Position numbers and translations under genes: made by a program. A stretch of 52,859 nucleotides of DNA from a virus. The stretch's first letter is position 1; every line of letters begins with the position of its first letter. Positions 1 through 52,859 of the stretch are shown piece after piece. The notes below the pieces were generated by a model that did no database searches, was not told the DNA's origin, and saw only the letters and a program-made list of their open reading frames with translations. Location of the stretch: IMG/VR virus record IMGVR_UViG_3300027816_000137, positions 1 to 52,859 of that record; one strand, given 5' to 3'.

Positions 1-1
1 G

Positions 2-3000
2 CTTATTCGTGATAGTGAATACGTTACAAGGCTTCAGGGAGACCCATTGTATGATAATCTTACTAAGGAGCAATTAGAGGATGAGGCATTGGCTACAGCG
101 ATAGGTGACAGGGGTGAGAGGTTTGTATTTGAGTCTCAGAGAGAAGGATTCAGAGGATGGATGACGAGAATGCTGCGTAAGCTTGCTCAATATGCAGGGA
201 TATTTAACCTATCTAATAACGAGCTTCGTGCATTGGATTTAGATACTTATTTGAATATGGTGAATGCCAGCTTGCTTGCTGGTCAGCCATTGACAAGAGA
301 ATCTATCAGGAGTTCTACTCCGTCTGGGTTTATGGCTAAGATGAACGATGCTCAGGTTCAATCTCTGACTATCTTGGCTCAGAACTACTTCGATAGAGCT
401 ATAACGAAAGGACGTGATTTAGAAGCTGCTAGAAGAGAGGCTCTGTCTGAACTTAGTGTATTTGTGATAAATAAGTACATGGGTAAGAGCAACTTCGAGG
501 ATTTGATAGGTGCTCTTGATGGTATAATTGAAAGCGTTTCAGCAGAACAGAAAGAAAAGGTTATCCAACAAAAGAAAACTGAAAAGCTAAACCAAGCGTT
601 TAAGTCAACAGAAGTTCAGGGCATAGTAGGAAGTGCTAATCAGGAGGCTTCAAGACTGGCACAAGGTAAGGTAAAAGCTGCTGATGCTGCTGAGCAAGTT
701 ACCAAGATGGTAAAGGATGGCATACAGAAGATGTATGACGATAAGAAGGGGCCTGCCGGAATATCTTGGATTAATATGATGAGCCTTGCTCCATCTATAG
801 CTGCTGATGCTATAATGGCTGCCTATCCTCAGACCAACAGAAGAAGTCTGTTTAATGAGGATATGGTGATTATGACTACTGGTCAATGGATTCGCAATGC
901 TGTATCTAATCAGGTACGTGCTATAAAAGATGTAGAGAAGCGTACAGATGCTATTATAGCTGCTGTAAAAGATATATTCAAACAGATGACTGAAGCGTAT
1001 GGGGTAAACGTTGAGTTGTCCCCTCGCAAGGTAAATGCTATAATAGCTGAGATTGAGTCTGGAGTATTCAACCGTTCTGATGTAATGTCATCTGTAAGTG
1101 ATACGGCAGATGCTATCTCTAAGATACTTGAAACAGAATATAGGAAGAAGCTAATAGAGCAGTCAGCTACATTGATTGATAAGATAAAGCAAAAAGCTTC
1201 TAAGGCTAAATATGGTGCTTCTGACTTGATGACTAAGGCGATGCAGATAGTAGCTATAGACTTGGGTGCTTGGAGAAACAGCAACGCTACGCTTGAGGAT
1301 ATAGCCTCTTTCAATGGAGCTTTAAATGATGTGTTGGGAGGTGATTTAGCTCAGTTTGATTTTGCTATTCAGAAAGCAACTGGTATTGTAGCTGACAATA
1401 ATGTAAAGGTAGAAAACGAGTATAAGAGCTTGACAGACAAGATGAACCGAATGATTAAAAAGGCTGGGAATCTTGACTTGTCGGACTATGCTTCTATAGT
1501 AGCTTTTAAAAAGGCTATGGATGATGTTGCTGAAAGGAAGGGTAATATGGCTCTGTTTACTGCTCAGCAGATGACGGAGATACAGCAGAAGTACGCTCAA
1601 ATATTAACGTCGCTTCCGGCTGGTAAGACCATTGATGATATAGCTAATGAGTTAGAGAATGAAATATCTAATGAGTTAAACGCTAAGGTGAATATTCTTT
1701 CAGCAGACCTCACTTCAGAAGCTTCTTCTGATGTTAGAACTAAGGTGAAAAATCCTTTGCTTTATCATCAATTATTGTCATTATCTAAGCTGTTAAAAGG
1801 AGACGGATATTTAGATAGTTTAAGTGCGAAAGATAAGCTGTCATTAATCAATGCTATTGATGGCATTATGACTAATGGGAACTACAACTACGATGTATAT
1901 AACGAATACATAAAGGCTAAGAAGTACTTCCTTAAAAAGAATATGACTAACTGGGCTAAATCTTTAGCTAAAAACAGACGTTCTTTAAGCGCCCCTGGAT
2001 TAACAGGATTGGTTACTAGCAAGTTCAAGAACTTCTTCAGAGCCTTTACAGATGTAGAGGGGACAACTCCTTCAGCAGAACTTATAGCCGATAACTTCGA
2101 TATACTCAGATTGCATTCTATGGATGTGGAATTGTTTAATGGTAGAGGCAAAGCTGGGTATGATATGTTTGATATGGGATTTTTGGAGAGAGAGATATTT
2201 GCTCCGATGGCATCAGGTGTTGATGGAGCTGTAAACAAGACTCAGGCTAAATTACAGAACCTTCAGGACGCTATGATTCTGCTTGGTGATAAGTCAAACA
2301 GAGCTGTAGTTAAAAAGGCATTAAGAGGTCTTAGAGAACAGTATGGTGTTGGCTCTTCATTAAATTTCAGAAGACTTGCTGCAATGTTCAAAAGAGGCTC
2401 TAATGAAAACTTATACGTAGAGATTTCTACTAGGATGGCATCTATTATAGCTCATCAGATAGACCATATATCAAACCTGAGAGAAGACCAAGTAGCTGAT
2501 GATATGATTCTGAAAAGAAACATATTAGACGGTATTGATGAGGATAAGAAAGAAAATCTTACTATGGCTAAAAGGTATGGTAAACTTGGAGGCTTGTCTA
2601 CGCTTACTGGAAAATATAACGAGTTACTTGATGCGATAGCTTATTCTGCTTTGACAAATAATGGTACTACAACATTAGCAGGATTAAATGAGCAGGAGTT
2701 GCTTGATAAGTTAACTTTATCACAGCGCAAAGCATTGACATCATGGAGGTCATTCATAGATGCCAATAAAGATTTGGTAGAGTCTTCCATGATTATCAAT
2801 GGTAACACCAAAGCGCTTATCAAAAACTACTTCCCAAGAAGGGTTGCTCAGGTAGACGATGTGACAACCATAGCTGACTACGAGGAATACATAAATAGCC
2901 AATTCGAAAATGTAGGATTGTCTAAGGGTCAGATAATGGAGCGTACAGGTAATGCTGGAAGACTAGACCTTAATGGTAATAAGGTAATATTAAACAACCT

Positions 3001-5011
3001 TAAGTCTCTTAATCTTCTAAATCAAATGAAGCCTTACATTGATTACATTAAGGCTATTGGAGAAAGTGTACAGGAGCTTAAAGATATGGCTGCTGAAAAT
3101 CAGGATGAAGCGATGAAGAGGCAGCTTAATTTCGCAGCTGCTTATGCAGAAGGTGTCCAGATTACTATAAAGAGAAGATTAGATAACTCATTGCTTAATG
3201 GAGATAAAGCAGTAAACCAAAACTTCAGTTTCTTATTTAAAGCAGTATCAGTATCTCAGAAGTTTGCTGCTAATATGTGGCTTATATCTACAATGAGACA
3301 GCTTGGTTCTGACTATCCTGCGAATATATTAAAGACATCTGCTGCGTTGGCGTATGCTAATAAGACTGATAAGTTACAGACGTGGAGATTGTTGTCGCCA
3401 AGTAAGTCATCTGTAAAAACTTCTAAAGGTAAGTTTTACTGGGATGACTATGTGAAGATTGCAGAACTAACAGGTTCTCCTGTTTACCGTACCGTTTCTA
3501 TGTACTCAGATAACTTCCTGTATGATTACAGTAAAACACCTGAGCAGGCACAAAGAAAGCAAAGGGTTATGTCTTGGCAGGATATGGCTGTAAAGAAGCA
3601 AGCTTGGATGGAGAGATTCGAAGGTGCTTTTGAAAGGCTTACTGAAGAATCATTTGACCATCAGGCATTTAGCGATGAAAGGGGAGCTTACAGGGCAATG
3701 TTCATGGAAGCTGTAGAAACGGCATCCAAAGCTGCTGATTCTACTATTGACAGACAATTTGGTTTGCCATCATTTGCAAGACAGCCATTGAGGGTTAACC
3801 CATTTGTTCCATTCTTTGGAAGACCTATTAGATATTTAATAAATACATATCTACCAGGTAATTTAGGTAAATATATAACAATACCTAAGACAAATCCATT
3901 TACGTTCATTACAGGGTTTATGATGGGTTATCCATCTATACAGTTCTCTTTGTTTAGGAACTATATGAAACTCGCGTTCTCTAGTACAAGTGGTTTATCT
4001 GCACAAAGTAGGGCAAAATATATTTCTCAAGCTCTTACAGAAGCCTATATCCCTACATTTGCTTATGGTTTAAGTAGGACGTTTTTTGGAATGCTTATGG
4101 CTAGTGCCGGATATGCTGTATATAGTGCGGCTGGAGATGAGGATGAGGAGGAAAAAATGTTCAAGGAAATGGAGCAGCAAAGTTGGTGGGAAAGGCAACT
4201 TAGCAAGTTTAAGTTACAAATGAGAGAAAGTGAAGAAAAAGTATTTGAGAATATTATAAACTCTCTTTCTGCCAACGTTATAGACCCTCAGCAGACATAT
4301 TTTGCTAGAATGGTAGGAGGATTTATGCTGTTTAATTTATGGAAAAAGGAAGCTATCCTTGCTATGGATAAGAGGGAGGTTGAAGAGACTTATGAGTTTA
4401 ATGGTCAAATGCTTACAAGCACCAGAAAAATGACCAAAGAGGAAAGGAGTGCTATGGGTAAAAAGATTAAGCAGGATGAAAGTTGGTGGTGGAATACATT
4501 TAACGTAAGGCCTATAGAGATTTATGGTGGAGAGGAATATGAGAATGCTGTAAGGAAGTATGACATAGGATGGGCAGCAGGAGATGCTACCAAAGGATGG
4601 GAGACCTTGTTTGAGTCAATAGGCGGATTCTCCGAGATTCATAAGACAGCAAGTTCTGTAATGACTACTTATGACTTGTGGAAGGCTCTTGACGAGAATC
4701 AGAACATAAAGAAGGATGAACTGCTTTTGGCTTCTATCCTTAAGGGGTATGGATTGATATTTGCCAACTTTATGCTTGGCGGTAAATACGGATGGACTGC
4801 CAGCTTATTTAGTGGCGATGCTACTAAGCTTTCTAATACCATCATAAGGGATTTAGACAAGCAGAACAAAAGGCACGAAAAAGAACTGCGCGATAAGGAG
4901 AAAAAAGGCTCAAGTGGTGGCGGAGGAATGTATAAGACTGAAGGCAAACGAAAGGGTATGTATGGAGGCGGAAGAAGAAATAAGGGGATGTATGGTGGTG
5001 GAAGACAATAA
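2..5011 (+). CDS. Giant internal virion / ejection-type protein, 5' end missing
   Basis: The frame is open from base 2, so the start lies outside the window; 1,669 residues are visible. An in-frame TTG at 47 is not needed as a start. The protein is largely helical and polar. Around residues 1295-1376 there are hydrophobic stretches (NPFTFITGFMMGYP, FFGMLMASAGYAVYSAAG) followed by a run of D and E. The C-terminus is Gly/Arg-rich with three GMY motifs, two of them GMYGGGR. I recognise no enzyme motif. A very long helical protein between head and fibre genes is typical of internal core or DNA-ejection proteins of podovirus-like phages; that role is inferred from size and position. A tape-measure-like role is the main alternative. 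Confidence 0.6.
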   Translation, partial: LIRDSEYVTRLQGDPLYDNLTKEQLEDEALATAIGDRGERFVFESQREGFRGWMTRMLRKLAQYAGIFNLSNNELRALDLDTYLNMVNASLLAGQPLTRESIRSSTPSGFMAKMNDAQVQSLTILAQNYFDRAITKGRDLEAARREALSELSVFVINKYMGKSNFEDLIGALDGIIESVSAEQKEKVIQQKKTEKLNQAFKSTEVQGIVGSANQEASRLAQGKVKAADAAEQVTKMVKDGIQKMYDDKKGPAGISWINMMSLAPSIAADAIMAAYPQTNRRSLFNEDMVIMTTGQWIRNAVSNQVRAIKDVEKRTDAIIAAVKDIFKQMTEAYGVNVELSPRKVNAIIAEIESGVFNRSDVMSSVSDTADAISKILETEYRKKLIEQSATLIDKIKQKASKAKYGASDLMTKAMQIVAIDLGAWRNSNATLEDIASFNGALNDVLGGDLAQFDFAIQKATGIVADNNVKVENEYKSLTDKMNRMIKKAGNLDLSDYASIVAFKKAMDDVAERKGNMALFTAQQMTEIQQKYAQILTSLPAGKTIDDIANELENEISNELNAKVNILSADLTSEASSDVRTKVKNPLLYHQLLSLSKLLKGDGYLDSLSAKDKLSLINAIDGIMTNGNYNYDVYNEYIKAKKYFLKKNMTNWAKSLAKNRRSLSAPGLTGLVTSKFKNFFRAFTDVEGTTPSAELIADNFDILRLHSMDVELFNGRGKAGYDMFDMGFLEREIFAPMASGVDGAVNKTQAKLQNLQDAMILLGDKSNRAVVKKALRGLREQYGVGSSLNFRRLAAMFKRGSNENLYVEISTRMASIIAHQIDHISNLREDQVADDMILKRNILDGIDEDKKENLTMAKRYGKLGGLSTLTGKYNELLDAIAYSALTNNGTTTLAGLNEQELLDKLTLSQRKALTSWRSFIDANKDLVESSMIINGNTKALIKNYFPRRVAQVDDVTTIADYEEYINSQFENVGLSKGQIMERTGNAGRLDLNGNKVILNNLKSLNLLNQMKPYIDYIKAIGESVQELKDMAAENQDEAMKRQLNFAAAYAEGVQITIKRRLDNSLLNGDKAVNQNFSFLFKAVSVSQKFAANMWLISTMRQLGSDYPANILKTSAALAYANKTDKLQTWRLLSPSKSSVKTSKGKFYWDDYVKIAELTGSPVYRTVSMYSDNFLYDYSKTPEQAQRKQRVMSWQDMAVKKQAWMERFEGAFERLTEESFDHQAFSDERGAYRAMFMEAVETASKAADSTIDRQFGLPSFARQPLRVNPFVPFFGRPIRYLINTYLPGNLGKYITIPKTNPFTFITGFMMGYPSIQFSLFRNYMKLAFSSTSGLSAQSRAKYISQALTEAYIPTFAYGLSRTFFGMLMASAGYAVYSAAGDEDEEEKMFKEMEQQSWWERQLSKFKLQMRESEEKVFENIINSLSANVIDPQQTYFARMVGGFMLFNLWKKEAILAMDKREVEETYEFNGQMLTSTRKMTKEERSAMGKKIKQDESWWWNTFNVRPIEIYGGEEYENAVRKYDIGWAAGDATKGWETLFESIGGFSEIHKTASSVMTTYDLWKALDENQNIKKDELLLASILKGYGLIFANFMLGGKYGWTASLFSGDATKLSNTIIRDLDKQNKRHEKELRDKEKKGSSGGGGMYKTEGKRKGMYGGGRRNKGMYGGGRQ

Positions 5012-5020
5012 AGTGTTGAC

Positions 5021-5053
5021 ATAAAGAGCCCAGTTTTTAAGCTGGGTTTCTTT
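5021..5053 (+). terminator. Rho-independent terminator after the giant virion gene
   Basis: CCCAG (5029-5033) pairs with CTGGG (5042-5046) across an 8-base loop, and the flanking AAAGA/TCTTT can extend the stem. A T-rich tail follows. It lies 10 bases after the stop codon. Its tail runs directly into a TATTTTTG promoter box at 5053-5060. Confidence 0.75.
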
Positions 5054-5060
5054 ATTTTTG
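5053..5060 (+). promoter_or_regulatory. Promoter -7 box (TATTTTTG) abutting the terminator
   Basis: TATTTTTG matches the Bacteroidota -7 consensus TAnnTTTG and lies 15 bases before the ATG at 5076, leaving room for a very short leader. It would restart transcription for the fibre genes after the terminator. No clear -33 TTTG is visible, so it may need a phage factor. Confidence 0.45.
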
Positions 5061-5075
5061 TTAAAAACAAAGAAG

Positions 5076-5588
5076 ATGCCAATTACAGCGTCATTTACAG
5101 CATCACAAAGTTCCGATTGTACTACCTTTCAGATTACCGATACAACAAACTATTCTGCTCCTGAGACTAAGGCTGCTATGACTAGTCGCTATCTGTATCT
5201 GTATAATGCAGATGGAACACTTTATAAGACTATAAATTTCGCATACGCTACATATCCTACTGATATAGTTACGATTACTGGTCTTGATAAAGATTACGCT
5301 TTTACCGTGAATATGGAGATTACTCCTACTACTCCGGTTGTAGGCAGCGTATATACCGCATCTAAGGTTGTGGCATTGGTTTGCTACTCTAAGGTGGCTT
5401 TCTTTGAGAGGCAAAATAAGATGGTGGTTGAACCATCGCTGTTAAACAATACAGAATACCTTAAGGACAGTATGAAGATTGTTCTTGACATTGAGGCGGC
5501 TAAGAATGCAGAAGCGGATACGGATGTTCTGAATGCTCAGAACGCTATTGACAGAATTAAATTCATAACCGATAATGACGCTATTTAA
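5076..5588 (+). CDS. Hypothetical structural protein (neck/tail region)
   Basis: 170 residues from ATG 5076, preferred over an in-frame TTG at 5058 because that TTG lies in the promoter box. The N-terminal half is Thr/Ser-rich and beta-like (SFTASQ, YLYLYNADGTLYKTI), as in Ig-like virion proteins. The C-terminus is helical with many Asp, Asn and Ala residues. It is the first gene after the terminator/promoter and its stop overlaps the next start (TAATG). I do not recognise a named family. A virion role is inferred from position. Confidence 0.6.
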   Translation: MPITASFTASQSSDCTTFQITDTTNYSAPETKAAMTSRYLYLYNADGTLYKTINFAYATYPTDIVTITGLDKDYAFTVNMEITPTTPVVGSVYTASKVVALVCYSKVAFFERQNKMVVEPSLLNNTEYLKDSMKIVLDIEAAKNAEADTDVLNAQNAIDRIKFITDNDAI

Positions 5589-6148
5589 TGCCTCAATATA
5601 CTACTACACAAATACAGCAGTGGATAAGCAGGGCTAACAAGGCTCTGTATAAGCTAGGCACTAAGTCTACTGATGAGCGTTTTTTTGAGAATGACAATAC
5701 ATTTGAGGACGAGAAGATATTGATTTACTGCTTGAAGAAGGCGGTATCTTGGCTTTATACATCACCATCTGTTGACGCTCAACAACTTGCAAGCCTTGTA
5801 TCTTTACTAATAAGCAGGATTACCATATATGATTTCGGTAAGCAGTTGCCTATGTACAACACAGGGACTAGTGAATATGTTGGCTTGTCTGGCGATTATA
5901 TTTCTATTCCTCCTACGCCTCCTGCTGCTGGTGCATCAGTACCTGATGATATAACACTTGTTGGTGGTACAGATATTACAGTTGGCGTTACATCATTTAG
6001 CGACGCTAGACTTCTAAATAAAAGATACAGAATCGTAAGAAATAGTATTAACTTCTACGATTGGTATAAAGGAGGCAGTACGGTGTTTCTTACAGGTGTA
6101 GGTGATAATGTAATTAGTGGAGATGTATTTGTAATACAATTTTATTGA
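5588..6148 (+). CDS. Hypothetical tail-region protein
   Basis: 186 residues, translationally coupled to the previous gene by a one-base overlap. The N-terminal ~90 residues are helical (QIQQWISRANKALYKLG). A Pro-rich linker (IPPTPPAAGASVP) leads to a small beta domain ending in DVFVIQFY. A helical anchor followed by a small beta head would suit a neck or fibre-attachment protein, but I recognise no family. It is followed one base later by the signal-peptide fibre gene. Confidence 0.6.
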   Translation: MPQYTTTQIQQWISRANKALYKLGTKSTDERFFENDNTFEDEKILIYCLKKAVSWLYTSPSVDAQQLASLVSLLISRITIYDFGKQLPMYNTGTSEYVGLSGDYISIPPTPPAAGASVPDDITLVGGTDITVGVTSFSDARLLNKRYRIVRNSINFYDWYKGGSTVFLTGVGDNVISGDVFVIQFY

Positions 6149-6149
6149 T

Positions 6150-8720
6150 ATGAGATTATTATTATTAGTTGTCTTTTCGTTTATTTCGTTTGTGGCATTT
6201 AGCCAAGCCCCTCCTATGGCGATAGGTGGAAATCAAGGTATTAGTGTAAAGCGTATTCTTGCTCAGGACTGGATGAGTGTGCCTATTATGGCTGATACTC
6301 CTGTTGCTCCATTAACTGGTTCAGGATGGCCTGGTAAGGGTTATTTAGTATTTGTTGCTCAGAATCCTGATTCTGTTTGTGTTGGGTGTCCACCTGCCGA
6401 TACTTCTCTTTGGGAATACACAGGAGCTAGATGGAAGCGTGTTGGTATGGACTATTTAACTAAGCTTGTATATGGTGGAGATGTAGGTCGTCAGACAAAT
6501 AGGAGATATTTTGTAACTCCTTATGCAGCATTTATAAACGGAAATTATTATACTACTATTAATAATACAAATGTAACTACAGCTGCTAAAACAGCGGATA
6601 GTACCTCTCGTATTGATGTTATTGTTATCACTACTTCTGGTCCAACTGTTAAGGTTGGTATTCCTAATAAGATACCATTTAAGCCACCTGTTGCTGGCGA
6701 TGAAATAGAATTAAGTACGATATACTTTCCTCCATTTGATACAACAGCTAAATTTATCCCATCAACTGCTATAGGGGTTACTAATATATTTAGAGTGGAA
6801 GGGAGGGATAGCATCTATTTCAGCATAGATACAGTTACATTAGCTATAAAGGATAGCATAGGTATATCTAAAAACGATACTGCTACTATGCTTAACAACT
6901 ATAAGTTTACGGCTGCTAATGGGTTAACTAAGGATAGTACTGTATTTAGATTGGGTGGCAGTTTGAATCAGAATACTAATATCAACTTAAATAATAGAAG
7001 ATTATCTTTCGTCAGTGCTGCTGGTGATACTTCTTTAAGAATAACAACACAAGGCAGACTTTTATTAAATACGACAGATACTACATCTAATCACATATTT
7101 TACTCTAATGGTAGAAGTAGGATATTAAGTTTAGAAGTAACTCAAGGAGATAATGCAGGTAGGACTGGTCAAGGTATAAGGATTGATGGAACTGATAGAA
7201 CGTTTGGATTCCAGGGTTCTGGTGGATTATTTGCTACTGATATGTTTAAATACTCAACATGGGTTAACGATACATCTACTGTATCTCTAGGCTCTTCCCC
7301 TACCGTAGCTAGGAATATAATATCAATTTATACAGGATTTTCTAAACTAATTAGTTGTGGTGCAAGTAGTGATACTACAAGAGCTAATGTTTTAAATATA
7401 GCTCCTAGGTATGTATTCAATTGTGATTCATCAAGGAATCTTGTTAGGGGAATATATTACAATCCGTCAATTGTAAATATAAATAGAACAAATCACGTAG
7501 CATACGAGAATACAACTGGGACAAATCTATTGAACTCTGTTAGCGGTAGCACAAGAATAGGGTATAATACATTTGATACTACTTACAGGCTAGATGTCAA
7601 TGGTGGGGTAAAAACTGATTCTGTTATTGTTGATGACCTATATGCTAAGTTTGGAAGATATTTAGGTGATGGTTCTACTCCTTTTGCTCCTATAGAATTT
7701 AGAGCTACCTCCGGCAACAGAGCTAGGATAGATTTAAGACCAGCTAGCAATGGTGGATGGAACTCAAACTGGTATGGTGCTATAACACATAACGGGCCTG
7801 AGACAGATATATTGGCGGCTAACTATGGCAGCTTATATCTTGGAAGTTCTTTTTGGTCGGCAGGTAGTGGTATATACCTTGGAAATACAAGAAACAACCC
7901 TTCAATGTTTATAAGAAATAATAACAATGTACTCATTGGAGATACTGCTAATACTGGGTTTAGATTTGATGTAAATGGAAGGGTTAGATTAAGAGATACT
8001 CTTACATTGTCTACTACGCCTGTAACGGCTGATACTTCCGCTAACGACTTACTAGTAATAAACTCATCTAATGGGCAGGTAAGAAGATTTACAGGCGCTT
8101 TCCCATCTGCAAATCCCACTTTGCAGCAGGTTACAACGGCTGGGAAAACAACAACAGATACAATAAAGGCAAATGCTTTCAGAATACCAACAGTTATAGG
8201 AACTGATGTAATATTTAGCGATGATGGGCAGGCGTATCGTGCTGCTTTTAAGATTGCAGGTTTTTCTGATTATGCTTGGATAAGAGGACAATATCTTGAA
8301 CTTATTTATAATGGCAATAATTCTACCCTAAGCAATATTTACTCAACGAAAAACAATAATATATACCTTCCCGATTCATCAGGAACATTAACTCAACGCG
8401 TGGCAATAAATGGCACTACATACAATACGGCTGTAAATGGTGTTGTAGATATAGGAGACTTATGGCTATCAGGTTCTGATACTCTTGACTTTCCAAGCAC
8501 TGGACACGGAAACTCAGCAGACCTTACATTTACGCTTACAGGAGCTGCCGAAGGAGACGTAGTTGCATTAGGAATACCTAACGCGTCTATAGTAGCAAAT
8601 GGGTCTTTTATAGCATGGGTAAGTGCTACTAACACAATAACAGTAAGGTTTAATAACTACGCTAGTAGTGGAAGTTCTGACCCTGCAAGCGGAACATTTA
8701 AAATTAAAGTACTTAAGTAA
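6150..8720 (+). CDS. Long tail-fibre-like protein with N-terminal signal peptide
   Basis: 856 residues. The N-terminus MRLLLLVVFSFISFVAFSQA looks like a Sec signal peptide with an SQA cleavage site, which is unexpected for a virion component. The body is Thr/Asp/Asn-rich with many beta-strand motifs such as YRLDVNGGVKTDS and FRFDVNGRVRLRDT, and NPTLQQVTTAGKTTTDTI. The last recurs in the protein at 39049 (LQQVTDAGATTNDSI). Such motifs are common in Bacteroidota fibre and surface proteins. The tail or receptor-binding role is inferred. It could instead be exported to the cell surface before lysis. Confidence 0.65.
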   Translation: MRLLLLVVFSFISFVAFSQAPPMAIGGNQGISVKRILAQDWMSVPIMADTPVAPLTGSGWPGKGYLVFVAQNPDSVCVGCPPADTSLWEYTGARWKRVGMDYLTKLVYGGDVGRQTNRRYFVTPYAAFINGNYYTTINNTNVTTAAKTADSTSRIDVIVITTSGPTVKVGIPNKIPFKPPVAGDEIELSTIYFPPFDTTAKFIPSTAIGVTNIFRVEGRDSIYFSIDTVTLAIKDSIGISKNDTATMLNNYKFTAANGLTKDSTVFRLGGSLNQNTNINLNNRRLSFVSAAGDTSLRITTQGRLLLNTTDTTSNHIFYSNGRSRILSLEVTQGDNAGRTGQGIRIDGTDRTFGFQGSGGLFATDMFKYSTWVNDTSTVSLGSSPTVARNIISIYTGFSKLISCGASSDTTRANVLNIAPRYVFNCDSSRNLVRGIYYNPSIVNINRTNHVAYENTTGTNLLNSVSGSTRIGYNTFDTTYRLDVNGGVKTDSVIVDDLYAKFGRYLGDGSTPFAPIEFRATSGNRARIDLRPASNGGWNSNWYGAITHNGPETDILAANYGSLYLGSSFWSAGSGIYLGNTRNNPSMFIRNNNNVLIGDTANTGFRFDVNGRVRLRDTLTLSTTPVTADTSANDLLVINSSNGQVRRFTGAFPSANPTLQQVTTAGKTTTDTIKANAFRIPTVIGTDVIFSDDGQAYRAAFKIAGFSDYAWIRGQYLELIYNGNNSTLSNIYSTKNNNIYLPDSSGTLTQRVAINGTTYNTAVNGVVDIGDLWLSGSDTLDFPSTGHGNSADLTFTLTGAAEGDVVALGIPNASIVANGSFIAWVSATNTITVRFNNYASSGSSDPASGTFKIKVLK

Positions 8721-8721
8721 T

Positions 8722-9090
8722 ATGTCAAACTGTATAGATAATAAAGCGACTGAGGTATCAAATGTAATAAAGGCAAATGTAAACTTTACAGTCCTAAAAG
8801 GGGATACTTTTGATGCTATAGTTACATTTAAAGACGCAGAACAAAAGCCTTTAAACTTTACAGGGGCTACTTTGCTTATGCACATAAGAAATCAAAATGA
8901 TGTCCTACAAGCTACATTGCAGTCAGCTTCAGGATTTACTATATCAAGCAACATAGTTACTTTTAATTATGTTACTACATTAGCTCCTGATGTTTATTTT
9001 TATGACTTGCAGTGTACGTTTGCTAGTGGATTAGTGAAAACACTTATTGGTGGTAAATATAAAGTACTAAAAGAGATAACAATACCATAA
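8722..9090 (+). CDS. Small beta-sandwich baseplate/fibre accessory protein
   Basis: 122 residues. ATG 8722, just after the upstream stop, is chosen over an in-frame alternative start at 8668 inside the upstream gene. The pattern 'FTVLKGDTFDAIVTF ... FTGATLLMHIRN ... YFYDLQCTF ... GKYKVLKEIT' resembles the N-terminal beta domain of phage baseplate upper proteins (BppU-type). I rely on the recalled pattern, not a search. Its stop overlaps the next start by one base. Confidence 0.6.
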   Translation: MSNCIDNKATEVSNVIKANVNFTVLKGDTFDAIVTFKDAEQKPLNFTGATLLMHIRNQNDVLQATLQSASGFTISSNIVTFNYVTTLAPDVYFYDLQCTFASGLVKTLIGGKYKVLKEITIP

Positions 9091-9845
9091 TGGCATTTGT
9101 AGAAGTAATAGGACAACAGCCTCTGATAGAGGTAACACCAAATGAGCCTGCCGAGGTTATCATAACTCCAGGCACTAAGGTTCAGATGAATGTGTTGGTT
9201 TCTAATAACCAAGCTACGAATGTTTCTATTACAGCTTCTCAAGGACTGCAAGGCCCTGCCGGCGCTAATGGTACAATTGGTGTAGATGGGAAAAGCGCAT
9301 ATGAAATTTGGTTGGAAGAGGGGAACACAGGTACAGAGCAGGACTTTTTGGATTCACTTGTAGGTGAAGATGGGGCTCAAGGCCCTCCCGGTGCTAATGG
9401 TGTGGCTATTGACTTTATACAGAATACAACTCCGACAGGAACAGGAACAAGCTCAATTCCTGCCGGGGCTTTGTGGTTTCATACAGATAGCGGTATTCAG
9501 TACACTTATTTCAATGATGGAAATACTTATCAATGGGTTCAGGAAACGCTTCCTTTAGGTCCTCAAGGTCCACAGGGTGCAAACGGTACCAATACTGTCA
9601 ATGGCTCAACAGCTACAACTTTCACAGGATTACTAAAGGGGAACGGTTCGGTTATCAGCGCAACTACTGTGCTTACTGAAATCGGTTTCACTCCTGAAAA
9701 TGCAGCTAACAAAGAGAATACAACTTTAGATACATCTTCTACAAAGTATCCTACTAATAATCTTGTAAAGACAAGTCTGGACAGTTTTGCTGATGATGTT
9801 GACTATGCTATTATGACAAATCAAAGAATACTATTTAATTTTTAA
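9090..9845 (+). CDS. Collagen-like tail-fibre protein
   Basis: 251 residues with short Gly-X-Y blocks: GLQGPAGANGTIGVDGKSAY, GAQGPPGANG and GPQGPQGANG. The segment AYEIWLEEGNTGTEQDFLDSL is the spacer often found with phage and bacterial collagen-like repeats. The C-terminus (TEIGFTPENAANKENTTLD) is a common trimeric fibre segment. The collagen blocks imply a trimer. It is coupled to the preceding accessory protein by a one-base overlap. Confidence 0.8.
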   Translation: MAFVEVIGQQPLIEVTPNEPAEVIITPGTKVQMNVLVSNNQATNVSITASQGLQGPAGANGTIGVDGKSAYEIWLEEGNTGTEQDFLDSLVGEDGAQGPPGANGVAIDFIQNTTPTGTGTSSIPAGALWFHTDSGIQYTYFNDGNTYQWVQETLPLGPQGPQGANGTNTVNGSTATTFTGLLKGNGSVISATTVLTEIGFTPENAANKENTTLDTSSTKYPTNNLVKTSLDSFADDVDYAIMTNQRILFNF

Positions 9846-9848
9846 AAT

Positions 9849-10307
9849 ATGAGTTTACCTTCAGGAAGTTTAGTTAGAGTAGCCAACCAGCCGAACGGTG
9901 GTGTGGCTGTGCTTACAGGTACAACAATAGGTACATTGGGAAGTAATACGAATGGTACTACCATTGAAGCAGCAGGAACGTATGGCACAAGGATTATAAG
10001 CCTTACAGCCACTACAAATGATACTGTTACTATTAACGTGTTTATCTACATTTTAAGAGGTGGTAGTACAGTGATTCCTTTGGGGCTTGTGAACGTGCCT
10101 GTTTCAAGTGGTAACACGAATGCTGCAAGGTTTGCTGTGGATTTTCTTAATGGTACGAACATTCCAGGATTACCATTGGATAACACAGGAAGGCAGTATA
10201 TTCCACTTTTAGGTGGTGATGTACTTAGAGCAACGACTTTAGCAAACCTTTCAGCATCTACTTCTTGTTTTATTCAGGCTTCAGGATTAGATTACTTAGC
10301 TCCATAA
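9849..10307 (+). CDS. Hypothetical beta-rich virion protein
   Basis: 152 residues rich in Gly, Thr, Ser and Val, with no signal peptide. The pattern (VLTGTTIGTLGSN, TATTNDTVTINVFIYILRGG, LNGTNIPGLPLDNTGRQYIPL) is beta-sandwich-like and typical of small phage fibre-tip or decoration proteins. No family recognised. It overlaps the next gene by one base within the appendage operon. Confidence 0.6.
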   Translation: MSLPSGSLVRVANQPNGGVAVLTGTTIGTLGSNTNGTTIEAAGTYGTRIISLTATTNDTVTINVFIYILRGGSTVIPLGLVNVPVSSGNTNAARFAVDFLNGTNIPGLPLDNTGRQYIPLLGGDVLRATTLANLSASTSCFIQASGLDYLAP

Positions 10308-11131
10308 TGAACGCAAACGGACTATATAATGGATTGGAGGGATACATTGTTCCTGGCACTAATAGTGGTGTTGGGAATGGTGTGGCTAATGGTGCTTATG
10401 GAGAACCTTCTGATGCTGGGAATGTAATACCTGCTAATCCAGTATTGAATGTTGATGCTTCTAAAAAAAGTTCGTACCCAGGATTTGGAACAACTTGGTT
10501 TGACTTAAGTGGTGGTAATATAAATGGTACATTAACAAACTCACCAACTTATAATACAACAAATGGTGGTAGTTTTAGTTTTAATGGTAGTAATACTTAC
10601 GTAGAATTTGGAGACGTATTAGATTTAGGTACTAATGATTTAACAGTAAATCAATGGCTTTATCTTAATTCTTATGGTAATTATTATATATTATCTAAAT
10701 CATTATCTGGTGCTCAAAATTTTAGATTTGGTGTTAGTATTGGATTTGCATTATTAGGAATAAATGATAGACTTGGTGCTTTTATGCAAGGTAATGGAGG
10801 AAGTGATATAGCTACTTACGGTTCAACATTATTACCGCTTAATACTTGGTTTCTTGCTACATTTGTTTACACAAGAAATTCAAATATTAGAATATTTTAT
10901 AATGGTAGAGAAGAGGTGTTAAATGGAAATTCTACGATTTCACAATGGAATGGGTTAGATTTTCAATCAATAAACCCATTTAGAATTGGAGGATTAACTG
11001 CATCAAATAATACAGGTATTCAAAATGTATTTAATGGCAGAATTGCTACAACTCAAGTTTATTTTAGGTCGTTAAATCAATCTGAAATATTACAGTATTA
11101 TTTATCTACAAAATCAAGATATAATATATGA
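10307..11131 (+). CDS. LamG/concanavalin-like appendage protein
   Basis: 274 residues from ATG 10307, which overlaps the upstream stop; an upstream in-frame alternative start lies inside the previous gene. From about residue 50 it shows the LamG-3 pattern: WFDLSGGNINGTLTNSPTY, SFSFNGSNTYVEFG, NDLTVNQWLYL, TWFLATFVYTRNSNIRIFYN, NPFRIGG, FNGRIATTQVYFRSLNQSEI. These jelly-roll domains bind glycans in many phage fibres and bacterial surface proteins. Glycan binding by the virion is inferred. The next ATG lies within its stop (ATGA). Confidence 0.75.
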   Translation: MNANGLYNGLEGYIVPGTNSGVGNGVANGAYGEPSDAGNVIPANPVLNVDASKKSSYPGFGTTWFDLSGGNINGTLTNSPTYNTTNGGSFSFNGSNTYVEFGDVLDLGTNDLTVNQWLYLNSYGNYYILSKSLSGAQNFRFGVSIGFALLGINDRLGAFMQGNGGSDIATYGSTLLPLNTWFLATFVYTRNSNIRIFYNGREEVLNGNSTISQWNGLDFQSINPFRIGGLTASNNTGIQNVFNGRIATTQVYFRSLNQSEILQYYLSTKSRYNI

Positions 11132-11670
11132 CATACAATTTTGACTTTAACATTGAAAAGGATGGCAGCCCTTACCTAACAAGCGATAAGGCAGCTAAGT
11201 ACATCAGCGATATTCTTTATACAAGAGTATCTTCTGACAAGCCTCTTTTAGAATCGAGAGTGGCTGAAGAGCTTGCCTCTACATTAGAAACAACTCTGTC
11301 TGAAGATGAAAGAGTGTACATCCTTAACATCCTTCTCTCTTTAGGAATAGACAACTATGCTAAGGGTAAGCTGGTTCATCCGCTTGTACAGGATGTTGTG
11401 GATGGTGTTCCTGTAATGGTTACAAGGTGGCAGTTAAGAGCGCAGCTTGCTATTCAAGGATTAGAGGCAAACGTAACAGCTGCTATCAACGCACTTCCTG
11501 ACAGCACACAGCAGGAACAGGAGTTTAAAATTAAGGCTCAATACGCTTGGGATTATTCTAACAACATCGAAAGGACAAGTCCTACTGTTACAATGATTCA
11601 GGCTGTGTTAGGACTTACAGATAGTGAGGTGGATGACATATTTGTTAACGCTTATTCAATAGACATTTAA
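11128..11670 (+). CDS. Hypothetical helical virion/assembly protein
   Basis: 180 residues, mostly helical, starting inside the previous stop codon. The C-terminal part (AQYAWDYSNNIERTSPTVTMI, LGLTDSEVDDIFVNAYSI) resembles a motif near the ends of many phage tail-assembly or fibre-chaperone-like proteins, in which an aromatic residue precedes a short 'LGLT..E.D..F' helix. No catalytic motif is visible. A fibre assembly factor is possible but unproven. Confidence 0.55.
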   Translation: MTYNFDFNIEKDGSPYLTSDKAAKYISDILYTRVSSDKPLLESRVAEELASTLETTLSEDERVYILNILLSLGIDNYAKGKLVHPLVQDVVDGVPVMVTRWQLRAQLAIQGLEANVTAAINALPDSTQQEQEFKIKAQYAWDYSNNIERTSPTVTMIQAVLGLTDSEVDDIFVNAYSIDI

Positions 11671-11972
11671 TGGCATTAGACTTCCCATCTTCACCAACGC
11701 TTAATCAGGTTTACACTTCAGGAGGTACATCTTGGAAGTGGAATGGTTATGCTTGGGATGCTTTCAATCCTTACAATACAATAAGGAGGTTTGCTCAAAG
11801 TGGCTCATTTCTTTATTGTGGAACAGCTTTGTCTGGAAGTAGTGAAAGTGCAACTGTGTGGACTATTATAAGATTAACAATAGCAGCAGATGGGAGTGTT
11901 ACAGCAACAGCAACAGCACAGCCTGCTGGTGGAACTGATTGGACAAATTTTGCCTCTCATACTTATTCATAG
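11670..11972 (+). CDS. Small tail-fibre-type protein
   Basis: 100 residues. The start (FPSSPTLNQVYTSGGTSWKW, then NGYAWD) matches the widespread phage motif P..P..GQ.Y...G..W.WNG..W found in fibre and appendage proteins. The rest is a short beta region rich in Thr, Ala and Ser. It overlaps the previous stop by one base and is followed by 19 bases before the next start. Confidence 0.65.
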   Translation: MALDFPSSPTLNQVYTSGGTSWKWNGYAWDAFNPYNTIRRFAQSGSFLYCGTALSGSSESATVWTIIRLTIAADGSVTATATAQPAGGTDWTNFASHTYS

Positions 11973-11991
11973 ATAATTAAATTGATATACT

Positions 11992-13875
11992 TTGCCAGTT
12001 AGATGGGCCATACAAAACGGAAATTTTAGCAGTAGCTCCACTTGGAATGACGGAGCAACCCTTGGTATTCCTACAACAGGAGATGATGTATATACTAATG
12101 GATTCACTGTTAATATGGATGCTAATGCCACTGTTAATAGTTTGAATAATAGTGTTCTTACAGCTCATTTAACAAGGCTAAATCCTGTAATGACAAGTAA
12201 CACTACGCCATCTGGTGTTGCTAGTGCTAGTAGTGGTGGTGCTACTGCTTATCTTGCATTCGATGGTCTTCTTGGTGTTAGTGGCCAGTCTTGGGTATCA
12301 TCTGCTGGTGTACCGCAATGGGTTCAATATCAGTTCACATCTTCATTAATTGTACGTTCTTATTCTATTTTTTATAATGGGTTAGTTGCTGGAAAACCAG
12401 TAAATTTTAACTTACAAGGTAGTAATGATGGAACAACATTTGTGACACTTGATACAAGAACAGGATTCGTGTTTACAAATGGGCAATATAATACACTAAC
12501 AATAACCAATCCTACAACTGCTTATTCTTATTATAGACTAAATGTAACTGCAACAGATTCAGGAAACCCATCAGTAGTAGAACTAACATTCAACGAAGCA
12601 GGTATAACAACAACAGCAGGCGGCTCATTCAATTTCAACACAGCAGGTGTTACTGTTAGTGCTACGAGTACATCAGCTTCATTAAGTGCAGGTGCTACAA
12701 ACCTTATTACTGTCACTGCTACAACAGGAACAGTTACATTGAGTTTGGGGAGTGCTGTGGCAACTTCATTACCTAATTCAACACAAATATTTAACTATAC
12801 TGGGAACTGTAATTTTACTTTGAATGGAATCAGGTTTACTGGTGGTACTACTGGAGCTAATGCTGTATGTATATTAAAATCATCTACAGGGACTATTACA
12901 ATAACAGGAGATTTAGTAGGAGGAGGAAATAATAATCCACCTTGTTTATCTTCAACAGCAGGGAACACAGTTGTCATAGGGAATGTATTTGGTAGTGCAG
13001 CAGGCTTTGGAATATCCCAATCAGCAGGAAACGTAACAGTAACAGGAAATGTTACAGGTGGTACAGGTTCATCTATTCATGGCATATCCCTAACAGGAGC
13101 AGCATCACAATTCACTATTAATGGGAACGTTACAGGCGGTAGTGGTGGTAGTGCTCATGGCATTAACTTTGGTGGTACATTAGGAACTGTTAATGGTAAT
13201 GTTACAGGTGGAGGTGGTTCTTTTGCGCATGGGATTAGTACAACTACAGGAGGTGTAAATGTTACAGGAAATGTTATAGGGAATGTGGGTGCTGGTATGA
13301 CTATATCAGCTAACAGTACAATTATAGGAAATGTCTTTGCTGGAGGTGCAAATAATGGTATTGGTAATCAAAATAACAACTCCTTCACCGTTACAGTAAC
13401 AGGTGATGTATATGCCTCTACAACACAACCAGGAATACAATTAATAGGCACAGGAACACAAGTGGTAAACCTTACAGGCAATATGTACAACACACTTGGA
13501 AGAAGTGCAATATGGTGTCCTAACGTTTTCATCTCTAATACAGCAACAACTCTTTGGAGAATGGATACAGGAGGTGGTAATTACAAGTTCCTGTATTCAG
13601 CAGATAGCACTCCTAACCTTCCTGCTACAACAAACGTAAGAAACGGTGTAACATTTGGTCCTGCTCTATCTTTAACAGGAACAATGGTGACAGTAAGTGC
13701 TGCTAACACAAGAAAGGATGTGCCTACAGACAACACAGTAGGAACAGGAGAGCTGACAAGTGCTGACATCATAAGTGGCATTAATGCAAGCTCTGACAGC
13801 CTTGCTGTAAGACTGAAGAACACACTGACAGATGTAACAGCAGGAAATATTATCTCACAATATAATAATTCGTAA
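11992..13875 (+). CDS. Beta-helix surface/appendage protein with discoidin-like domain
   Basis: 627 residues. The best start is TTG 11992, since a stop lies just upstream in frame and the alignment with the downstream paralogue (MALVRAVKSGNWS versus .PVRWAIQNGNFSS) begins there. After an N-terminal G8-like stretch, residues ~60-200 look like an F5/8 type C (discoidin) domain (TAYLAFDGLLGVSGQSWVSS, VQYQFTSS). Repeated GNVTGG-type turns (residues ~350-450) suggest a right-handed beta-helix. The C-terminal ~100 residues (RNGVTFG..., SADIISGINASSDSLAVRLKN) match the next protein. A role in glycan binding or as a fibre is inferred. Confidence 0.7.
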   Translation: MPVRWAIQNGNFSSSSTWNDGATLGIPTTGDDVYTNGFTVNMDANATVNSLNNSVLTAHLTRLNPVMTSNTTPSGVASASSGGATAYLAFDGLLGVSGQSWVSSAGVPQWVQYQFTSSLIVRSYSIFYNGLVAGKPVNFNLQGSNDGTTFVTLDTRTGFVFTNGQYNTLTITNPTTAYSYYRLNVTATDSGNPSVVELTFNEAGITTTAGGSFNFNTAGVTVSATSTSASLSAGATNLITVTATTGTVTLSLGSAVATSLPNSTQIFNYTGNCNFTLNGIRFTGGTTGANAVCILKSSTGTITITGDLVGGGNNNPPCLSSTAGNTVVIGNVFGSAAGFGISQSAGNVTVTGNVTGGTGSSIHGISLTGAASQFTINGNVTGGSGGSAHGINFGGTLGTVNGNVTGGGGSFAHGISTTTGGVNVTGNVIGNVGAGMTISANSTIIGNVFAGGANNGIGNQNNNSFTVTVTGDVYASTTQPGIQLIGTGTQVVNLTGNMYNTLGRSAIWCPNVFISNTATTLWRMDTGGGNYKFLYSADSTPNLPATTNVRNGVTFGPALSLTGTMVTVSAANTRKDVPTDNTVGTGELTSADIISGINASSDSLAVRLKNTLTDVTAGNIISQYNNS

Positions 13876-15167
13876 TGGCATTAGTAAGAGCGGTAAAAAG
13901 TGGGAATTGGAGTGATACAACTGTATGGAATACAGGTGCTTTACCTACATCAGCAGACGATGTGTACAGCAATACTTTTACTGTTAGTGTGGATGTAAGT
14001 TTTACTGTCTTGTCTTTAAATAGCATTGCAGGAACAGGGATAACAGCAGGCGGTTCATTTGCTTTCAATACAGCAGTAGTCACAGGCAATGTTACAAGCG
14101 CAACTCCTTTAAATCCAGGTGCTACAAATCTTATTCAGGTGACAGCAACAACAGGAACTGTTACGATTAGTTTGGGAGGGAATGTTGCTCCAAGGGGTGT
14201 AACAAATGATGTATTGATTTTATATAGTGGTAACTGTAACTTAAATATATCTGGAACTAACTTCAATGGTACAACAAATGGCAATACAAACTCTTGCATA
14301 AGCAAAACATCAGCAGGATTAATAACTATTACAGGAAATGTAAATGGTGGTAACGCTGGAGCTAATACTGGAGCTCAAGCGTTTGTTTCTACAAATGGAA
14401 ACACCATAATAATAGGAAATGTTACAGGAGGTATTGGTTCAGGTGGTGGTCATAGAGGAGTAAACCAATCAGCAGGAACACTTACTATTACAGGTAATGT
14501 AACAGGTGGTCAAACAGCTTTAAGTAATAATGGAATCCTATTTTCAGGAACATCTTTAACAGTTAACGGTGCTTTATTAGGTGGAGCAGCTACTGCAATA
14601 GACTCTTCAGCCCCTGTAAACAATATAACAGGAAACGTAACAGGAGGAACAGTTGCAGCCATATTTTCTTTTTCAGCAAACATCATAAACGTAACAGGAA
14701 CTGTAACAGCATCTGCTACATCTCAAGCCATAAGCATGACAAACGCAAACGGTCAGGTGTATCTAAATGGCAACATGGTGAACAACAACGGTAAGATGGC
14801 AATATATGCTCCTATCGTTTGGCTTGATGCAAACAACACAACACAGGCTGATTTCTTTACAAGTGGCGGTGTGGCAAGAACACTATATTCAGAAGATACA
14901 GTGCCTAACACTCCTGCTGCAAACAACGTAAGAAGTGGAACAACATACGGAGCAGGAAGTACATTAGTCGGGACTATCGTTATGCCAACAGCAGCAAACG
15001 TGAGAAATGGTGTGGTTTACGATAATGGAACAACAGGAATAGCACTATTTACAACATCGCAACTATTAACTGAAATATCAGGTAGCTCTGACGCGGTAGC
15101 AGTAAGGATAAGGAACTGCGCTACTCCTCAGATACTTGGTGAAATATTAGAAGCATATAAAAAATGA
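13875..15167 (+). CDS. Beta-helix appendage protein, paralogue of the upstream gene
   Basis: 430 residues. It shares the N-terminus (GNWSDTTVWNTGALPTSADD), GNVTGG-type turns and a C-terminus with the upstream 627-residue protein, but lacks the discoidin insert. The two arose by tandem duplication followed by gain or loss of one domain. The start overlaps the upstream stop (TAATG), and its stop lies within the start of the next gene (ATGA). Likely an alternative or additional receptor-binding appendage (inference). Confidence 0.7.
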   Translation: MALVRAVKSGNWSDTTVWNTGALPTSADDVYSNTFTVSVDVSFTVLSLNSIAGTGITAGGSFAFNTAVVTGNVTSATPLNPGATNLIQVTATTGTVTISLGGNVAPRGVTNDVLILYSGNCNLNISGTNFNGTTNGNTNSCISKTSAGLITITGNVNGGNAGANTGAQAFVSTNGNTIIIGNVTGGIGSGGGHRGVNQSAGTLTITGNVTGGQTALSNNGILFSGTSLTVNGALLGGAATAIDSSAPVNNITGNVTGGTVAAIFSFSANIINVTGTVTASATSQAISMTNANGQVYLNGNMVNNNGKMAIYAPIVWLDANNTTQADFFTSGGVARTLYSEDTVPNTPAANNVRSGTTYGAGSTLVGTIVMPTAANVRNGVVYDNGTTGIALFTTSQLLTEISGSSDAVAVRIRNCATPQILGEILEAYKK

Positions 15168-15520
15168 GAGGGTTTATACTACTTATAATCGCTTTGCTCC
15201 TATCGTTAGTAGTTCTTCCGGTAGGATTCGCATTTCAGATAATCACCGCATTATTTCGGGGAATAGACAAGTACTTATTCCGCATGGCTAAAAGTATAGA
15301 CCAATTTGGGAATGTAGTATGCGAGCACTTGTTTAACGTGACCTTGATTAAGAAGGGAGGGTACAAGTTCGGAAATGAAGACGTGACAATCTCTCACGTG
15401 TTGGGTATAAACAAAAAGATTAACACATTGACTTTTACAGGTAAACTCTTATCCGATTTATTAAATTTGATTGAAAAAGACCACGTAGAAAAAGCAATAG
15501 AATATGAGCGCAAAGATTGA
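15164..15520 (+). CDS. Small membrane-anchored protein at start of lysis cluster
   Basis: 118 residues with one strong N-terminal membrane segment (FILLIIALLLSLVVLPVGFAF), then a soluble domain (FGNVVCEHLFNVTLIKKGGY, FGNEDVTISHVLGIN). It marks the switch from appendage genes to a run of membrane proteins. It has no lipobox and no second membrane segment, so it is not a classical holin. I recognise it only as a type often found next to Bacteroidota phage lysis genes. Overlaps both neighbours. Confidence 0.6.
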   Translation: MRGFILLIIALLLSLVVLPVGFAFQIITALFRGIDKYLFRMAKSIDQFGNVVCEHLFNVTLIKKGGYKFGNEDVTISHVLGINKKINTLTFTGKLLSDLLNLIEKDHVEKAIEYERKD

Positions 15521-15668
15521 ACCATTAATGATGTCATTGCTAAGCATTATGGCATTCGTAACCCAAAATGACGTAGTTTTCGTCTTCACAATAACAGGTT
15601 ATTCTGTTTGGATTTTACGCAACTTGCCAGCAGCTATCAAAGTAATTAAATCAATTAAAAAGAAGTAA
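15504..15668 (+). CDS. Small membrane protein, 54 aa
   Basis: ATG 15504 to TAA 15668, overlapping the previous gene by 17 bases and ending one base before the next start. The sequence has a hydrophobic core (SLLSIMAFVTQNDVVFVFTI) and a Lys-rich C-terminus (KVIKSIKKK). The shape fits a small holin-like or antiholin-like protein with a cytoplasmic basic tail. Supported by tight packing in the operon and its membrane-protein composition; function inferred. Confidence 0.6.
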   Translation: MSAKIEPLMMSLLSIMAFVTQNDVVFVFTITGYSVWILRNLPAAIKVIKSIKKK

Positions 15669-15669
15669 T

Positions 15670-15903
15670 ATGCCGGAATGGTTAAAAAGACTCACGAAGA
15701 CAGACATCCGTAATACCCTTGCAATATTTATTGTAGTTGGATGCTTTATCTTAATGTATCTACTACAGATGAAACCTATCCCTGAGCAGAACCACGACCT
15801 TGTATTAACAGTAGGAGGATTCATATTTGGAGGAGCATTAGCAGGAGTGGTAGGGTATTACTTTGGTAGTACCAAAACAGATAAAAAGGCTGACTCTGAA
15901 TAA
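15670..15903 (+). CDS. Holin-like two-helix membrane protein
   Basis: 77 residues with two membrane helices ([18 protein letters not shown] and [20 protein letters not shown]) separated by a short polar loop, and a charged C-terminal tail (KTDKKADSE). Two helices, small size and position ahead of the spanin-like and endolysin genes fit a class II holin. No holin family has a strict sequence signature, so this is inference. Confidence 0.6.
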
Positions 15904-15914
15904 ACACGCAAACA

Positions 15915-16841
15915 ATGAGGGCACTATTCCTTACTTTGTTTTTTTTATATTCGTGTAGTAAGAATGATAACGTAAGCATACCTTCAATCAAATTAGAGGT
16001 TTGCGAATTACCTAATGGCGAGTACAATACTATATTTAGGATGCCTCCTAAAGAGCAAGAAGAAGCACTTAGAAGAAGTGGTGGTAAAACAAGAGACACA
16101 GATAGAGACGGTATAACTGACGAACAAGATAACTGTCCTGTAACATTCAATCCAGACCAGTTAGACTCTGATAAAGATGGAATAGGAGATGCTTGTGACG
16201 CAACACCATTCCCTCCTCCTCCAGCATTTGGACAGTGGGTGATATTTTTAGACTTCGATGGTCAGAACATTACTAGTCCTGAATGGGTTGCTCAAAATGG
16301 AGGTAATCCTTTTTATGCAACTCCTTCTGGTCTTAGCTCAACAGAGGTTAATAATATTGTAGATTCTGTTAGAAAAGACTATCAGCAGTTTGCTCCAATA
16401 GCAATTACCACAGACTCAGCTGTTTACAACGCTGCTTCTCTTGTAAGAAGACAGAGGGTGGTGATAACAGAAAACTTTGAATGGTATTGTGGACCAACAG
16501 CTTGTGCTGGAGGTGTTGCTTATATAGGGTCTATAGAATGGGGGAAAGATGTTCCTTGTTTTGTGTTTAGTAAAGCTCTGTCATATAGACAAAAGTATAT
16601 TGCAGAAGCGATTTCACACGAAACAGGACACACGTTAGGGCTCTACCATCAAATCTTATGTACTGGAACAACTTTTGTAAGAGAACATAATTCTGGAAGT
16701 GGTACTTCTACAACAGGAAGTTCCCCAATAATGGGCAGTTCATATACAAGACCTGGATATTGGTGGATAGGGCCTAATTCATTTGGATGTTCAAATATTC
16801 AAAACGATAGTGTAATCATTAGACAAAAAGTAGGATATTAA
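15915..16841 (+). CDS. Secreted lipoprotein zinc metalloprotease with thrombospondin type 3 repeats
   Basis: 308 residues. The N-terminus [14 protein letters not shown] is a lipoprotein signal with lipobox LYSC. The residues after Cys (SKNDN) resemble the charged export signal that sends Bacteroidota lipoproteins to the cell surface. Residues ~55-95 hold calcium-binding TSP3 repeats ([27 protein letters not shown]). A protease domain follows, with the metzincin zinc site [11 protein letters not shown] (HExxHxxGxxH) near residue 235 and a possible Met-turn (SPIMGSS). It lies between a holin-like and a YfiM-like gene. Attack on envelope or surface proteins during lysis or superinfection exclusion is inferred. 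Confidence 0.8.
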
Positions 16842-16842
16842 T

Positions 16843-17076
16843 ATGAGAATTGATAGAGATATGCACTTAAAAGCTGGGTGCGCTATTAGCTTCGTTGCTT
16901 TGATATTCTTTGAAGCCATAAATGCTCATTGGATGTGGGTAGTTAGTGCTGTGTTCGGTGCAGCTCTTTTTAAGGAATTAAAAGATTGGCACGATTACGG
17001 AAAGTTTGATATCTTTGATGCGTTATATACCATAGCTGGAGGTAGTATCGGTATAGCACTCGCAATCTTTACATAA
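16843..17076 (+). CDS. YfiM-like small membrane protein of the lysis cluster
   Basis: 77 residues. The pattern 'RDMHLKAGCAISFVAL ... AALFKELKDWHDYGKFD ... DALYTIAGGSIGIALAIF' matches the general layout of YfiM/DUF2279-type proteins: an early His, a KE..D.....G.FD..D motif and two or three membrane helices ending in a GG-containing helix. Such genes recur in phage lysis regions. Function is not established. Coupled to its neighbours (stop/start overlap at 17076). Confidence 0.55.
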   Translation: MRIDRDMHLKAGCAISFVALIFFEAINAHWMWVVSAVFGAALFKELKDWHDYGKFDIFDALYTIAGGSIGIALAIFT

Positions 17077-17651
17077 TGAGATACATAACATTTTTATTTT
17101 TATCGCTATTTTTAGTGTCCTGTTTACTGCCAAAGAAACTTGACAAGTTCTTTGACAAGAAACCGACTTTAGCAGCAAAGAAATGCGAAGAGGTGTTTCC
17201 AATAAAGGAAACTACAGATACCGTTACTGTTATAGATTCTGCAATGATGCAAGCATATGAGATGGAGTTTGTATATCTCCACTCAATACTTGACAGCTTG
17301 TTAGGTGGTGGGGTTTCCGATTCGGTAAAACGTGAAATAGTTACCGTATTTCAGGAAAAGAAAGTTCCTGTTATCAAATATAAGTACATTACAAAGACTG
17401 TTGAAAGTACGGCAAAGATTCAAGTTATCAAGGATTCCTTAACTACTATTATTGATGAGTTAGCTGAAGATGTAAAAGAGAAGCATAACGAATACATAGC
17501 TACTTACTATGATTACACCATAGAAAGAGAAAAAGCGGAAAAGTTTAAAAGGCAAAGAAATAGCCTGTATTGGTGGCTATTGATTTTGATAGGTTTATTG
17601 TTTCGCAGACCTGTTGTAAGGGCAGCATCTAAATTAATCACTAAAATTTAA
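17076..17651 (+). CDS. Unimolecular-spanin-like lipoprotein
   Basis: 191 residues. The N-terminus MRYITFLFLSLFLVSC has a lipobox (LVSC, Cys16). The middle is charged and coiled-coil-like (KHNEYIATYYDYTIEREKAE). A C-terminal membrane helix (SLYWWLLILIGLLF, ~residues 162-176) is followed by a basic tail. An outer-membrane lipid anchor plus a C-terminal inner-membrane anchor is the architecture of u-spanins such as T1 gp11, which join the two membranes at the end of lysis. The family is recognised by architecture only. Confidence 0.6.
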   Translation: MRYITFLFLSLFLVSCLLPKKLDKFFDKKPTLAAKKCEEVFPIKETTDTVTVIDSAMMQAYEMEFVYLHSILDSLLGGGVSDSVKREIVTVFQEKKVPVIKYKYITKTVESTAKIQVIKDSLTTIIDELAEDVKEKHNEYIATYYDYTIEREKAEKFKRQRNSLYWWLLILIGLLFRRPVVRAASKLITKI

Positions 17652-17655
17652 TCAT

Positions 17656-17958
17656 ATGTTTTTAGAAATAGCGCCATTATCAGAAAGTTTTGATATGTTC
17701 ATCGCTCTTGCATTCTGCTATCTTCCTCCGTTTATTTGGTTTTACTTTGGCTACAAAGCATCTAAAAGCGGAAGCTACTATAAAAAGCAGCGTGAAAATA
17801 TGCCTCCCGGATATTATGAGTGGGCCGAGTCAGATATAAATGTTTCCTTTTGGAAAACAGGCTATTTTTATTTTGGATTGACATGGCTTATTTTAGGAAG
17901 TATTTTCTTTTGGGCTTTGCTGTGGCCCGACCATTCTGACGTTTGGTTTGTCAAATAA
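17656..17958 (+). CDS. Hypothetical two-helix membrane protein
   Basis: 100 residues with two membrane segments (FIALAFCYLPPFIWFYFGY; YFGLTWLILGSIFFWALLW) and a polar loop containing PPGYYEWAESD. Unrecognised. It follows the spanin-like gene by four bases and precedes an operator-like palindrome cluster. Confidence 0.55.
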   Translation: MFLEIAPLSESFDMFIALAFCYLPPFIWFYFGYKASKSGSYYKKQRENMPPGYYEWAESDINVSFWKTGYFYFGLTWLILGSIFFWALLWPDHSDVWFVK

Positions 17959-17980
17959 TGTCTTGACAAAATTTGTCAAA
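17947..17980. promoter_or_regulatory. Operator-like cluster of TTTGTCAA half-sites
   Basis: A perfect 17-base inverted repeat, TTGACAAA-A-TTTGTCAA (17963-17979), is preceded by a third half-site TTTGTCAAA at 17947-17955. This is a repressor-operator geometry at the border of two membrane-protein genes, 12 bases before the next ATG. A short terminator is unlikely, because no T-tract follows. Confidence 0.4.
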
Positions 17981-17991
17981 AGTAAATCTAT

Positions 17992-18393
17992 ATGCTGACA
18001 TTCATCTTACCTGCAATATCTGCTGTTATTTGTGCCGCAATCGAATATTTGCGTATCAAAGCAACTCAGGGTAAGGTAGCGAATGTGAGTAAGTTTTGGA
18101 GCGTTACAATAGCTTTCGTCTTTTTCGGCTTCTGTTTGGCTTTATCGATTGATTATTACGACTACATCCTTCCACACCACGTTTTATTTTATGGATTATA
18201 CTTTGTAGGGTGCAGAGGGTTGATATACGATGTAGTTTTGAATCTTCTAAGAGGTCTTAAATACAATTACGTTTCACATACAACAAACAGCTTTATAGAC
18301 CGTATCATTACTAATAAGTACTCATTTATTGTTATAAAGTTTGCATACTTGCTTATTATGATTATATTTGGGGTACTATGGCAATTGCGTTAG
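17992..18393 (+). CDS. Hypothetical multi-pass membrane protein
   Basis: 133 residues with about four membrane helices (LTFILPAISAVICAAIEYL, FWSVTIAFVFFGFCLALSI, HVLFYGLYFVGCRGLIYDVV, FIVIKFAYLLIMIIFGVLW). Common type of phage membrane protein with no known role. Starts 12 bases after the palindrome cluster and overlaps the next gene by 16 bases. Confidence 0.6.
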   Translation: MLTFILPAISAVICAAIEYLRIKATQGKVANVSKFWSVTIAFVFFGFCLALSIDYYDYILPHHVLFYGLYFVGCRGLIYDVVLNLLRGLKYNYVSHTTNSFIDRIITNKYSFIVIKFAYLLIMIIFGVLWQLR

Positions 18394-18596
18394 TAAAGTA
18401 CGACTTAAGTAACGAAGACGACAAGATGGACTACAAGAGAGCCAATGCAAGCCTGAATATGGCTTGTTTCATCTTTGAGGTACTTATAAATGGTAAAAAG
18501 AAGTTCAGAGATTGCGATGATGCCGATAAGATATGGGAGTATTTATGGGAGACAGCAAAAGATAATGGAGTCGAAATAGACAACCTAATCCAATGA
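18378..18596 (+). CDS. Small conserved-looking phage protein
   Basis: 72 residues, acidic, with an N-terminal beta strand and a helix (YKRANASLNMACFIFEVL) and the segment FRDCDDADKIWEYLWETAKD. It packs tightly between the membrane protein (16-base overlap) and the exonuclease (4-base overlap). Function unknown. Confidence 0.55.
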   Translation: MAIALVKYDLSNEDDKMDYKRANASLNMACFIFEVLINGKKKFRDCDDADKIWEYLWETAKDNGVEIDNLIQ

Positions 18597-19636
18597 CTAA
18601 AAAAGAAAAGTCTGCAATAATAACTGAGTATTGTAAGCAGTACAAAGAATTAAAAGACTATACGCTGGCCAAAAAGATTTACGAGGAAAACAGAAGCACA
18701 TTTGTGTCTATAGATTCAGTAAGAAGTGCTGTTAGAGCAAGAAGAGGACATAATGGAGATTTTAAAAGAGCTGCAACAGCTGATAAATCTCTATATACAG
18801 AGAAGACATACGATACAACCAACTACAAGCCGTTTAAGGAGGTAATAGAAACTGGTGCAAAGATATTAATATTTGATATTGAAACAGCTCCTATAAGGGC
18901 TAAGGTATGGGGTATATGGAATCAGAATATATCTATAGACCAGATAGAGAGCGATTGGTTTATCTTTACTTGGGCAGCTAAATGGCTGTTTGAGGATAAG
19001 GTTTACTCAGGATGCCTTACATCTAAGGAAGCTATAAAGCAGGATGACAAAAGAATACTTAAAGGGATATGGGAGCTGCTGAACGAAGCCGACATTGTTG
19101 TCGCTCACAACGGAGATAAGTTCGATATACCTAAGTTGAATACTAGGTTTTTGCTAGCAGGTATGGAACCGCCATTACCTTACCAATCAGTGGATACCCT
19201 TAAACATATTAAGAGGAACTTTGCATTTACGTCAAATAAACTGGAGTTCGTTAACAGGATGTTGGGGCTACCTAGGAAGTCTAAGCACGAAGGGTTCGAC
19301 CTGTGGAGCAAGTGCTATATTGGTGATAGTGAATCGCTTAAGAATATGCTTGACTACAATGTTAACGATGTTAGGATACTTGAAGAGACGTATCTTAGGC
19401 TGAGACCTTGGATTAAACCCCACCCGAATACGTCACTATTTATTTTGGATGAACACACATACAGATGTCCTACTTGTGGTAGTAAAGACCTTATAGAGCA
19501 GGGGAAGAAGTACTACACTACTGTAAATGCTTATAGTCAGTTCAGGTGTGGAAATTGTGGTGCTACAGGAAGGAAAAGAATTTCCGATATTGCAATAAAG
19601 CAGCGGAGGCATATCCTTTCAAGCAATCCAAAATAA
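18593..19636 (+). CDS. DEDD-family 3'-5' exonuclease with C-terminal zinc ribbon
   Basis: 347 residues. An RNase-H-like exonuclease domain starts near residue 90. Its motifs are Exo I IFDIETAP, Exo II IVVAHNGDKFDIPKL and Exo III YNVNDVRILEETY (Y..ND, the DEDDy type). The C-terminus carries CPTCG...CGNCG, a zinc ribbon, and a basic tail. The N-terminal ~80 residues are helical and Lys-rich. It belongs to the RNase_H_2/DNA-polymerase-B-exonuclease-like group often present in phages. Position among lysis genes rather than replication genes is odd. Could process RNA or DNA ends. Confidence 0.75.
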   Translation: MTKKEKSAIITEYCKQYKELKDYTLAKKIYEENRSTFVSIDSVRSAVRARRGHNGDFKRAATADKSLYTEKTYDTTNYKPFKEVIETGAKILIFDIETAPIRAKVWGIWNQNISIDQIESDWFIFTWAAKWLFEDKVYSGCLTSKEAIKQDDKRILKGIWELLNEADIVVAHNGDKFDIPKLNTRFLLAGMEPPLPYQSVDTLKHIKRNFAFTSNKLEFVNRMLGLPRKSKHEGFDLWSKCYIGDSESLKNMLDYNVNDVRILEETYLRLRPWIKPHPNTSLFILDEHTYRCPTCGSKDLIEQGKKYYTTVNAYSQFRCGNCGATGRKRISDIAIKQRRHILSSNPK

Positions 19637-19642
19637 TAGTAT

Positions 19643-19897
19643 ATGATAGACGAAAAAGAGATTATATCACCGATAGAGTATGGTGATAATGAATTATTGA
19701 ATATCATAGACAATCAGTTGATAGTTCTTTCTACCATTGCTGATATAGCTGATTCTGAATACAGAACGTATGACGATGAGATAATAGAGATGAATGTAGT
19801 TAAAAAGAATGCTTATAGGATTATACACGCTGCTCAGAAGAAGATTCAGAAGTACATTAAAACATACGAGTTTAACATAGAAAATAACGATGAGTAA
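19643..19897 (+). CDS. Hypothetical acidic small protein
   Basis: 84 residues, helical and acidic (LSTIADIADSEYRTYDDEII), with a Lys-rich helix (AYRIIHAAQKKIQKYIKTY). Overlaps the endolysin start by eight bases. Unrecognised. Confidence 0.5.
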   Translation: MIDEKEIISPIEYGDNELLNIIDNQLIVLSTIADIADSEYRTYDDEIIEMNVVKKNAYRIIHAAQKKIQKYIKTYEFNIENNDE

Positions 19898-20507
19898 TAT
19901 GTCATTAGGAATAGATAAGTTAAAAAGCAAGATGCCACCTGTTGCTTATGACAGATTAGTGGATTCATTGTCTAGGACAAAAAGCGTTACTAACAATTTT
20001 AGGTTAGCGCATTTCTTATCTCAGGTGGCTCACGAGTCAGGTAACTTTACAGTTCTATATGAGAACTTAAGGTACTCATCTAATAGGCTAAGGGTTATAT
20101 TTCCTAAGTACTTCCCAACAGTTCAGTTAGCTAATGAGTATGCTATGAAGCCGGAAAGAATTGCTAACAGAGTATATGCTAACAGGATGGGTAATGGTAA
20201 TGAGGCGAGTGGCGATGGATATAAATTCCGTGGGAGAGGATACTTACAGGTTACAGGAAGGTCTAATTACAAGTTATTCAGCGACTATATAGGGGAGGAT
20301 TGCGTAGAGAATCCTGACTTGGTAGCTACTAAGTATCCTATGGATAGTGCTATATGGTTCTTCGATAGAAATAAACTATGGAGCTTGTGCGATAAAGACG
20401 ACAACGCTAGTGTTTTAGCTGTTACTAAGAGGGTTAACGGAGGTACTAATGGTCTTGCTGACAGGCTTACTAAGTTCAGGTTCTTTATGAAGTATTTAAA
20501 CAGCTGA
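19890..20507 (+). CDS. GH19 chitinase-like endolysin
   Basis: 205 residues. The glycoside hydrolase 19 pattern is clear: LAHFLSQVAHESGNF holds the catalytic Glu near residue 50, followed by FRGRGYLQVTGRSNY and a DSAIWFF helix. Phage GH19 enzymes cut the peptidoglycan glycan chain. There is no signal peptide, so release needs a holin. ATG 19890 overlaps the upstream stop; ATG 19899 is an equally good start. Last gene of the rightward late operon. Confidence 0.88.
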   Translation: MSNMSLGIDKLKSKMPPVAYDRLVDSLSRTKSVTNNFRLAHFLSQVAHESGNFTVLYENLRYSSNRLRVIFPKYFPTVQLANEYAMKPERIANRVYANRMGNGNEASGDGYKFRGRGYLQVTGRSNYKLFSDYIGEDCVENPDLVATKYPMDSAIWFFDRNKLWSLCDKDDNASVLAVTKRVNGGTNGLADRLTKFRFFMKYLNS

Positions 20508-20526
20508 CTTCACTTTGTAGTCAACT

Positions 20527-20575
20527 GGTTACAATTTGTAACCGACTTGTTTAGACATTTGTTTAGACATTTTTG
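20527..20575. terminator. Convergent-transcription region: hairpin plus 12-base tandem repeat
   Basis: GGTTACAA-T-TTGTAACC (20527-20543) is a perfect palindrome. It is followed by two exact copies of TTGTTTAGACAT (20547-20558, 20559-20570) and a short T run. It sits between the converging endolysin and leftward gene ends, so a two-way terminator is likely, though the T-tract is weak. Confidence 0.45.
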
Positions 20576-20583
20576 TATTTATC

Positions 20584-20796
20584 TCACAGCTTTTTGTCTC
20601 TATTTTTTAATTGTTCTCTGTACCATTTAGCGCCATCCAAATATCCTTGCACATAAGGGTCAACAGAATCGTAGCTTATGGAACTATCTATTTCTTCATC
20701 TGATATTTCAGCTTTATTTTGTTGCTCTTTCCATTTTTGATGCCTTTCAATAACCTGTGCTTGTCTTTCGTATTCATTCCATTGTGCTGGTGTCAT
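20584..20796 (-). CDS. Hypothetical small protein, last leftward gene
   Basis: 70 residues, charged and helical, with Gln-rich start (MTPAQWNEYERQAQVIERHQ) and VDPYVQGYLDGAKWYREQ near the end. Small proteins of this type are common at the ends of phage early operons. Function unknown. Separated from the methyltransferase-like gene by about 210 bases with shared repeat elements. Confidence 0.5.
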   Translation of the reverse strand: MTPAQWNEYERQAQVIERHQKWKEQQNKAEISDEEIDSSISYDSVDPYVQGYLDGAKWYREQLKNRDKKL

Positions 20797-20817
20797 ATTT
20801 TATTTTTTATGTTTTTA

Positions 20818-20961
20818 AATATAACCGACTAAATTTTATCTATTTATCGGAAAGTTTCCGAAGTTAAGTGTATTTTTATCCATAAAGTAGTGGTTATTGT
20901 CAGTTATTTTCCATTATATGCTTTTCAGTATAATACTTCACCTATTCAACCATATTGGCAG
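20818..20961. repeat. Left set of short repeats flanking the methyltransferase-like gene
   Basis: This region holds AATATAACCGACT (20818-20830), a perfect inverted repeat CGGAAA-G-TTTCCG (20848-20860), a 25-base element starting TTATATGCTTTTCAG (20914-20938), and CATATTGGCAG (20951-20961). The first, third and fourth recur in the right-hand gap, in the same orientation but reverse order. Confidence 0.6.
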
Positions 20962-21006
20962 ATATTAGGCATTGCGCAAATAAGATAGTTATGTACAATT
21001 TAATTT

Positions 21007-21636
21007 TTAAAAAATTCCGCCCCACTGTACCGCAAAAGCATTAGCAGTACCTTCAAAAGTTTTAGACGCTAATCCGCTTCTTTCTTTGTGTGGTTTGGTT
21101 CTAATATCGTACATCCACTTTTCCATGCGTTTCACTGCGCCAGTCTTTTTATCAATCCATGTGTGGTATTCCATTTTAGGCTTTTGGTTAATTTGTGGTA
21201 CTAATTTGGGTAGTCCTTTCAGCCACAAACAAGTGCTTTTACTCGCTAAATCCCCAAAATGCCAAGGCTGTATAATTTGGTCAGGTTTTCTCCAAACCGT
21301 ACTCATTACCCCTATTGGATTTTCAATCGCTATCCTTTTGCATTTTGCGTTTGCTATTGCCATGAAAAAATTGATAGCATCTTCTTTTAATTTAATATCT
21401 TTTATCCCCTTTGAAAATGCCCATTGTCCGCTTGATGATAAATGAGTGCATGGTGGATGTGCAATTATTAAATCCCACCCTTTATTTATTACCTCAAAAA
21501 TATCGCACTGATAATGCCATTCAGGGTGTCCACCGCTACAAGGCAATAAATCACATGAAAACGCTTCGTGTCCTAATTTTCTAAATGCTTTTGTTGTTGC
21601 CTGACTTTCTTCACAGGCTATTAAAATTCTTGCCAT
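21007..21636 (-). CDS. C5-cytosine-methyltransferase-like protein
   Basis: 209 residues. LIACEESQATTKAFRKLGHE is a Rossmann-like SAM-binding start, SCDLLPC is an acidic strand end, and LIIAHPPCTHLSSSG holds a PPC motif (PPCT rather than the usual PPCQ). The segments IAIENPIGVM (ENP motif) and IQPWHFGDLASKSTCLWLKG complete the usual features of the small phage group often labelled DNA cytosine methyltransferase. It is short and lacks an obvious target-recognition domain, so activity and target are uncertain. It is flanked by repeated elements and an attC-like hairpin. Confidence 0.65.
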   Translation of the reverse strand: MARILIACEESQATTKAFRKLGHEAFSCDLLPCSGGHPEWHYQCDIFEVINKGWDLIIAHPPCTHLSSSGQWAFSKGIKDIKLKEDAINFFMAIANAKCKRIAIENPIGVMSTVWRKPDQIIQPWHFGDLASKSTCLWLKGLPKLVPQINQKPKMEYHTWIDKKTGAVKRMEKWMYDIRTKPHKERSGLASKTFEGTANAFAVQWGGIF

Positions 21637-21665
21637 CTATATTTTTTAAAAATTAAACTGATATA

Positions 21666-21714
21666 TAACAGCATATTGGCGGCATTAAAACGACTGCCAA
21701 TCTGCCAACCGTTA
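21666..21714. repeat. attC-like imperfect palindrome
   Basis: The site starts TAAC (21666-21669) and ends GTTA (21711-21714). Between them lies an imperfect stem: GCA-t-ATTGGCGG (21671-21682) pairs with the run from 21694 to 21705 with one mismatch, leaving an 11-base loop. Terminal AAC/GTT triplets around an imperfect palindrome are the layout of integron cassette sites. No integron integrase is in the window. Could also be a plain hairpin or terminator. Confidence 0.4.
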
Positions 21715-21728
21715 CCTGCTATTTTACT

Positions 21729-21799
21729 TTATATGCTTTTCAGTATAATACTTTACAGTATAATTACTTTATATCTTTTTGAATATAACCGACTGAATT
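21729..21799. repeat. Right set of short repeats flanking the methyltransferase-like gene
   Basis: Contains an exact second copy of the 25-base element (21729-21753), a partial third copy (CAGTATAATTACTTTATAT from 21756), and a second AATATAACCGACT (21782-21794). Its layout is the left gap in reverse order. Confidence 0.6.
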
Positions 21800-21836
21800 A
21801 GTTTATATTTTATCACGTAGAAGTACTTTTAGTACT

Positions 21837-22253
21837 TCAATCAGCATAGATATAAACCTCAAGTATATCATCTGACTTTGGTGCTAACCTTCTGTAGCTT
21901 GACTTTATCTTACCTATGAACTTGACGTTATCGTCCGGCACTATCCCATTACCTTTTATCAAGTCCAACAGCACCTTTAACCAGTACCCTGCTTTGTTGT
22001 CTAGGTCAAACGTATGCTTTGCAGAGTGGTAAACTATTTCTATGCTCAACGGATAGTTACTTGGATTAACCTGTTTTAAATTAGGCTTTAATTCGCTGAG
22101 AAGATATAGTTTACTCCACTCCACAAGTTTCTTTCTGACAGCCCAGTGAACACCACCATAAAACAAATTGTTCGTCAGGTAGTAAGATTTACTGCCAACA
22201 GTCATCTTGCTAGGCACATCAGGGTAATAAGCGTATAATAGTATTTCAGACAT
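21837..22253 (-). CDS. RusA-like Holliday-junction resolvase
   Basis: 138 residues. The segment FDLDNKAGYWLKVLLDLIKG followed by NGIVPDDNVKFI matches the RusA signature: D-x-D/N-N-x-x-K, a helix ending in D, then GI..DD. The C-terminal DDILEVYIY supplies the final acidic strand. RusA cuts four-way DNA junctions as a dimer. The N-terminal half is longer than that of E. coli RusA. Overlaps the next upstream gene by eight bases in the leftward operon. Confidence 0.7.
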   Translation of the reverse strand: MSEILLYAYYPDVPSKMTVGSKSYYLTNNLFYGGVHWAVRKKLVEWSKLYLLSELKPNLKQVNPSNYPLSIEIVYHSAKHTFDLDNKAGYWLKVLLDLIKGNGIVPDDNVKFIGKIKSSYRRLAPKSDDILEVYIYAD

Positions 22254-22599
22254 TTATAAGTGCGCTAAATGGTATTAGTATTAGTTTCGATGTCATATTA
22301 TCACCTCCAAGAGAATACCCTTTTGACTTATAGTACTTCCTAGATAACTCTTTAAGTCGCATAGTTTCAACAATTATGGTGCATTTGTTTGGAATATGAA
22401 ACACCCAGTGGTCTGCCTTAGTAACAGCTATGCCGGAAGGCTTACCTCTTGACTCGAACTCAACGGCTATATTCCCTGTGTTCTTAGTCATAAAGTCTGT
22501 CTTTACCTCTACCTTCTCGCACAACAGCATTTCTTTTACGCTATTCTCTCCCGATACCCCTGTTGCCAAGTCTAGGTCAAAGTCGCTTTTAAAATTCAT
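22246..22599 (-). CDS. PD-(D/E)XK-like nuclease-fold protein
   Basis: 117 residues from ATG 22599, chosen over a TTG nine bases upstream. Acidic FDLDLATGVSGE, then EKVEVKTDFM (E-V-K), NIAVEFESRGKPSGIAVTKA and DHWVF suggest a small restriction-endonuclease-like fold of the type found beside resolvases in phages. The family is recalled by pattern, and catalytic assignments are tentative. Overlaps genes on both sides. Confidence 0.5.
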   Translation of the reverse strand: MNFKSDFDLDLATGVSGENSVKEMLLCEKVEVKTDFMTKNTGNIAVEFESRGKPSGIAVTKADHWVFHIPNKCTIIVETMRLKELSRKYYKSKGYSLGGDNMTSKLILIPFSALINV

Positions 22600-22870
22600 T
22601 TTCTGCAAGTATTTTGTAGTAATAGTATTCAGCGTCGAATGACTTTTTATTCATTATTTCTTTTTCTATTTTACTTGTAAGGCGAGCCGATGACTCAGGT
22701 GCATACATCATACCTGTTAGGTGGTTACAGAAGCCTTCTATCTCCCAATTGGTTACTGTCTCATCACCTACCATATCAGGCTTTTGTATGGATATGTTTA
22801 CGCTATACACAGCATCGTCCATCTTGATTACCTGCACTAACCTTACAAAATCAGGTAGTCTCTTTGCCAT
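22589..22870 (-). CDS. Hypothetical protein
   Basis: 93 residues with an alternating beta pattern (VRLVQVIKMDDAVYSVNISI) and a helical Lys/Glu-rich C-terminus. No family recognised. Lies between the nuclease-like gene and a ribbon-helix-helix gene, with 11-base and 2-base junctions. Confidence 0.5.
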   Translation of the reverse strand: MAKRLPDFVRLVQVIKMDDAVYSVNISIQKPDMVGDETVTNWEIEGFCNHLTGMMYAPESSARLTSKIEKEIMNKKSFDAEYYYYKILAENEF

Positions 22871-22872
22871 AG

Positions 22873-23070
22873 TTACTGAGTTGAAGTTACATAAACAGGA
22901 ACTATGCTTTCTCTAACGTACTCTGATAATGTGATGTCTTTATCCTTGCAAGTGGATACTATTTTACTATACTCTTCTGTAGTTACTCTTACCGATATGG
23001 TTACAACAGATTTCTTTTGTGATGTACCTAATCGTTGTCTTGGGTCTTTTCTTTTCTTTCTGATTTTCAT
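22873..23070 (-). CDS. Ribbon-helix-helix DNA-binding protein
   Basis: 65 residues. A basic arm (MKIRKKRKDPRQR) precedes VTISVRVTTEEYSKIVSTC, then KDITLSEYVRESI. This is the strand-helix-helix pattern of MobC/CopG-type DNA-binding proteins. Likely a small repressor or nucleoprotein factor of the early region; target unknown. Confidence 0.6.
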   Translation of the reverse strand: MKIRKKRKDPRQRLGTSQKKSVVTISVRVTTEEYSKIVSTCKDKDITLSEYVRESIVPVYVTSTQ

Positions 23071-23080
23071 ATTACCTGTT

Positions 23081-23482
23081 TTAGTAGTTAAGATTCTGAA
23101 CCTCTGTCTTTAAGTAGGACAGAGTTGAGCGTATGCTTTCTATTTGATAATGGGACTCTTTAATCATCCCTTCTAGCGCCTTTGGGAATATGTTTATAAG
23201 CCCTACAGCATCCCTTACCAGGGCATCGAACTTCTTTGCAGGCATAGCGTCGTGGTCTACCTTCCTCATTTCTATAGCTACTGCTCTGTCTACAAGGAAG
23301 TCCAAGGATGCCTTTAGTCTGCTAGCCCAAGCGTTATACCCATTTAATACTTTAAGCCTTTCTATTAGTAAGTGAGGGTTAGAGTAGTCCACCTCTTGTA
23401 ACATCATTTGGCGGTACTCCTCATACTCAGCCATACATTCTTGTAGTTTCTTATTGAATGTTTCGTTTTCGAATTTGTACAT
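23081..23482 (-). CDS. Hypothetical helical protein
   Basis: 133 residues, almost entirely helical with heptad-like spacing (LLIERLKVLNGYNAWASRLK, DFLVDRAVAIEMRKVDHDAM). No known motif; may be a coiled-coil accessory factor of replication given its neighbours. Confidence 0.5.
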   Translation of the reverse strand: MYKFENETFNKKLQECMAEYEEYRQMMLQEVDYSNPHLLIERLKVLNGYNAWASRLKASLDFLVDRAVAIEMRKVDHDAMPAKKFDALVRDAVGLINIFPKALEGMIKESHYQIESIRSTLSYLKTEVQNLNY

Positions 23483-23494
23483 AATCTGTTTTTA

Positions 23495-23701
23495 TTATGG
23501 TCTTGAATCTAATTTACCGCAGTCGTATCCATCTTTCTGCCCGGTATTATAAGCATCAGATAGTTTGTTCTCAAACAGAGAACATATCTCTTTTGCGATT
23601 TGCTCTAGCTTATCGTTATCTATTGCGATATACCTTGGACTTCCAAATGTAATACTAATTTTGGAATGTTTTGTAATAATCTCTTTAATTTTTTCTTCCA
23701 T
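23495..23701 (-). CDS. Hypothetical small protein
   Basis: 68 residues with YIAIDNDKLEQIAKEICSLF and a C-terminal YNTGQKDGYDCG segment. Its leader (TTCACTTTTTAAACAGAAAA before ATG) resembles the shared early leader. It overlaps the upstream DnaA-like gene by 17 bases. Confidence 0.5.
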   Translation of the reverse strand: MEEKIKEIITKHSKISITFGSPRYIAIDNDKLEQIAKEICSLFENKLSDAYNTGQKDGYDCGKLDSRP

Positions 23702-24131
23702 TGTTTTTTCTGTTTAAAAAGTGAAAAATAGATGAGTGGCATTGATACCCTAGATACCTTTTGACTACGGATAGTTTTGATGATGGATGTTTTTCCCATA
23801 GGGTAAGGCAGAAGTCTCTTCTTGCTTCTATGTATTCGCTTTTCCTTTTCTCTCCATTATGATAGCAAGAATTAGGGCTGTTTGCTTTTAGCTGCTCGAT
23901 AGTTATTTGATGTTTCTGACAGATGTAACTAGCTACGTTTTCAATGTCAGCTTTTGTAACAGGCTCAAGTTTAACGTGCTGCTTTACAATAACTTCCTTT
24001 ATTATCGTTACAGGTTTAATGGACTGCTCGAATTGAGTAAGAAGAAGCATTATCCTTTTTTCATCGTAACTTTTCCACTCGTAGTCGTTAAAGTAATCCT
24101 TTAGCTCTTTTAAAAACTCCTTCTTAGTCAT
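23685..24131 (-). CDS. DnaA domain-IV-like DNA-binding protein (first copy)
   Basis: 148 residues. The C-terminal ~80 residues follow the layout of DnaA domain IV: ADIENVASYICQKHQITIEQ, then IEARRDFCLTLWEK, then VKRYLGYQCHSSIFHFLNR. The last segment mirrors the DnaA-box contact motif (GGRDHSTVLHA), with HSSI keeping the core. No AAA+ domain is present. It sits beside the primase-helicase, which suggests an origin-binding or helicase-loading role (inference). Confidence 0.6.
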   Translation of the reverse strand: MTKKEFLKELKDYFNDYEWKSYDEKRIMLLLTQFEQSIKPVTIIKEVIVKQHVKLEPVTKADIENVASYICQKHQITIEQLKANSPNSCYHNGEKRKSEYIEARRDFCLTLWEKHPSSKLSVVKRYLGYQCHSSIFHFLNRKNNGRKN

Positions 24132-24134
24132 ATA

Positions 24135-25937
24135 TTAGTAATCGTATTTAGGCAGAAAATCTCTGCTGAATGGAAGACAACCTTGCTCATCTACAAATTC
24201 AACAGCACCCTGCATTTTAAGTAATATAGGTTCTCCTTTTGGTGTAGGCTGACCGCCAGTATCCTTGTTCCTTACCTTGTCTACGCTGACCTCTGTAAAC
24301 ATCCAACGCTGATTGTCTTTAATCTTACGATGGAAAACAATGAAGTTGTGTACTTTGTTGTACAAGGCTACACCTCCCTCCACCATAGTAGCGTGAGGCA
24401 TCTTCTGATTGCCATCATTATCAAGCATACGCTGAGATTCAGTATTGGTATGAGCGCTTAGGAACAGCGTCACTTTAGTCCTGCTTGTAAATGCAAGCAT
24501 ATCGCTGTATGCCTCATAGTCGTATTGATACTTACTCTTAGCCATTGTTACGTTGGCTTTCAGAGAGTTATATGGGTCGATAAACACCCCTTTCAAAGAC
24601 TTACGATGAAGCAGAGATTCAGCAAAACCTAGTAACTCCTTGTACTCATACGTTTTATCATTCGTTATGATATAGAAATGGTCGTTGATGAATGTTAGAG
24701 CATACCTGAGCCAATGTTCCGGCACTTCTTTTATCTTCCTTCCGGTAAGGTACTCAATCATCTTCATCTTTACAGATGAGGGATTATTCTCCCCTGTATA
24801 AATCATCCAATTCCATCCGTGGTTGACAGCAGATACGAGCATAAACCAAAGTATTGTAGTCGTCTTACCTACGTTTGAATGCGCTACAAAGGCATAGAAC
24901 TCAGCTTCTTTCAGAACGAAATACTTGTCAAGCTCTTCATATCCGAATCCCTTTCCACTTGCTATTAGTCCTTGACGGAACTGCCTGATATACAGTTCAT
25001 CAGCACCTGTATCACTAAGGAAGTTTAGGTCATTTTCAGCTGATTCGATGTAGTTTAGTGCTTCGTTATACGAGTTCTCTGTTTCGTGTATCGGGGCCAT
25101 CATCCCATAGGTGATGCCATCACGTATTGTCTGCTTAGCAGATTCAGAGCTGTCAAGGTTCCGCTTAGATACTTCGTGAAAAAGTAAAGCTTCAGCTATC
25201 TCTTTTTCTACCTTCCCGGCTGAAACGTAACCTCCCATAAGAACAGATGCCTTGAGTAGTACGTTATGTTTATCTCCATCAGGAGCAAGCCTAATCATCT
25301 TAGCCGCTACGTCAAGCTTCTTGTAGTCTGTAAGACCTGAGCCGATTAGGGGGGTGTATTCGGCTCTTTCTAACTCCGGCTCATCTTCTACGTCATAGAA
25401 GGTGCTGCTGTAAGGATTGATGTAAATATCAGGGTCATAAGAGGCGTACAATACTCTCGATTCATTCTTAGAGGTAGTATCTAGGATTTTATACCTTCGT
25501 ATGATAGCATTGTAGTGCCTTCTATGGTTTCTACCATCGCCTATCTTAATTAATCCGTGACATCCTGTTCCGCTTGGAGATTTCCACAGCGCGTGGATAA
25601 ACTGGTCTTGCTTCAGCCCTTCTATAACTTCTTCTATATTGTCTATGTCATCTATGTCTATGGGTACGTAACTGCTATGCTTTGTGAGGCATTCGTCTTT
25701 ACGGCAAGTATCAGCGCCTTTATCGTTTTTTAACTTTAAGGTGAACTCTCCTGCGTATAGGATACAAGGAAGTTCTGACTTAAGTTCATTTATTTTGGAT
25801 GCGTCTGTACAGCTTCTGACTTTCTCAACCTTATCTTTCCACCTGCCATCTTTGATATACGACAACACCACGTCTAATGGTTGCAGCACAGGGTTGCAAG
25901 TGTCGGTTATATTTTTAAACAACGTTACATTAGGCAT
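24135..25937 (-). CDS. Primase-helicase (BT4734/VirE-like primase domain plus RecA-like helicase)
   Basis: 600 residues. The N-terminal ~170 residues match the BT4734-like/VirE N-terminal type: ELPCILYAGEFTLK, SSYVPIDIDDIDN, HALWKSPSGTGCHGLIKI. The acidic DIDD and the SPSGTG segment are the expected primase-core features. The C-terminal half is a RecA-like helicase with Walker A AHSNVGKTT (~residue 352) and Walker B GVFIDPYNSL (~residue 451). This would be the central replication enzyme. The leader holds GTTCACTCTC, a variant of the shared early leader. Confidence 0.8.
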   Translation of the reverse strand: MPNVTLFKNITDTCNPVLQPLDVVLSYIKDGRWKDKVEKVRSCTDASKINELKSELPCILYAGEFTLKLKNDKGADTCRKDECLTKHSSYVPIDIDDIDNIEEVIEGLKQDQFIHALWKSPSGTGCHGLIKIGDGRNHRRHYNAIIRRYKILDTTSKNESRVLYASYDPDIYINPYSSTFYDVEDEPELERAEYTPLIGSGLTDYKKLDVAAKMIRLAPDGDKHNVLLKASVLMGGYVSAGKVEKEIAEALLFHEVSKRNLDSSESAKQTIRDGITYGMMAPIHETENSYNEALNYIESAENDLNFLSDTGADELYIRQFRQGLIASGKGFGYEELDKYFVLKEAEFYAFVAHSNVGKTTTILWFMLVSAVNHGWNWMIYTGENNPSSVKMKMIEYLTGRKIKEVPEHWLRYALTFINDHFYIITNDKTYEYKELLGFAESLLHRKSLKGVFIDPYNSLKANVTMAKSKYQYDYEAYSDMLAFTSRTKVTLFLSAHTNTESQRMLDNDGNQKMPHATMVEGGVALYNKVHNFIVFHRKIKDNQRWMFTEVSVDKVRNKDTGGQPTPKGEPILLKMQGAVEFVDEQGCLPFSRDFLPKYDY

Positions 25938-25979
25938 AATCTACGCGTGAGAGTGAACAATTATTAATACAGATAGAAT

Positions 25980-26002
25980 AGCCCCCCGGAATGCGAGGGG
26001 CT
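25980..26002. terminator. GC hairpin between SSB-like and primase-helicase genes
   Basis: AGCCCC (25980-25985) pairs with GGGGCT (25997-26002) across an 11-base loop. A T-rich tail exists on the rightward side (TTTCTCGTTT), but only a weak one leftward. It may attenuate readthrough from the SSB-like gene into the primase-helicase. Confidence 0.5.
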
Positions 26003-26031
26003 TTCTCGTTTGCTTATGTTTGATGTAACTA

Positions 26032-26313
26032 CTAGAAGGGGAGGTCGTCGTTAGAGGCCGGAGCTTTTTGAGGCTGAGGCTTCGAGTAAGACTTCTGAGC
26101 TGCTTGCTTACCATCGCCACCTGGAACCCAGCTATCGAATACAGCGTACATCTTATCTCCAGATTTAGTATCTTTAATCTCGATGTTTACCCATCCTTCT
26201 TTATTCTTCTTGGATTTTAAATCTTCAATGAAGGCATCTGCCTTGATGGAAATCTTAGTACCATATTTACCTTTCTTTACGAACAGGTTGTTTGCGTAAT
26301 CTACTTTGTTCAT
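26032..26313 (-). CDS. Small SSB-like protein
   Basis: 93 residues. A compact beta domain (GTKISIKADAFIEDLKSKKN, WVNIEIKDTKSGDKMYAVFD) is followed by a flexible Gln/Pro/Ala linker and the acidic tip SNDDLPF. A disordered linker ending in DD-x-PF is the hallmark tail of single-strand-binding proteins, used to recruit partner enzymes. The OB fold itself is assumed rather than proven. Lies between the primase-helicase and a DnaA-like gene. Confidence 0.65.
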   Translation of the reverse strand: MNKVDYANNLFVKKGKYGTKISIKADAFIEDLKSKKNKEGWVNIEIKDTKSGDKMYAVFDSWVPGGDGKQAAQKSYSKPQPQKAPASNDDLPF

Positions 26314-26319
26314 TTTAGT

Positions 26320-26757
26320 TTATTTTAATGTTTGATAATATTCAATTAAGTCCATATAAATATCTACGGACTTCTTATCAGGGTACTTGCGATACAGATA
26401 ATTGTGAATCTTCCTTATAGCGTGGAGTATAGAAGTTCTGTTCTTTTGACCGTTCAATAGTTTGACAATACTCTCAATGTTTATCATTGATATAGATGTC
26501 ATCATATACCAGCACCAGTGCCTTGTCTCTACGTTTTTGCCGTTTCTTATATCGTTGTCAAGCGTTTCATATCCGACATTGAATACAGCGCAGCAAGCGT
26601 CTCTCCACTTGTTGTACTCTTGAACAACAAAGTCGTCATTCCTTGGCTTACGATATACAATGAAACCTTTTGATGTTAGTTGAGAAGTCCACTTGGTATC
26701 TGTCTTTGAATTGAGGTCGGACAGTATCTGTTCTATTAAAGCCCCTATTGGTGTCAT
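26320..26757 (-). CDS. DnaA domain-IV-like DNA-binding protein (second copy)
   Basis: 145 residues. FNVGYETLDNDIRNGKNVET, RHWCWYMMTSISMINIES and NGQKNRTSILHAIRKIHNYL follow the order of DnaA domain IV helices. NRTSILHAIRKI stands where DnaA has DHTTVLHACRKI. It differs clearly from the 23685-24131 protein, so the two are distant copies or separate acquisitions. No ATPase domain. A role in origin recognition or repression of host DnaA sites is inferred. Confidence 0.6.
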   Translation of the reverse strand: MTPIGALIEQILSDLNSKTDTKWTSQLTSKGFIVYRKPRNDDFVVQEYNKWRDACCAVFNVGYETLDNDIRNGKNVETRHWCWYMMTSISMINIESIVKLLNGQKNRTSILHAIRKIHNYLYRKYPDKKSVDIYMDLIEYYQTLK

Positions 26758-27137
26758 AAATCTGATTTAATCTGTTTCAATATACCTTCTTCGAAATGAA
26801 GCTCTAAGGTACAAAACTTATCGTTAATAACAGAATAAACTTTGTCAGGCAGCGGTTCTATAACTACCTTGTGGTCTGTATCCAGTATTAAATCTACGTT
26901 TTTCCCAACTACTCCTATAGATATAGTCATATCCCTGAAGACTAACCTGCCTACTTTATCTATGTAATAGAACAGACCTTCGCCCCCAAGGGCATCTGTA
27001 TAGAAGTCGTACTCTGTAAGCTTTGCATAGTTGCCTTCTTTGGTTATTAGCCTTAGGACATTTACAGGAAGGAATGATTTAGGAATCATTACCATGTCGT
27101 TAATTTCATTAGAATCAATGTCTTCTGAATCTTTCAT
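26754..27137 (-). CDS. Hypothetical beta-rich protein
   Basis: 127 residues with an acidic N-terminus (MKDSEDIDSNEINDM) and alternating strands (FYTDALGGEGLFYYIDKVGR, DMTISIGVVGKNVDLILD). Unrecognised. The leader TTCACTAAACTAAAAACAAA resembles the shared early leader. Overlaps the next gene by four bases. Confidence 0.5.
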   Translation of the reverse strand: MKDSEDIDSNEINDMVMIPKSFLPVNVLRLITKEGNYAKLTEYDFYTDALGGEGLFYYIDKVGRLVFRDMTISIGVVGKNVDLILDTDHKVVIEPLPDKVYSVINDKFCTLELHFEEGILKQIKSDL

Positions 27138-27267
27138 ACTTTGTTTTTAGTTTAGTGAATGTTTCTTTTATAAATACAATTAGTGTTACGGAGGTGAATG
27201 CGACTGCCCAAGCACATACATATATGACAGACATCATATTATATATGCTGACTAGTAACTTATTCAT
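27115..27267 (-). CDS. Small membrane protein, 50 aa
   Basis: ATG 27267 to TGA 27115, overlapping the ends of both flanking genes. One membrane helix (VIYVCAWAVAFTSVTLIVFI) is followed by a basic tail (KLKTKYERFRRH). It fills an otherwise empty 120-base gap and is translationally coupled to the RecE-like gene. Function unknown; perhaps an early host-membrane modifier. Confidence 0.5.
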   Translation of the reverse strand: MNKLLVSIYNMMSVIYVCAWAVAFTSVTLIVFIKETFTKLKTKYERFRRH

Positions 27268-28048
27268 CGTCTGATACTGACTTTTTAGCCCATCCTGGAA
27301 GGTCTAATGTCATCGGGTCTGAGCCTCCGTAAAACTCATATCCTGAATCAAATAAATCCATATCAAGACAATATGCGAAGTCTGTCATAGCCTTATAAAA
27401 TAGCTTCTTACCTTCTTCAATGTATGTGTCAGATGGTATGAATACCCTGCTTAGGTAGGGGTAAGATGTCTCAATGACTATGTACATAATGTTCTTGCCA
27501 TTCACCCAGTTGTAGATAGCAGCCTGAAGGTGGTACTTTAGGTTGTAGAAATCCCTCTGTATGTCTGAGTACTCGGCAGAAGATACTGTCTTCACTTCGA
27601 AGTTGTATTCAGCATTCATCCCATCAATGTAACCACATACAGGTAGCGCCTCATAGTTCTTGTCAAACCTAGTCTCCTTTGCGTCCATTGCTTGCACGTA
27701 CTTATAGTTAGTGCTGTTCATAAACTGAGTAACCATTTCCTTAGCCTTTAGGAATATGTTTGGCGGTACGGCTTGCAGGTTTCTTTGCGCTATTAGTTCT
27801 AGGAACTTCTGATAGTCTTCCTTGCCCTGATTAGTACGCTTGTTAAAGTCGGGTTCAACGATGTACTTGTCGTCAAATGTTTCGGGTTGTAGTATCAGAT
27901 TGTGTACGACAGAACCTAGCAGCATTGCATCTGTTTGCTTTCTATCTTGCGTCAGGTACTGTACGTAGTGCTGAGGCGACTTGATGAATTGCTTTACTGA
28001 GCTGAACGAAAGCGGACGTTCCTTTAATGTTTCAATTGTTACTTTCAT
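27260..28048 (-). CDS. RecE/exonuclease-VIII-like 5'-3' DNA exonuclease
   Basis: 262 residues. The PD-(D/E)XK exonuclease pattern is visible: LLGSVVHNLIL (helix with conserved His), VCGYIDGMN (Asp), YNFEVKTVS (E-x-K near residue 150), then YHLQAAIYNW, the QxxxY-like helix. These match the RecE C-terminal domain. The enzyme resects duplex ends to expose 3' tails for the Rad52-like partner encoded three genes upstream. Confidence 0.75.
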   Translation of the reverse strand: MKVTIETLKERPLSFSSVKQFIKSPQHYVQYLTQDRKQTDAMLLGSVVHNLILQPETFDDKYIVEPDFNKRTNQGKEDYQKFLELIAQRNLQAVPPNIFLKAKEMVTQFMNSTNYKYVQAMDAKETRFDKNYEALPVCGYIDGMNAEYNFEVKTVSSAEYSDIQRDFYNLKYHLQAAIYNWVNGKNIMYIVIETSYPYLSRVFIPSDTYIEEGKKLFYKAMTDFAYCLDMDLFDSGYEFYGGSDPMTLDLPGWAKKSVSDDE

Positions 28049-28245
28049 TAATTTTCTTTTGGAAGGTTATCAATAGCTTGTAGGACTAGTGAGATTCTTT
28101 CTTCATCTGCTTCTGCGAAGGAAGGCATCTCTTTGGCTATTCTCTTAGCCATAATCTTTGCCTTCTCGTAGTTCGGAGATAAAGACATACAGAATAACAC
28201 AAGCCTTGCTGCTTTTTCTTGAGGGGTTATCATTTGAACGTTCAT
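28048..28245 (-). CDS. Hypothetical small helical protein
   Basis: 65 residues, helical (ARLVLFCMSLSPNYEKAKIM, EERISLVLQAIDNLP). Stop/start overlap with the RecE-like gene, so they are probably co-translated. No family recognised. Confidence 0.5.
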   Translation of the reverse strand: MNVQMITPQEKAARLVLFCMSLSPNYEKAKIMAKRIAKEMPSFAEADEERISLVLQAIDNLPKEN

Positions 28246-28442
28246 AGTGTGGGTACTGTTTTAAAGTAAAGTTCTATGTTAAAGTATTTGCTATCATCTT
28301 TTGCTTCGCACAGATGCTTTAGGTTTTTTGCGCAGTGCTGAACAACAGTTACTTTAATCCCAAGTTCTTTTGCTATGTCGACTTTTCTTTTGCCCTGCTT
28401 TAGCATATCAACTATCTCTTTTTTGTTTTCTTCTGTCAGCAT
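28242..28442 (-). CDS. Helix-turn-helix protein
   Basis: 66 residues. KKEIVDMLKQGKRKVDIAKE followed by LGIKVTVVQHCAKNL is a typical helix-turn-helix of the resolvase/sigma-4 type. Likely a small early regulator. A relative of the shared leader (CATTCTCTAAACAA) lies about 20 bases before the ATG. Confidence 0.55.
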   Translation of the reverse strand: MLTEENKKEIVDMLKQGKRKVDIAKELGIKVTVVQHCAKNLKHLCEAKDDSKYFNIELYFKTVPTL

Positions 28443-28445
28443 ATA

Positions 28446-29084
28446 CTATTTTTGAAATTGTTTAGAGAATGATTGCCGGAATGTAGCGTGTGTCTTAACG
28501 GAGTCAGGTAGTGTCTTTGCCCATTCGATAGCCTTTGCCTTGTCCTTAATAGCTGACAGCTCTTGCAATGCCGCTTGTAATGGATGCACACCGTTCACCA
28601 CGCCCTGCATATTGTTTATGTATTCTGTAACATCCCATATCTTGTTGCCTTTATCATCTGCCGGATATGGATACTGCTTACCATTGAACTCCTTTGAGCC
28701 TGCGCTAAGGTCAACGATGTCTAGGTCATACAGGAACCTGCCTACTCCGAAGTTTACAGCAGCACGCTTGAAGGCATCTGAGGCGGCTGACTTCTCTGCT
28801 TCGAAGTTGCCTTCTGAGCCTACATCTTGACGTTGTAATACAGAACCATCAGGCATGACTATACCGATAGAGCAATAGATACTTCCTTTCACGTCTTGGT
28901 AGGTCTTAGTCCATCCATAGGTACAGTACTTATCTAGCGCATCCATTGCCTGGCGTGCATCAATGTAGGCTACGCAGGTACACTTTGTGTTGCCCTTGTT
29001 GAATGATTGTACGCGCCATTGATATGGCATTGGTTTAGATAGGTTTTCCGTTAGCTCCTTAAGGAACTTTGCATTTTCTGTCAT
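28446..29084 (-). CDS. Rad52-like single-strand annealing protein
   Basis: 212 residues. CVAYIDARQAMDALDKYCTY, GWTKTYQDVKGSIYCSIGIV, then EKSAASDAFKRAAVNFGVGR and FLYDL match the Rad52/Rad22 domain layout: YID.R..MD.LD, W...Y, and ASDA.KRAA...G.GR. The C-terminal third is helical and variable. Partner of the RecE-like nuclease in phage recombination. A terminator-like hairpin lies just upstream. Confidence 0.75.
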   Translation of the reverse strand: MTENAKFLKELTENLSKPMPYQWRVQSFNKGNTKCTCVAYIDARQAMDALDKYCTYGWTKTYQDVKGSIYCSIGIVMPDGSVLQRQDVGSEGNFEAEKSAASDAFKRAAVNFGVGRFLYDLDIVDLSAGSKEFNGKQYPYPADDKGNKIWDVTEYINNMQGVVNGVHPLQAALQELSAIKDKAKAIEWAKTLPDSVKTHATFRQSFSKQFQK

Positions 29085-29105
29085 AGTATATGTATTTGAT
29101 TGTTT

Positions 29106-29175
29106 TAAAAAAAGCCCCCTACTTCATTCTCGAAAACAACTTTACTAACTAGTTATTGTTAACAATTAGGGGGCT
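29106..29175 (-). terminator. Leftward terminator with long structured loop
   Basis: Reading leftward, AGCCCCCTA (29175-29167) pairs with TAGGGGGCT (29121-29113), and a T-tract of seven follows. The 45-base loop contains the perfect palindrome ATTGTTAACAAT. It ends the transcript of the tiny 29-residue gene and stands about 20 bases before the Rad52-like start, so that gene must rely on readthrough or its own unrecognised promoter. Confidence 0.6.
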
Positions 29176-29180
29176 ATGAG

Positions 29181-29270
29181 TTATTGATTACGCTCTTTTT
29201 TAATTATCCTTGATAGAAGAATCATTAGAAATATGTAGCCGCAAAATAGTAGGGAAATCATTGATAACAT
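29181..29270 (-). CDS. Tiny hydrophobic peptide, 29 aa
   Basis: ATG 29270 to TAA 29181. The peptide is almost all membrane helix (MLSMISLLFCGYIFLMILLS) with a basic tail (RIIKKERNQ). It has its own promoter box (29325), an early-type leader (TTTCACCTAAAACAAAAGCT before ATG) and a downstream terminator. This is a self-contained mini-operon. Function unknown. Confidence 0.5.
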   Translation of the reverse strand: MLSMISLLFCGYIFLMILLSRIIKKERNQ

Positions 29271-29324
29271 AGCTTTTGTTTTAGGTGAAACTATATGCAA
29301 TATACTACAATAATATTTAGTATC

Positions 29325-29332
29325 CAAATTTA
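29325..29332 (-). promoter_or_regulatory. Leftward promoter -7 box (TAAATTTG)
   Basis: CAAATTTA on the given strand reads TAAATTTG leftward, a perfect TAnnTTTG box, about 55 bases before the tiny gene start at 29270. No clear -33 element. Confidence 0.45.
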
Positions 29333-29336
29333 TTTT

Positions 29337-29696
29337 TTAAAATGGCATCTTTGTCTTTGGTGGGTGATAGGAGCTATTTAGTATGTCTATAAACTCTCCG
29401 TCTGTTAGGTTGTGGTACTTGAAGAATATTTGGTCCCAGGTTTCGCTCCTGTTTGTATTTACTAGTACAGCTTGCACTTCACCTTCACCCCACGATGAAT
29501 CCTTGTATTCTTCGGGATTAGAGAACTCGTTAATCAGTTCAAAATCAAACAGTTTGTCTTTGACGTACTGCTCGATATACTCTTTTGACAGCCCTTTGAT
29601 ATAGTCATCGTGTCTCTTGCATACTGGTACGCTGAGTTGGTCACGAATGGCTTCGATGTGCCATACATTGTGGATAAGTTCTAATTTGCCTTGCAT
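29337..29696 (-). CDS. Hypothetical acidic protein
   Basis: 119 residues, acidic, with many aromatic residues (LIHNVWHIEAIRDQLSV, ETWDQIFFKYHNLTDGEFID). Unrecognised. It faces the divergent 29732 gene; only 35 bases separate the two starts. Confidence 0.5.
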   Translation of the reverse strand: MQGKLELIHNVWHIEAIRDQLSVPVCKRHDDYIKGLSKEYIEQYVKDKLFDFELINEFSNPEEYKDSSWGEGEVQAVLVNTNRSETWDQIFFKYHNLTDGEFIDILNSSYHPPKTKMPF

Positions 29697-29720
29697 AGTT
29701 TTTTTTTAATTGTTATTTAA

Positions 29721-29728
29721 TATATTTG
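29721..29728 (+). promoter_or_regulatory. Rightward promoter box (TATATTTG) giving a leaderless gene
   Basis: TATATTTG fits TAnnTTTG and ends three bases before ATG 29732. Transcription would start at or beside the start codon, implying a leaderless message. The T-rich run just upstream lacks a clear TTTG at -33. Confidence 0.45.
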
Positions 29729-29731
29729 CTT

Positions 29732-29995
29732 ATGGCTAAGTCTCGCACACAACAATACTACGATAAGAACCCGGATGCAAAGAAGCGTAAAGCTGCTTAC
29801 GATGCGCTGTATAATAAAGACCCCAAACAGCGAAAATATAGGTCGGAACTGAATAAAGCCAATAGGAAAGCCGGAACCTATGGTAATGGGGATAATAAAG
29901 ATATGAGCCATACCAAGAATGGTAAGCTCGTTAAGGAACACCAATCTAAGAACCGTGGTCGTAACGGAGCAGATGGGAAGTCCACAAAAAAGTGA
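29732..29995 (+). CDS. Basic conserved phage protein, only rightward gene in the early block
   Basis: 87 residues, very rich in Lys, Arg, Asn and Tyr. MAKSRTQQYYDKNPDAKKRK, KQRKYRSELNKANRKAGTYG and NGDNKDMSHTKNGK match a widespread small protein of tailed phages from cyanobacteria and Bacteroidota, known to me by pattern and of unknown function. ATG 29732 is chosen over a TTG inside the promoter box. Charge suggests nucleic-acid binding. Confidence 0.65.
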   Translation: MAKSRTQQYYDKNPDAKKRKAAYDALYNKDPKQRKYRSELNKANRKAGTYGNGDNKDMSHTKNGKLVKEHQSKNRGRNGADGKSTKK

Positions 29996-30002
29996 GAGTG
30001 AA

Positions 30003-31292
30003 CTACAATACCGGGCTGTTATACTTGTTGAAGCACATATAGCATACTCCTTCATTTTTATCTAGGTCTTTATCGCTAGCGTATCCGCCACAAGACCAGC
30101 AGCATTTATTATCATCAGGGAAGATAGCCTCCTTCTGCTCAAGGCAGTAGTTAGCAAACTCCAAACACTCATCGAGGGAATCCTCGGAGAGATACTGCTC
30201 GTGATACGCTACATCTATCTTACCCATCTCTTCATACTTAGTGATGTGACCAGTAGTATTAGAGTACACGCCATTACCGCAGTACTTATATCCTGACTTT
30301 ACCAGGACTGAATGGTAGTAAATATCTTCAAACAGCATCTCCTTTAGGTCTTCATTAGTAGGCATATCGCCATACCAATCTAAGCAGTACTCGTCATTAT
30401 TGCTACCACCTGTTACATCAACCTTTACGGCAGATGGCTTGTAGTCATAACCACTATACCAATCGTCATGTGTATCGTAGTAGCCATAAGACTTTTTTCC
30501 GTATATATTTTTTGTATCGTACATAACAGGCTCAGGCTTATGCGGATACTTTTTAATAAGGCTTCCGATGATACCATATACCATATCCTTGGTATTGTTT
30601 ACATCATCCACATCTATTATCTCGTCTGTTGAGTGAGGGTTATGGTATCCGCAGCTCATATTAGCACAGCTTATACCTACCTGTCTTGCTGTCAACTTAC
30701 CTACGTCTGTGATGCCACCTGTATGGAACTTGTACCCATAGTTAGTAATGATTCCTAGTATGTCATCTTGGAAATCCTTTGATGATATTTGTGTACCTGA
30801 TATGGAGGTTACGAAGTCAGCATTACCTTTCCTGTCACATTGTAGGATATACATACAGTCATCGAAGAAGGACAGGTCAGCAAGTCCACTGCCTACGCAA
30901 CCTATCTCCTCGTCTCTGAAGAAGCAGGCTTTGATACTAGGGAAGTCTCTTACCGCAGCTAGTGCGATATAGATACCTACCTTGTCATCACCACCGATAC
31001 CTGTGAAGTTACGCTTAGATAGGTCGTAGGCATATACGATACCATTCTTCTCGTCATATCCTACAGAGTAGTAGTCATCAGGTATGATGTCATGGACAGT
31101 ATCTGTATGGGATACGATGCAAGGATAACCTGCACTAGTTGGGTCTCCCTTGGTCACATACACATTACCATCTACAACGGATACATCTGCACCGAAGTGG
31201 TGTGCGTATTGTACTATGAGGGATGTCATACGTTCTACTTTGCCGGAGTATGATTGCGTTTCGAGAATGTCTCGGAATAATTGTTCTACCAT
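30003..31292 (-). CDS. M20/peptidase-T-like zinc metallopeptidase
   Basis: 429 residues. Zinc-peptidase motifs appear in M20 order: SHTDTVHDI (H62, D64), TGIGGDDKVGIYIAL (bridging Asp near residue 102), FFRDEEIGCVGS (Glu pair near 128-129), ILQCDRKGNAD (third-metal-ligand region), and CGYHNPHSTDE (His). The catalytic domain resembles tripeptide aminopeptidase PepT, with the dimerisation domain reduced. The C-terminal ~130 residues are unlike PepT and end in two Cys pairs (CCWSCGG...CYMC), a possible zinc finger. A phage aminopeptidase in the early block is unusual; it may act on peptides or host factors. Confidence 0.75.
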   Translation of the reverse strand: MVEQLFRDILETQSYSGKVERMTSLIVQYAHHFGADVSVVDGNVYVTKGDPTSAGYPCIVSHTDTVHDIIPDDYYSVGYDEKNGIVYAYDLSKRNFTGIGGDDKVGIYIALAAVRDFPSIKACFFRDEEIGCVGSGLADLSFFDDCMYILQCDRKGNADFVTSISGTQISSKDFQDDILGIITNYGYKFHTGGITDVGKLTARQVGISCANMSCGYHNPHSTDEIIDVDDVNNTKDMVYGIIGSLIKKYPHKPEPVMYDTKNIYGKKSYGYYDTHDDWYSGYDYKPSAVKVDVTGGSNNDEYCLDWYGDMPTNEDLKEMLFEDIYYHSVLVKSGYKYCGNGVYSNTTGHITKYEEMGKIDVAYHEQYLSEDSLDECLEFANYCLEQKEAIFPDDNKCCWSCGGYASDKDLDKNEGVCYMCFNKYNSPVL

Positions 31293-31317
31293 TGTATTTT
31301 ATTTTAATTGTTATTGA

Positions 31318-32913
31318 TTAGGGTTGCTCTTCTTCTTCGCTTTCGTTCTCTGCCATAAACTTATCGTACTCATCCTGTGTTACCTTGCGACCATCGGGAA
31401 GTTCTTGTGCTTCCTTAATGAGCATCCACTCACCGCTTATCTCACATTGTACGCATTTGTCAATCTTGTAGTAGCAACCATCTACTTCAACGGCTACCTC
31501 ATCTATGTCATCCTCGTGAACATAACCATATTCCTCTACGTATATAGCATCATCTATGTGTATCGTATTTTGTGTGTACTCGCAGTAAGTGGTATTATCT
31601 ACGTGGTAGTATCTATCTCTTGATTCAACGTATGTGATGTTATCATCGTCTTGATGGTAGTATGAGCCTCTAATCTCTACGCTATTCGCCCAGCTAATGT
31701 AGTCGCTATACGAATCACAATACACAGCATCCTCCTCATCTAGCCATTCTCCTTCCCAATCAGACCATACTTGACCATCTCGGTTCTCATCATCATCTTC
31801 TTCCTCTTCCTCCTCTTCCTCATTGTCAAAGAATACCCTTACACTTTTTTCTTCGTGATTAGGATTGAGTATTATATCGTAGAATATACCACTTCTCCAA
31901 CTTCTTGCGTGCTCAGTTACTAGCGATTCATTATACGTCTTTATCATCTCATCTATTACACCACGCCTCCTACCATTATACAGCAATGCAAACGATACCT
32001 CAGAGCGTAATAACTTTGTTTCGTTGTCTATGCTAAAAAAATCTGAATTGAAACTTGGTCCGCTTGTGCTACGAAACTGATAACATCTAAGACCTTGCTC
32101 TCTTTGTGACAGACAGTTGGTAGCGTAGAATTTATCACCATCTTTTACGATGTACATTACTGTATCTAGCCAGGGCATAGACGACCACGACTCATCAATA
32201 TGCACCGGAATCTTTACTATCTCAGGGCTAATCTTGCTGCCATTGTACATATCGAATGCAAAGAAGTGACAGCTTTGTTGAGACTTGTAATAGAAGCCGT
32301 GTCTTTTTGCATACTCAATCATCGTAGTACAATGAGCATCTGTTGCGTGGTAGACGGTATCCATATATGTATTCTCACCATCGAACCAAAGCAATGCCCT
32401 TGCTACAATTTTGTAGTCATTGTTCCTGAGTATCAGCATTGATATACTATCCTGATTCTGTTCATAGAACCTGAAGTATGGCTGACAAGTGTCATAACGC
32501 ATACAGCTACCCATCAGGTTAGATGATGTACTGAATTCTGCGTAGTTGGAATTGAGATAGTAATAGCCAATCATCTCACCGCTTACTACTGAGAAGTTAG
32601 GCGACTCAGCACCTTCTCCGTGTTCATCTCCGTTCATAGATACGTATGACTTAATCTTGTTGACAAAATGCTCTACATTTTTGTCGCTGTATTCATCATT
32701 GCCTTCAAGCATTCTGAATAGTTTACCCGGCTTCATTAGTTGCAGACCTTTGTCGGGCCATCTGCCGTTAACCTTTTGGACGTTACTACCTTTCTTGTAG
32801 AAGCCAAACATAGCACCCCTCAGGTGCACGTTTTCGATGGGTAGGTTTGATGTCAGAGAAATGAATGGGTCTGCTGCTTCGTTTAAGATTTCGAATGTTG
32901 TTACTGCGTACAT
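31318..32913 (-). CDS. Large acidic early protein of unknown function
   Basis: 531 residues. The N-terminal ~250 residues contain STSSNLMGSCMRYDTCQPYF, then FYEQNQDSISMLILRNNDYK and IVARALLWFDGENTYMDTVY, a pattern I have seen in large phage proteins of unknown role. Residues ~365-380 are a run of Glu/Asp. The rest is made of short repeats with Y, D and E (DDAVYC, DDNITYV, DDAIYVEEYGYVHEDDID) and a Cys pair. The Cys-Met-Arg core could be an active site, but I cannot assign a reaction. Its leader has 14 bases identical to the 52019-52032 RNA complement. Largest early gene after the primase-helicase. Confidence 0.6.
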   Translation of the reverse strand: MYAVTTFEILNEAADPFISLTSNLPIENVHLRGAMFGFYKKGSNVQKVNGRWPDKGLQLMKPGKLFRMLEGNDEYSDKNVEHFVNKIKSYVSMNGDEHGEGAESPNFSVVSGEMIGYYYLNSNYAEFSTSSNLMGSCMRYDTCQPYFRFYEQNQDSISMLILRNNDYKIVARALLWFDGENTYMDTVYHATDAHCTTMIEYAKRHGFYYKSQQSCHFFAFDMYNGSKISPEIVKIPVHIDESWSSMPWLDTVMYIVKDGDKFYATNCLSQREQGLRCYQFRSTSGPSFNSDFFSIDNETKLLRSEVSFALLYNGRRRGVIDEMIKTYNESLVTEHARSWRSGIFYDIILNPNHEEKSVRVFFDNEEEEEEEEDDDENRDGQVWSDWEGEWLDEEDAVYCDSYSDYISWANSVEIRGSYYHQDDDNITYVESRDRYYHVDNTTYCEYTQNTIHIDDAIYVEEYGYVHEDDIDEVAVEVDGCYYKIDKCVQCEISGEWMLIKEAQELPDGRKVTQDEYDKFMAENESEEEEQP

Positions 32914-32934
32914 AGTTTTTGTTTAGATATGAGT

Positions 32935-32962
32935 AAAAGGGAGGAGTTGTTACACCCCTCCC
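32935..32962 (-). terminator. Leftward terminator-like hairpin before the 531-aa gene
   Basis: GGGAGG (32939-32944) pairs with CCTCCC (32957-32962) with a 12-base loop. Leftward, the stem is followed by TTTTACTC. It lies between the 129-residue gene and the 531-residue gene. Confidence 0.5.
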
Positions 32963-32990
32963 GTGATGATGTCATTTGAGTGCTGCCTAA

Positions 32991-33380
32991 TTAACCAAGA
33001 GATGTGTAGCCGAGGTCAATCAAGTGCTGCTCCGCTTCGCTGTTTGCAAACACAGGAACAAGACGCACAGCCTTACCTTTCTTGGTAGGTGATGTGTACC
33101 ATACTACGTTGCCTCCTTGCTTGTGTAGGTAGAAGCCGTGTCCTGCCTCGTCACCTGAAGCTGTAGAGTTTACTACTTCGATGATTCGTGTGTCGCAGTA
33201 GTCTGGTACTCCTAGCGTATCAACGTAGTCATGAAGTTCTGAGGAGTCAAGGTTAAGTACGAAGCCTTGCTTTGATAGCAGGTCAGGCACTGCGTTAAGG
33301 ATAATGTTTTGTACATCACCGTTTTGGTCAGCGTTGTACATTGCTTTCAGCGTGTCGCGAGTTAATGTTACTTGTGACAT
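32991..33380 (-). CDS. Hypothetical early protein
   Basis: 129 residues with helical start (TLTRDTLKAMYNADQNGDVQ) and a beta-like end (GFYLHKQGGNVVWYTSPTKK). Unrecognised. Its leader is short: GTCACTCTAAA directly before ATG, an exact copy of the early leader core. Confidence 0.5.
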   Translation of the reverse strand: MSQVTLTRDTLKAMYNADQNGDVQNIILNAVPDLLSKQGFVLNLDSSELHDYVDTLGVPDYCDTRIIEVVNSTASGDEAGHGFYLHKQGGNVVWYTSPTKKGKAVRLVPVFANSEAEQHLIDLGYTSLG

Positions 33381-33422
33381 TTTAGAGTGACAGTTTTTAT
33401 CGTGGTGTCTCCACGTTATCGT

Positions 33423-33908
33423 TTAATTATTTGAGTTTTGTTTAGTAAATAGTTCTGATATGTTTGTATATCCCATAGACTTAAGGTATTCCTGCTCATC
33501 AGAATCATCTGTAATTACCATTGCCATATCATGTGATGAGTATGGTCTGACAAATACACTGCTGTTTATCAGATAGAACCCTAGCGATTCCTCTTCCCCC
33601 TGCGCAACACCAGCTATTGGGTCAAGAATATTTAACCGCCACATATGTTTCAATTTATTAATGTACGGTTCTATACCAAATATCCCACCAATATCGTCTT
33701 TTCTTTCCCTCATCTTTTGTCTACCTCTTGATAAAGCATTGTCTTTTTGTGGGTTATCTTCTTGTGCGATGAAGTCGTCTTCGATGTCGTCATCATCTTG
33801 TAGTACGTATGGGTGCTCTGATACAATTTCATCCCAGGCATCTCTGAATAGTGAGTCCTTGATTGTCATTAGGCTGTTCTTGACAGCGATTTTTTCTTGC
33901 TTTGTCAT
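33423..33908 (-). CDS. Hypothetical early protein
   Basis: 161 residues, Asp-rich in the middle (YVLQDDDDIEDDFIAQEDN). The C-terminal part (SLGFYLINSSVFVRPYSSHD, EQEYLKSMGYTNI) resembles the end of the 33380 protein (GFYLHKQGG..., EQHLIDLGYTSLG), so the two share a small C-terminal domain. Function unknown. Confidence 0.5.
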   Translation of the reverse strand: MTKQEKIAVKNSLMTIKDSLFRDAWDEIVSEHPYVLQDDDDIEDDFIAQEDNPQKDNALSRGRQKMRERKDDIGGIFGIEPYINKLKHMWRLNILDPIAGVAQGEEESLGFYLINSSVFVRPYSSHDMAMVITDDSDEQEYLKSMGYTNISELFTKQNSNN

Positions 33909-33919
33909 GTGTGTTTGTT

Positions 33920-34222
33920 TTAATTATTAGCGTTTAAGTGATTTATTGCTTCTTGGTACGAGTCAAAAAAGTATTCTTCTCCATCCTCGAAATCAGTTAC
34001 TAAATACTCTACTTCTCTTCCAAACATTGAGCATATACTTACTCCGTTTTCTAGTGCGATATAGACATATCCTGAATTTTCGTTGAATCCAACTTCCATA
34101 ATCCATTCTGTTGCACATTCGTTTGCGTACGCTGCGAATACTTGTGACAGCCCATGCGCTTCACATAACGCGATTCCGTCTTTACTTAATCCGATAATTT
34201 CAATTTGTGTTTTAGTCTTCAT
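33920..34222 (-). CDS. Hypothetical early protein
   Basis: 100 residues with beta strands (YVYIALENGVSICSMFGREV) and an acidic stretch (LVTDFEDGEEYFFDSYQEAI). No family recognised. Leader AATCACTAAAAAACAAAACG before ATG fits the shared early pattern. Confidence 0.5.
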   Translation of the reverse strand: MKTKTQIEIIGLSKDGIALCEAHGLSQVFAAYANECATEWIMEVGFNENSGYVYIALENGVSICSMFGREVEYLVTDFEDGEEYFFDSYQEAINHLNANN

Positions 34223-34241
34223 ACGTTTTGTTTTTTAGTGA

Positions 34242-34478
34242 TTAATTGTGTTTCATGCCGGACATGACTCCGTATCCTTTGCGTTGAGCCAGGCGGTTAA
34301 TCCTGTTTGCTGTATCAAGCGGCACGACCTGAATGGTGTTACCTGTTTTGTGATTGGTTACAGGTATGCACCCGACTCTTTGCGTATTGGAGCAGGCGAT
34401 ACAGGTACTGAAACCGCATTTGCTTAGGCGTAGTTCCGGCATAGGTTTGAGGCAGCGAGAGCAGGGGATTGTAGTCAT
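34242..34478 (-). CDS. Small zinc-ribbon protein
   Basis: 78 residues. CSRC near the start and CIAC about 20 residues later give a four-Cys zinc site, followed by CIPVTNHKTGNTIQVV, a segment I associate with small phage zinc proteins. The leader has GTTCACTCTC, the same ten bases as upstream of the primase-helicase. Confidence 0.6.
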   Translation of the reverse strand: MTTIPCSRCLKPMPELRLSKCGFSTCIACSNTQRVGCIPVTNHKTGNTIQVVPLDTANRINRLAQRKGYGVMSGMKHN

Positions 34479-34502
34479 AGCTAAAATGTTGAGAGTGAAC
34501 GA

Positions 34503-34859
34503 TTAATTTTTTGCCTTAAGATATACTTTCTGTTCTGAGTACTCGTCAATAACGTACAGCTTTTTGCCTTGCTTGTATAGAGGGAAAGGCACGAGTACAG
34601 TATCCTTTCTACTTATTGAGTAGTACAATGTATCTATTGGCTCTACATTTTCAATACGTCCGTTTTTATCCGAGTACATTTCATTGAATGTTAGCACTCC
34701 TGTTTTAATATAGTTGAGTACTTCACCTTTGTACAGGAAGGAGTCCTTACCAATGTGGTATAGTTCACGTCCGTCATTGTAATCTCTGAATCCGTAGTTG
34801 TCGTATTGTGGCTGTACTTTACCTGAAAGCATCCACAAGAGAAAGATAATTTTGTGCAT
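34503..34859 (-). CDS. Secreted hypothetical protein
   Basis: 118 residues from ATG 34859, chosen over an ATG 39 bases upstream because it gives a proper signal peptide (MHKIIFLLWMLSGKVQPQYD). The mature part is polar with paired strands (SFLYKGEVLNYIKTGVLTFN, KDTVLVPFPLYKQGKKLYVI). Probably periplasmic. Function unknown. A strong terminator sits just upstream. Confidence 0.5.
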   Translation of the reverse strand: MHKIIFLLWMLSGKVQPQYDNYGFRDYNDGRELYHIGKDSFLYKGEVLNYIKTGVLTFNEMYSDKNGRIENVEPIDTLYYSISRKDTVLVPFPLYKQGKKLYVIDEYSEQKVYLKAKN

Positions 34860-34880
34860 TTTATTTGATTTAAGATTAAT

Positions 34881-34912
34881 AAAAAAGGCGGTCAGCATTA
34901 CCTGTTACCGCC
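34881..34912 (-). terminator. Leftward terminator
   Basis: Reading leftward, GGCGGT (34912-34907) pairs with ACCGCC (34892-34887), and six T follow. The 14-base loop has partial internal pairing. It ends the cluster of tiny membrane and lipoprotein genes. Confidence 0.7.
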
Positions 34913-34934
34913 ATTTCCTCACTCAAACAATACC

Positions 34935-35057
34935 TTAGTCGTGTCCTGTCCCTTCTGTAAGGAATAGTTCCGAGTCTTCCATTTCCCATTCGTGTTTGCA
35001 GTACTTATCGAATAGGACAAAAGATAAGGCGATTAGTGCGATGATTAGTATTATCAT
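34935..35057 (-). CDS. Small membrane protein, 40 aa
   Basis: ATG 35057 to TAA 34935. One N-terminal membrane helix (MIILIIALIALSFVLF) and an acidic tail (EWEMEDSELFLTEGTGHD). Part of a run of tiny envelope-directed genes ended by the terminator just downstream. Function unknown. Confidence 0.5.
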   Translation of the reverse strand: MIILIIALIALSFVLFDKYCKHEWEMEDSELFLTEGTGHD

Positions 35058-35068
35058 AGTTGTTTTAT

Positions 35069-35236
35069 TTAGAATGAAACCATTTGGGCATTACCTCTTG
35101 GCTTAGGCGCAGCCCCGTTGTACTTAGCCTTCATCCAAACACCGCATCCACCACCTCCCATATTTCTGACCGGGTTGCAAGATGCCATAACAGAAATGAT
35201 AATTGCTAGTCCGAATAGTTTTTTCAACGTCTTCAT
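35069..35236 (-). CDS. Small lipoprotein, 55 aa
   Basis: The start at 35236 gives a clear lipoprotein signal (MKTLKKLFGLAIIISVMASC, lipobox MASC) and a Gly-rich mature peptide (NPVRNMGGGGCGVWMKAKYN). The same frame extends upstream to ATG 35371, which would bury the signal 45 residues in. The leader-like CACTCACC...AAAACAAA just before 35236 supports the short form. Confidence 0.55.
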   Translation of the reverse strand: MKTLKKLFGLAIIISVMASCNPVRNMGGGGCGVWMKAKYNGAAPKPRGNAQMVSF

Positions 35237-35391
35237 AATAGATTTGTTTTTGTGTTTGGTGAGTGATTGTTTAAATACTTTAGTGTCGAAGTAGTGGCAG
35301 TTCGGTGATGGTATGGGGCGTTCATACCTCGTGCCAACATTTAGCTGTTGTGCCCATTCGTTGAAGTTCATTTTGTTTAGAGTTTAAAGTG

Positions 35392-35517
35392 TTAACGAAT
35401 AGAGTTTCTGTTACTGCATTTCTTCCCACCTGTGTTAGCTGCATCGAATGGTGAGTAGTACCTTGTGCAGCTTGACAGAAAGATAATGATGATGAGAGCG
35501 AACGATACCTTTTTCAT
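35392..35517 (-). CDS. Small lipoprotein, 41 aa
   Basis: ATG 35517 to TAA 35392. MKKVSFALIIIIFLSSC is a lipoprotein signal (lipobox LSSC); the mature part is TRYYSPFDAANTGGKKC, a form common among tiny Bacteroidota lipoproteins. Second of two small lipoproteins in this cluster. Confidence 0.55.
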   Translation of the reverse strand: MKKVSFALIIIIFLSSCTRYYSPFDAANTGGKKCSNRNSIR

Positions 35518-35528
35518 TTGAGTTTTGT

Positions 35529-35672
35529 TTATGGGATGATTGTAAATGTGTAAGTTCCTGATTCATAAAACGGAGGAAATCCGATTAGCCGTACGTAATT
35601 ATACATTCCGTATAGCCTTTCGAGATAGCGTTCCGCTTGTCTTTGTGTACTGAAATGTTTTTTAATTGTCAT
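35529..35672 (-). CDS. Small conserved-looking phage protein, 47 aa
   Basis: ATG 35672 to TAA 35529. MTIKKHFSTQRQAERYLERL, YGMYNYVRLIGFPPFYESG and YTFTI form a helix plus strands pattern seen in tiny phage proteins of unknown role. Coupled to the upstream membrane gene by overlapping ATGA. Confidence 0.55.
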   Translation of the reverse strand: MTIKKHFSTQRQAERYLERLYGMYNYVRLIGFPPFYESGTYTFTIIP

Positions 35673-35854
35673 ACACTTACCTTTTTAAATTCTGCAATAG
35701 CCATGATAGTCAGTGTACCAGCAGATGCGAACACTAAGCTAATGGCAAATAGATTGAATCCTGTTGGCTCTAGCATTGCGAAACCTAGAATAGGTACGAA
35801 AGCTGTTACGATTATAGATAGGATTACTGCGAAGAATGATAATACTTTTTTCAT
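35669..35854 (-). CDS. Small two-helix membrane protein
   Basis: 61 residues: VLSFFAVILSIIVTAFVPIL and FNLFAISLVFASAGTLTIMA are membrane helices, with a basic end. Leader contains TCTAAACAAA right before ATG. Function unknown; could alter the host membrane early in infection. Confidence 0.5.
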   Translation of the reverse strand: MKKVLSFFAVILSIIVTAFVPILGFAMLEPTGFNLFAISLVFASAGTLTIMAIAEFKKVSV

Positions 35855-35859
35855 TTTGT

Positions 35860-36057
35860 TTAGATTGAGGGGTTAAAGTTTGGGTTTGCTGACATCTTGT
35901 TTAATAGTCTGAGTCTTGCCTGACTTTCGTACTCTTTAACGTCCATTCCCAGGAGATGTAGTATTTCCCTAGTCCGGGCGTGGGTGGATTGAGTTTTTAC
36001 GTGTACGTTTCTTCTGATTGTTCCGTTAGCTTTTACGGAGAGGATTTTCTGAGCCAT
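35860..36057 (-). CDS. Hypothetical small basic protein
   Basis: 65 residues from ATG 36057 (MAQKILSVKANGTIRRNVHV). An in-frame upstream ATG at 36093 is rejected because it lies beyond the ACTCACTCTTAAACA leader. Helical C-terminus (REILHLLGMDVKEYESQARL). Unrecognised. Confidence 0.55.
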   Translation of the reverse strand: MAQKILSVKANGTIRRNVHVKTQSTHARTREILHLLGMDVKEYESQARLRLLNKMSANPNFNPSI

Positions 36058-36086
36058 AACATTATTGTTTAAGAGTGAGTAAATAG

Positions 36087-36143
36087 GGGACATCGAGGAA
36101 TCGAACCTCGCTCTACCTTTCGCCTACACTTAGTCTCTGTCCC
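36087..36143 (-). other. Truncated tRNA-like element
   Basis: Reading leftward, GGGACAG starts the element and ATGTCCC ends it (six of seven acceptor pairs). Just before the 3' arm is a canonical T-arm: CGAGG-TTCGATT-CCTCG. Only 26 bases lie between the two halves, too few for D and anticodon arms, and CCA is not encoded. This is either a decayed tRNA or a tRNA-mimicking RNA element. It sits seven bases before the early leader of the 36057 gene. Confidence 0.55.
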
Positions 36144-36166
36144 TTTAAGTATAAAAAAAATACAAG

Positions 36167-36217
36167 TTACCCAAACAGAAACAACCCTTTGTTTAACATC
36201 AGGGCGAGTATAGGCAT
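36167..36217 (-). CDS. Possible 16-residue leader peptide
   Basis: ATG 36217 follows a near-perfect early leader (ACTCACTCATAAACAGGCT). The peptide is MPILALMLNKGLFLFG. It lies between the 36274-36408 remnant and the tRNA-like element. Too short to judge by composition; supported only by its leader. Confidence 0.3.
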   Translation of the reverse strand: MPILALMLNKGLFLFG

Positions 36218-36273
36218 AGCCTGTTTATGAGTGAGTAAAAAGATTTTGAGTTGAGTTTTCTTAAGTTATCTTT

Positions 36274-36408
36274 TTATTGCGTATTCTCTACAATTCTCAG
36301 CTTCACAATTTCATACGCAACCCTTACCAATTTCCAATGGATAAGTCGCTGACAGAATCCGTCCTCTGTTAGCGTGTAAGTTTTTCCCCGTTAAACGGTT
36401 GGATACAT
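36274..36408 (-). pseudogene. Short gene remnant with an in-frame stop
   Basis: From ATG 36408 the frame reads MYPTV, TAA, then RGKTYTLTEDGFCQRLIH and WKLVRVAYEIVKLRIVENTQ to TAA 36274. The second part looks protein-like but has no good start of its own. The stop lies in the small palindrome CCGTTTAACGG. Either a pseudogene, a start I cannot recognise, or programmed readthrough. The promoter at 36463 points at it. Confidence 0.35.
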
Positions 36409-36462
36409 TACAACGAAAGCAATAACATAAAGATGTTTAATTGCTGTTAACTTCCGCTATGT

Positions 36463-36494
36463 CAAAGATATTTTTTCGTACAAAGGCGGACAAA
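36463..36494 (-). promoter_or_regulatory. Leftward early promoter
   Basis: CAAAGATA (36463-36470) and CAAA (36491-36494), separated by 20 bases, read leftward as TTTG-N20-TATCTTTG. This matches the Bacteroidota -33/-7 layout. It uses the same -7 sequence as the promoters at 37237 and 37440. Confidence 0.55.
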
Positions 36495-36670
36495 CTTTAT
36501 CCGTAATGGCAAAAAGAAACTATCTTTTTTTACTTGCCACTTAGCCAATGCGAAGAGAGGCGATACCCTGCTAACATCTGCTAGCTTAACTCCTTTCTGC
36601 TCCCTTAGCAATATCCGATATTGCCTACATTCTGTTTTCAAATGTATACTAAGGGAAACACTAACAAATG

Positions 36671-37099
36671 TTATTCGATACCCGTTAATACTGAATCTGT
36701 TACCTGTTCTTTCTTCTCTCCTCTAAAGTAACGAGAGACCACATTTAACAGACGAGGGAAAGACCATCCGTTTAATGTGTTGCTATATTCTTCACGTGTT
36801 GTAAGGAATGGCAAGAAATCGGAATACTTTAAATTACTTATCTGTTCTGCTGTTATTGGTTTGCCTGTTTCGTCAGAAAGTAAGCGCACATAATCAGAAG
36901 CGAATTTTGTCAGCTGTTTGTAATGGAAGGAAAGTTTACGAGACTCATCCTTTGCATCTTTTACAGCCTGTTTTTTTGCTTCATTGGTTAACTTTCTTTT
37001 TAGCTTTGCTGTTGTGTCTTTCTCTTTTAAGGTGATTACTTTTTTTTCAGTGGCGATTGTTTCGCTAACCTGTGGGCTTTGTGTTGTTGTCTGTTTCAT
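36671..37099 (-). CDS. First gene of the leftward early operon, unknown function
   Basis: 142 residues. Lys/Thr-rich N-terminus (KEKDTTAKLKRKLTNEAKKQ), then a helical domain (LTKFASDYVRLLSDETGKPI, YSDFLPFLTTREEY). No family recognised. It is nearest to the control region, behind two tandem promoters, with the best early leader (TCACTC-A-TAAACAAAAA). A basic immediate-early host- or DNA-targeting protein is a fair guess. Confidence 0.55.
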   Translation of the reverse strand: MKQTTTQSPQVSETIATEKKVITLKEKDTTAKLKRKLTNEAKKQAVKDAKDESRKLSFHYKQLTKFASDYVRLLSDETGKPITAEQISNLKYSDFLPFLTTREEYSNTLNGWSFPRLLNVVSRYFRGEKKEQVTDSVLTGIE

Positions 37100-37120
37100 T
37101 TTGTTTTTGTTTATGAGTGA
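37100..37120 (-). promoter_or_regulatory. Shared early leader element (best copy)
   Basis: Leftward the leader reads TCACTC-A-TAAACAAAAAC, then AAA and ATG 37099. Exact TCACTC (GAGTGA on the given strand) also lies before genes starting at 25937, 33380, 34478, 35236, 36057 and 36217. Looser copies precede 23701, 27137, 28442, 29270, 32913, 34222 and 35854. Late rightward genes have A-rich leaders without TCACTC. Confidence 0.55.
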
Positions 37121-37135
37121 TTAATAATTACAAAG

Positions 37136-37167
37136 TAAAGATATGTATTAATGTAGTACAAAGCAAA
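37136..37167 (-). promoter_or_regulatory. Leftward early promoter, proximal copy
   Basis: TAAAGATA (37136-37143) and CAAA (37164-37167) with a 20-base spacer read TTTG-N20-TATCTTTA leftward, one base off the -7 consensus. It shares ATTAATGTA and the -33 neighbourhood with the copy at 37237. Predicted start about 37130, giving a leader of roughly 30 bases. Confidence 0.5.
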
Positions 37168-37236
37168 TAAATATTGTTAAAATATTCATAATGCTTTTTT
37201 ATCTGTTATCATCAATACATCATCAAAGAACTAAAA

Positions 37237-37269
37237 CAAAGATAATATATTAATGTACTACATACCAAA
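37237..37269 (-). promoter_or_regulatory. Leftward early promoter, distal copy
   Basis: CAAAGATA (37237-37244) and CAAA (37266-37269), 21 bases apart, read TTTG-N21-TATCTTTG leftward. Its spacer (ATTAATGTACTAC) is nearly that of the proximal copy, so the promoter was duplicated about 100 bases apart. Confidence 0.55.
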
Positions 37270-37340
37270 TAAAAACAAAACTATCTTTGAAACAATGTTG
37301 CAAATAACTGTTAAAGTTTTGTGAAAGGATTACTAATAAT

Positions 37341-37376
37341 ATTAGCAAACATATTGCTAAACATATTAGCACATAA
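37341..37376. repeat. Iteron-like 12-base repeats
   Basis: Three adjacent 12-mers: ATTAGCAAACAT, ATTGCTAAACAT, ATTAGCACATAA, with a looser unit just before. They lie in AT-rich DNA in the divergent control region. Either an origin (bound by the DnaA-like proteins) or operator repeats. Confidence 0.4.
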
Positions 37377-37439
37377 CAAAAATACTTTGTTCCTCTTATT
37401 GCATATAGAATAAATATTTTTTCTGTATCTAATCAGCGA

Positions 37440-37472
37440 CAAAGATACCTGAATACATCCGACAGAAGGAAA
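37440..37472 (-). promoter_or_regulatory. Possible third upstream leftward promoter
   Basis: CAAAGATA (37440-37447) is an exact -7 copy. The -33 position holds GAAA instead of CAAA after 21 bases, so this is weaker than the other two. Confidence 0.3.
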
Positions 37473-37819
37473 GAGAAATTAAATAGGGGGAATACCCTTC
37501 CATTGCGTCGGCATATCCCTTTAATAATCAATGAACTAACGGGAACGCATATACGATGTCTTTTAATTAGTAAATTTTAGGCTACTCAGTAGTAAAAATC
37601 GATTTCCCAAATTATCAACTATTGCAAAATGATTGATGTTACCCTGACGCTTTATGTATTATACGCTATTTTAGGAGAATTGGTAAATGCTTGATGTATT
37701 TGCTGGATGTGAGCTGTTATTTTTTTAATTAAATAATTATAAAATACAGCTAAATGTTTTTATAGATATTTAAACAGCAAATATTTTTATTGGATGTGTT
37801 GTGTTGCTGTTATGTGTAG

Positions 37820-38145
37820 CGCATAGTATCCCCTTTGATACGGGATGAATTTCGTTTACATCAGTTTAAGCTTTATGCCTTATGCCGTACGTTGTAGCGT
37901 CAGCTATACACCTTCGTAGCAGCCCAGATATACCTGTAAATCTTCTCATTACTTACAGCTGCTACCCATAAGGGTCTTTATGTGCTTAAACCATTTGCTA
38001 CGCTATCGGGGACACCTCGCTGTCTATGTTGACAGCTACTACCCGACGTCTGGGCTTTGGATTGATAGGGTAAACCTCTATCTCTAGAAAGCCGTAACTA
38101 CCTTGAGGGATAGTGCGTATGTCTGGACTTGTTCCTAGACTACTT
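37820..38145 (+). ncRNA. Candidate structured RNA in the control region
   Basis: About 325 bases, visibly richer in G and C than the flanks, with no open frame but many inverted repeats. GTAGCAGC/GCTGCTAC (37916-37923 with 37958-37965) encloses TGTAA/TTACA. AGCCCAGA/TCTGGGCT is long-range (37921-37928 with 38049-38056) and competes with the first stem. GCTGTC/GACAGC is at 38019-38036 and GGCTTT/AAAGCC at 38053-38093, enclosing GATA/TATC. ACTACC/GG-TAGT spans 38097-38114 and GTCTGGA/TCC-AGAC spans 38121-38140. Strand is uncertain. It does not look like tmRNA or RNase P to me. A replication origin is the other option. Confidence 0.5.
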
Positions 38146-38186
38146 CAAAGTTAGCATTAACAGCTGAAATTAAAAAATAATTTATA

Positions 38187-38216
38187 TTGTTTTTTTGCAA
38201 CAATGTTGTAAATTTG
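38187..38216 (+). promoter_or_regulatory. Rightward late promoter
   Basis: TTG (38187-38189), 19 bases, then TAAATTTG (38209-38216): the best match to the Bacteroidota promoter in the window. A small palindrome CAACA-A-TGTTG (38198-38208) directly abuts the -7 box. Predicted start near 38222. Confidence 0.7.
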
Positions 38217-38221
38217 TAATA

Positions 38222-38269
38222 TCTCAAAAAGCCGTCCCCGACTTGTTTCTACTTGTCGGGCCTTTTTTT
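38222..38269 (+). ncRNA. Short promoter-proximal RNA ending in a terminator
   Basis: The transcript from the 38209 promoter meets CCCGAC/GTCGGG (38237-38242 with 38255-38260) and a run of seven T. Without antitermination it would be about 48 bases long. The late genes begin at 38335, just beyond. Confidence 0.6.
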
Positions 38270-38334
38270 AAAGTGTTAATACTATTTTTAACTAATAACA
38301 GCTAATAACACTACATTTACAAAAATTATTCGTA

Positions 38335-38727
38335 ATGAAAAAACTTTTTGTTTCTGTATTACTTTTAACAGCACTTGGCTCTAAAGCACAGGTGTCGCAG
38401 ATAGAGTTTACAGCAGCCGATACACTCACCAACGCAGATACCATCGTTAAAAATATTACTATTTCTAACAGCACCGAAGCTATATTGCTACAGCCTGTTA
38501 TCACTAGATTGTCGGGTACTGCTGCTGGAAAGGTAGTACTTCTGCAAAGCGTTGATGGTACTACTTTTATACGTACAGATAGTATTACTCTGTCTAATGT
38601 GGTGACTAATACAGCTTTTATCAGCAAGGTTAGCCCTGTTGCTCCGTACTACAGAATCGAGTTCATCAGCTCCGGCACAACAGCACTTATCCCAAGATTG
38701 TGGTATTACCAAAGAAAAAATAAATAA
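38335..38727 (+). CDS. Secreted beta-rich protein heading the late operon
   Basis: 130 residues. MKKLFVSVLLLTALGSKAQ is a signal peptide with cleavage after KAQ. The mature part is beta-like (ITISNSTEAILLQPVITRLS, GKVVLLQSVDGTTFIRTDSI), resembling a small jelly-roll or Ig fold. A secreted protein as first late gene is unexpected. It might coat the host surface or join virions via an unusual route; both are inference. Confidence 0.6.
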   Translation: MKKLFVSVLLLTALGSKAQVSQIEFTAADTLTNADTIVKNITISNSTEAILLQPVITRLSGTAAGKVVLLQSVDGTTFIRTDSITLSNVVTNTAFISKVSPVAPYYRIEFISSGTTALIPRLWYYQRKNK

Positions 38728-38729
38728 AT

Positions 38730-39026
38730 ATGTTTATAACTAAAAAAGGTATAAAATCTGTATTTGGAGCTTCTGATAATGGGAAGAAGAAGGTTATTAA
38801 AACAAGTGAAGGTAAAAATATAACTAAATTCAGAAATAATCCAATTAGCGGTGGAGCTGTATTGAAAGTTAAAGATGTTACATATAAAACAGAAAGTACA
38901 CCATCAGTTAAATTTAAAGAGAAACTAATTACTACGCCTAGCGGTAAAAGATATGAAAAAAGAAAGTTGAAAGAAGGAGGAAAAGTAGTAAAAAGAGAAA
39001 AAATACGAGTAGACAAAAACAAGTAA
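38730..39026 (+). CDS. Small basic protein
   Basis: 98 residues, over a quarter Lys/Arg (KKKVIKTSEGKNITKF, GKRYEKRKLKEGGKVVKREK). No family recognised. It follows the secreted protein by two bases. A nucleic-acid-binding or virion-internal role is possible. Confidence 0.5.
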   Translation: MFITKKGIKSVFGASDNGKKKVIKTSEGKNITKFRNNPISGGAVLKVKDVTYKTESTPSVKFKEKLITTPSGKRYEKRKLKEGGKVVKREKIRVDKNK

Positions 39027-39048
39027 TTAATTTAAAAAACAAATACAA

Positions 39049-40251
39049 ATGGCAGTAATATTAAAACCTAGAAGTAATAAGCAGGGTATTGTAGATACTT
39101 CTGCTGACCTAATAAAAATAGAGGGTAGAGAGAATTATACAGTACTCGTAAAAGACTTAGGGGTATTCGAGTGGGTGGTATCTGGTACTGTTGACAGCGC
39201 AAATATATTTGCTGGTAAGAACGGATTTTGGAGCAGAGTGCTTCAATCAGCTGAAGGGCTGTTAGCATATACAGCAGAAGACCAAGCTAATAAGTCAACA
39301 AATGTTATTACTGATGGAGCAAGTGATGTTAAGTATCCTTCTGTTAAGGCAACTAAAACTTATGCCGATTCATTGGTTACTGGACTTCTTGATGACAGAG
39401 GTAACTTTACTCCTGGACTTACATCTCCTGGTGCTTGGCCAACTACAGGTGGTAGCGGAACTGCTGGTGCTATTATGAAAGGTGACATTTGGTTTTGCTC
39501 TGCTAGTGGATTTATGGGTACAACAGCTGTAGTAGCTGGTTCAAGTTTTCGTGCTATAGTAGACACTCCTGGTCAAACAGCTGGAAACTGGAACGTTCTT
39601 AGTGCAGGTGCTATTACTTCAGCTACTCCTAGCTTACAACAAGTAACAGACGCAGGAGCTACTACAAATGATAGCATATTTATAAGCGGAATAAGTGGAG
39701 GTATTCTTTCTACAGCAACTACTACAGATTTTGGTTCTGCTGCTTTGATAACATTTAACTCTCAAGGTGGTGCTATAGAACTTGCTAATACAATAGGAGA
39801 TATAGCTGCAATAAGATGTCAAAATATAAATGGCAACAGAACGTATCAACTTCCTAATGCTTCAGGTACTCTTGCCCTCACCAGTGACGTTGTACTTCCC
39901 TATAAAGTGTATACAGCATCTTTAACTTTTAGTGGAACATCTAATCCAACAGTTACAGTTTATCAAAATACAATAGGAAATGGTTCTGGAGATGGTGTAA
40001 ATGATATAGCTATTACAATACAGAATTTTGGACTTTGGTTTGAAGTAAATATGACAGGTAGCACTGCATTTCCTGCTGGTAAAACTTGGATGCAACCTAG
40101 TTTGTATTTTGGAAACAGTAACTTATACAATGTTTACTTTTATAGAATGAGCAATACACAAATAAGATTTCAATCTATAGACACTACAGATAATTCAGTT
40201 AGTTTTGCAAATGGATTTTCTGTAAATTTTGAAATTAGAGTTTACCCATAA
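39049..40251 (+). CDS. Fibre/appendage protein, long copy
   Basis: 400 residues. The N-terminal ~70 residues (LKPRSNKQGIVDTSADLIKI, GRENYTVLVKDLGVFEW, IFAGKNGFW) are nearly identical in pattern to the next gene and form a common phage attachment domain. The middle holds SLQQVTDAGATTNDSIFISG, shared with the 6150 fibre, and NRTYQLPNASGTLALTSDV, a common trimerisation segment. The end is a beta domain. A-rich leader before ATG. A second receptor-binding set far from the main fibre cluster. Confidence 0.7.
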   Translation: MAVILKPRSNKQGIVDTSADLIKIEGRENYTVLVKDLGVFEWVVSGTVDSANIFAGKNGFWSRVLQSAEGLLAYTAEDQANKSTNVITDGASDVKYPSVKATKTYADSLVTGLLDDRGNFTPGLTSPGAWPTTGGSGTAGAIMKGDIWFCSASGFMGTTAVVAGSSFRAIVDTPGQTAGNWNVLSAGAITSATPSLQQVTDAGATTNDSIFISGISGGILSTATTTDFGSAALITFNSQGGAIELANTIGDIAAIRCQNINGNRTYQLPNASGTLALTSDVVLPYKVYTASLTFSGTSNPTVTVYQNTIGNGSGDGVNDIAITIQNFGLWFEVNMTGSTAFPAGKTWMQPSLYFGNSNLYNVYFYRMSNTQIRFQSIDTTDNSVSFANGFSVNFEIRVYP

Positions 40252-40277
40252 TATTAAAATTTTAAAAACAAAAAAAA

Positions 40278-40817
40278 ATGGCAGTACAATTAAAACCTCG
40301 TTCTAACAAGCAAGGACTTGTGGACACAACAGCTGACCTCGCTGCAATAGATGGTCGTGAAAATTATACCGTTCTAGTAAAAGACTATGGAGTTTTTGAA
40401 TGGAATGGTACAGGAACAGCTAATAGCATTGATATTTTTGCTGGCAAAACAGGCTTTTGGTCTTTGATTACTAGCTCTGCTGCGGCAGGAAGCGTAGCAG
40501 TAAAAACTTACCGTGCTCTCGTTACACAATCATCTACTTCAGCTCCAACAGCTACTGTTCTTGAGAACAGCTTAGGCGCAGCTGTAGTATGGGCTCGTAG
40601 CAACACGGGTGTTTACACAGCTACTCTCGCAGGAGCATTTACATCTGACAAGACTTTTATCATGTCTTCAGGTAGTACAGGTGCTATCACAGCTGTAAAA
40701 GATGTGGTAACAGCAAGAACATCAGCTGACGTAGTTACTGTTAGCACAGGTGCAGCAGGTACAGCAGCAGATGGTATCCTTAGCGCATACGCTATCGAAA
40801 TACTTGTTTACCCATAA
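40278..40817 (+). CDS. Fibre/appendage protein, short copy
   Basis: 179 residues. Same N-terminal domain as the previous gene (LKPRSNKQGLVDTTADLAAI, GRENYTVLVKDYGVFEW) and the same C-terminal EI.VYP ending, but a different middle (TYRALVTQSSTSAPTATVLE). Codons are skewed to those of the capsid gene, suggesting strong expression. Tandem duplicate; a decoration protein is possible. Confidence 0.7.
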   Translation: MAVQLKPRSNKQGLVDTTADLAAIDGRENYTVLVKDYGVFEWNGTGTANSIDIFAGKTGFWSLITSSAAAGSVAVKTYRALVTQSSTSAPTATVLENSLGAAVVWARSNTGVYTATLAGAFTSDKTFIMSSGSTGAITAVKDVVTARTSADVVTVSTGAAGTAADGILSAYAIEILVYP

Positions 40818-40841
40818 TAGAATTATAATAATCACAACTAA

Positions 40842-40867
40842 GCCCCGCACTTTTGCGGGGTTTTTTT
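40842..40867 (+). terminator. Strong terminator after the fibre pair
   Basis: CCCCGC (40843-40848) pairs with GCGGGG (40855-40860), six-base loop, then seven T. It closes the 38335-40817 unit and abuts a promoter box. Confidence 0.85.
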
Positions 40868-40868
40868 G

Positions 40869-40876
40869 TATATTTG
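40869..40876 (+). promoter_or_regulatory. Promoter box (TATATTTG) abutting the terminator
   Basis: TATATTTG starts one base after the T-tract and lies 18 bases before ATG 40895. No -33 TTTG at the usual distance, since the hairpin occupies that space. Confidence 0.5.
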
Positions 40877-40894
40877 ACGCATAATAGAAAACAA

Positions 40895-41539
40895 ATGAAC
40901 TACAAAACACTACGTGGTGAGCTTCTTGTCATTGTAGATAAAGAAGATAAATACGTTCACCAAATAGAAGGTACCGACATCAAACTATTCATCGACAAAG
41001 ACTTCGGATGGAATGAAAGAGAGAAGAACGCTGTTAACGCAGTTGTCAAACATCCCGGCTCAACATCACTTTCAGAGGGTACACGGATTGTATGTTGGCA
41101 TAACTGCTTCACAGAACACTCACTGGTAGATACCATAGATTCAGAAGAGGAGTCTGTATATGGAGGTAAGAAGAAACTGCAACTGCATAAGCTAAATCCA
41201 AAACACGTATTCTTTTGGTTTTCTAATGGTAAACCTGTACCAATGCCTGGATATATACTCGCAGATAGAATATATTACAAGCCAGAATCAGAAGCCATCA
41301 TCCTAACAGAAGTATCTGAACAGAAAGAACAAAACAGAGTGGTAGTAAAATTACTATCAGGAACAAACGATACACCACTTAAAGAAGGAGATATTATCAT
41401 CATCGAGACAATGGCAGACTACGAAGTGGTATATGCTGACGAGGGACGTGAGCACAGGCTGATACGCATCAAAGAAGAAGATGTTATAGCTGTAGACAAC
41501 GGATTTGAAATAACAGAAAAAATGAGGGTAGGAGTATGA
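40895..41539 (+). CDS. GroES-like co-chaperonin candidate
   Basis: 214 residues from ATG 40895; an upstream in-frame alternative lies within the terminator. The C-terminal ~70 residues follow the GroES layout: GYILADRIYYKP, RVVVKLLSGT, LKEGDIIIIETMADYEVVYA, then HRLIRIKEEDVIAV. GroES ends similarly in a GD.V....YG.EV....EY.I..E.DI.A pattern. The N-terminal half may be a second, diverged copy (VIVDKEDKYVHQI, VVKHPGSTSLSEGTRIVCWH). A capsid-folding role like T4 gp31 fits its place before the head genes, but this is pattern-based. Confidence 0.5.
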   Translation: MNYKTLRGELLVIVDKEDKYVHQIEGTDIKLFIDKDFGWNEREKNAVNAVVKHPGSTSLSEGTRIVCWHNCFTEHSLVDTIDSEEESVYGGKKKLQLHKLNPKHVFFWFSNGKPVPMPGYILADRIYYKPESEAIILTEVSEQKEQNRVVVKLLSGTNDTPLKEGDIIIIETMADYEVVYADEGREHRLIRIKEEDVIAVDNGFEITEKMRVGV

Positions 41540-41868
41540 TAGACGCAAGCAAACTAAAAGAACGGATAGAAGAACTAGAGAAGGAGCTTGAAGCCTACAA
41601 AGGAGATGGCCTGCAAGGTCTTTACCACGCACTCAACTACCAGCTGTCTAAGCTGTCAGAAGAACTTAACGGAGAGTATGTGTCCTTTAAATCCAAAAAC
41701 GATAAAACATTTGAAAGAGTATGGAAAGCAATGGTGGACTCAAAAGACGTAGCACAGAACCTGCTGTGGCTAAAAAAAGAACTCAAAATAGGAAACGAGA
41801 AGGAGGAGAAGCAGGAGGAGAAACAACTGACAACACGCAACCCGATAGAGGCGTTCATAAAGCAGTAA
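41536..41868 (+). CDS. Hypothetical coiled-coil protein
   Basis: 110 residues. Heptad-like start (LKERIEELEKELEAYKGD), then polar helices with Lys/Glu runs (KIGNEKEEKQEEKQ). Overlaps both neighbours by four bases and one base. Might be a terminase or head accessory factor. Confidence 0.5.
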   Translation: MIDASKLKERIEELEKELEAYKGDGLQGLYHALNYQLSKLSEELNGEYVSFKSKNDKTFERVWKAMVDSKDVAQNLLWLKKELKIGNEKEEKQEEKQLTTRNPIEAFIKQ

Positions 41869-42674
41869 TGCTACATGGAATCCCTTATATAAACGTAAAT
41901 AAAAACTATAACGGAAAAGAAGTAAGAGAGTTCCTGGCAATCTATAGAAACAAGTACTACCAAAAAAACAGGGATTATCTAAAAGTAAAGTACAGCCTTA
42001 AAAAACATAAGGACAAGAAAAGACGAATTATAGCCAACTACATCGAAAGAACAAAGGCAGCATACAGATTACTAAAGAAAGAACAGAAAAGAATAGAAAG
42101 ACTTAAAAAAACAAACAAGAAGAAGCTGGAAGTAGAAAGAAAAAAGTATGACCAGTTTGTAGTACAACAAAAAAAAGAGATACGAAAGAAAGAGAGGGAG
42201 AAACTAAAGTACAAGTACGTAGACGTAGACGGCAATACGAACCCGCGCAATTACGATATAATTACGTGGATTCGAATTTATACTAAAATTAATGTAATTC
42301 GCAGAAGAACAAAATTAAAATCACAAGAAATTTTGATTCTTTTGTGGATATACTCAAATGGTGAAGGAAACTCCAAGTCTACACAGTGGGCAGAGTTCAC
42401 CGATATGGGTAGTAAATACGTCAGGGTGTATTCTCTAAGACTGATTGAGTTCAACCTGATAAAAAGAGAAAAAATAGGAACCGCATATCACTATGATTTA
42501 ACAGAAAGAGGTAATAAATTTATTACACCTATCATAGAGTTTGTAAAACTAAAAACCGCAGATGCAAAAAGAGTCAAACGTAAATATGTACGGAATAGAG
42601 TACAACCTTCCGAAACAACCCCCGGCATACAAGATGGAGGGGACTCAGTACAGCAAGAAGGAACAGTACTTTAG
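41868..42674 (+). CDS. Coiled-coil plus winged-helix protein, small-terminase candidate
   Basis: 268 residues from ATG 41868, which overlaps the upstream stop (TAATG); longer in-frame versions run through the previous gene. Residues ~10-115 are very basic and helical (KKEQKRIERLKKTNKKKLEV). Residues ~145-225 look like a winged helix (LKSQEILILLWIYSNGEGNS, YSLRLIEFNLIKREKIGTAY). DNA binding directly upstream of the large terminase suggests the packaging-recognition subunit, though small terminases are usually shorter. Overlaps the terminase gene by about 110 bases. Confidence 0.5.
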   Translation: MLHGIPYINVNKNYNGKEVREFLAIYRNKYYQKNRDYLKVKYSLKKHKDKKRRIIANYIERTKAAYRLLKKEQKRIERLKKTNKKKLEVERKKYDQFVVQQKKEIRKKEREKLKYKYVDVDGNTNPRNYDIITWIRIYTKINVIRRRTKLKSQEILILLWIYSNGEGNSKSTQWAEFTDMGSKYVRVYSLRLIEFNLIKREKIGTAYHYDLTERGNKFITPIIEFVKLKTADAKRVKRKYVRNRVQPSETTPGIQDGGDSVQQEGTVL

Positions 42675-44598
42675 ATATACCGAGATACCTGAATCGTTTG
42701 AGCAACTAGAATACGATTCATCAGGTAACGTGCTATGGAATGATAAGCAGTGGGACTTCATCATGAGGGAACTAACCAGATGCCGCGATGGACATTGGTT
42801 CCTTAATAATGGGATGCCTACCTATCTTACAGGAAAATACTACTATTTCCTTAACTACTTCACCCTTGAAAATGGAGATAAACCGCAGTACAGGGACTGT
42901 GATAGAAGATACTACCTGTTCCTGGACCACTGCGAAAAGTCGCCTAACATACTAGGAATCATAAGGGTTAAGTCTCGACGTGAAGGTGCTACCTCGCAAG
43001 CCTCATCTAATCTTATATATACAGCTACAACCACCGAGCAGGCTAAATGTGGTATCGTGTCAAAGACAGGTGATGATGCTAAGTCTGTATTCAAAGAGAT
43101 GGTCGTGTACGCATTCCGTAACCTACCACTATTTATGAAGCCTGATATAGCAGCAGGCGATGACCCTGAGAAGATTCTTAGGTTTATGAAGCAGGTGTCT
43201 AGGATAAAGAAGAAGCAACAGACATCCATCATCGAAAAGCCAGAAGGTCTGAACTCACAGATAGACTTTAAAAATACAAAGCTAAACAGCTATGACTCTA
43301 AAAGAAATACAAGGCTGTTAATAGATGAAGGAGGTAAGTATCCAACAGACGTACCCATCCAAAGGTACTGGCCAATCGTACGCAAGACACTTGAGAAAGG
43401 TAGCCGCAAAGTGGGATTCGCAGAGCTCCCATCAACCGTAAACAAACTGAAAGACGGAGGAGCAGGGTTTAAAATCTTATGGAACGAATCTAACCAGTTT
43501 ACCCATAAGACAACTCCAACAGGACTTTACAGATACTTCAAGCCAGCATACGACGGATACGAAGGATTTATAGATAGGTATGGACTTAGCATTATCGACC
43601 CACCAACAAAAGACCAAGAGAGATTTCTTCAAGAGACAACTACACTTACGATTGATGAGATAAGACTAGGTGCTAAAGAATACCTGAGACAGAGAATCGA
43701 AAAGATAGAAGATGACGAGATGAGGCTGGAAGAAAAAAGGATGATGCCTTTTACAGAAGAAGAAGCCTTCGCTGCCGATGACTCAGAATCATTCTTTAAT
43801 ACTACACTCATCAGGGAACAAATTGAATACCTGAAAGAAAACAAACCACCACTAAGAAGAATCACATTCGGATGGGATGATAAGAACAAAGTAGATTACA
43901 AGGATGACCCAAATGGTAAGTGGATACTACTCAAGCAGCCAAGAGAAACAAACGCAATACACTGGGATGACTCCGGCAAAAAGCCATCTAACATACACAG
44001 GTATAAAATAGGAGTTGACCCATTCGCCTCTACCATCATAGTCGGTAAGGGCTCAAATGGAGTTATCGTAGTATATGAGCAGCTAGACACCACAGACCCA
44101 GAAAACACAGGGATGCCTGTTGCTATGTATGTAGCAAGACCTAAGACAAAGAATCTGTTTCACTCTGAAGTACTTATGGCTTGCCACTTTTTCGGATGCA
44201 AGGCTACTTACGAAAATGCGAATGATGACTATTTCGAATGGTTCATAGACAAAGGACATAAGAACTTTATCACCAAAACTCCTAAGTCTGTTATAGACCC
44301 TAACAGAAAAGCTAAGACTGTTCAGACATGGGGTGTGTCACCGAAAGACCCATTCTCACTAAATAAACAGCTTGAACTTGCTCAGTTTTGGGTGGACAAC
44401 TACTCACATAAAATGTTCTTCAAAGAAATATTTGAAGATATGTTAGAGTACGACCACTTCAACAGAACCAAGTCGGATATTACTGTTGCATTCATGATTG
44501 CACTTGTAGCAGCGGCTGGTGACGTTAGAAATGTGTTGAAAGAAAAGAAGGAGGTAGCACCCTTTCTTGCTACGTACGATATAAGCAACATCAGATAG
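42562..44598 (+). CDS. terL: Terminase large subunit
   Basis: 678 residues. Walker A-type IRVKSRREGATS (~residue 135), Walker B RLLIDEGGKY (~residue 251) and the nuclease aspartates in YKIGVDPFAS (~residue 485) and KSDITVAFMI (~residue 638) give the ATPase-nuclease order of phage packaging motors. The first ATG 42562 overlaps the upstream gene by 113 bases; ATG 42586 is an alternative. Ends in TAG, one of several genes that use this stop normally. Confidence 0.9.
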   Translation: MQKESNVNMYGIEYNLPKQPPAYKMEGTQYSKKEQYFRYTEIPESFEQLEYDSSGNVLWNDKQWDFIMRELTRCRDGHWFLNNGMPTYLTGKYYYFLNYFTLENGDKPQYRDCDRRYYLFLDHCEKSPNILGIIRVKSRREGATSQASSNLIYTATTTEQAKCGIVSKTGDDAKSVFKEMVVYAFRNLPLFMKPDIAAGDDPEKILRFMKQVSRIKKKQQTSIIEKPEGLNSQIDFKNTKLNSYDSKRNTRLLIDEGGKYPTDVPIQRYWPIVRKTLEKGSRKVGFAELPSTVNKLKDGGAGFKILWNESNQFTHKTTPTGLYRYFKPAYDGYEGFIDRYGLSIIDPPTKDQERFLQETTTLTIDEIRLGAKEYLRQRIEKIEDDEMRLEEKRMMPFTEEEAFAADDSESFFNTTLIREQIEYLKENKPPLRRITFGWDDKNKVDYKDDPNGKWILLKQPRETNAIHWDDSGKKPSNIHRYKIGVDPFASTIIVGKGSNGVIVVYEQLDTTDPENTGMPVAMYVARPKTKNLFHSEVLMACHFFGCKATYENANDDYFEWFIDKGHKNFITKTPKSVIDPNRKAKTVQTWGVSPKDPFSLNKQLELAQFWVDNYSHKMFFKEIFEDMLEYDHFNRTKSDITVAFMIALVAAAGDVRNVLKEKKEVAPFLATYDISNIR

Positions 44599-44612
44599 AT
44601 GTTGTATTTTTG
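44586..44612 (+). promoter_or_regulatory. Hairpin abutting promoter box before the portal gene
   Basis: CAACATC (44586-44592) pairs with GATGTTG (44598-44604) with a 5-base loop, directly followed by TATTTTTG (44605-44612). The portal start is 18 bases further. Same hairpin-plus-box layout as elsewhere in the window. Confidence 0.45.
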
Positions 44613-44629
44613 GGAAAATACTACAACTC

Positions 44630-47083
44630 TTGACTCCGTTTTATAATCCAACATTGCAGTTTCAACTCAATCTTGATGGCGTATCAGATAAAGAGCTTGG
44701 CGAGAAAATGGCTAAGTACGTCCATTCCATTGTTTCAAATGAATACTTCGAGAAAAGGAATGTAGAGATTTCTAAGAATATGAAAGTATCCACCGGAAGG
44801 CAGGATATGAGAGACTATATGCAGTTCCTTAACATTGACGGAAAGCAGTCGTATGTTAACCTGGACTGGACTCCTCCAATGATTGCTCCTAAGTTTATGG
44901 AAGTACTTATTGGAGGGTTTATGAAACGTTCAGAGAAGCCAAGATGTACAGCAGTAGACCCTATCAGTACAAGAAAGAAAAAGTACGATAAGGATATGGC
45001 TGAGTTCAGAATGCTTGAGCCTGAGTTTAATAAGATGGCTGATGAGGCACTTGGTACGTACAAAGGACAAGACACATTTGAACCTGAAAGCTATGATGAA
45101 CTGGACATCTTCTTCAACGTTGACTACAGAACACCTGAAGAAATCCTCATGGAACGGGGAGCATCTATGGTTATGCACAACAACAACTGGAATGATATTA
45201 AGCGTAACCTATTATGTCACATCAGAGATGCAGGATACGGAGTTACTTATACAACAGCTGAAAATGATGGAACTGTAACAGTAGAAAATATTAACCCTAT
45301 AGATTACTTCTGCTCCTATTCTGAGAGAAACGACTTAAACGACGCATCTGTGATGGGGCATCGTAAGTCTATGAAACTGTACGAGTTAAGGAAGCAATTC
45401 GGAATGAATGAAGAGCAGCTTTTCGATATTGCCAAAACTTCTAAGGATTGTGTAAACCCTTACACCTTCAAGTGGAAGAATGAATATATGAATCCCGGCT
45501 CCCGACCTTATGACGATTACGCCATTGAAGTTTTGTTCTTTGAAGCAAAGACTGTACGTCCTATGTTTTGGGTTGAGAAGAACAGGGAGAACAGGAAATA
45601 TGTAGAGCGTAAGAAAGGAAGGCCTGAGAATGTAGCCGAAGATAAGATTGTGATACAGAAAGAGATGGAGGTTATTTACAAAGGCGTCTATCTACCTCAG
45701 TCTAATAGACTTCTGTATTTTAAGCAAAACTCTCCAATGATTAGACCTTCTAATCCTAAAGAGTTGACTAAAGCTTACTTCAGCTATTCGGTGTATATGC
45801 CTGGTAATATAGGTATGAACAATACGCCTCTTGCTGAAAGGATTAGTTCTTCAGTGCGTATGATTACGCTCACACATATGAAGATTCAGCAGCTTCTAGC
45901 CAAGATGAGACCATCTGGTATAGCTGTAGATATATCAGGATTGAAGGAGGTAAACCTAGGACAAGGCGAAGTAAAACCTCTTGAGCTACAGCGTGTTTAC
46001 GACCAAACAGGTAACGTATATTACAACAGCGTTGATGAAGATGGCGAAAGAAGAAATATGCCAATCAATGAATTACCAAATATTGGTAATATTAATCAGA
46101 TTAATGCTGCAATACAGGTGTATAATTTCTACGTAGCTAAAATACGTGATGAAATTGGTATCAATGAATACAGAGAAGGTTCAAGCGTTAATCCTAAAAT
46201 GGGATTAGGCGTTTTACAATCTCAAATACGCGAGTCTAACAATGCTACTGATTTCATCTATGATACTTATTTGGAAATTACTGAGCAGACGCTTACGAAA
46301 ATAGGTATCTTACTTCACGATTCAGTAGTGTATGGAGGTAAGGCATATAGAGAGTTCTTTGGTAATGCAGACCTCGCTAATATGTATTTCGAGTTCAAGA
46401 TGGAGATGCTTCCTGACGATGTAGAGAAATCTTACGTAGACCAGTTGGTAAATACAGCAGTTGCTAATAACCTGATAAACTTCGATGACGCATTTAAGAT
46501 TCGCAGGATTGATAATGTGAAGTTGCAGGAGCTATTCCTTACTAGAGCCAAGAATAAGAAGATGAACGAGGAGATGCAGAAGGCTCAGCAGAACTCTGAA
46601 ATGAACGCTCAGATTCAAGAGCGCTCAGCACAGGCTAAGATGCAAGCAGATGCTGCTATAGAAGAGCAGAAAGCTAAACTAAAAGTAATGGTTGAGGAAT
46701 CGTCATCAAGATTTAAGAATGACGAAAATATGCAGAAGTTTGTACATGAAGTTTTACTAACTTCGTTTAAGGAAGGCATACAGCTTACAGGATACGTGAA
46801 GGATATTGTAGATGGCTTCTTTGCTGAGAAGGCAAGGCAGAAACAAATGGAGGAAGAAGCAATAGCTCAACAGCAGCAGCAGGCTCAAATGGAATATCTT
46901 GCTCAGCAAGGTGTTGGACCAGAGCAGATAGCTCAACTGAAGCAACAGATGGATGCTGAGGCTATGGGTGGTGGTCAAGAAGGTGGTCAACAGGGTGGTC
47001 AAGAAGGTGGTCAAGAAGGTGGTCAACCTAACGAACAGCAAATGATGCAGATGATGCAACAGATGCAACAACAACCTCAATAA
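44630..47083 (+). CDS. Portal protein
   Basis: 817 residues. The start is TTG 44630; no in-frame ATG lies nearby and the sequence aligns with expectation from the first residues (.TPFYNPTLQF). Portal features include position directly after the terminase, large size, a wing/stem region rich in aromatic and acidic residues, and a helical C-terminal barrel (residues ~640-740) with EMQKAQQNSEMNAQIQERSA. The C-terminus is a Gln/Gly tail. Forms the dodecameric DNA gate at one capsid vertex. Family-level call from context and pattern. Confidence 0.8.
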   Translation: MTPFYNPTLQFQLNLDGVSDKELGEKMAKYVHSIVSNEYFEKRNVEISKNMKVSTGRQDMRDYMQFLNIDGKQSYVNLDWTPPMIAPKFMEVLIGGFMKRSEKPRCTAVDPISTRKKKYDKDMAEFRMLEPEFNKMADEALGTYKGQDTFEPESYDELDIFFNVDYRTPEEILMERGASMVMHNNNWNDIKRNLLCHIRDAGYGVTYTTAENDGTVTVENINPIDYFCSYSERNDLNDASVMGHRKSMKLYELRKQFGMNEEQLFDIAKTSKDCVNPYTFKWKNEYMNPGSRPYDDYAIEVLFFEAKTVRPMFWVEKNRENRKYVERKKGRPENVAEDKIVIQKEMEVIYKGVYLPQSNRLLYFKQNSPMIRPSNPKELTKAYFSYSVYMPGNIGMNNTPLAERISSSVRMITLTHMKIQQLLAKMRPSGIAVDISGLKEVNLGQGEVKPLELQRVYDQTGNVYYNSVDEDGERRNMPINELPNIGNINQINAAIQVYNFYVAKIRDEIGINEYREGSSVNPKMGLGVLQSQIRESNNATDFIYDTYLEITEQTLTKIGILLHDSVVYGGKAYREFFGNADLANMYFEFKMEMLPDDVEKSYVDQLVNTAVANNLINFDDAFKIRRIDNVKLQELFLTRAKNKKMNEEMQKAQQNSEMNAQIQERSAQAKMQADAAIEEQKAKLKVMVEESSSRFKNDENMQKFVHEVLLTSFKEGIQLTGYVKDIVDGFFAEKARQKQMEEEAIAQQQQQAQMEYLAQQGVGPEQIAQLKQQMDAEAMGGGQEGGQQGGQEGGQEGGQPNEQQMMQMMQQMQQQPQ
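46970..47029 (+). repeat. Five 12-base tandem repeats in the portal gene
   Basis: Five units of GGTGGTCAAGAA or near copies encode a GGQEGGQQ-type tail. Prone to slippage; copy number may vary among relatives. Confidence 0.8.
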
Positions 47084-47084
47084 T

Positions 47085-47297
47085 ATGATTATCAAGAAAA
47101 AAAATTCAAGCAAACCTTCATTCACAGCGGAAGAGTTAACTAAGTTTAAAGCTATGTATGACGCTGTTAAGTCTATGGAAGAAGATGACGATGAGGATGA
47201 TGAAGACTTGGAAGAGGAAGATGGTTCAGAAGATTTACCTGCCGTGATTATTATGTCTGCAAAGAAGAAGGGTAAGATGATTAAAAAATCAAAATAA
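47085..47297 (+). CDS. Small protein with acidic core
   Basis: 70 residues: basic start (MIIKKKNSSKP), a helix (FTAEELTKFKAMYDAVKSME), an unbroken acidic core (EEDDDEDDEDLEEEDGSEDL) and a Lys-rich end. Two bases from the portal stop. Possibly a head-internal or chaperone-like protein. Unrecognised. Confidence 0.55.
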   Translation: MIIKKKNSSKPSFTAEELTKFKAMYDAVKSMEEDDDEDDEDLEEEDGSEDLPAVIIMSAKKKGKMIKKSK

Positions 47298-47298
47298 T

Positions 47299-47688
47299 AT
47301 GCCACTAATAAAGAAGAGTAATGAACCAAATGGGAGTTCAGATGATATTAAAATAGCTAAAATAAAAGCTACTATAGCAAGAGCTGCTGCTATGGGTAAT
47401 AAGTCTGCTATTAGAATGACAATGCCAAATCCTCCATCTCTCATTTTTAAGGATGAAGAAGGATTTATGTCTGAAGGAACTCATTATATGGCCTCTATGG
47501 GTAATTATGCTGTCCCTTTTATACAGCAAGGAAAGGATGGTAAGTTGTTTTATAATAAAAATGCTTCACCAAATGATGCTGAAGCTATACAATTTGATAA
47601 TGAAGAGGATGCTAGATATTTTGCGGAAAATTATAAAAAAATTGCCCCTATGATGAGGTCGTCAAAATTCTTAAAAAAATCTCAATAA
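47299..47688 (+). CDS. Hypothetical small head-region protein
   Basis: 129 residues. Starts MPLIKKSNEP, sharing its first residues and 23 bases around the start with the 47690 gene. Middle: FMSEGTHYMASMGNYAVPFI; end: IQFDNEEDARYFAENYKKIA. No known family. Confidence 0.55.
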   Translation: MPLIKKSNEPNGSSDDIKIAKIKATIARAAAMGNKSAIRMTMPNPPSLIFKDEEGFMSEGTHYMASMGNYAVPFIQQGKDGKLFYNKNASPNDAEAIQFDNEEDARYFAENYKKIAPMMRSSKFLKKSQ

Positions 47689-47689
47689 T

Positions 47690-47839
47690 ATGCCACTAAT
47701 AAAGAAAGACTCAAGACTTGAAAAAGCAGGTGTATTAGGATATAATAAGCCTAAGCGTACTCCTGACCATCCTAAGAAATCTCATATTGTAGTGGCTAAA
47801 GAAGGGACTCAAATTAAGACAATAAATATTTTTATTTAA
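47690..47839 (+). pseudogene. Truncated small phage protein next to an HNH endonuclease
   Basis: 49 residues. GYNKPKRTPDHPKKSHIVVA followed by KEGTQIKTI matches the front half of a small protein family that I recall continuing R-F-G-x-Q-G and a long Lys/Arg-rich end. Here it stops after NIFI, at the base where the HNH gene starts (TAATG). The paralogue at 48393 keeps the full length. Likely cut short by arrival of the endonuclease gene; the shortened protein may still be made. Confidence 0.5.
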
Positions 47840-48420
47840 TGTTAAAAAAAGAAAAAAAATATAATGTAGGTGATAAATATGGAAGTTTAACAATAAACAG
47901 ATTTGAATTGCGTGGTAAAAATCATGTAATTATTTCTGTTTGCGATTGCGGCAAAGAAAAGGTATTTTGGAAAAAAAGCGCAATAACAAGACAAAAATCT
48001 TGCGGCTGCGGTATAAATGACTTTGGCGTAAATGCTAAACAAAGAAGGAGTTGGAATTTAAGATTGCAAGGCTATAAAAATGGAGCAAAAAAAAGAGGAT
48101 TTATTTGGGATTTAAGTTTGCAGCAGTTTATAGAGAAATCATCATCTCCTTGCAATTATTGTGGCGTTTCTCCAAAAATATGGGGATGCAAAACAAATGC
48201 AAAATCAATTCAAAAAGATAGTCCAAATACTAATCCGAATGATTATTTGATAAGCTTTACTGGTCTTGATAGGGTTAATTCAAAAATAGGATACACTTAC
48301 GAAAATGTGGTATCTTGCTGTGTATATTGCAATAGGGCAAAAAGTGATTTATCTGAAATAGAATTTATAAATCATATTAAAAAAATATATGAATGGCAAC
48401 TGTTAAGAAAGAAAATATGA
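47839..48420 (+). CDS. HNH homing-type endonuclease
   Basis: 193 residues. An N-terminal domain with two Cys pairs (CDCGKEKVFW, SCGCG) precedes the HNH region: SPCNYCGVSP, then LISFTGLDRVNSKIGYTYEN and VVSCCVYCNRAKSDLS. GLDR..N..GYT..N with Cys-x-x-Cys pairs is the common phage HNH form. The gene is more A-rich than its neighbours and sits between a truncated gene and that gene's intact paralogue. Acquired recently as a mobile endonuclease (inference). Confidence 0.8.
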   Translation: MLKKEKKYNVGDKYGSLTINRFELRGKNHVIISVCDCGKEKVFWKKSAITRQKSCGCGINDFGVNAKQRRSWNLRLQGYKNGAKKRGFIWDLSLQQFIEKSSSPCNYCGVSPKIWGCKTNAKSIQKDSPNTNPNDYLISFTGLDRVNSKIGYTYENVVSCCVYCNRAKSDLSEIEFINHIKKIYEWQLLRKKI

Positions 48421-48689
48421 AGTGTAATAGCCCTAGACCATCTACCCGACCAGGTAAGAAGATGATGGTAAAGGCTTGTCAGGGAGGTAAAGAAAAGATT
48501 GTGCATTTTGGAGCAGAAGGTTACGGACATAATTATTCTGCTGCTGCAAGGAAATCTTTTAAGGCTAGACACAAATGCGACAGCGCTAATGATAAAATGG
48601 GGGCAAAATATTGGGCTTGCAAGGTTCTTTGGGCTGGTAAGGGTGGTTCTACTAAATCATCACCGAAATCAAGACAAGGTAAATATTAA
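48393..48689 (+). CDS. Small basic phage protein, intact paralogue
   Basis: 98 residues from ATG 48393; ATG 48417 (MKCNSPR) is also possible and would overlap the HNH stop by only three bases. VKACQGGKEKIVHFGAEGYG and RKSFKARHKCDSANDKMGAK, then YWACKVLW, give the family's full length with conserved Cys residues. Unknown function; recurrent in phage head regions. Confidence 0.6.
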   Translation: MATVKKENMKCNSPRPSTRPGKKMMVKACQGGKEKIVHFGAEGYGHNYSAAARKSFKARHKCDSANDKMGAKYWACKVLWAGKGGSTKSSPKSRQGKY

Positions 48690-48692
48690 CAA

Positions 48693-49082
48693 ATGAGTAC
48701 AGCAACAAAAACAAATCCTTCTCTTTGGAAAAAAGTTGTGTCAAGCGTAAAGTCTGGCAGCAAGGGAGGAGATGCTGGTGAGTGGTCTGCAAGGAAGGCT
48801 CAGTTAGCTGTAAAGATATATAAAGAAAAAGGTGGTGGTTATTCAGGAGCTAAGTCTGAATCTAATAAACTTACTAAGTGGAGCAAGCAGGAGTGGACTA
48901 CATCTTCAGGTAAACCATCAGAAGGAAAGAGAAGGTATTTACCGAAAGCTGCTTGGAAAGCATTATCTTCGTCAGAGAAAGCTGCTACTAACAGAGCTAA
49001 GGCAGAAGGTAATAAAGAAGGCAAGCAGTTCGTAAAACAGCCAAAGCAAGTAGCTGAAAAGGCTGCTAAGTACAGGAAATAA
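48693..49082 (+). CDS. DUF5872-like basic protein
   Basis: 129 residues, Lys/Ser/Ala-rich. GGDAGEWSARKAQLAVKIYK, LTKWSKQEWTTSSGKPS and RRYLPKAAWKALSSSEKAAT match the layout I recall for DUF5872 (W..Q.W.T..GKP.....RYLP..A...LS..E). Function unknown; found in phage and viral head clusters. Confidence 0.6.
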   Translation: MSTATKTNPSLWKKVVSSVKSGSKGGDAGEWSARKAQLAVKIYKEKGGGYSGAKSESNKLTKWSKQEWTTSSGKPSEGKRRYLPKAAWKALSSSEKAATNRAKAEGNKEGKQFVKQPKQVAEKAAKYRK

Positions 49083-49106
49083 TTTTTAATCATAAAAACA
49101 AATACA

Positions 49107-49295
49107 ATGCCAGCAAAAAAGAAATCAGCAAAGAATCCAGGATTCAAGGCTGTACAAAAGGGAATCGCTAAGAAGCAAGGAGTATCAATGGAGAGAGCAG
49201 GAGCTATTCTTGCCTCATCTACTCGTAAGGCATCACCTGCCGCAAAGAAGGCTAACCCTGCTTTGAAAAAGGTGAAAGGTAAATCCAAGTATTAA
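49107..49295 (+). CDS. Small Lys-rich protein
   Basis: 62 residues: a short helix (FKAVQKGIAKKQGVSMERAG) between Lys-rich ends. GVSMERAGAILASSTRKA is a recurrent phage motif of unknown meaning. A-rich leader. Possibly DNA-condensing. Confidence 0.55.
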   Translation: MPAKKKSAKNPGFKAVQKGIAKKQGVSMERAGAILASSTRKASPAAKKANPALKKVKGKSKY

Positions 49296-49314
49296 TAACA
49301 TAAAATAGAAAACA

Positions 49315-50436
49315 ATGTCAAGTAATCCTAACTCCTCAATGTTTGAGGATTTAATAGAATCAGGTGAAATAGACCAGTCAGCAGAAGCTGCATTATCAGG
49401 TAACAATGAGAACTTGGTGTCACAAAATGAGACTTCAAGTGATACCACTCAACAACAAGATAATCAGCAATCTTCAACAGGTGTAGACTTTGAAGCGCTT
49501 TTAGCTGAAAGAACAGGTGGTAAATTCAAAAGTGTTGATGAAATACTACAATTAGCAGATAAACCTAATACTACAGATATTAATTTTGCTAATGAGACGA
49601 GTAAGAAGGTCTTTGAATACTTGAAGGAAGGAAAGGTAGACGAGTTCTTAAATGTCTATCAGCAACAGCAGAAGCTGACCAATTTAGAGAAGTTGGATAC
49701 AGATAATGTGCTGAAGTTGAAGATGAAATACGAGAACCCTGAATTATCTGATGATGAGATTGAAGAAGAGTTCAACTACAAGTATAACTTAGAACAGCCC
49801 GATATTGATGAGGATTTAGACTCTCCAGAGGAGATAGCTAAAGAGAAGAAAAGGTTTGAGAGGGAGAAAATCAATATGGAGCGTCTTAAAAAGAAAGACT
49901 TGAAAGAAGCTAAAGACTTCCTTAAGTCAAAAAAAGAGGAGATAGTTCTTCCAGATATTGAGACAAGCTCAACTCAACAACTTCAATCAAATGATGTTGA
50001 CGAGGCGGCAGTAAAGGAGTTTCGTGACAAGTACTTGAACACAATTCCTACAACCATTGATGACATTGTAGGTTTTGGTAGTAAGTACAAGGACAGCGAA
50101 CTGGAGTTTGAAACAACTTATGTGATAGACCCTCAAGATAAGGCTGGTCTAAAAGATAAGATGCAGAACTTCACATTGCAAGACTACTTTGTGCCGCGCT
50201 ACATTAATGATGATGGGACATTTGACACGGAGACGATAGCTCACGATTTGTATGTCATCGAGAATCTTGATAAGATAATCGAAGCACACGTAAGTCAGGC
50301 TGTCAACCAAACAAAGTCCTCCTTTGTTAAGGGTCTTAAAAACGCTAACTTCCAGGAATCGGTAAGTAGGCGTTTGCCGGACGAGCAACAGGCAAGTCAA
50401 GATGAGATGGTGAACTTCTTTTTTGGTAACACGTAA
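49315..50436 (+). CDS. Scaffold protein
   Basis: 373 residues. Asp/Glu/Gln-rich, helical, with a long coiled-coil stretch (SPEEIAKEKKRFEREKINME) and a hydrophobic C-terminal tip (DEMVNFFFGNT). Position between the portal-side genes and the capsid gene, and the composition, fit a capsid-assembly scaffold. No protease domain is visible. Confidence 0.7.
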   Translation: MSSNPNSSMFEDLIESGEIDQSAEAALSGNNENLVSQNETSSDTTQQQDNQQSSTGVDFEALLAERTGGKFKSVDEILQLADKPNTTDINFANETSKKVFEYLKEGKVDEFLNVYQQQQKLTNLEKLDTDNVLKLKMKYENPELSDDEIEEEFNYKYNLEQPDIDEDLDSPEEIAKEKKRFEREKINMERLKKKDLKEAKDFLKSKKEEIVLPDIETSSTQQLQSNDVDEAAVKEFRDKYLNTIPTTIDDIVGFGSKYKDSELEFETTYVIDPQDKAGLKDKMQNFTLQDYFVPRYINDDGTFDTETIAHDLYVIENLDKIIEAHVSQAVNQTKSSFVKGLKNANFQESVSRRLPDEQQASQDEMVNFFFGNT

Positions 50437-50462
50437 TTATTAATTTTAAAAACTAAAAAAAA

Positions 50463-51827
50463 ATGGCATACAATTCAGCGTCGGAGAAACCGTCAGCGTT
50501 TGTCAATCCCGGAGCAGGTCTAACAAGAGGCATTGTTAGTGACCTGTCTATTCTTAAGCCTCAATACTATCCTAAGTTCATCAGCAAGTATGGTGCTCAA
50601 AACTACACTATGCTTCTTGAAATGCTCGGATTCAAAGGTCAAGTAAAATCTCAGGTTATTCGTCACTTCGAAGACCTCGGTAAAATGCACCAAGCAGTTC
50701 AGGTTAAAACAAACGTAACAGGTGCTACTAATGGCTCTGCTGTTACTTTTGAATTGACTACTGGTTCTCACTACGATAGCGGAACTAAATCTCCTATCCG
50801 TGTAGGTGAAATCGTTGAAATCGCATCTACTGGTATTCAAGGTAAAGTAATCTCTGTTGATAAGACTTCAGCAAACTCTCACACAGCTACTGTACGTCCT
50901 CTTAGCTCTACTCAACAATTTGAGTCTGCTGCTGTTGATGGTCGTTTGGATGCTAACGAGTGGATTCTCTTCCGTGGACAAGCTGCGGTTGGTGAAGCTT
51001 CTTCTAAAGGAGATGCTCTGATTCCTCGCGTAGAAGAAGTAGTAAACTACGTTTCTGAAGTTCGTGAAGACTGGAGAGTTACAGACCGCGCTATGATTGA
51101 AGAAATCTGGTTTGCTGATAACTATTCTTACAAAGGTCTTGAAGATGCTGTAAAGCGTTTTATGAACAACAAAGAGTTTACTCTTATGTTCGGTAAGGAT
51201 ATTACTAATACCAACGCATCTGCTACTTCTAAGAACACAATCGGTCTTTTACAGCAGATTGAAAATCGTGGTACTGGTGTATCTTACACAGCTGGTTCTC
51301 TTGACCGCGCTAAGCTTCACGAAGTAACTCGTGCTCTTGACTTCAACGGAGGTTCTATGGAGAATCACCTTCTCGCTGACGTGTTCTTGCGTCAAGAGTT
51401 GGATGACGAACTGTTTGACCTTTACGATGCAGGTGCTATCCTTTGGGGTACTGTAGGTGGTAGCAAAGAAGCTGCTGCTATGTACGGATTCGGTTCTATC
51501 ACTATGGATGGTTATACTTTCCATATCAAGAAGTACCTTCCGTTCTCTCCTGAAGCTGTTTACGGTGCTACTCCTACTGACCATCAGTATAAGAACTACG
51601 GTATCGTTGTTCCGATGGCTCAAGGACGTGACCCTCAAAGCGGTGAGCGTTACAACTCTATCGAAATCACTTACAACAACGTGAATGGTAAAGACCTTCA
51701 TGTTTGGGAAACTGGTGCTTTCGCTAAGAGTCCTACAAGCGATACAGCTGAACTTAACGTACACCACCTGTGCTATGCAGGTCTGCGCGTGTTCGGTGCA
51801 AACCGCTTCGTACGCATCAGTGGTTAA
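50463..51827 (+). CDS. Major capsid protein
   Basis: 454 residues. Features include the N-terminal arm, a long helix (YKGLEDAVKRFMNNKEFTLM), a beta-sheet with GYTFHIKKYLPFSP and the C-terminal domain with LCYAGLRVFGANRFVRIS. Codon use is sharply different from the neighbours, with many C- and T-ending codons (CGT, CTT, ATC, TTC), as expected for the most abundant virion protein. A-rich leader (AAACTAAAAAAAA before ATG). HK97 fold assumed for a tailed phage. Confidence 0.85.
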   Translation: MAYNSASEKPSAFVNPGAGLTRGIVSDLSILKPQYYPKFISKYGAQNYTMLLEMLGFKGQVKSQVIRHFEDLGKMHQAVQVKTNVTGATNGSAVTFELTTGSHYDSGTKSPIRVGEIVEIASTGIQGKVISVDKTSANSHTATVRPLSSTQQFESAAVDGRLDANEWILFRGQAAVGEASSKGDALIPRVEEVVNYVSEVREDWRVTDRAMIEEIWFADNYSYKGLEDAVKRFMNNKEFTLMFGKDITNTNASATSKNTIGLLQQIENRGTGVSYTAGSLDRAKLHEVTRALDFNGGSMENHLLADVFLRQELDDELFDLYDAGAILWGTVGGSKEAAAMYGFGSITMDGYTFHIKKYLPFSPEAVYGATPTDHQYKNYGIVVPMAQGRDPQSGERYNSIEITYNNVNGKDLHVWETGAFAKSPTSDTAELNVHHLCYAGLRVFGANRFVRISG

Positions 51828-51846
51828 TCTTAACTAACCATAGAAG

Positions 51847-51877
51847 AAAGCCCCTCCAAAAGAGGGGTTTTTCTTTT
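51847..51877 (+). terminator. Capsid-gene terminator
   Basis: CCCCTC (51851-51856) pairs with GAGGGG (51862-51867), five-base loop, then TTTTTCTTTT. Twenty-odd bases after the capsid stop. Confidence 0.85.
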
Positions 51878-51963
51878 CGTATATGTTGAAGATAATCTCG
51901 TATCAATACGTATAACTGAACTACTTTTACATCCTTGGATTTAATCTGTTTTCTATTACCAAC

Positions 51964-51994
51964 TCCCCCGATGTTTTTACTTTGGGGGATTTTT
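51964..51994 (+). terminator. Second terminator after the capsid gene
   Basis: TCCCCC (51964-51969) pairs with GGGGGA (51984-51989) across 14 bases, then five T. It leads straight into the TATATTTG box at 51997. Confidence 0.7.
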
Positions 51995-51996
51995 CT

Positions 51997-52004
51997 TATA
52001 TTTG
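51997..52004 (+). promoter_or_regulatory. Promoter box (TATATTTG) for a short RNA
   Basis: TATATTTG lies two bases after the preceding T-tract. A start near 52010 would give a short RNA ended by the next terminator at 52042-52069. Confidence 0.45.
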
Positions 52005-52009
52005 CATTG

Positions 52010-52069
52010 TACATTACAAGTTTTTGTTTAGAGTGAATTCACCCTGTTGTGTTTACAACGGGGTTTTTT
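52010..52069 (+). ncRNA. Candidate small antisense-type RNA
   Basis: About 60 bases between promoter box and terminator. It contains TTTTTGTTTAGAGTGA (52021-52036), the complement of the early leader. It also has the palindrome GTGAATTCAC (52033-52042). Pairs with the leader of the 37099 gene over 16 bases with one bulged base, and with 11-14 contiguous bases of other early leaders. Confidence 0.4.
52042..52069 (+). terminator. Third terminator after the capsid gene
   Basis: A nine-pair stem, CCCTGTTGT/ACAACGGGG (one G-T pair), with a GTTT tetraloop (52042-52063), then six T. Confidence 0.8.
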
Positions 52070-52071
52070 AT

Positions 52072-52079
52072 TATATTTG
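52072..52079 (+). promoter_or_regulatory. Promoter box (TATATTTG) for the next structural gene
   Basis: TATATTTG two bases after the terminator's T-tract and 15 bases before ATG 52095. Fourth case of a box directly behind a terminator. Confidence 0.5.
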
Positions 52080-52094
52080 TATCAAATAATTACT

Positions 52095-52859
52095 ATGTCA
52101 AAAGAAAAACAGATTAAACAAGAAGTCCAATTACCCATTTTGGACGCAATTGACGACACTAAACCTGTCGCTCAAAAGCCTCAGATTAAAGAGTTTGAGG
52201 ATGATGATACAGTACAACTCAAAAGAATGGCTCAGAAAGTGCAGGAGAAAGTAAAAGCTCAGCAAAGAGAGCCTGAGATGTATGTGTTTAAATTACTTTT
52301 AGATGGAGGTCAAAAGCCAAAGGCTTACGAATCCGTTGTAAATGAAATGCCTGTATTTGATACAGCTTCCAACAGCGTTCGTACAATCCGTCTCATCAGA
52401 GGCGCTTCCTCTATTTGGATGGATGAGCAGGAAGGGTTTACTCCTCAGTACATTCAACGTAATAAACAGGATATCGTGTTTAACAACGGATACCTTCGTG
52501 TGCCTCGCACAAACAGAACTCTACTTAACTTTCTTCTGAATAGCGATGACTATGATAAGAAGGAGAGCCGTATGCGTAACAAGAGGGCTAAATTCACCCT
52601 TGTAAACTCAACAGAGGTAGAGTCAGAAGAGTTAAAGAAAGAAGAAAAGCGTTTAAGAGCTATCAACTATGCGATGAACGCGTCTGTAGAAGATATGCTT
52701 ATCCATGCTGAATATCTCGGTATCGGGATGACGAATGAGTTCGGAGAGCAAAAGACAATGGCTAAGGTGCGTGTAGAATACGCAAACAAGGCTGGTGCTA
52801 ATCCTGACCATTTTATGAATAGTGCAGGAACTACGGTGTCTAAGGTTCAGTACTTTGTA
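52095..52859 (+). CDS. Structural-region protein, 3' end missing
   Basis: At least 255 residues, running off the right edge. Gln/Lys/Glu-rich N-terminus (MSKEKQIKQEVQLPILDAID), then a mixed domain (YVFKLLLDGGQKPKAYESVV, NNGYLRVPRTNRTLLNFLLN) and a helical part (AINYAMNASVEDMLIHAEYL). Follows the capsid gene with its own promoter. Likely a head-completion or neck protein by position; family not recognised. Confidence 0.65.
   Translation, partial: MSKEKQIKQEVQLPILDAIDDTKPVAQKPQIKEFEDDDTVQLKRMAQKVQEKVKAQQREPEMYVFKLLLDGGQKPKAYESVVNEMPVFDTASNSVRTIRLIRGASSIWMDEQEGFTPQYIQRNKQDIVFNNGYLRVPRTNRTLLNFLLNSDDYDKKESRMRNKRAKFTLVNSTEVESEELKKEEKRLRAINYAMNASVEDMLIHAEYLGIGMTNEFGEQKTMAKVRVEYANKAGANPDHFMNSAGTTVSKVQYFV

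What the first reader, a model, noticed from the sequence alone, without database searches (positions are those of the whole stretch)
52010..52069. Short RNA complementary to the leaders of early genes
Seen: a TATATTTG box (51997) and a strong terminator (52042-52069) bracket about 60 bases containing TTTTTGTTTAGAGTGA. The leader of the first early gene (37104-37120) carries the same sequence with one extra T on the same strand, so the RNA could pair with that message over 16 bases just before its start codon. Contiguous matches of 14 bases occur at the 531-aa gene (32914-32927), 13 at 35371-35383 and 11 before 35854. Inference: a late-phase antisense RNA that shuts off early translation. Alternative: the same leader serves an antisense early ORF starting at 52014.
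Basis: partly seen in the sequence, partly recalled or inferred. Interest (0 to 1): 0.75.

Follow-up and report, generated by a model that had tools for sequence, protein, structure and literature searches.

The report
Phage RNA pairing with early-gene leaders
Between two capsid-region genes this uncultured Bacteroidota phage carries a roughly 61-base RNA gene with its own promoter box and terminator, whose front half is complementary to the ribosome-landing sites of many of the phage's own early genes; relatives carry differently worded versions at the same place, so it probably helps switch early genes off.

Summary
At 52009-52069 (+) lies a compact unit: TATATTTG box, a ~30-nt AU-rich stretch with GTTTTTGTTTAGAGTGAAT, and an intrinsic terminator; the next gene has its own promoter. 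The best matches to the unit's complement elsewhere in the window all lie in minus-strand early leaders just before start codons; late leaders are not matched. Among 34,838 other late-strand 20-mers none is as complementary to the early leaders. Four other close lineages keep the box, core and a terminator of different sequence. Two distant lineages (MCP 38-50% identical) carry a different RNA at the same locus that again pairs with their own early leaders. A blind scan of 13 genomes puts the best anti-early-leader site directly 5' of a late terminator in 8 (late-leader targets 0 of 13; shuffled leaders 2 of 39). The rival, an antisense early ORF at 52014, fails: 65/19/3/none/22 codons in relatives and no conserved minus-strand promoter box. 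Most likely a trans-acting antisense RNA that blocks translation of many early mRNAs. Transcription, timing and repression are not shown.

The parts
51997..52004 (+). TATATTTG, Bacteroidota sigma-A -7 box (TAnnTTTG) of the small RNA
   Evidence: TAyATTTG 13-23 nt upstream of the core in 5 of 5 close lineages; consensus in PMC9723704
52009..52069 (+). predicted ~61-nt antisense RNA (unit 2)
   Evidence: box and terminator spacing; predicted length 59-63 nt in six of the seven genomes folded and 56 nt in G021; not shown to be transcribed
52020..52038 (+). pairing core GTTTTTGTTTAGAGTGAAT, complementary to the early-leader consensus ATTCACTyTAAAACAAAAAC
52041..52069 (+). intrinsic terminator T3 (stem 52041-52064 plus T-run)
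   Evidence: stem kept with different sequences in relatives
52072..52079 (+). TATATTTG promoter box of the next late gene
51964..51994 (+). terminator T2 (stem 51964-51969 / 51984-51989 plus T-run), which isolates the unit upstream; its loop TGTTTTTACTTT is unusually conserved
51922..51960 (+). second, upstream mini-unit (unit 1): TACTTTTA box and conserved CCTTGGATTTAATCTGTTTTCTATTACC before T2; weaker complementarity to late leaders (cpn10-like gene 40895, gene 49315)
37100..37120 (-). target: leader of the first early gene (36671-37099), duplex about -20 kcal/mol
32914..32927 (-). target: leader of the 531-aa gene; 14-nt match plus pairing over ATGTAC, -24.8 kcal/mol
35371..35383 (-). target: leader of 35069-35371, 13-nt match
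35854..35868 (-). target: leader of 35669-35854
36062..36078 (-). target: leader of the 65-codon gene whose start is 36057
35063..35078 (-). target: leader of a 40-codon ORF starting at 35057
34487..34499 (-). target: leader of 34242-34478
27143..27160 (-). target: leader of 26754-27137
25938..25960 (-). target: leader of the primase-helicase gene (TTCACTCTCACGC...ATG; TTCACTNTCA kept in 9 genomes)

Best explanation
The unit encodes a small trans-acting antisense RNA of about 61 nt. A host-type promoter (TATATTTG) starts it at about 52009; terminator T3 ends it. Its mostly unstructured, U-rich 5' half pairs with the shared A-rich leader, and in some cases the start codon, of many early mRNAs. 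These phages probably infect Bacteroidota, which do not use Shine-Dalgarno sequences and rely on an open A-rich initiation region, so such pairing should keep the 30S subunit off and shut down early translation as the late programme takes over. Shown here: the sequence parts, the leader-specific complementarity, its conservation, and its recurrence with different sequences in other lineages. Inferred: transcription, timing, pairing in the cell, and repression rather than activation.
For: Top genome-wide complementary sites are early leaders, never late ones. Sum of the five best early-leader matches beats dinucleotide shuffles in G000, G005, G001, G002, G007 (0, 0, 12, 2, 0 of 300 reach it) while late leaders show nothing. 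Ranked by site against 25,690-50,525 other late-strand windows the unit is 1, 1, 1, 2, 3, 2, 2 in seven genomes of three lineages. Box, core and terminator are kept in five lineages while spacer and stem sequences change. G010 and G021 units, unrelated in sequence, match their own early leaders (2 of 500 and 3 of 150 shuffles). Blind scan: top site next to a late terminator in 8 of 13 genomes; late-leader control 0 of 13, shuffled leaders 2 of 39. TCACTC is an early-leader motif: 17 of 258 early versus 0 of 265 late leaders. GibS of Bacteroides thetaiotaomicron pairs around start codons with an unstructured 5' seed, and the genus lacks obvious Hfq and ProQ (PMC7366714).
Against: No transcript data. 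Single pairings are AU-rich and individually unremarkable (18 of 300 shuffles); G001 is weak in one test (65 of 300). Within the close group units match each other's leaders nearly as well as their own, so fine-scale co-variation is only partial. The G001 and G002 seeds are predicted to sit in a weak hairpin. Leaders of another lineage also give some terminator-adjacent hits (3 of 13 top sites), because leader consensus is partly shared. G011 supports the G010 case only weakly (18 of 500). G008 and G015 show no such site. Cultured Elemovirus lacks a unit after its capsid-like gene.
Confidence: 0.68

Rival explanations
1. The minus strand of the motif is simply another early leader, serving an antisense early gene that starts at 52014 and runs into the end of the capsid gene.
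For: The minus-strand reading TCACTCTAAACAAAAACTTGTAATG looks exactly like an early leader and the window has a 65-codon ORF behind it.
Against: ORF length is 65, 19, 3, none and 22 codons in five lineages; no minus-strand TAnnTTTG within 120 nt except in G001; the plus-strand box and terminator are kept in all. In G010 and G021 the unit has other sequences.
Confidence: 0.07
2. The unit is transcribed but acts differently: it activates early mRNAs, soaks up a leader-binding protein or host RNA, or mainly targets host genes; the likeness to early leaders serves that.
For: Pairing does not fix the sign of the effect; the box is of the same type as those upstream of first early genes in relatives, so it might act early; host targets could not be searched.
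Against: Pairing covers the last ~25 nt of the leader and sometimes the start codon, the usual place for inhibition; GibS uses the same place and represses (PMC7366714).
Confidence: 0.15
3. A dispersed DNA element (binding site or recombination-derived leader copy) that happens to sit between late terminators; the RNA is irrelevant.
For: Leaders within one genome resemble each other, so any copy of a leader in reverse would match them.
Against: The copy lies in antisense orientation within the late strand and directly 5' of a terminator, as the top site in 8 of 13 genomes, whereas only 0.1-0.6% of late windows are so placed; many motif-bearing early leaders sit in short gaps inside operons, where a DNA operator makes little sense.
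Confidence: 0.07
4. Chance: T-rich sequence before terminators matches A-rich leaders.
For: Both are low-complexity and AT-rich.
Against: Late leaders are A-rich too and give 0 of 65 terminator-adjacent sites; shuffled early leaders give 5 of 195; own early leaders give 17 of 65.
Confidence: 0.03

Closest known systems
GibS sRNA of Bacteroides thetaiotaomicron (PMC7366714)
   Same: Bacteroidota; no obvious Hfq or ProQ in the genus; long unstructured 5' seed pairing around start codons; 3' terminator
   Different: chromosomal, ~145 nt, a few metabolic targets; not a phage RNA, and no sequence relation was tested
T4 RegA translational repressor (PMC3014915)
   Same: one phage product that occupies A/U-rich initiation regions of about 30 early and middle mRNAs and competes with the ribosome
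   Different: RegA is a protein; here the proposed agent is an RNA
lambda OOP, P22 sar, P1 c4 antisense RNAs (PMC12197685)
   Same: phage-encoded RNAs that pair with phage mRNA, in sar interfering with translation initiation
   Different: described as acting on one transcript each; this one lies 15-27 kb from its targets and matches many
PreS (lambda) and VpdS (VP882), phage sRNAs (PMC12197685)
   Same: phage-encoded, trans-acting base-pairing RNAs
   Different: Hfq-linked in Proteobacteria; PreS targets host dnaN, VpdS acts on host sRNAs and phage replication; no shared early-leader code is described in the passages read

Membership tests
trans-encoded base-pairing small RNA | own promoter | tested here: met
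   TAyATTTG box in 5 of 5 close lineages; promoter activity itself not measured
trans-encoded base-pairing small RNA | own Rho-independent terminator | tested here: met
   different stem sequences, same structure
trans-encoded base-pairing small RNA | no conserved coding sequence | tested here: met
   no plus-strand ORF inside; minus-strand ORF not conserved
trans-encoded base-pairing small RNA | complementary to mRNAs encoded elsewhere, at initiation regions, more than chance | tested here: met
trans-encoded base-pairing small RNA | RNA is made and changes target expression | not testable with these tools
   needs RNA-seq and reporters
known Rfam RNA family | match at gathering score | tested here: not met
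   only sub-threshold, chance-level matches
cis-antisense RNA (OOP, sar type) | encoded opposite its target | tested here: not met
   targets lie 15-27 kb away
antisense early protein gene at 52014 | conserved ORF and minus-strand promoter | tested here: not met

The most novel reading that the evidence does not exclude
In a whole clade of Bacteroidota phages, early genes share a lineage-specific leader 'address' and the late region carries, directly before terminators (as stand-alone RNAs or ends of late mRNAs), RNA seeds that read that address; the pair co-evolves and forms an RNA-based early-to-late translational switch, an RNA counterpart of T4 RegA.
Probability: 0.45. Interest if true: 0.86.

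Novelty: new variant of a known kind. Interest (0 to 1): 0.74.

Why it matters
Phage small RNAs described so far (as reviewed in PMC12197685) mostly have one or few targets or act on the host. One small RNA reading a shared leader of many of the phage's own early genes would be a simple, portable way to end the early programme, in a phylum where translation starts without Shine-Dalgarno pairing and sRNA biology is young. It would also explain why early leaders in these phages carry a shared ATTCACT-type motif, and it yields direct, cheap predictions.

Tried and rejected
Antisense ORF at 52014: rejected on relatives. Known RNA families: none. DNA-level relatives of 51600-52859 in phage records and of 51900-52100 in plasmid records: none; MCP relatives in phage records and in species genomes: none. 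A collection-wide pattern search for the core plus C-run found only the known relatives and chance hits in unrelated DNA. Searching with the downstream gene added no new lineage. Mean duplex energy separates early from late leaders only weakly, so ranking and alignment scores were used. In the first genome-wide ranking spurious plus ORFs inside the early block gave false competitors; redone with the early block excluded. Unit 1 against late leaders is significant against shuffles but does not stand out among late windows, so it is only a lead.

Full report
What the window is. A 52,859-base IMG/VR virus contig. Structural genes run rightward, with terminase 42562-44598, portal 44630-47083 and capsid protein 50463-51827; replication and recombination genes run leftward at about 20.6-37.1 kb, among them primase-helicase, exonuclease and Erf-like annealing protein. 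I call the two blocks late and early on gene content and strand; there are no time-course data. Terminase is about 29% identical to cultured Flavobacterium 'elemo' podoviruses, so the host is probably a member of the Bacteroidota.

The observation. All the stated pieces are present. Behind the capsid gene come three terminators in a row (T1 51851-51872, T2 51964-51994, T3 52041-52069), each of the latter two preceded by a short stretch with a -7-like box, and then the promoter box of the next gene at 52072. With the box at -12 to -5 (PMC9723704) the RNA starts near 52009 and is about 61 nt long; the same rule gives 59-63 nt in six of the seven genomes folded and 56 nt in G021.

More than chance? 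The single best match is not remarkable for such sequence (18 of 300 shuffles). But 6 of the 10 best matches to the complement lie in early leaders (0 of 300 shuffles reach 6) and none in late leaders. The gapped list is cleaner still: all eight best non-self matches lie on the minus strand in the early block and each precedes a start codon (14-23 nt from the start of the match for the five measured, and 1-3 nt from its end for 37099 and 32913; at 35371 the match runs into the ATG itself); two precede starts my ORF caller had missed. Ranked against every other 20-mer of the late region's plus strand (34,838), the unit is first, z 7.5.

The early-leader motif. In nine close genomes TTCACT occurs in 29 of 258 early leaders (3.0 expected from shuffles) but 1 of 265 late leaders; TCACTC in 17 versus 0. 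It lies just before the A-rich initiation region, often in short gaps inside operons, so it is more likely an RNA than a DNA signal. In Flavobacterium johnsoniae A-rich, weakly structured initiation regions without Shine-Dalgarno sequences favour translation (PMC6847099).

Conservation. Five close lineages (G000, G004/G005, G001, G002/G003, G007; mostly 65-90% DNA identity in aligned blocks) keep the box, the core TTTTGTnTARAGTKAAT (W for the A in G002) and a terminator, while stem and spacer change. The core changes together with leaders in places: the G002 core TTGTGTTAAGT is matched by its own leaders ACTTAACACAA at two genes, while the window's core does not fit G002 leaders (z 0.2 against 4.5 at home; G002's own 3.3). 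This fine-scale co-variation is partial: many off-diagonal values are also high.

Independent lineages. Of roughly 90 further loci with a related capsid gene, most have one terminator and one promoter behind it, but some carry a unit of different sequence at the same place. Two had enough genome to test. The G010 unit matches its early leaders at 2 of 500 shuffles (its sister G011 18 of 500) and the G021 unit at 3 of 150; neither matches late leaders.

Blind scan. Asking only for late-region plus-strand 20-mers most complementary to a genome's own early leaders, the top site lies directly 5' of an intrinsic terminator in 8 of 13 genomes (17 of 65 top-five sites), although only 0.1-0.6% of late windows lie there. 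With late leaders as targets it is 0 of 65, with shuffled early leaders 5 of 195, with another lineage's early leaders 8 of 65. New sites found this way: G016 24603, G024 43221 (plus its capsid-downstream 42180), G006 24841, G001 23762, and G007 15117 and 26526. Some have no box directly upstream, so they may be ends of late mRNAs rather than stand-alone RNAs. Several of the 13 genomes are close relatives, so they are not 13 independent events; G000-group, G010, G021, G016 and G024 are the distinct ones.

Mechanism. Best reading: a trans-acting antisense RNA that covers the initiation regions of many early mRNAs and so ends early translation. Duplexes reach -24.8 kcal/mol for the 531-aa gene, including its ATGTAC, and about -20 for the first early gene. 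GibS of Bacteroides, which works around start codons through a long unstructured 5' seed, with no obvious Hfq or ProQ homologue in the genus, is the nearest host precedent (PMC7366714); T4 RegA is the nearest functional precedent, as a protein (PMC3014915). Not shown: transcription, timing, direction of the effect.

The alternative. An antisense early ORF at 52014 fails: ORF 65, 19, 3, none and 22 codons in the five lineages, no conserved minus-strand box, conserved plus-strand box and terminator.

Literature. I found no report of a phage RNA that reads a shared leader of its own early genes, but only an open-access library was searched with few queries; the T4 review states that no small trans-acting regulatory RNA had been functionally characterised from T4.

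Noticed in passing
51922-51996: A second mini-unit just upstream: TAnTTTTR box, a 26-nt block CTTGGATTTAATCTGTTTTCTATTACC conserved in five lineages, then terminator T2. Its complement resembles leaders of the cpn10-like gene (40895; AATAGAAA(A)CA just before ATG in 7 genomes), gene 49315 and, in the window, early gene 26757.
   Followed up: partly
36094-36152 (minus strand): A tRNA-like mini-element (GGGACA...TGTCCC stem plus T-arm GGTTCGATTCC, about 57 nt), missed by ARAGORN and Rfam, with changed but still pairing stems in G005, G007 and G019, directly before an early gene.
   Followed up: partly
L029-L031 (G007, reverse-complemented coordinates) about 15110-15137 and 26524-26545: G007 has two further anti-early-leader seeds, each directly before a late terminator (upstream of the cpn10 gene and after the gene following the capsid gene); they outrank its capsid-downstream unit.
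   Followed up: partly
L217-L220 (G024) 43221 and 42180; L144-L147 (G016, reverse-complemented coordinates) 24603: Top complementary sites in distant phages, each directly before a terminator; 43221 and 24603 are followed by a TATATTTG promoter. The G024 seed GTTCATAAATTTAAGGTTAA mirrors its early-leader consensus TTAACCTTAAATTT.
   Followed up: partly
L097, L101, L103 (MCP-downstream): Short contigs with units whose complement reads like leader plus ATGAAA (for example AAAAATCAGTCGTATGAAAAAATC); no early region available to test.
   Followed up: no
L132-L135 (G010): The ends of this 73-kb contig repeat about 7 kb (the same genes at 327-6965 and 66399-73027), suggesting a genome of about 66 kb with terminal redundancy or circular permutation.
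   Followed up: no
37100-38334: A 1.2-kb stretch without obvious genes between the divergent early and late blocks; its part from about 37829 is conserved in some relatives.
   Followed up: no
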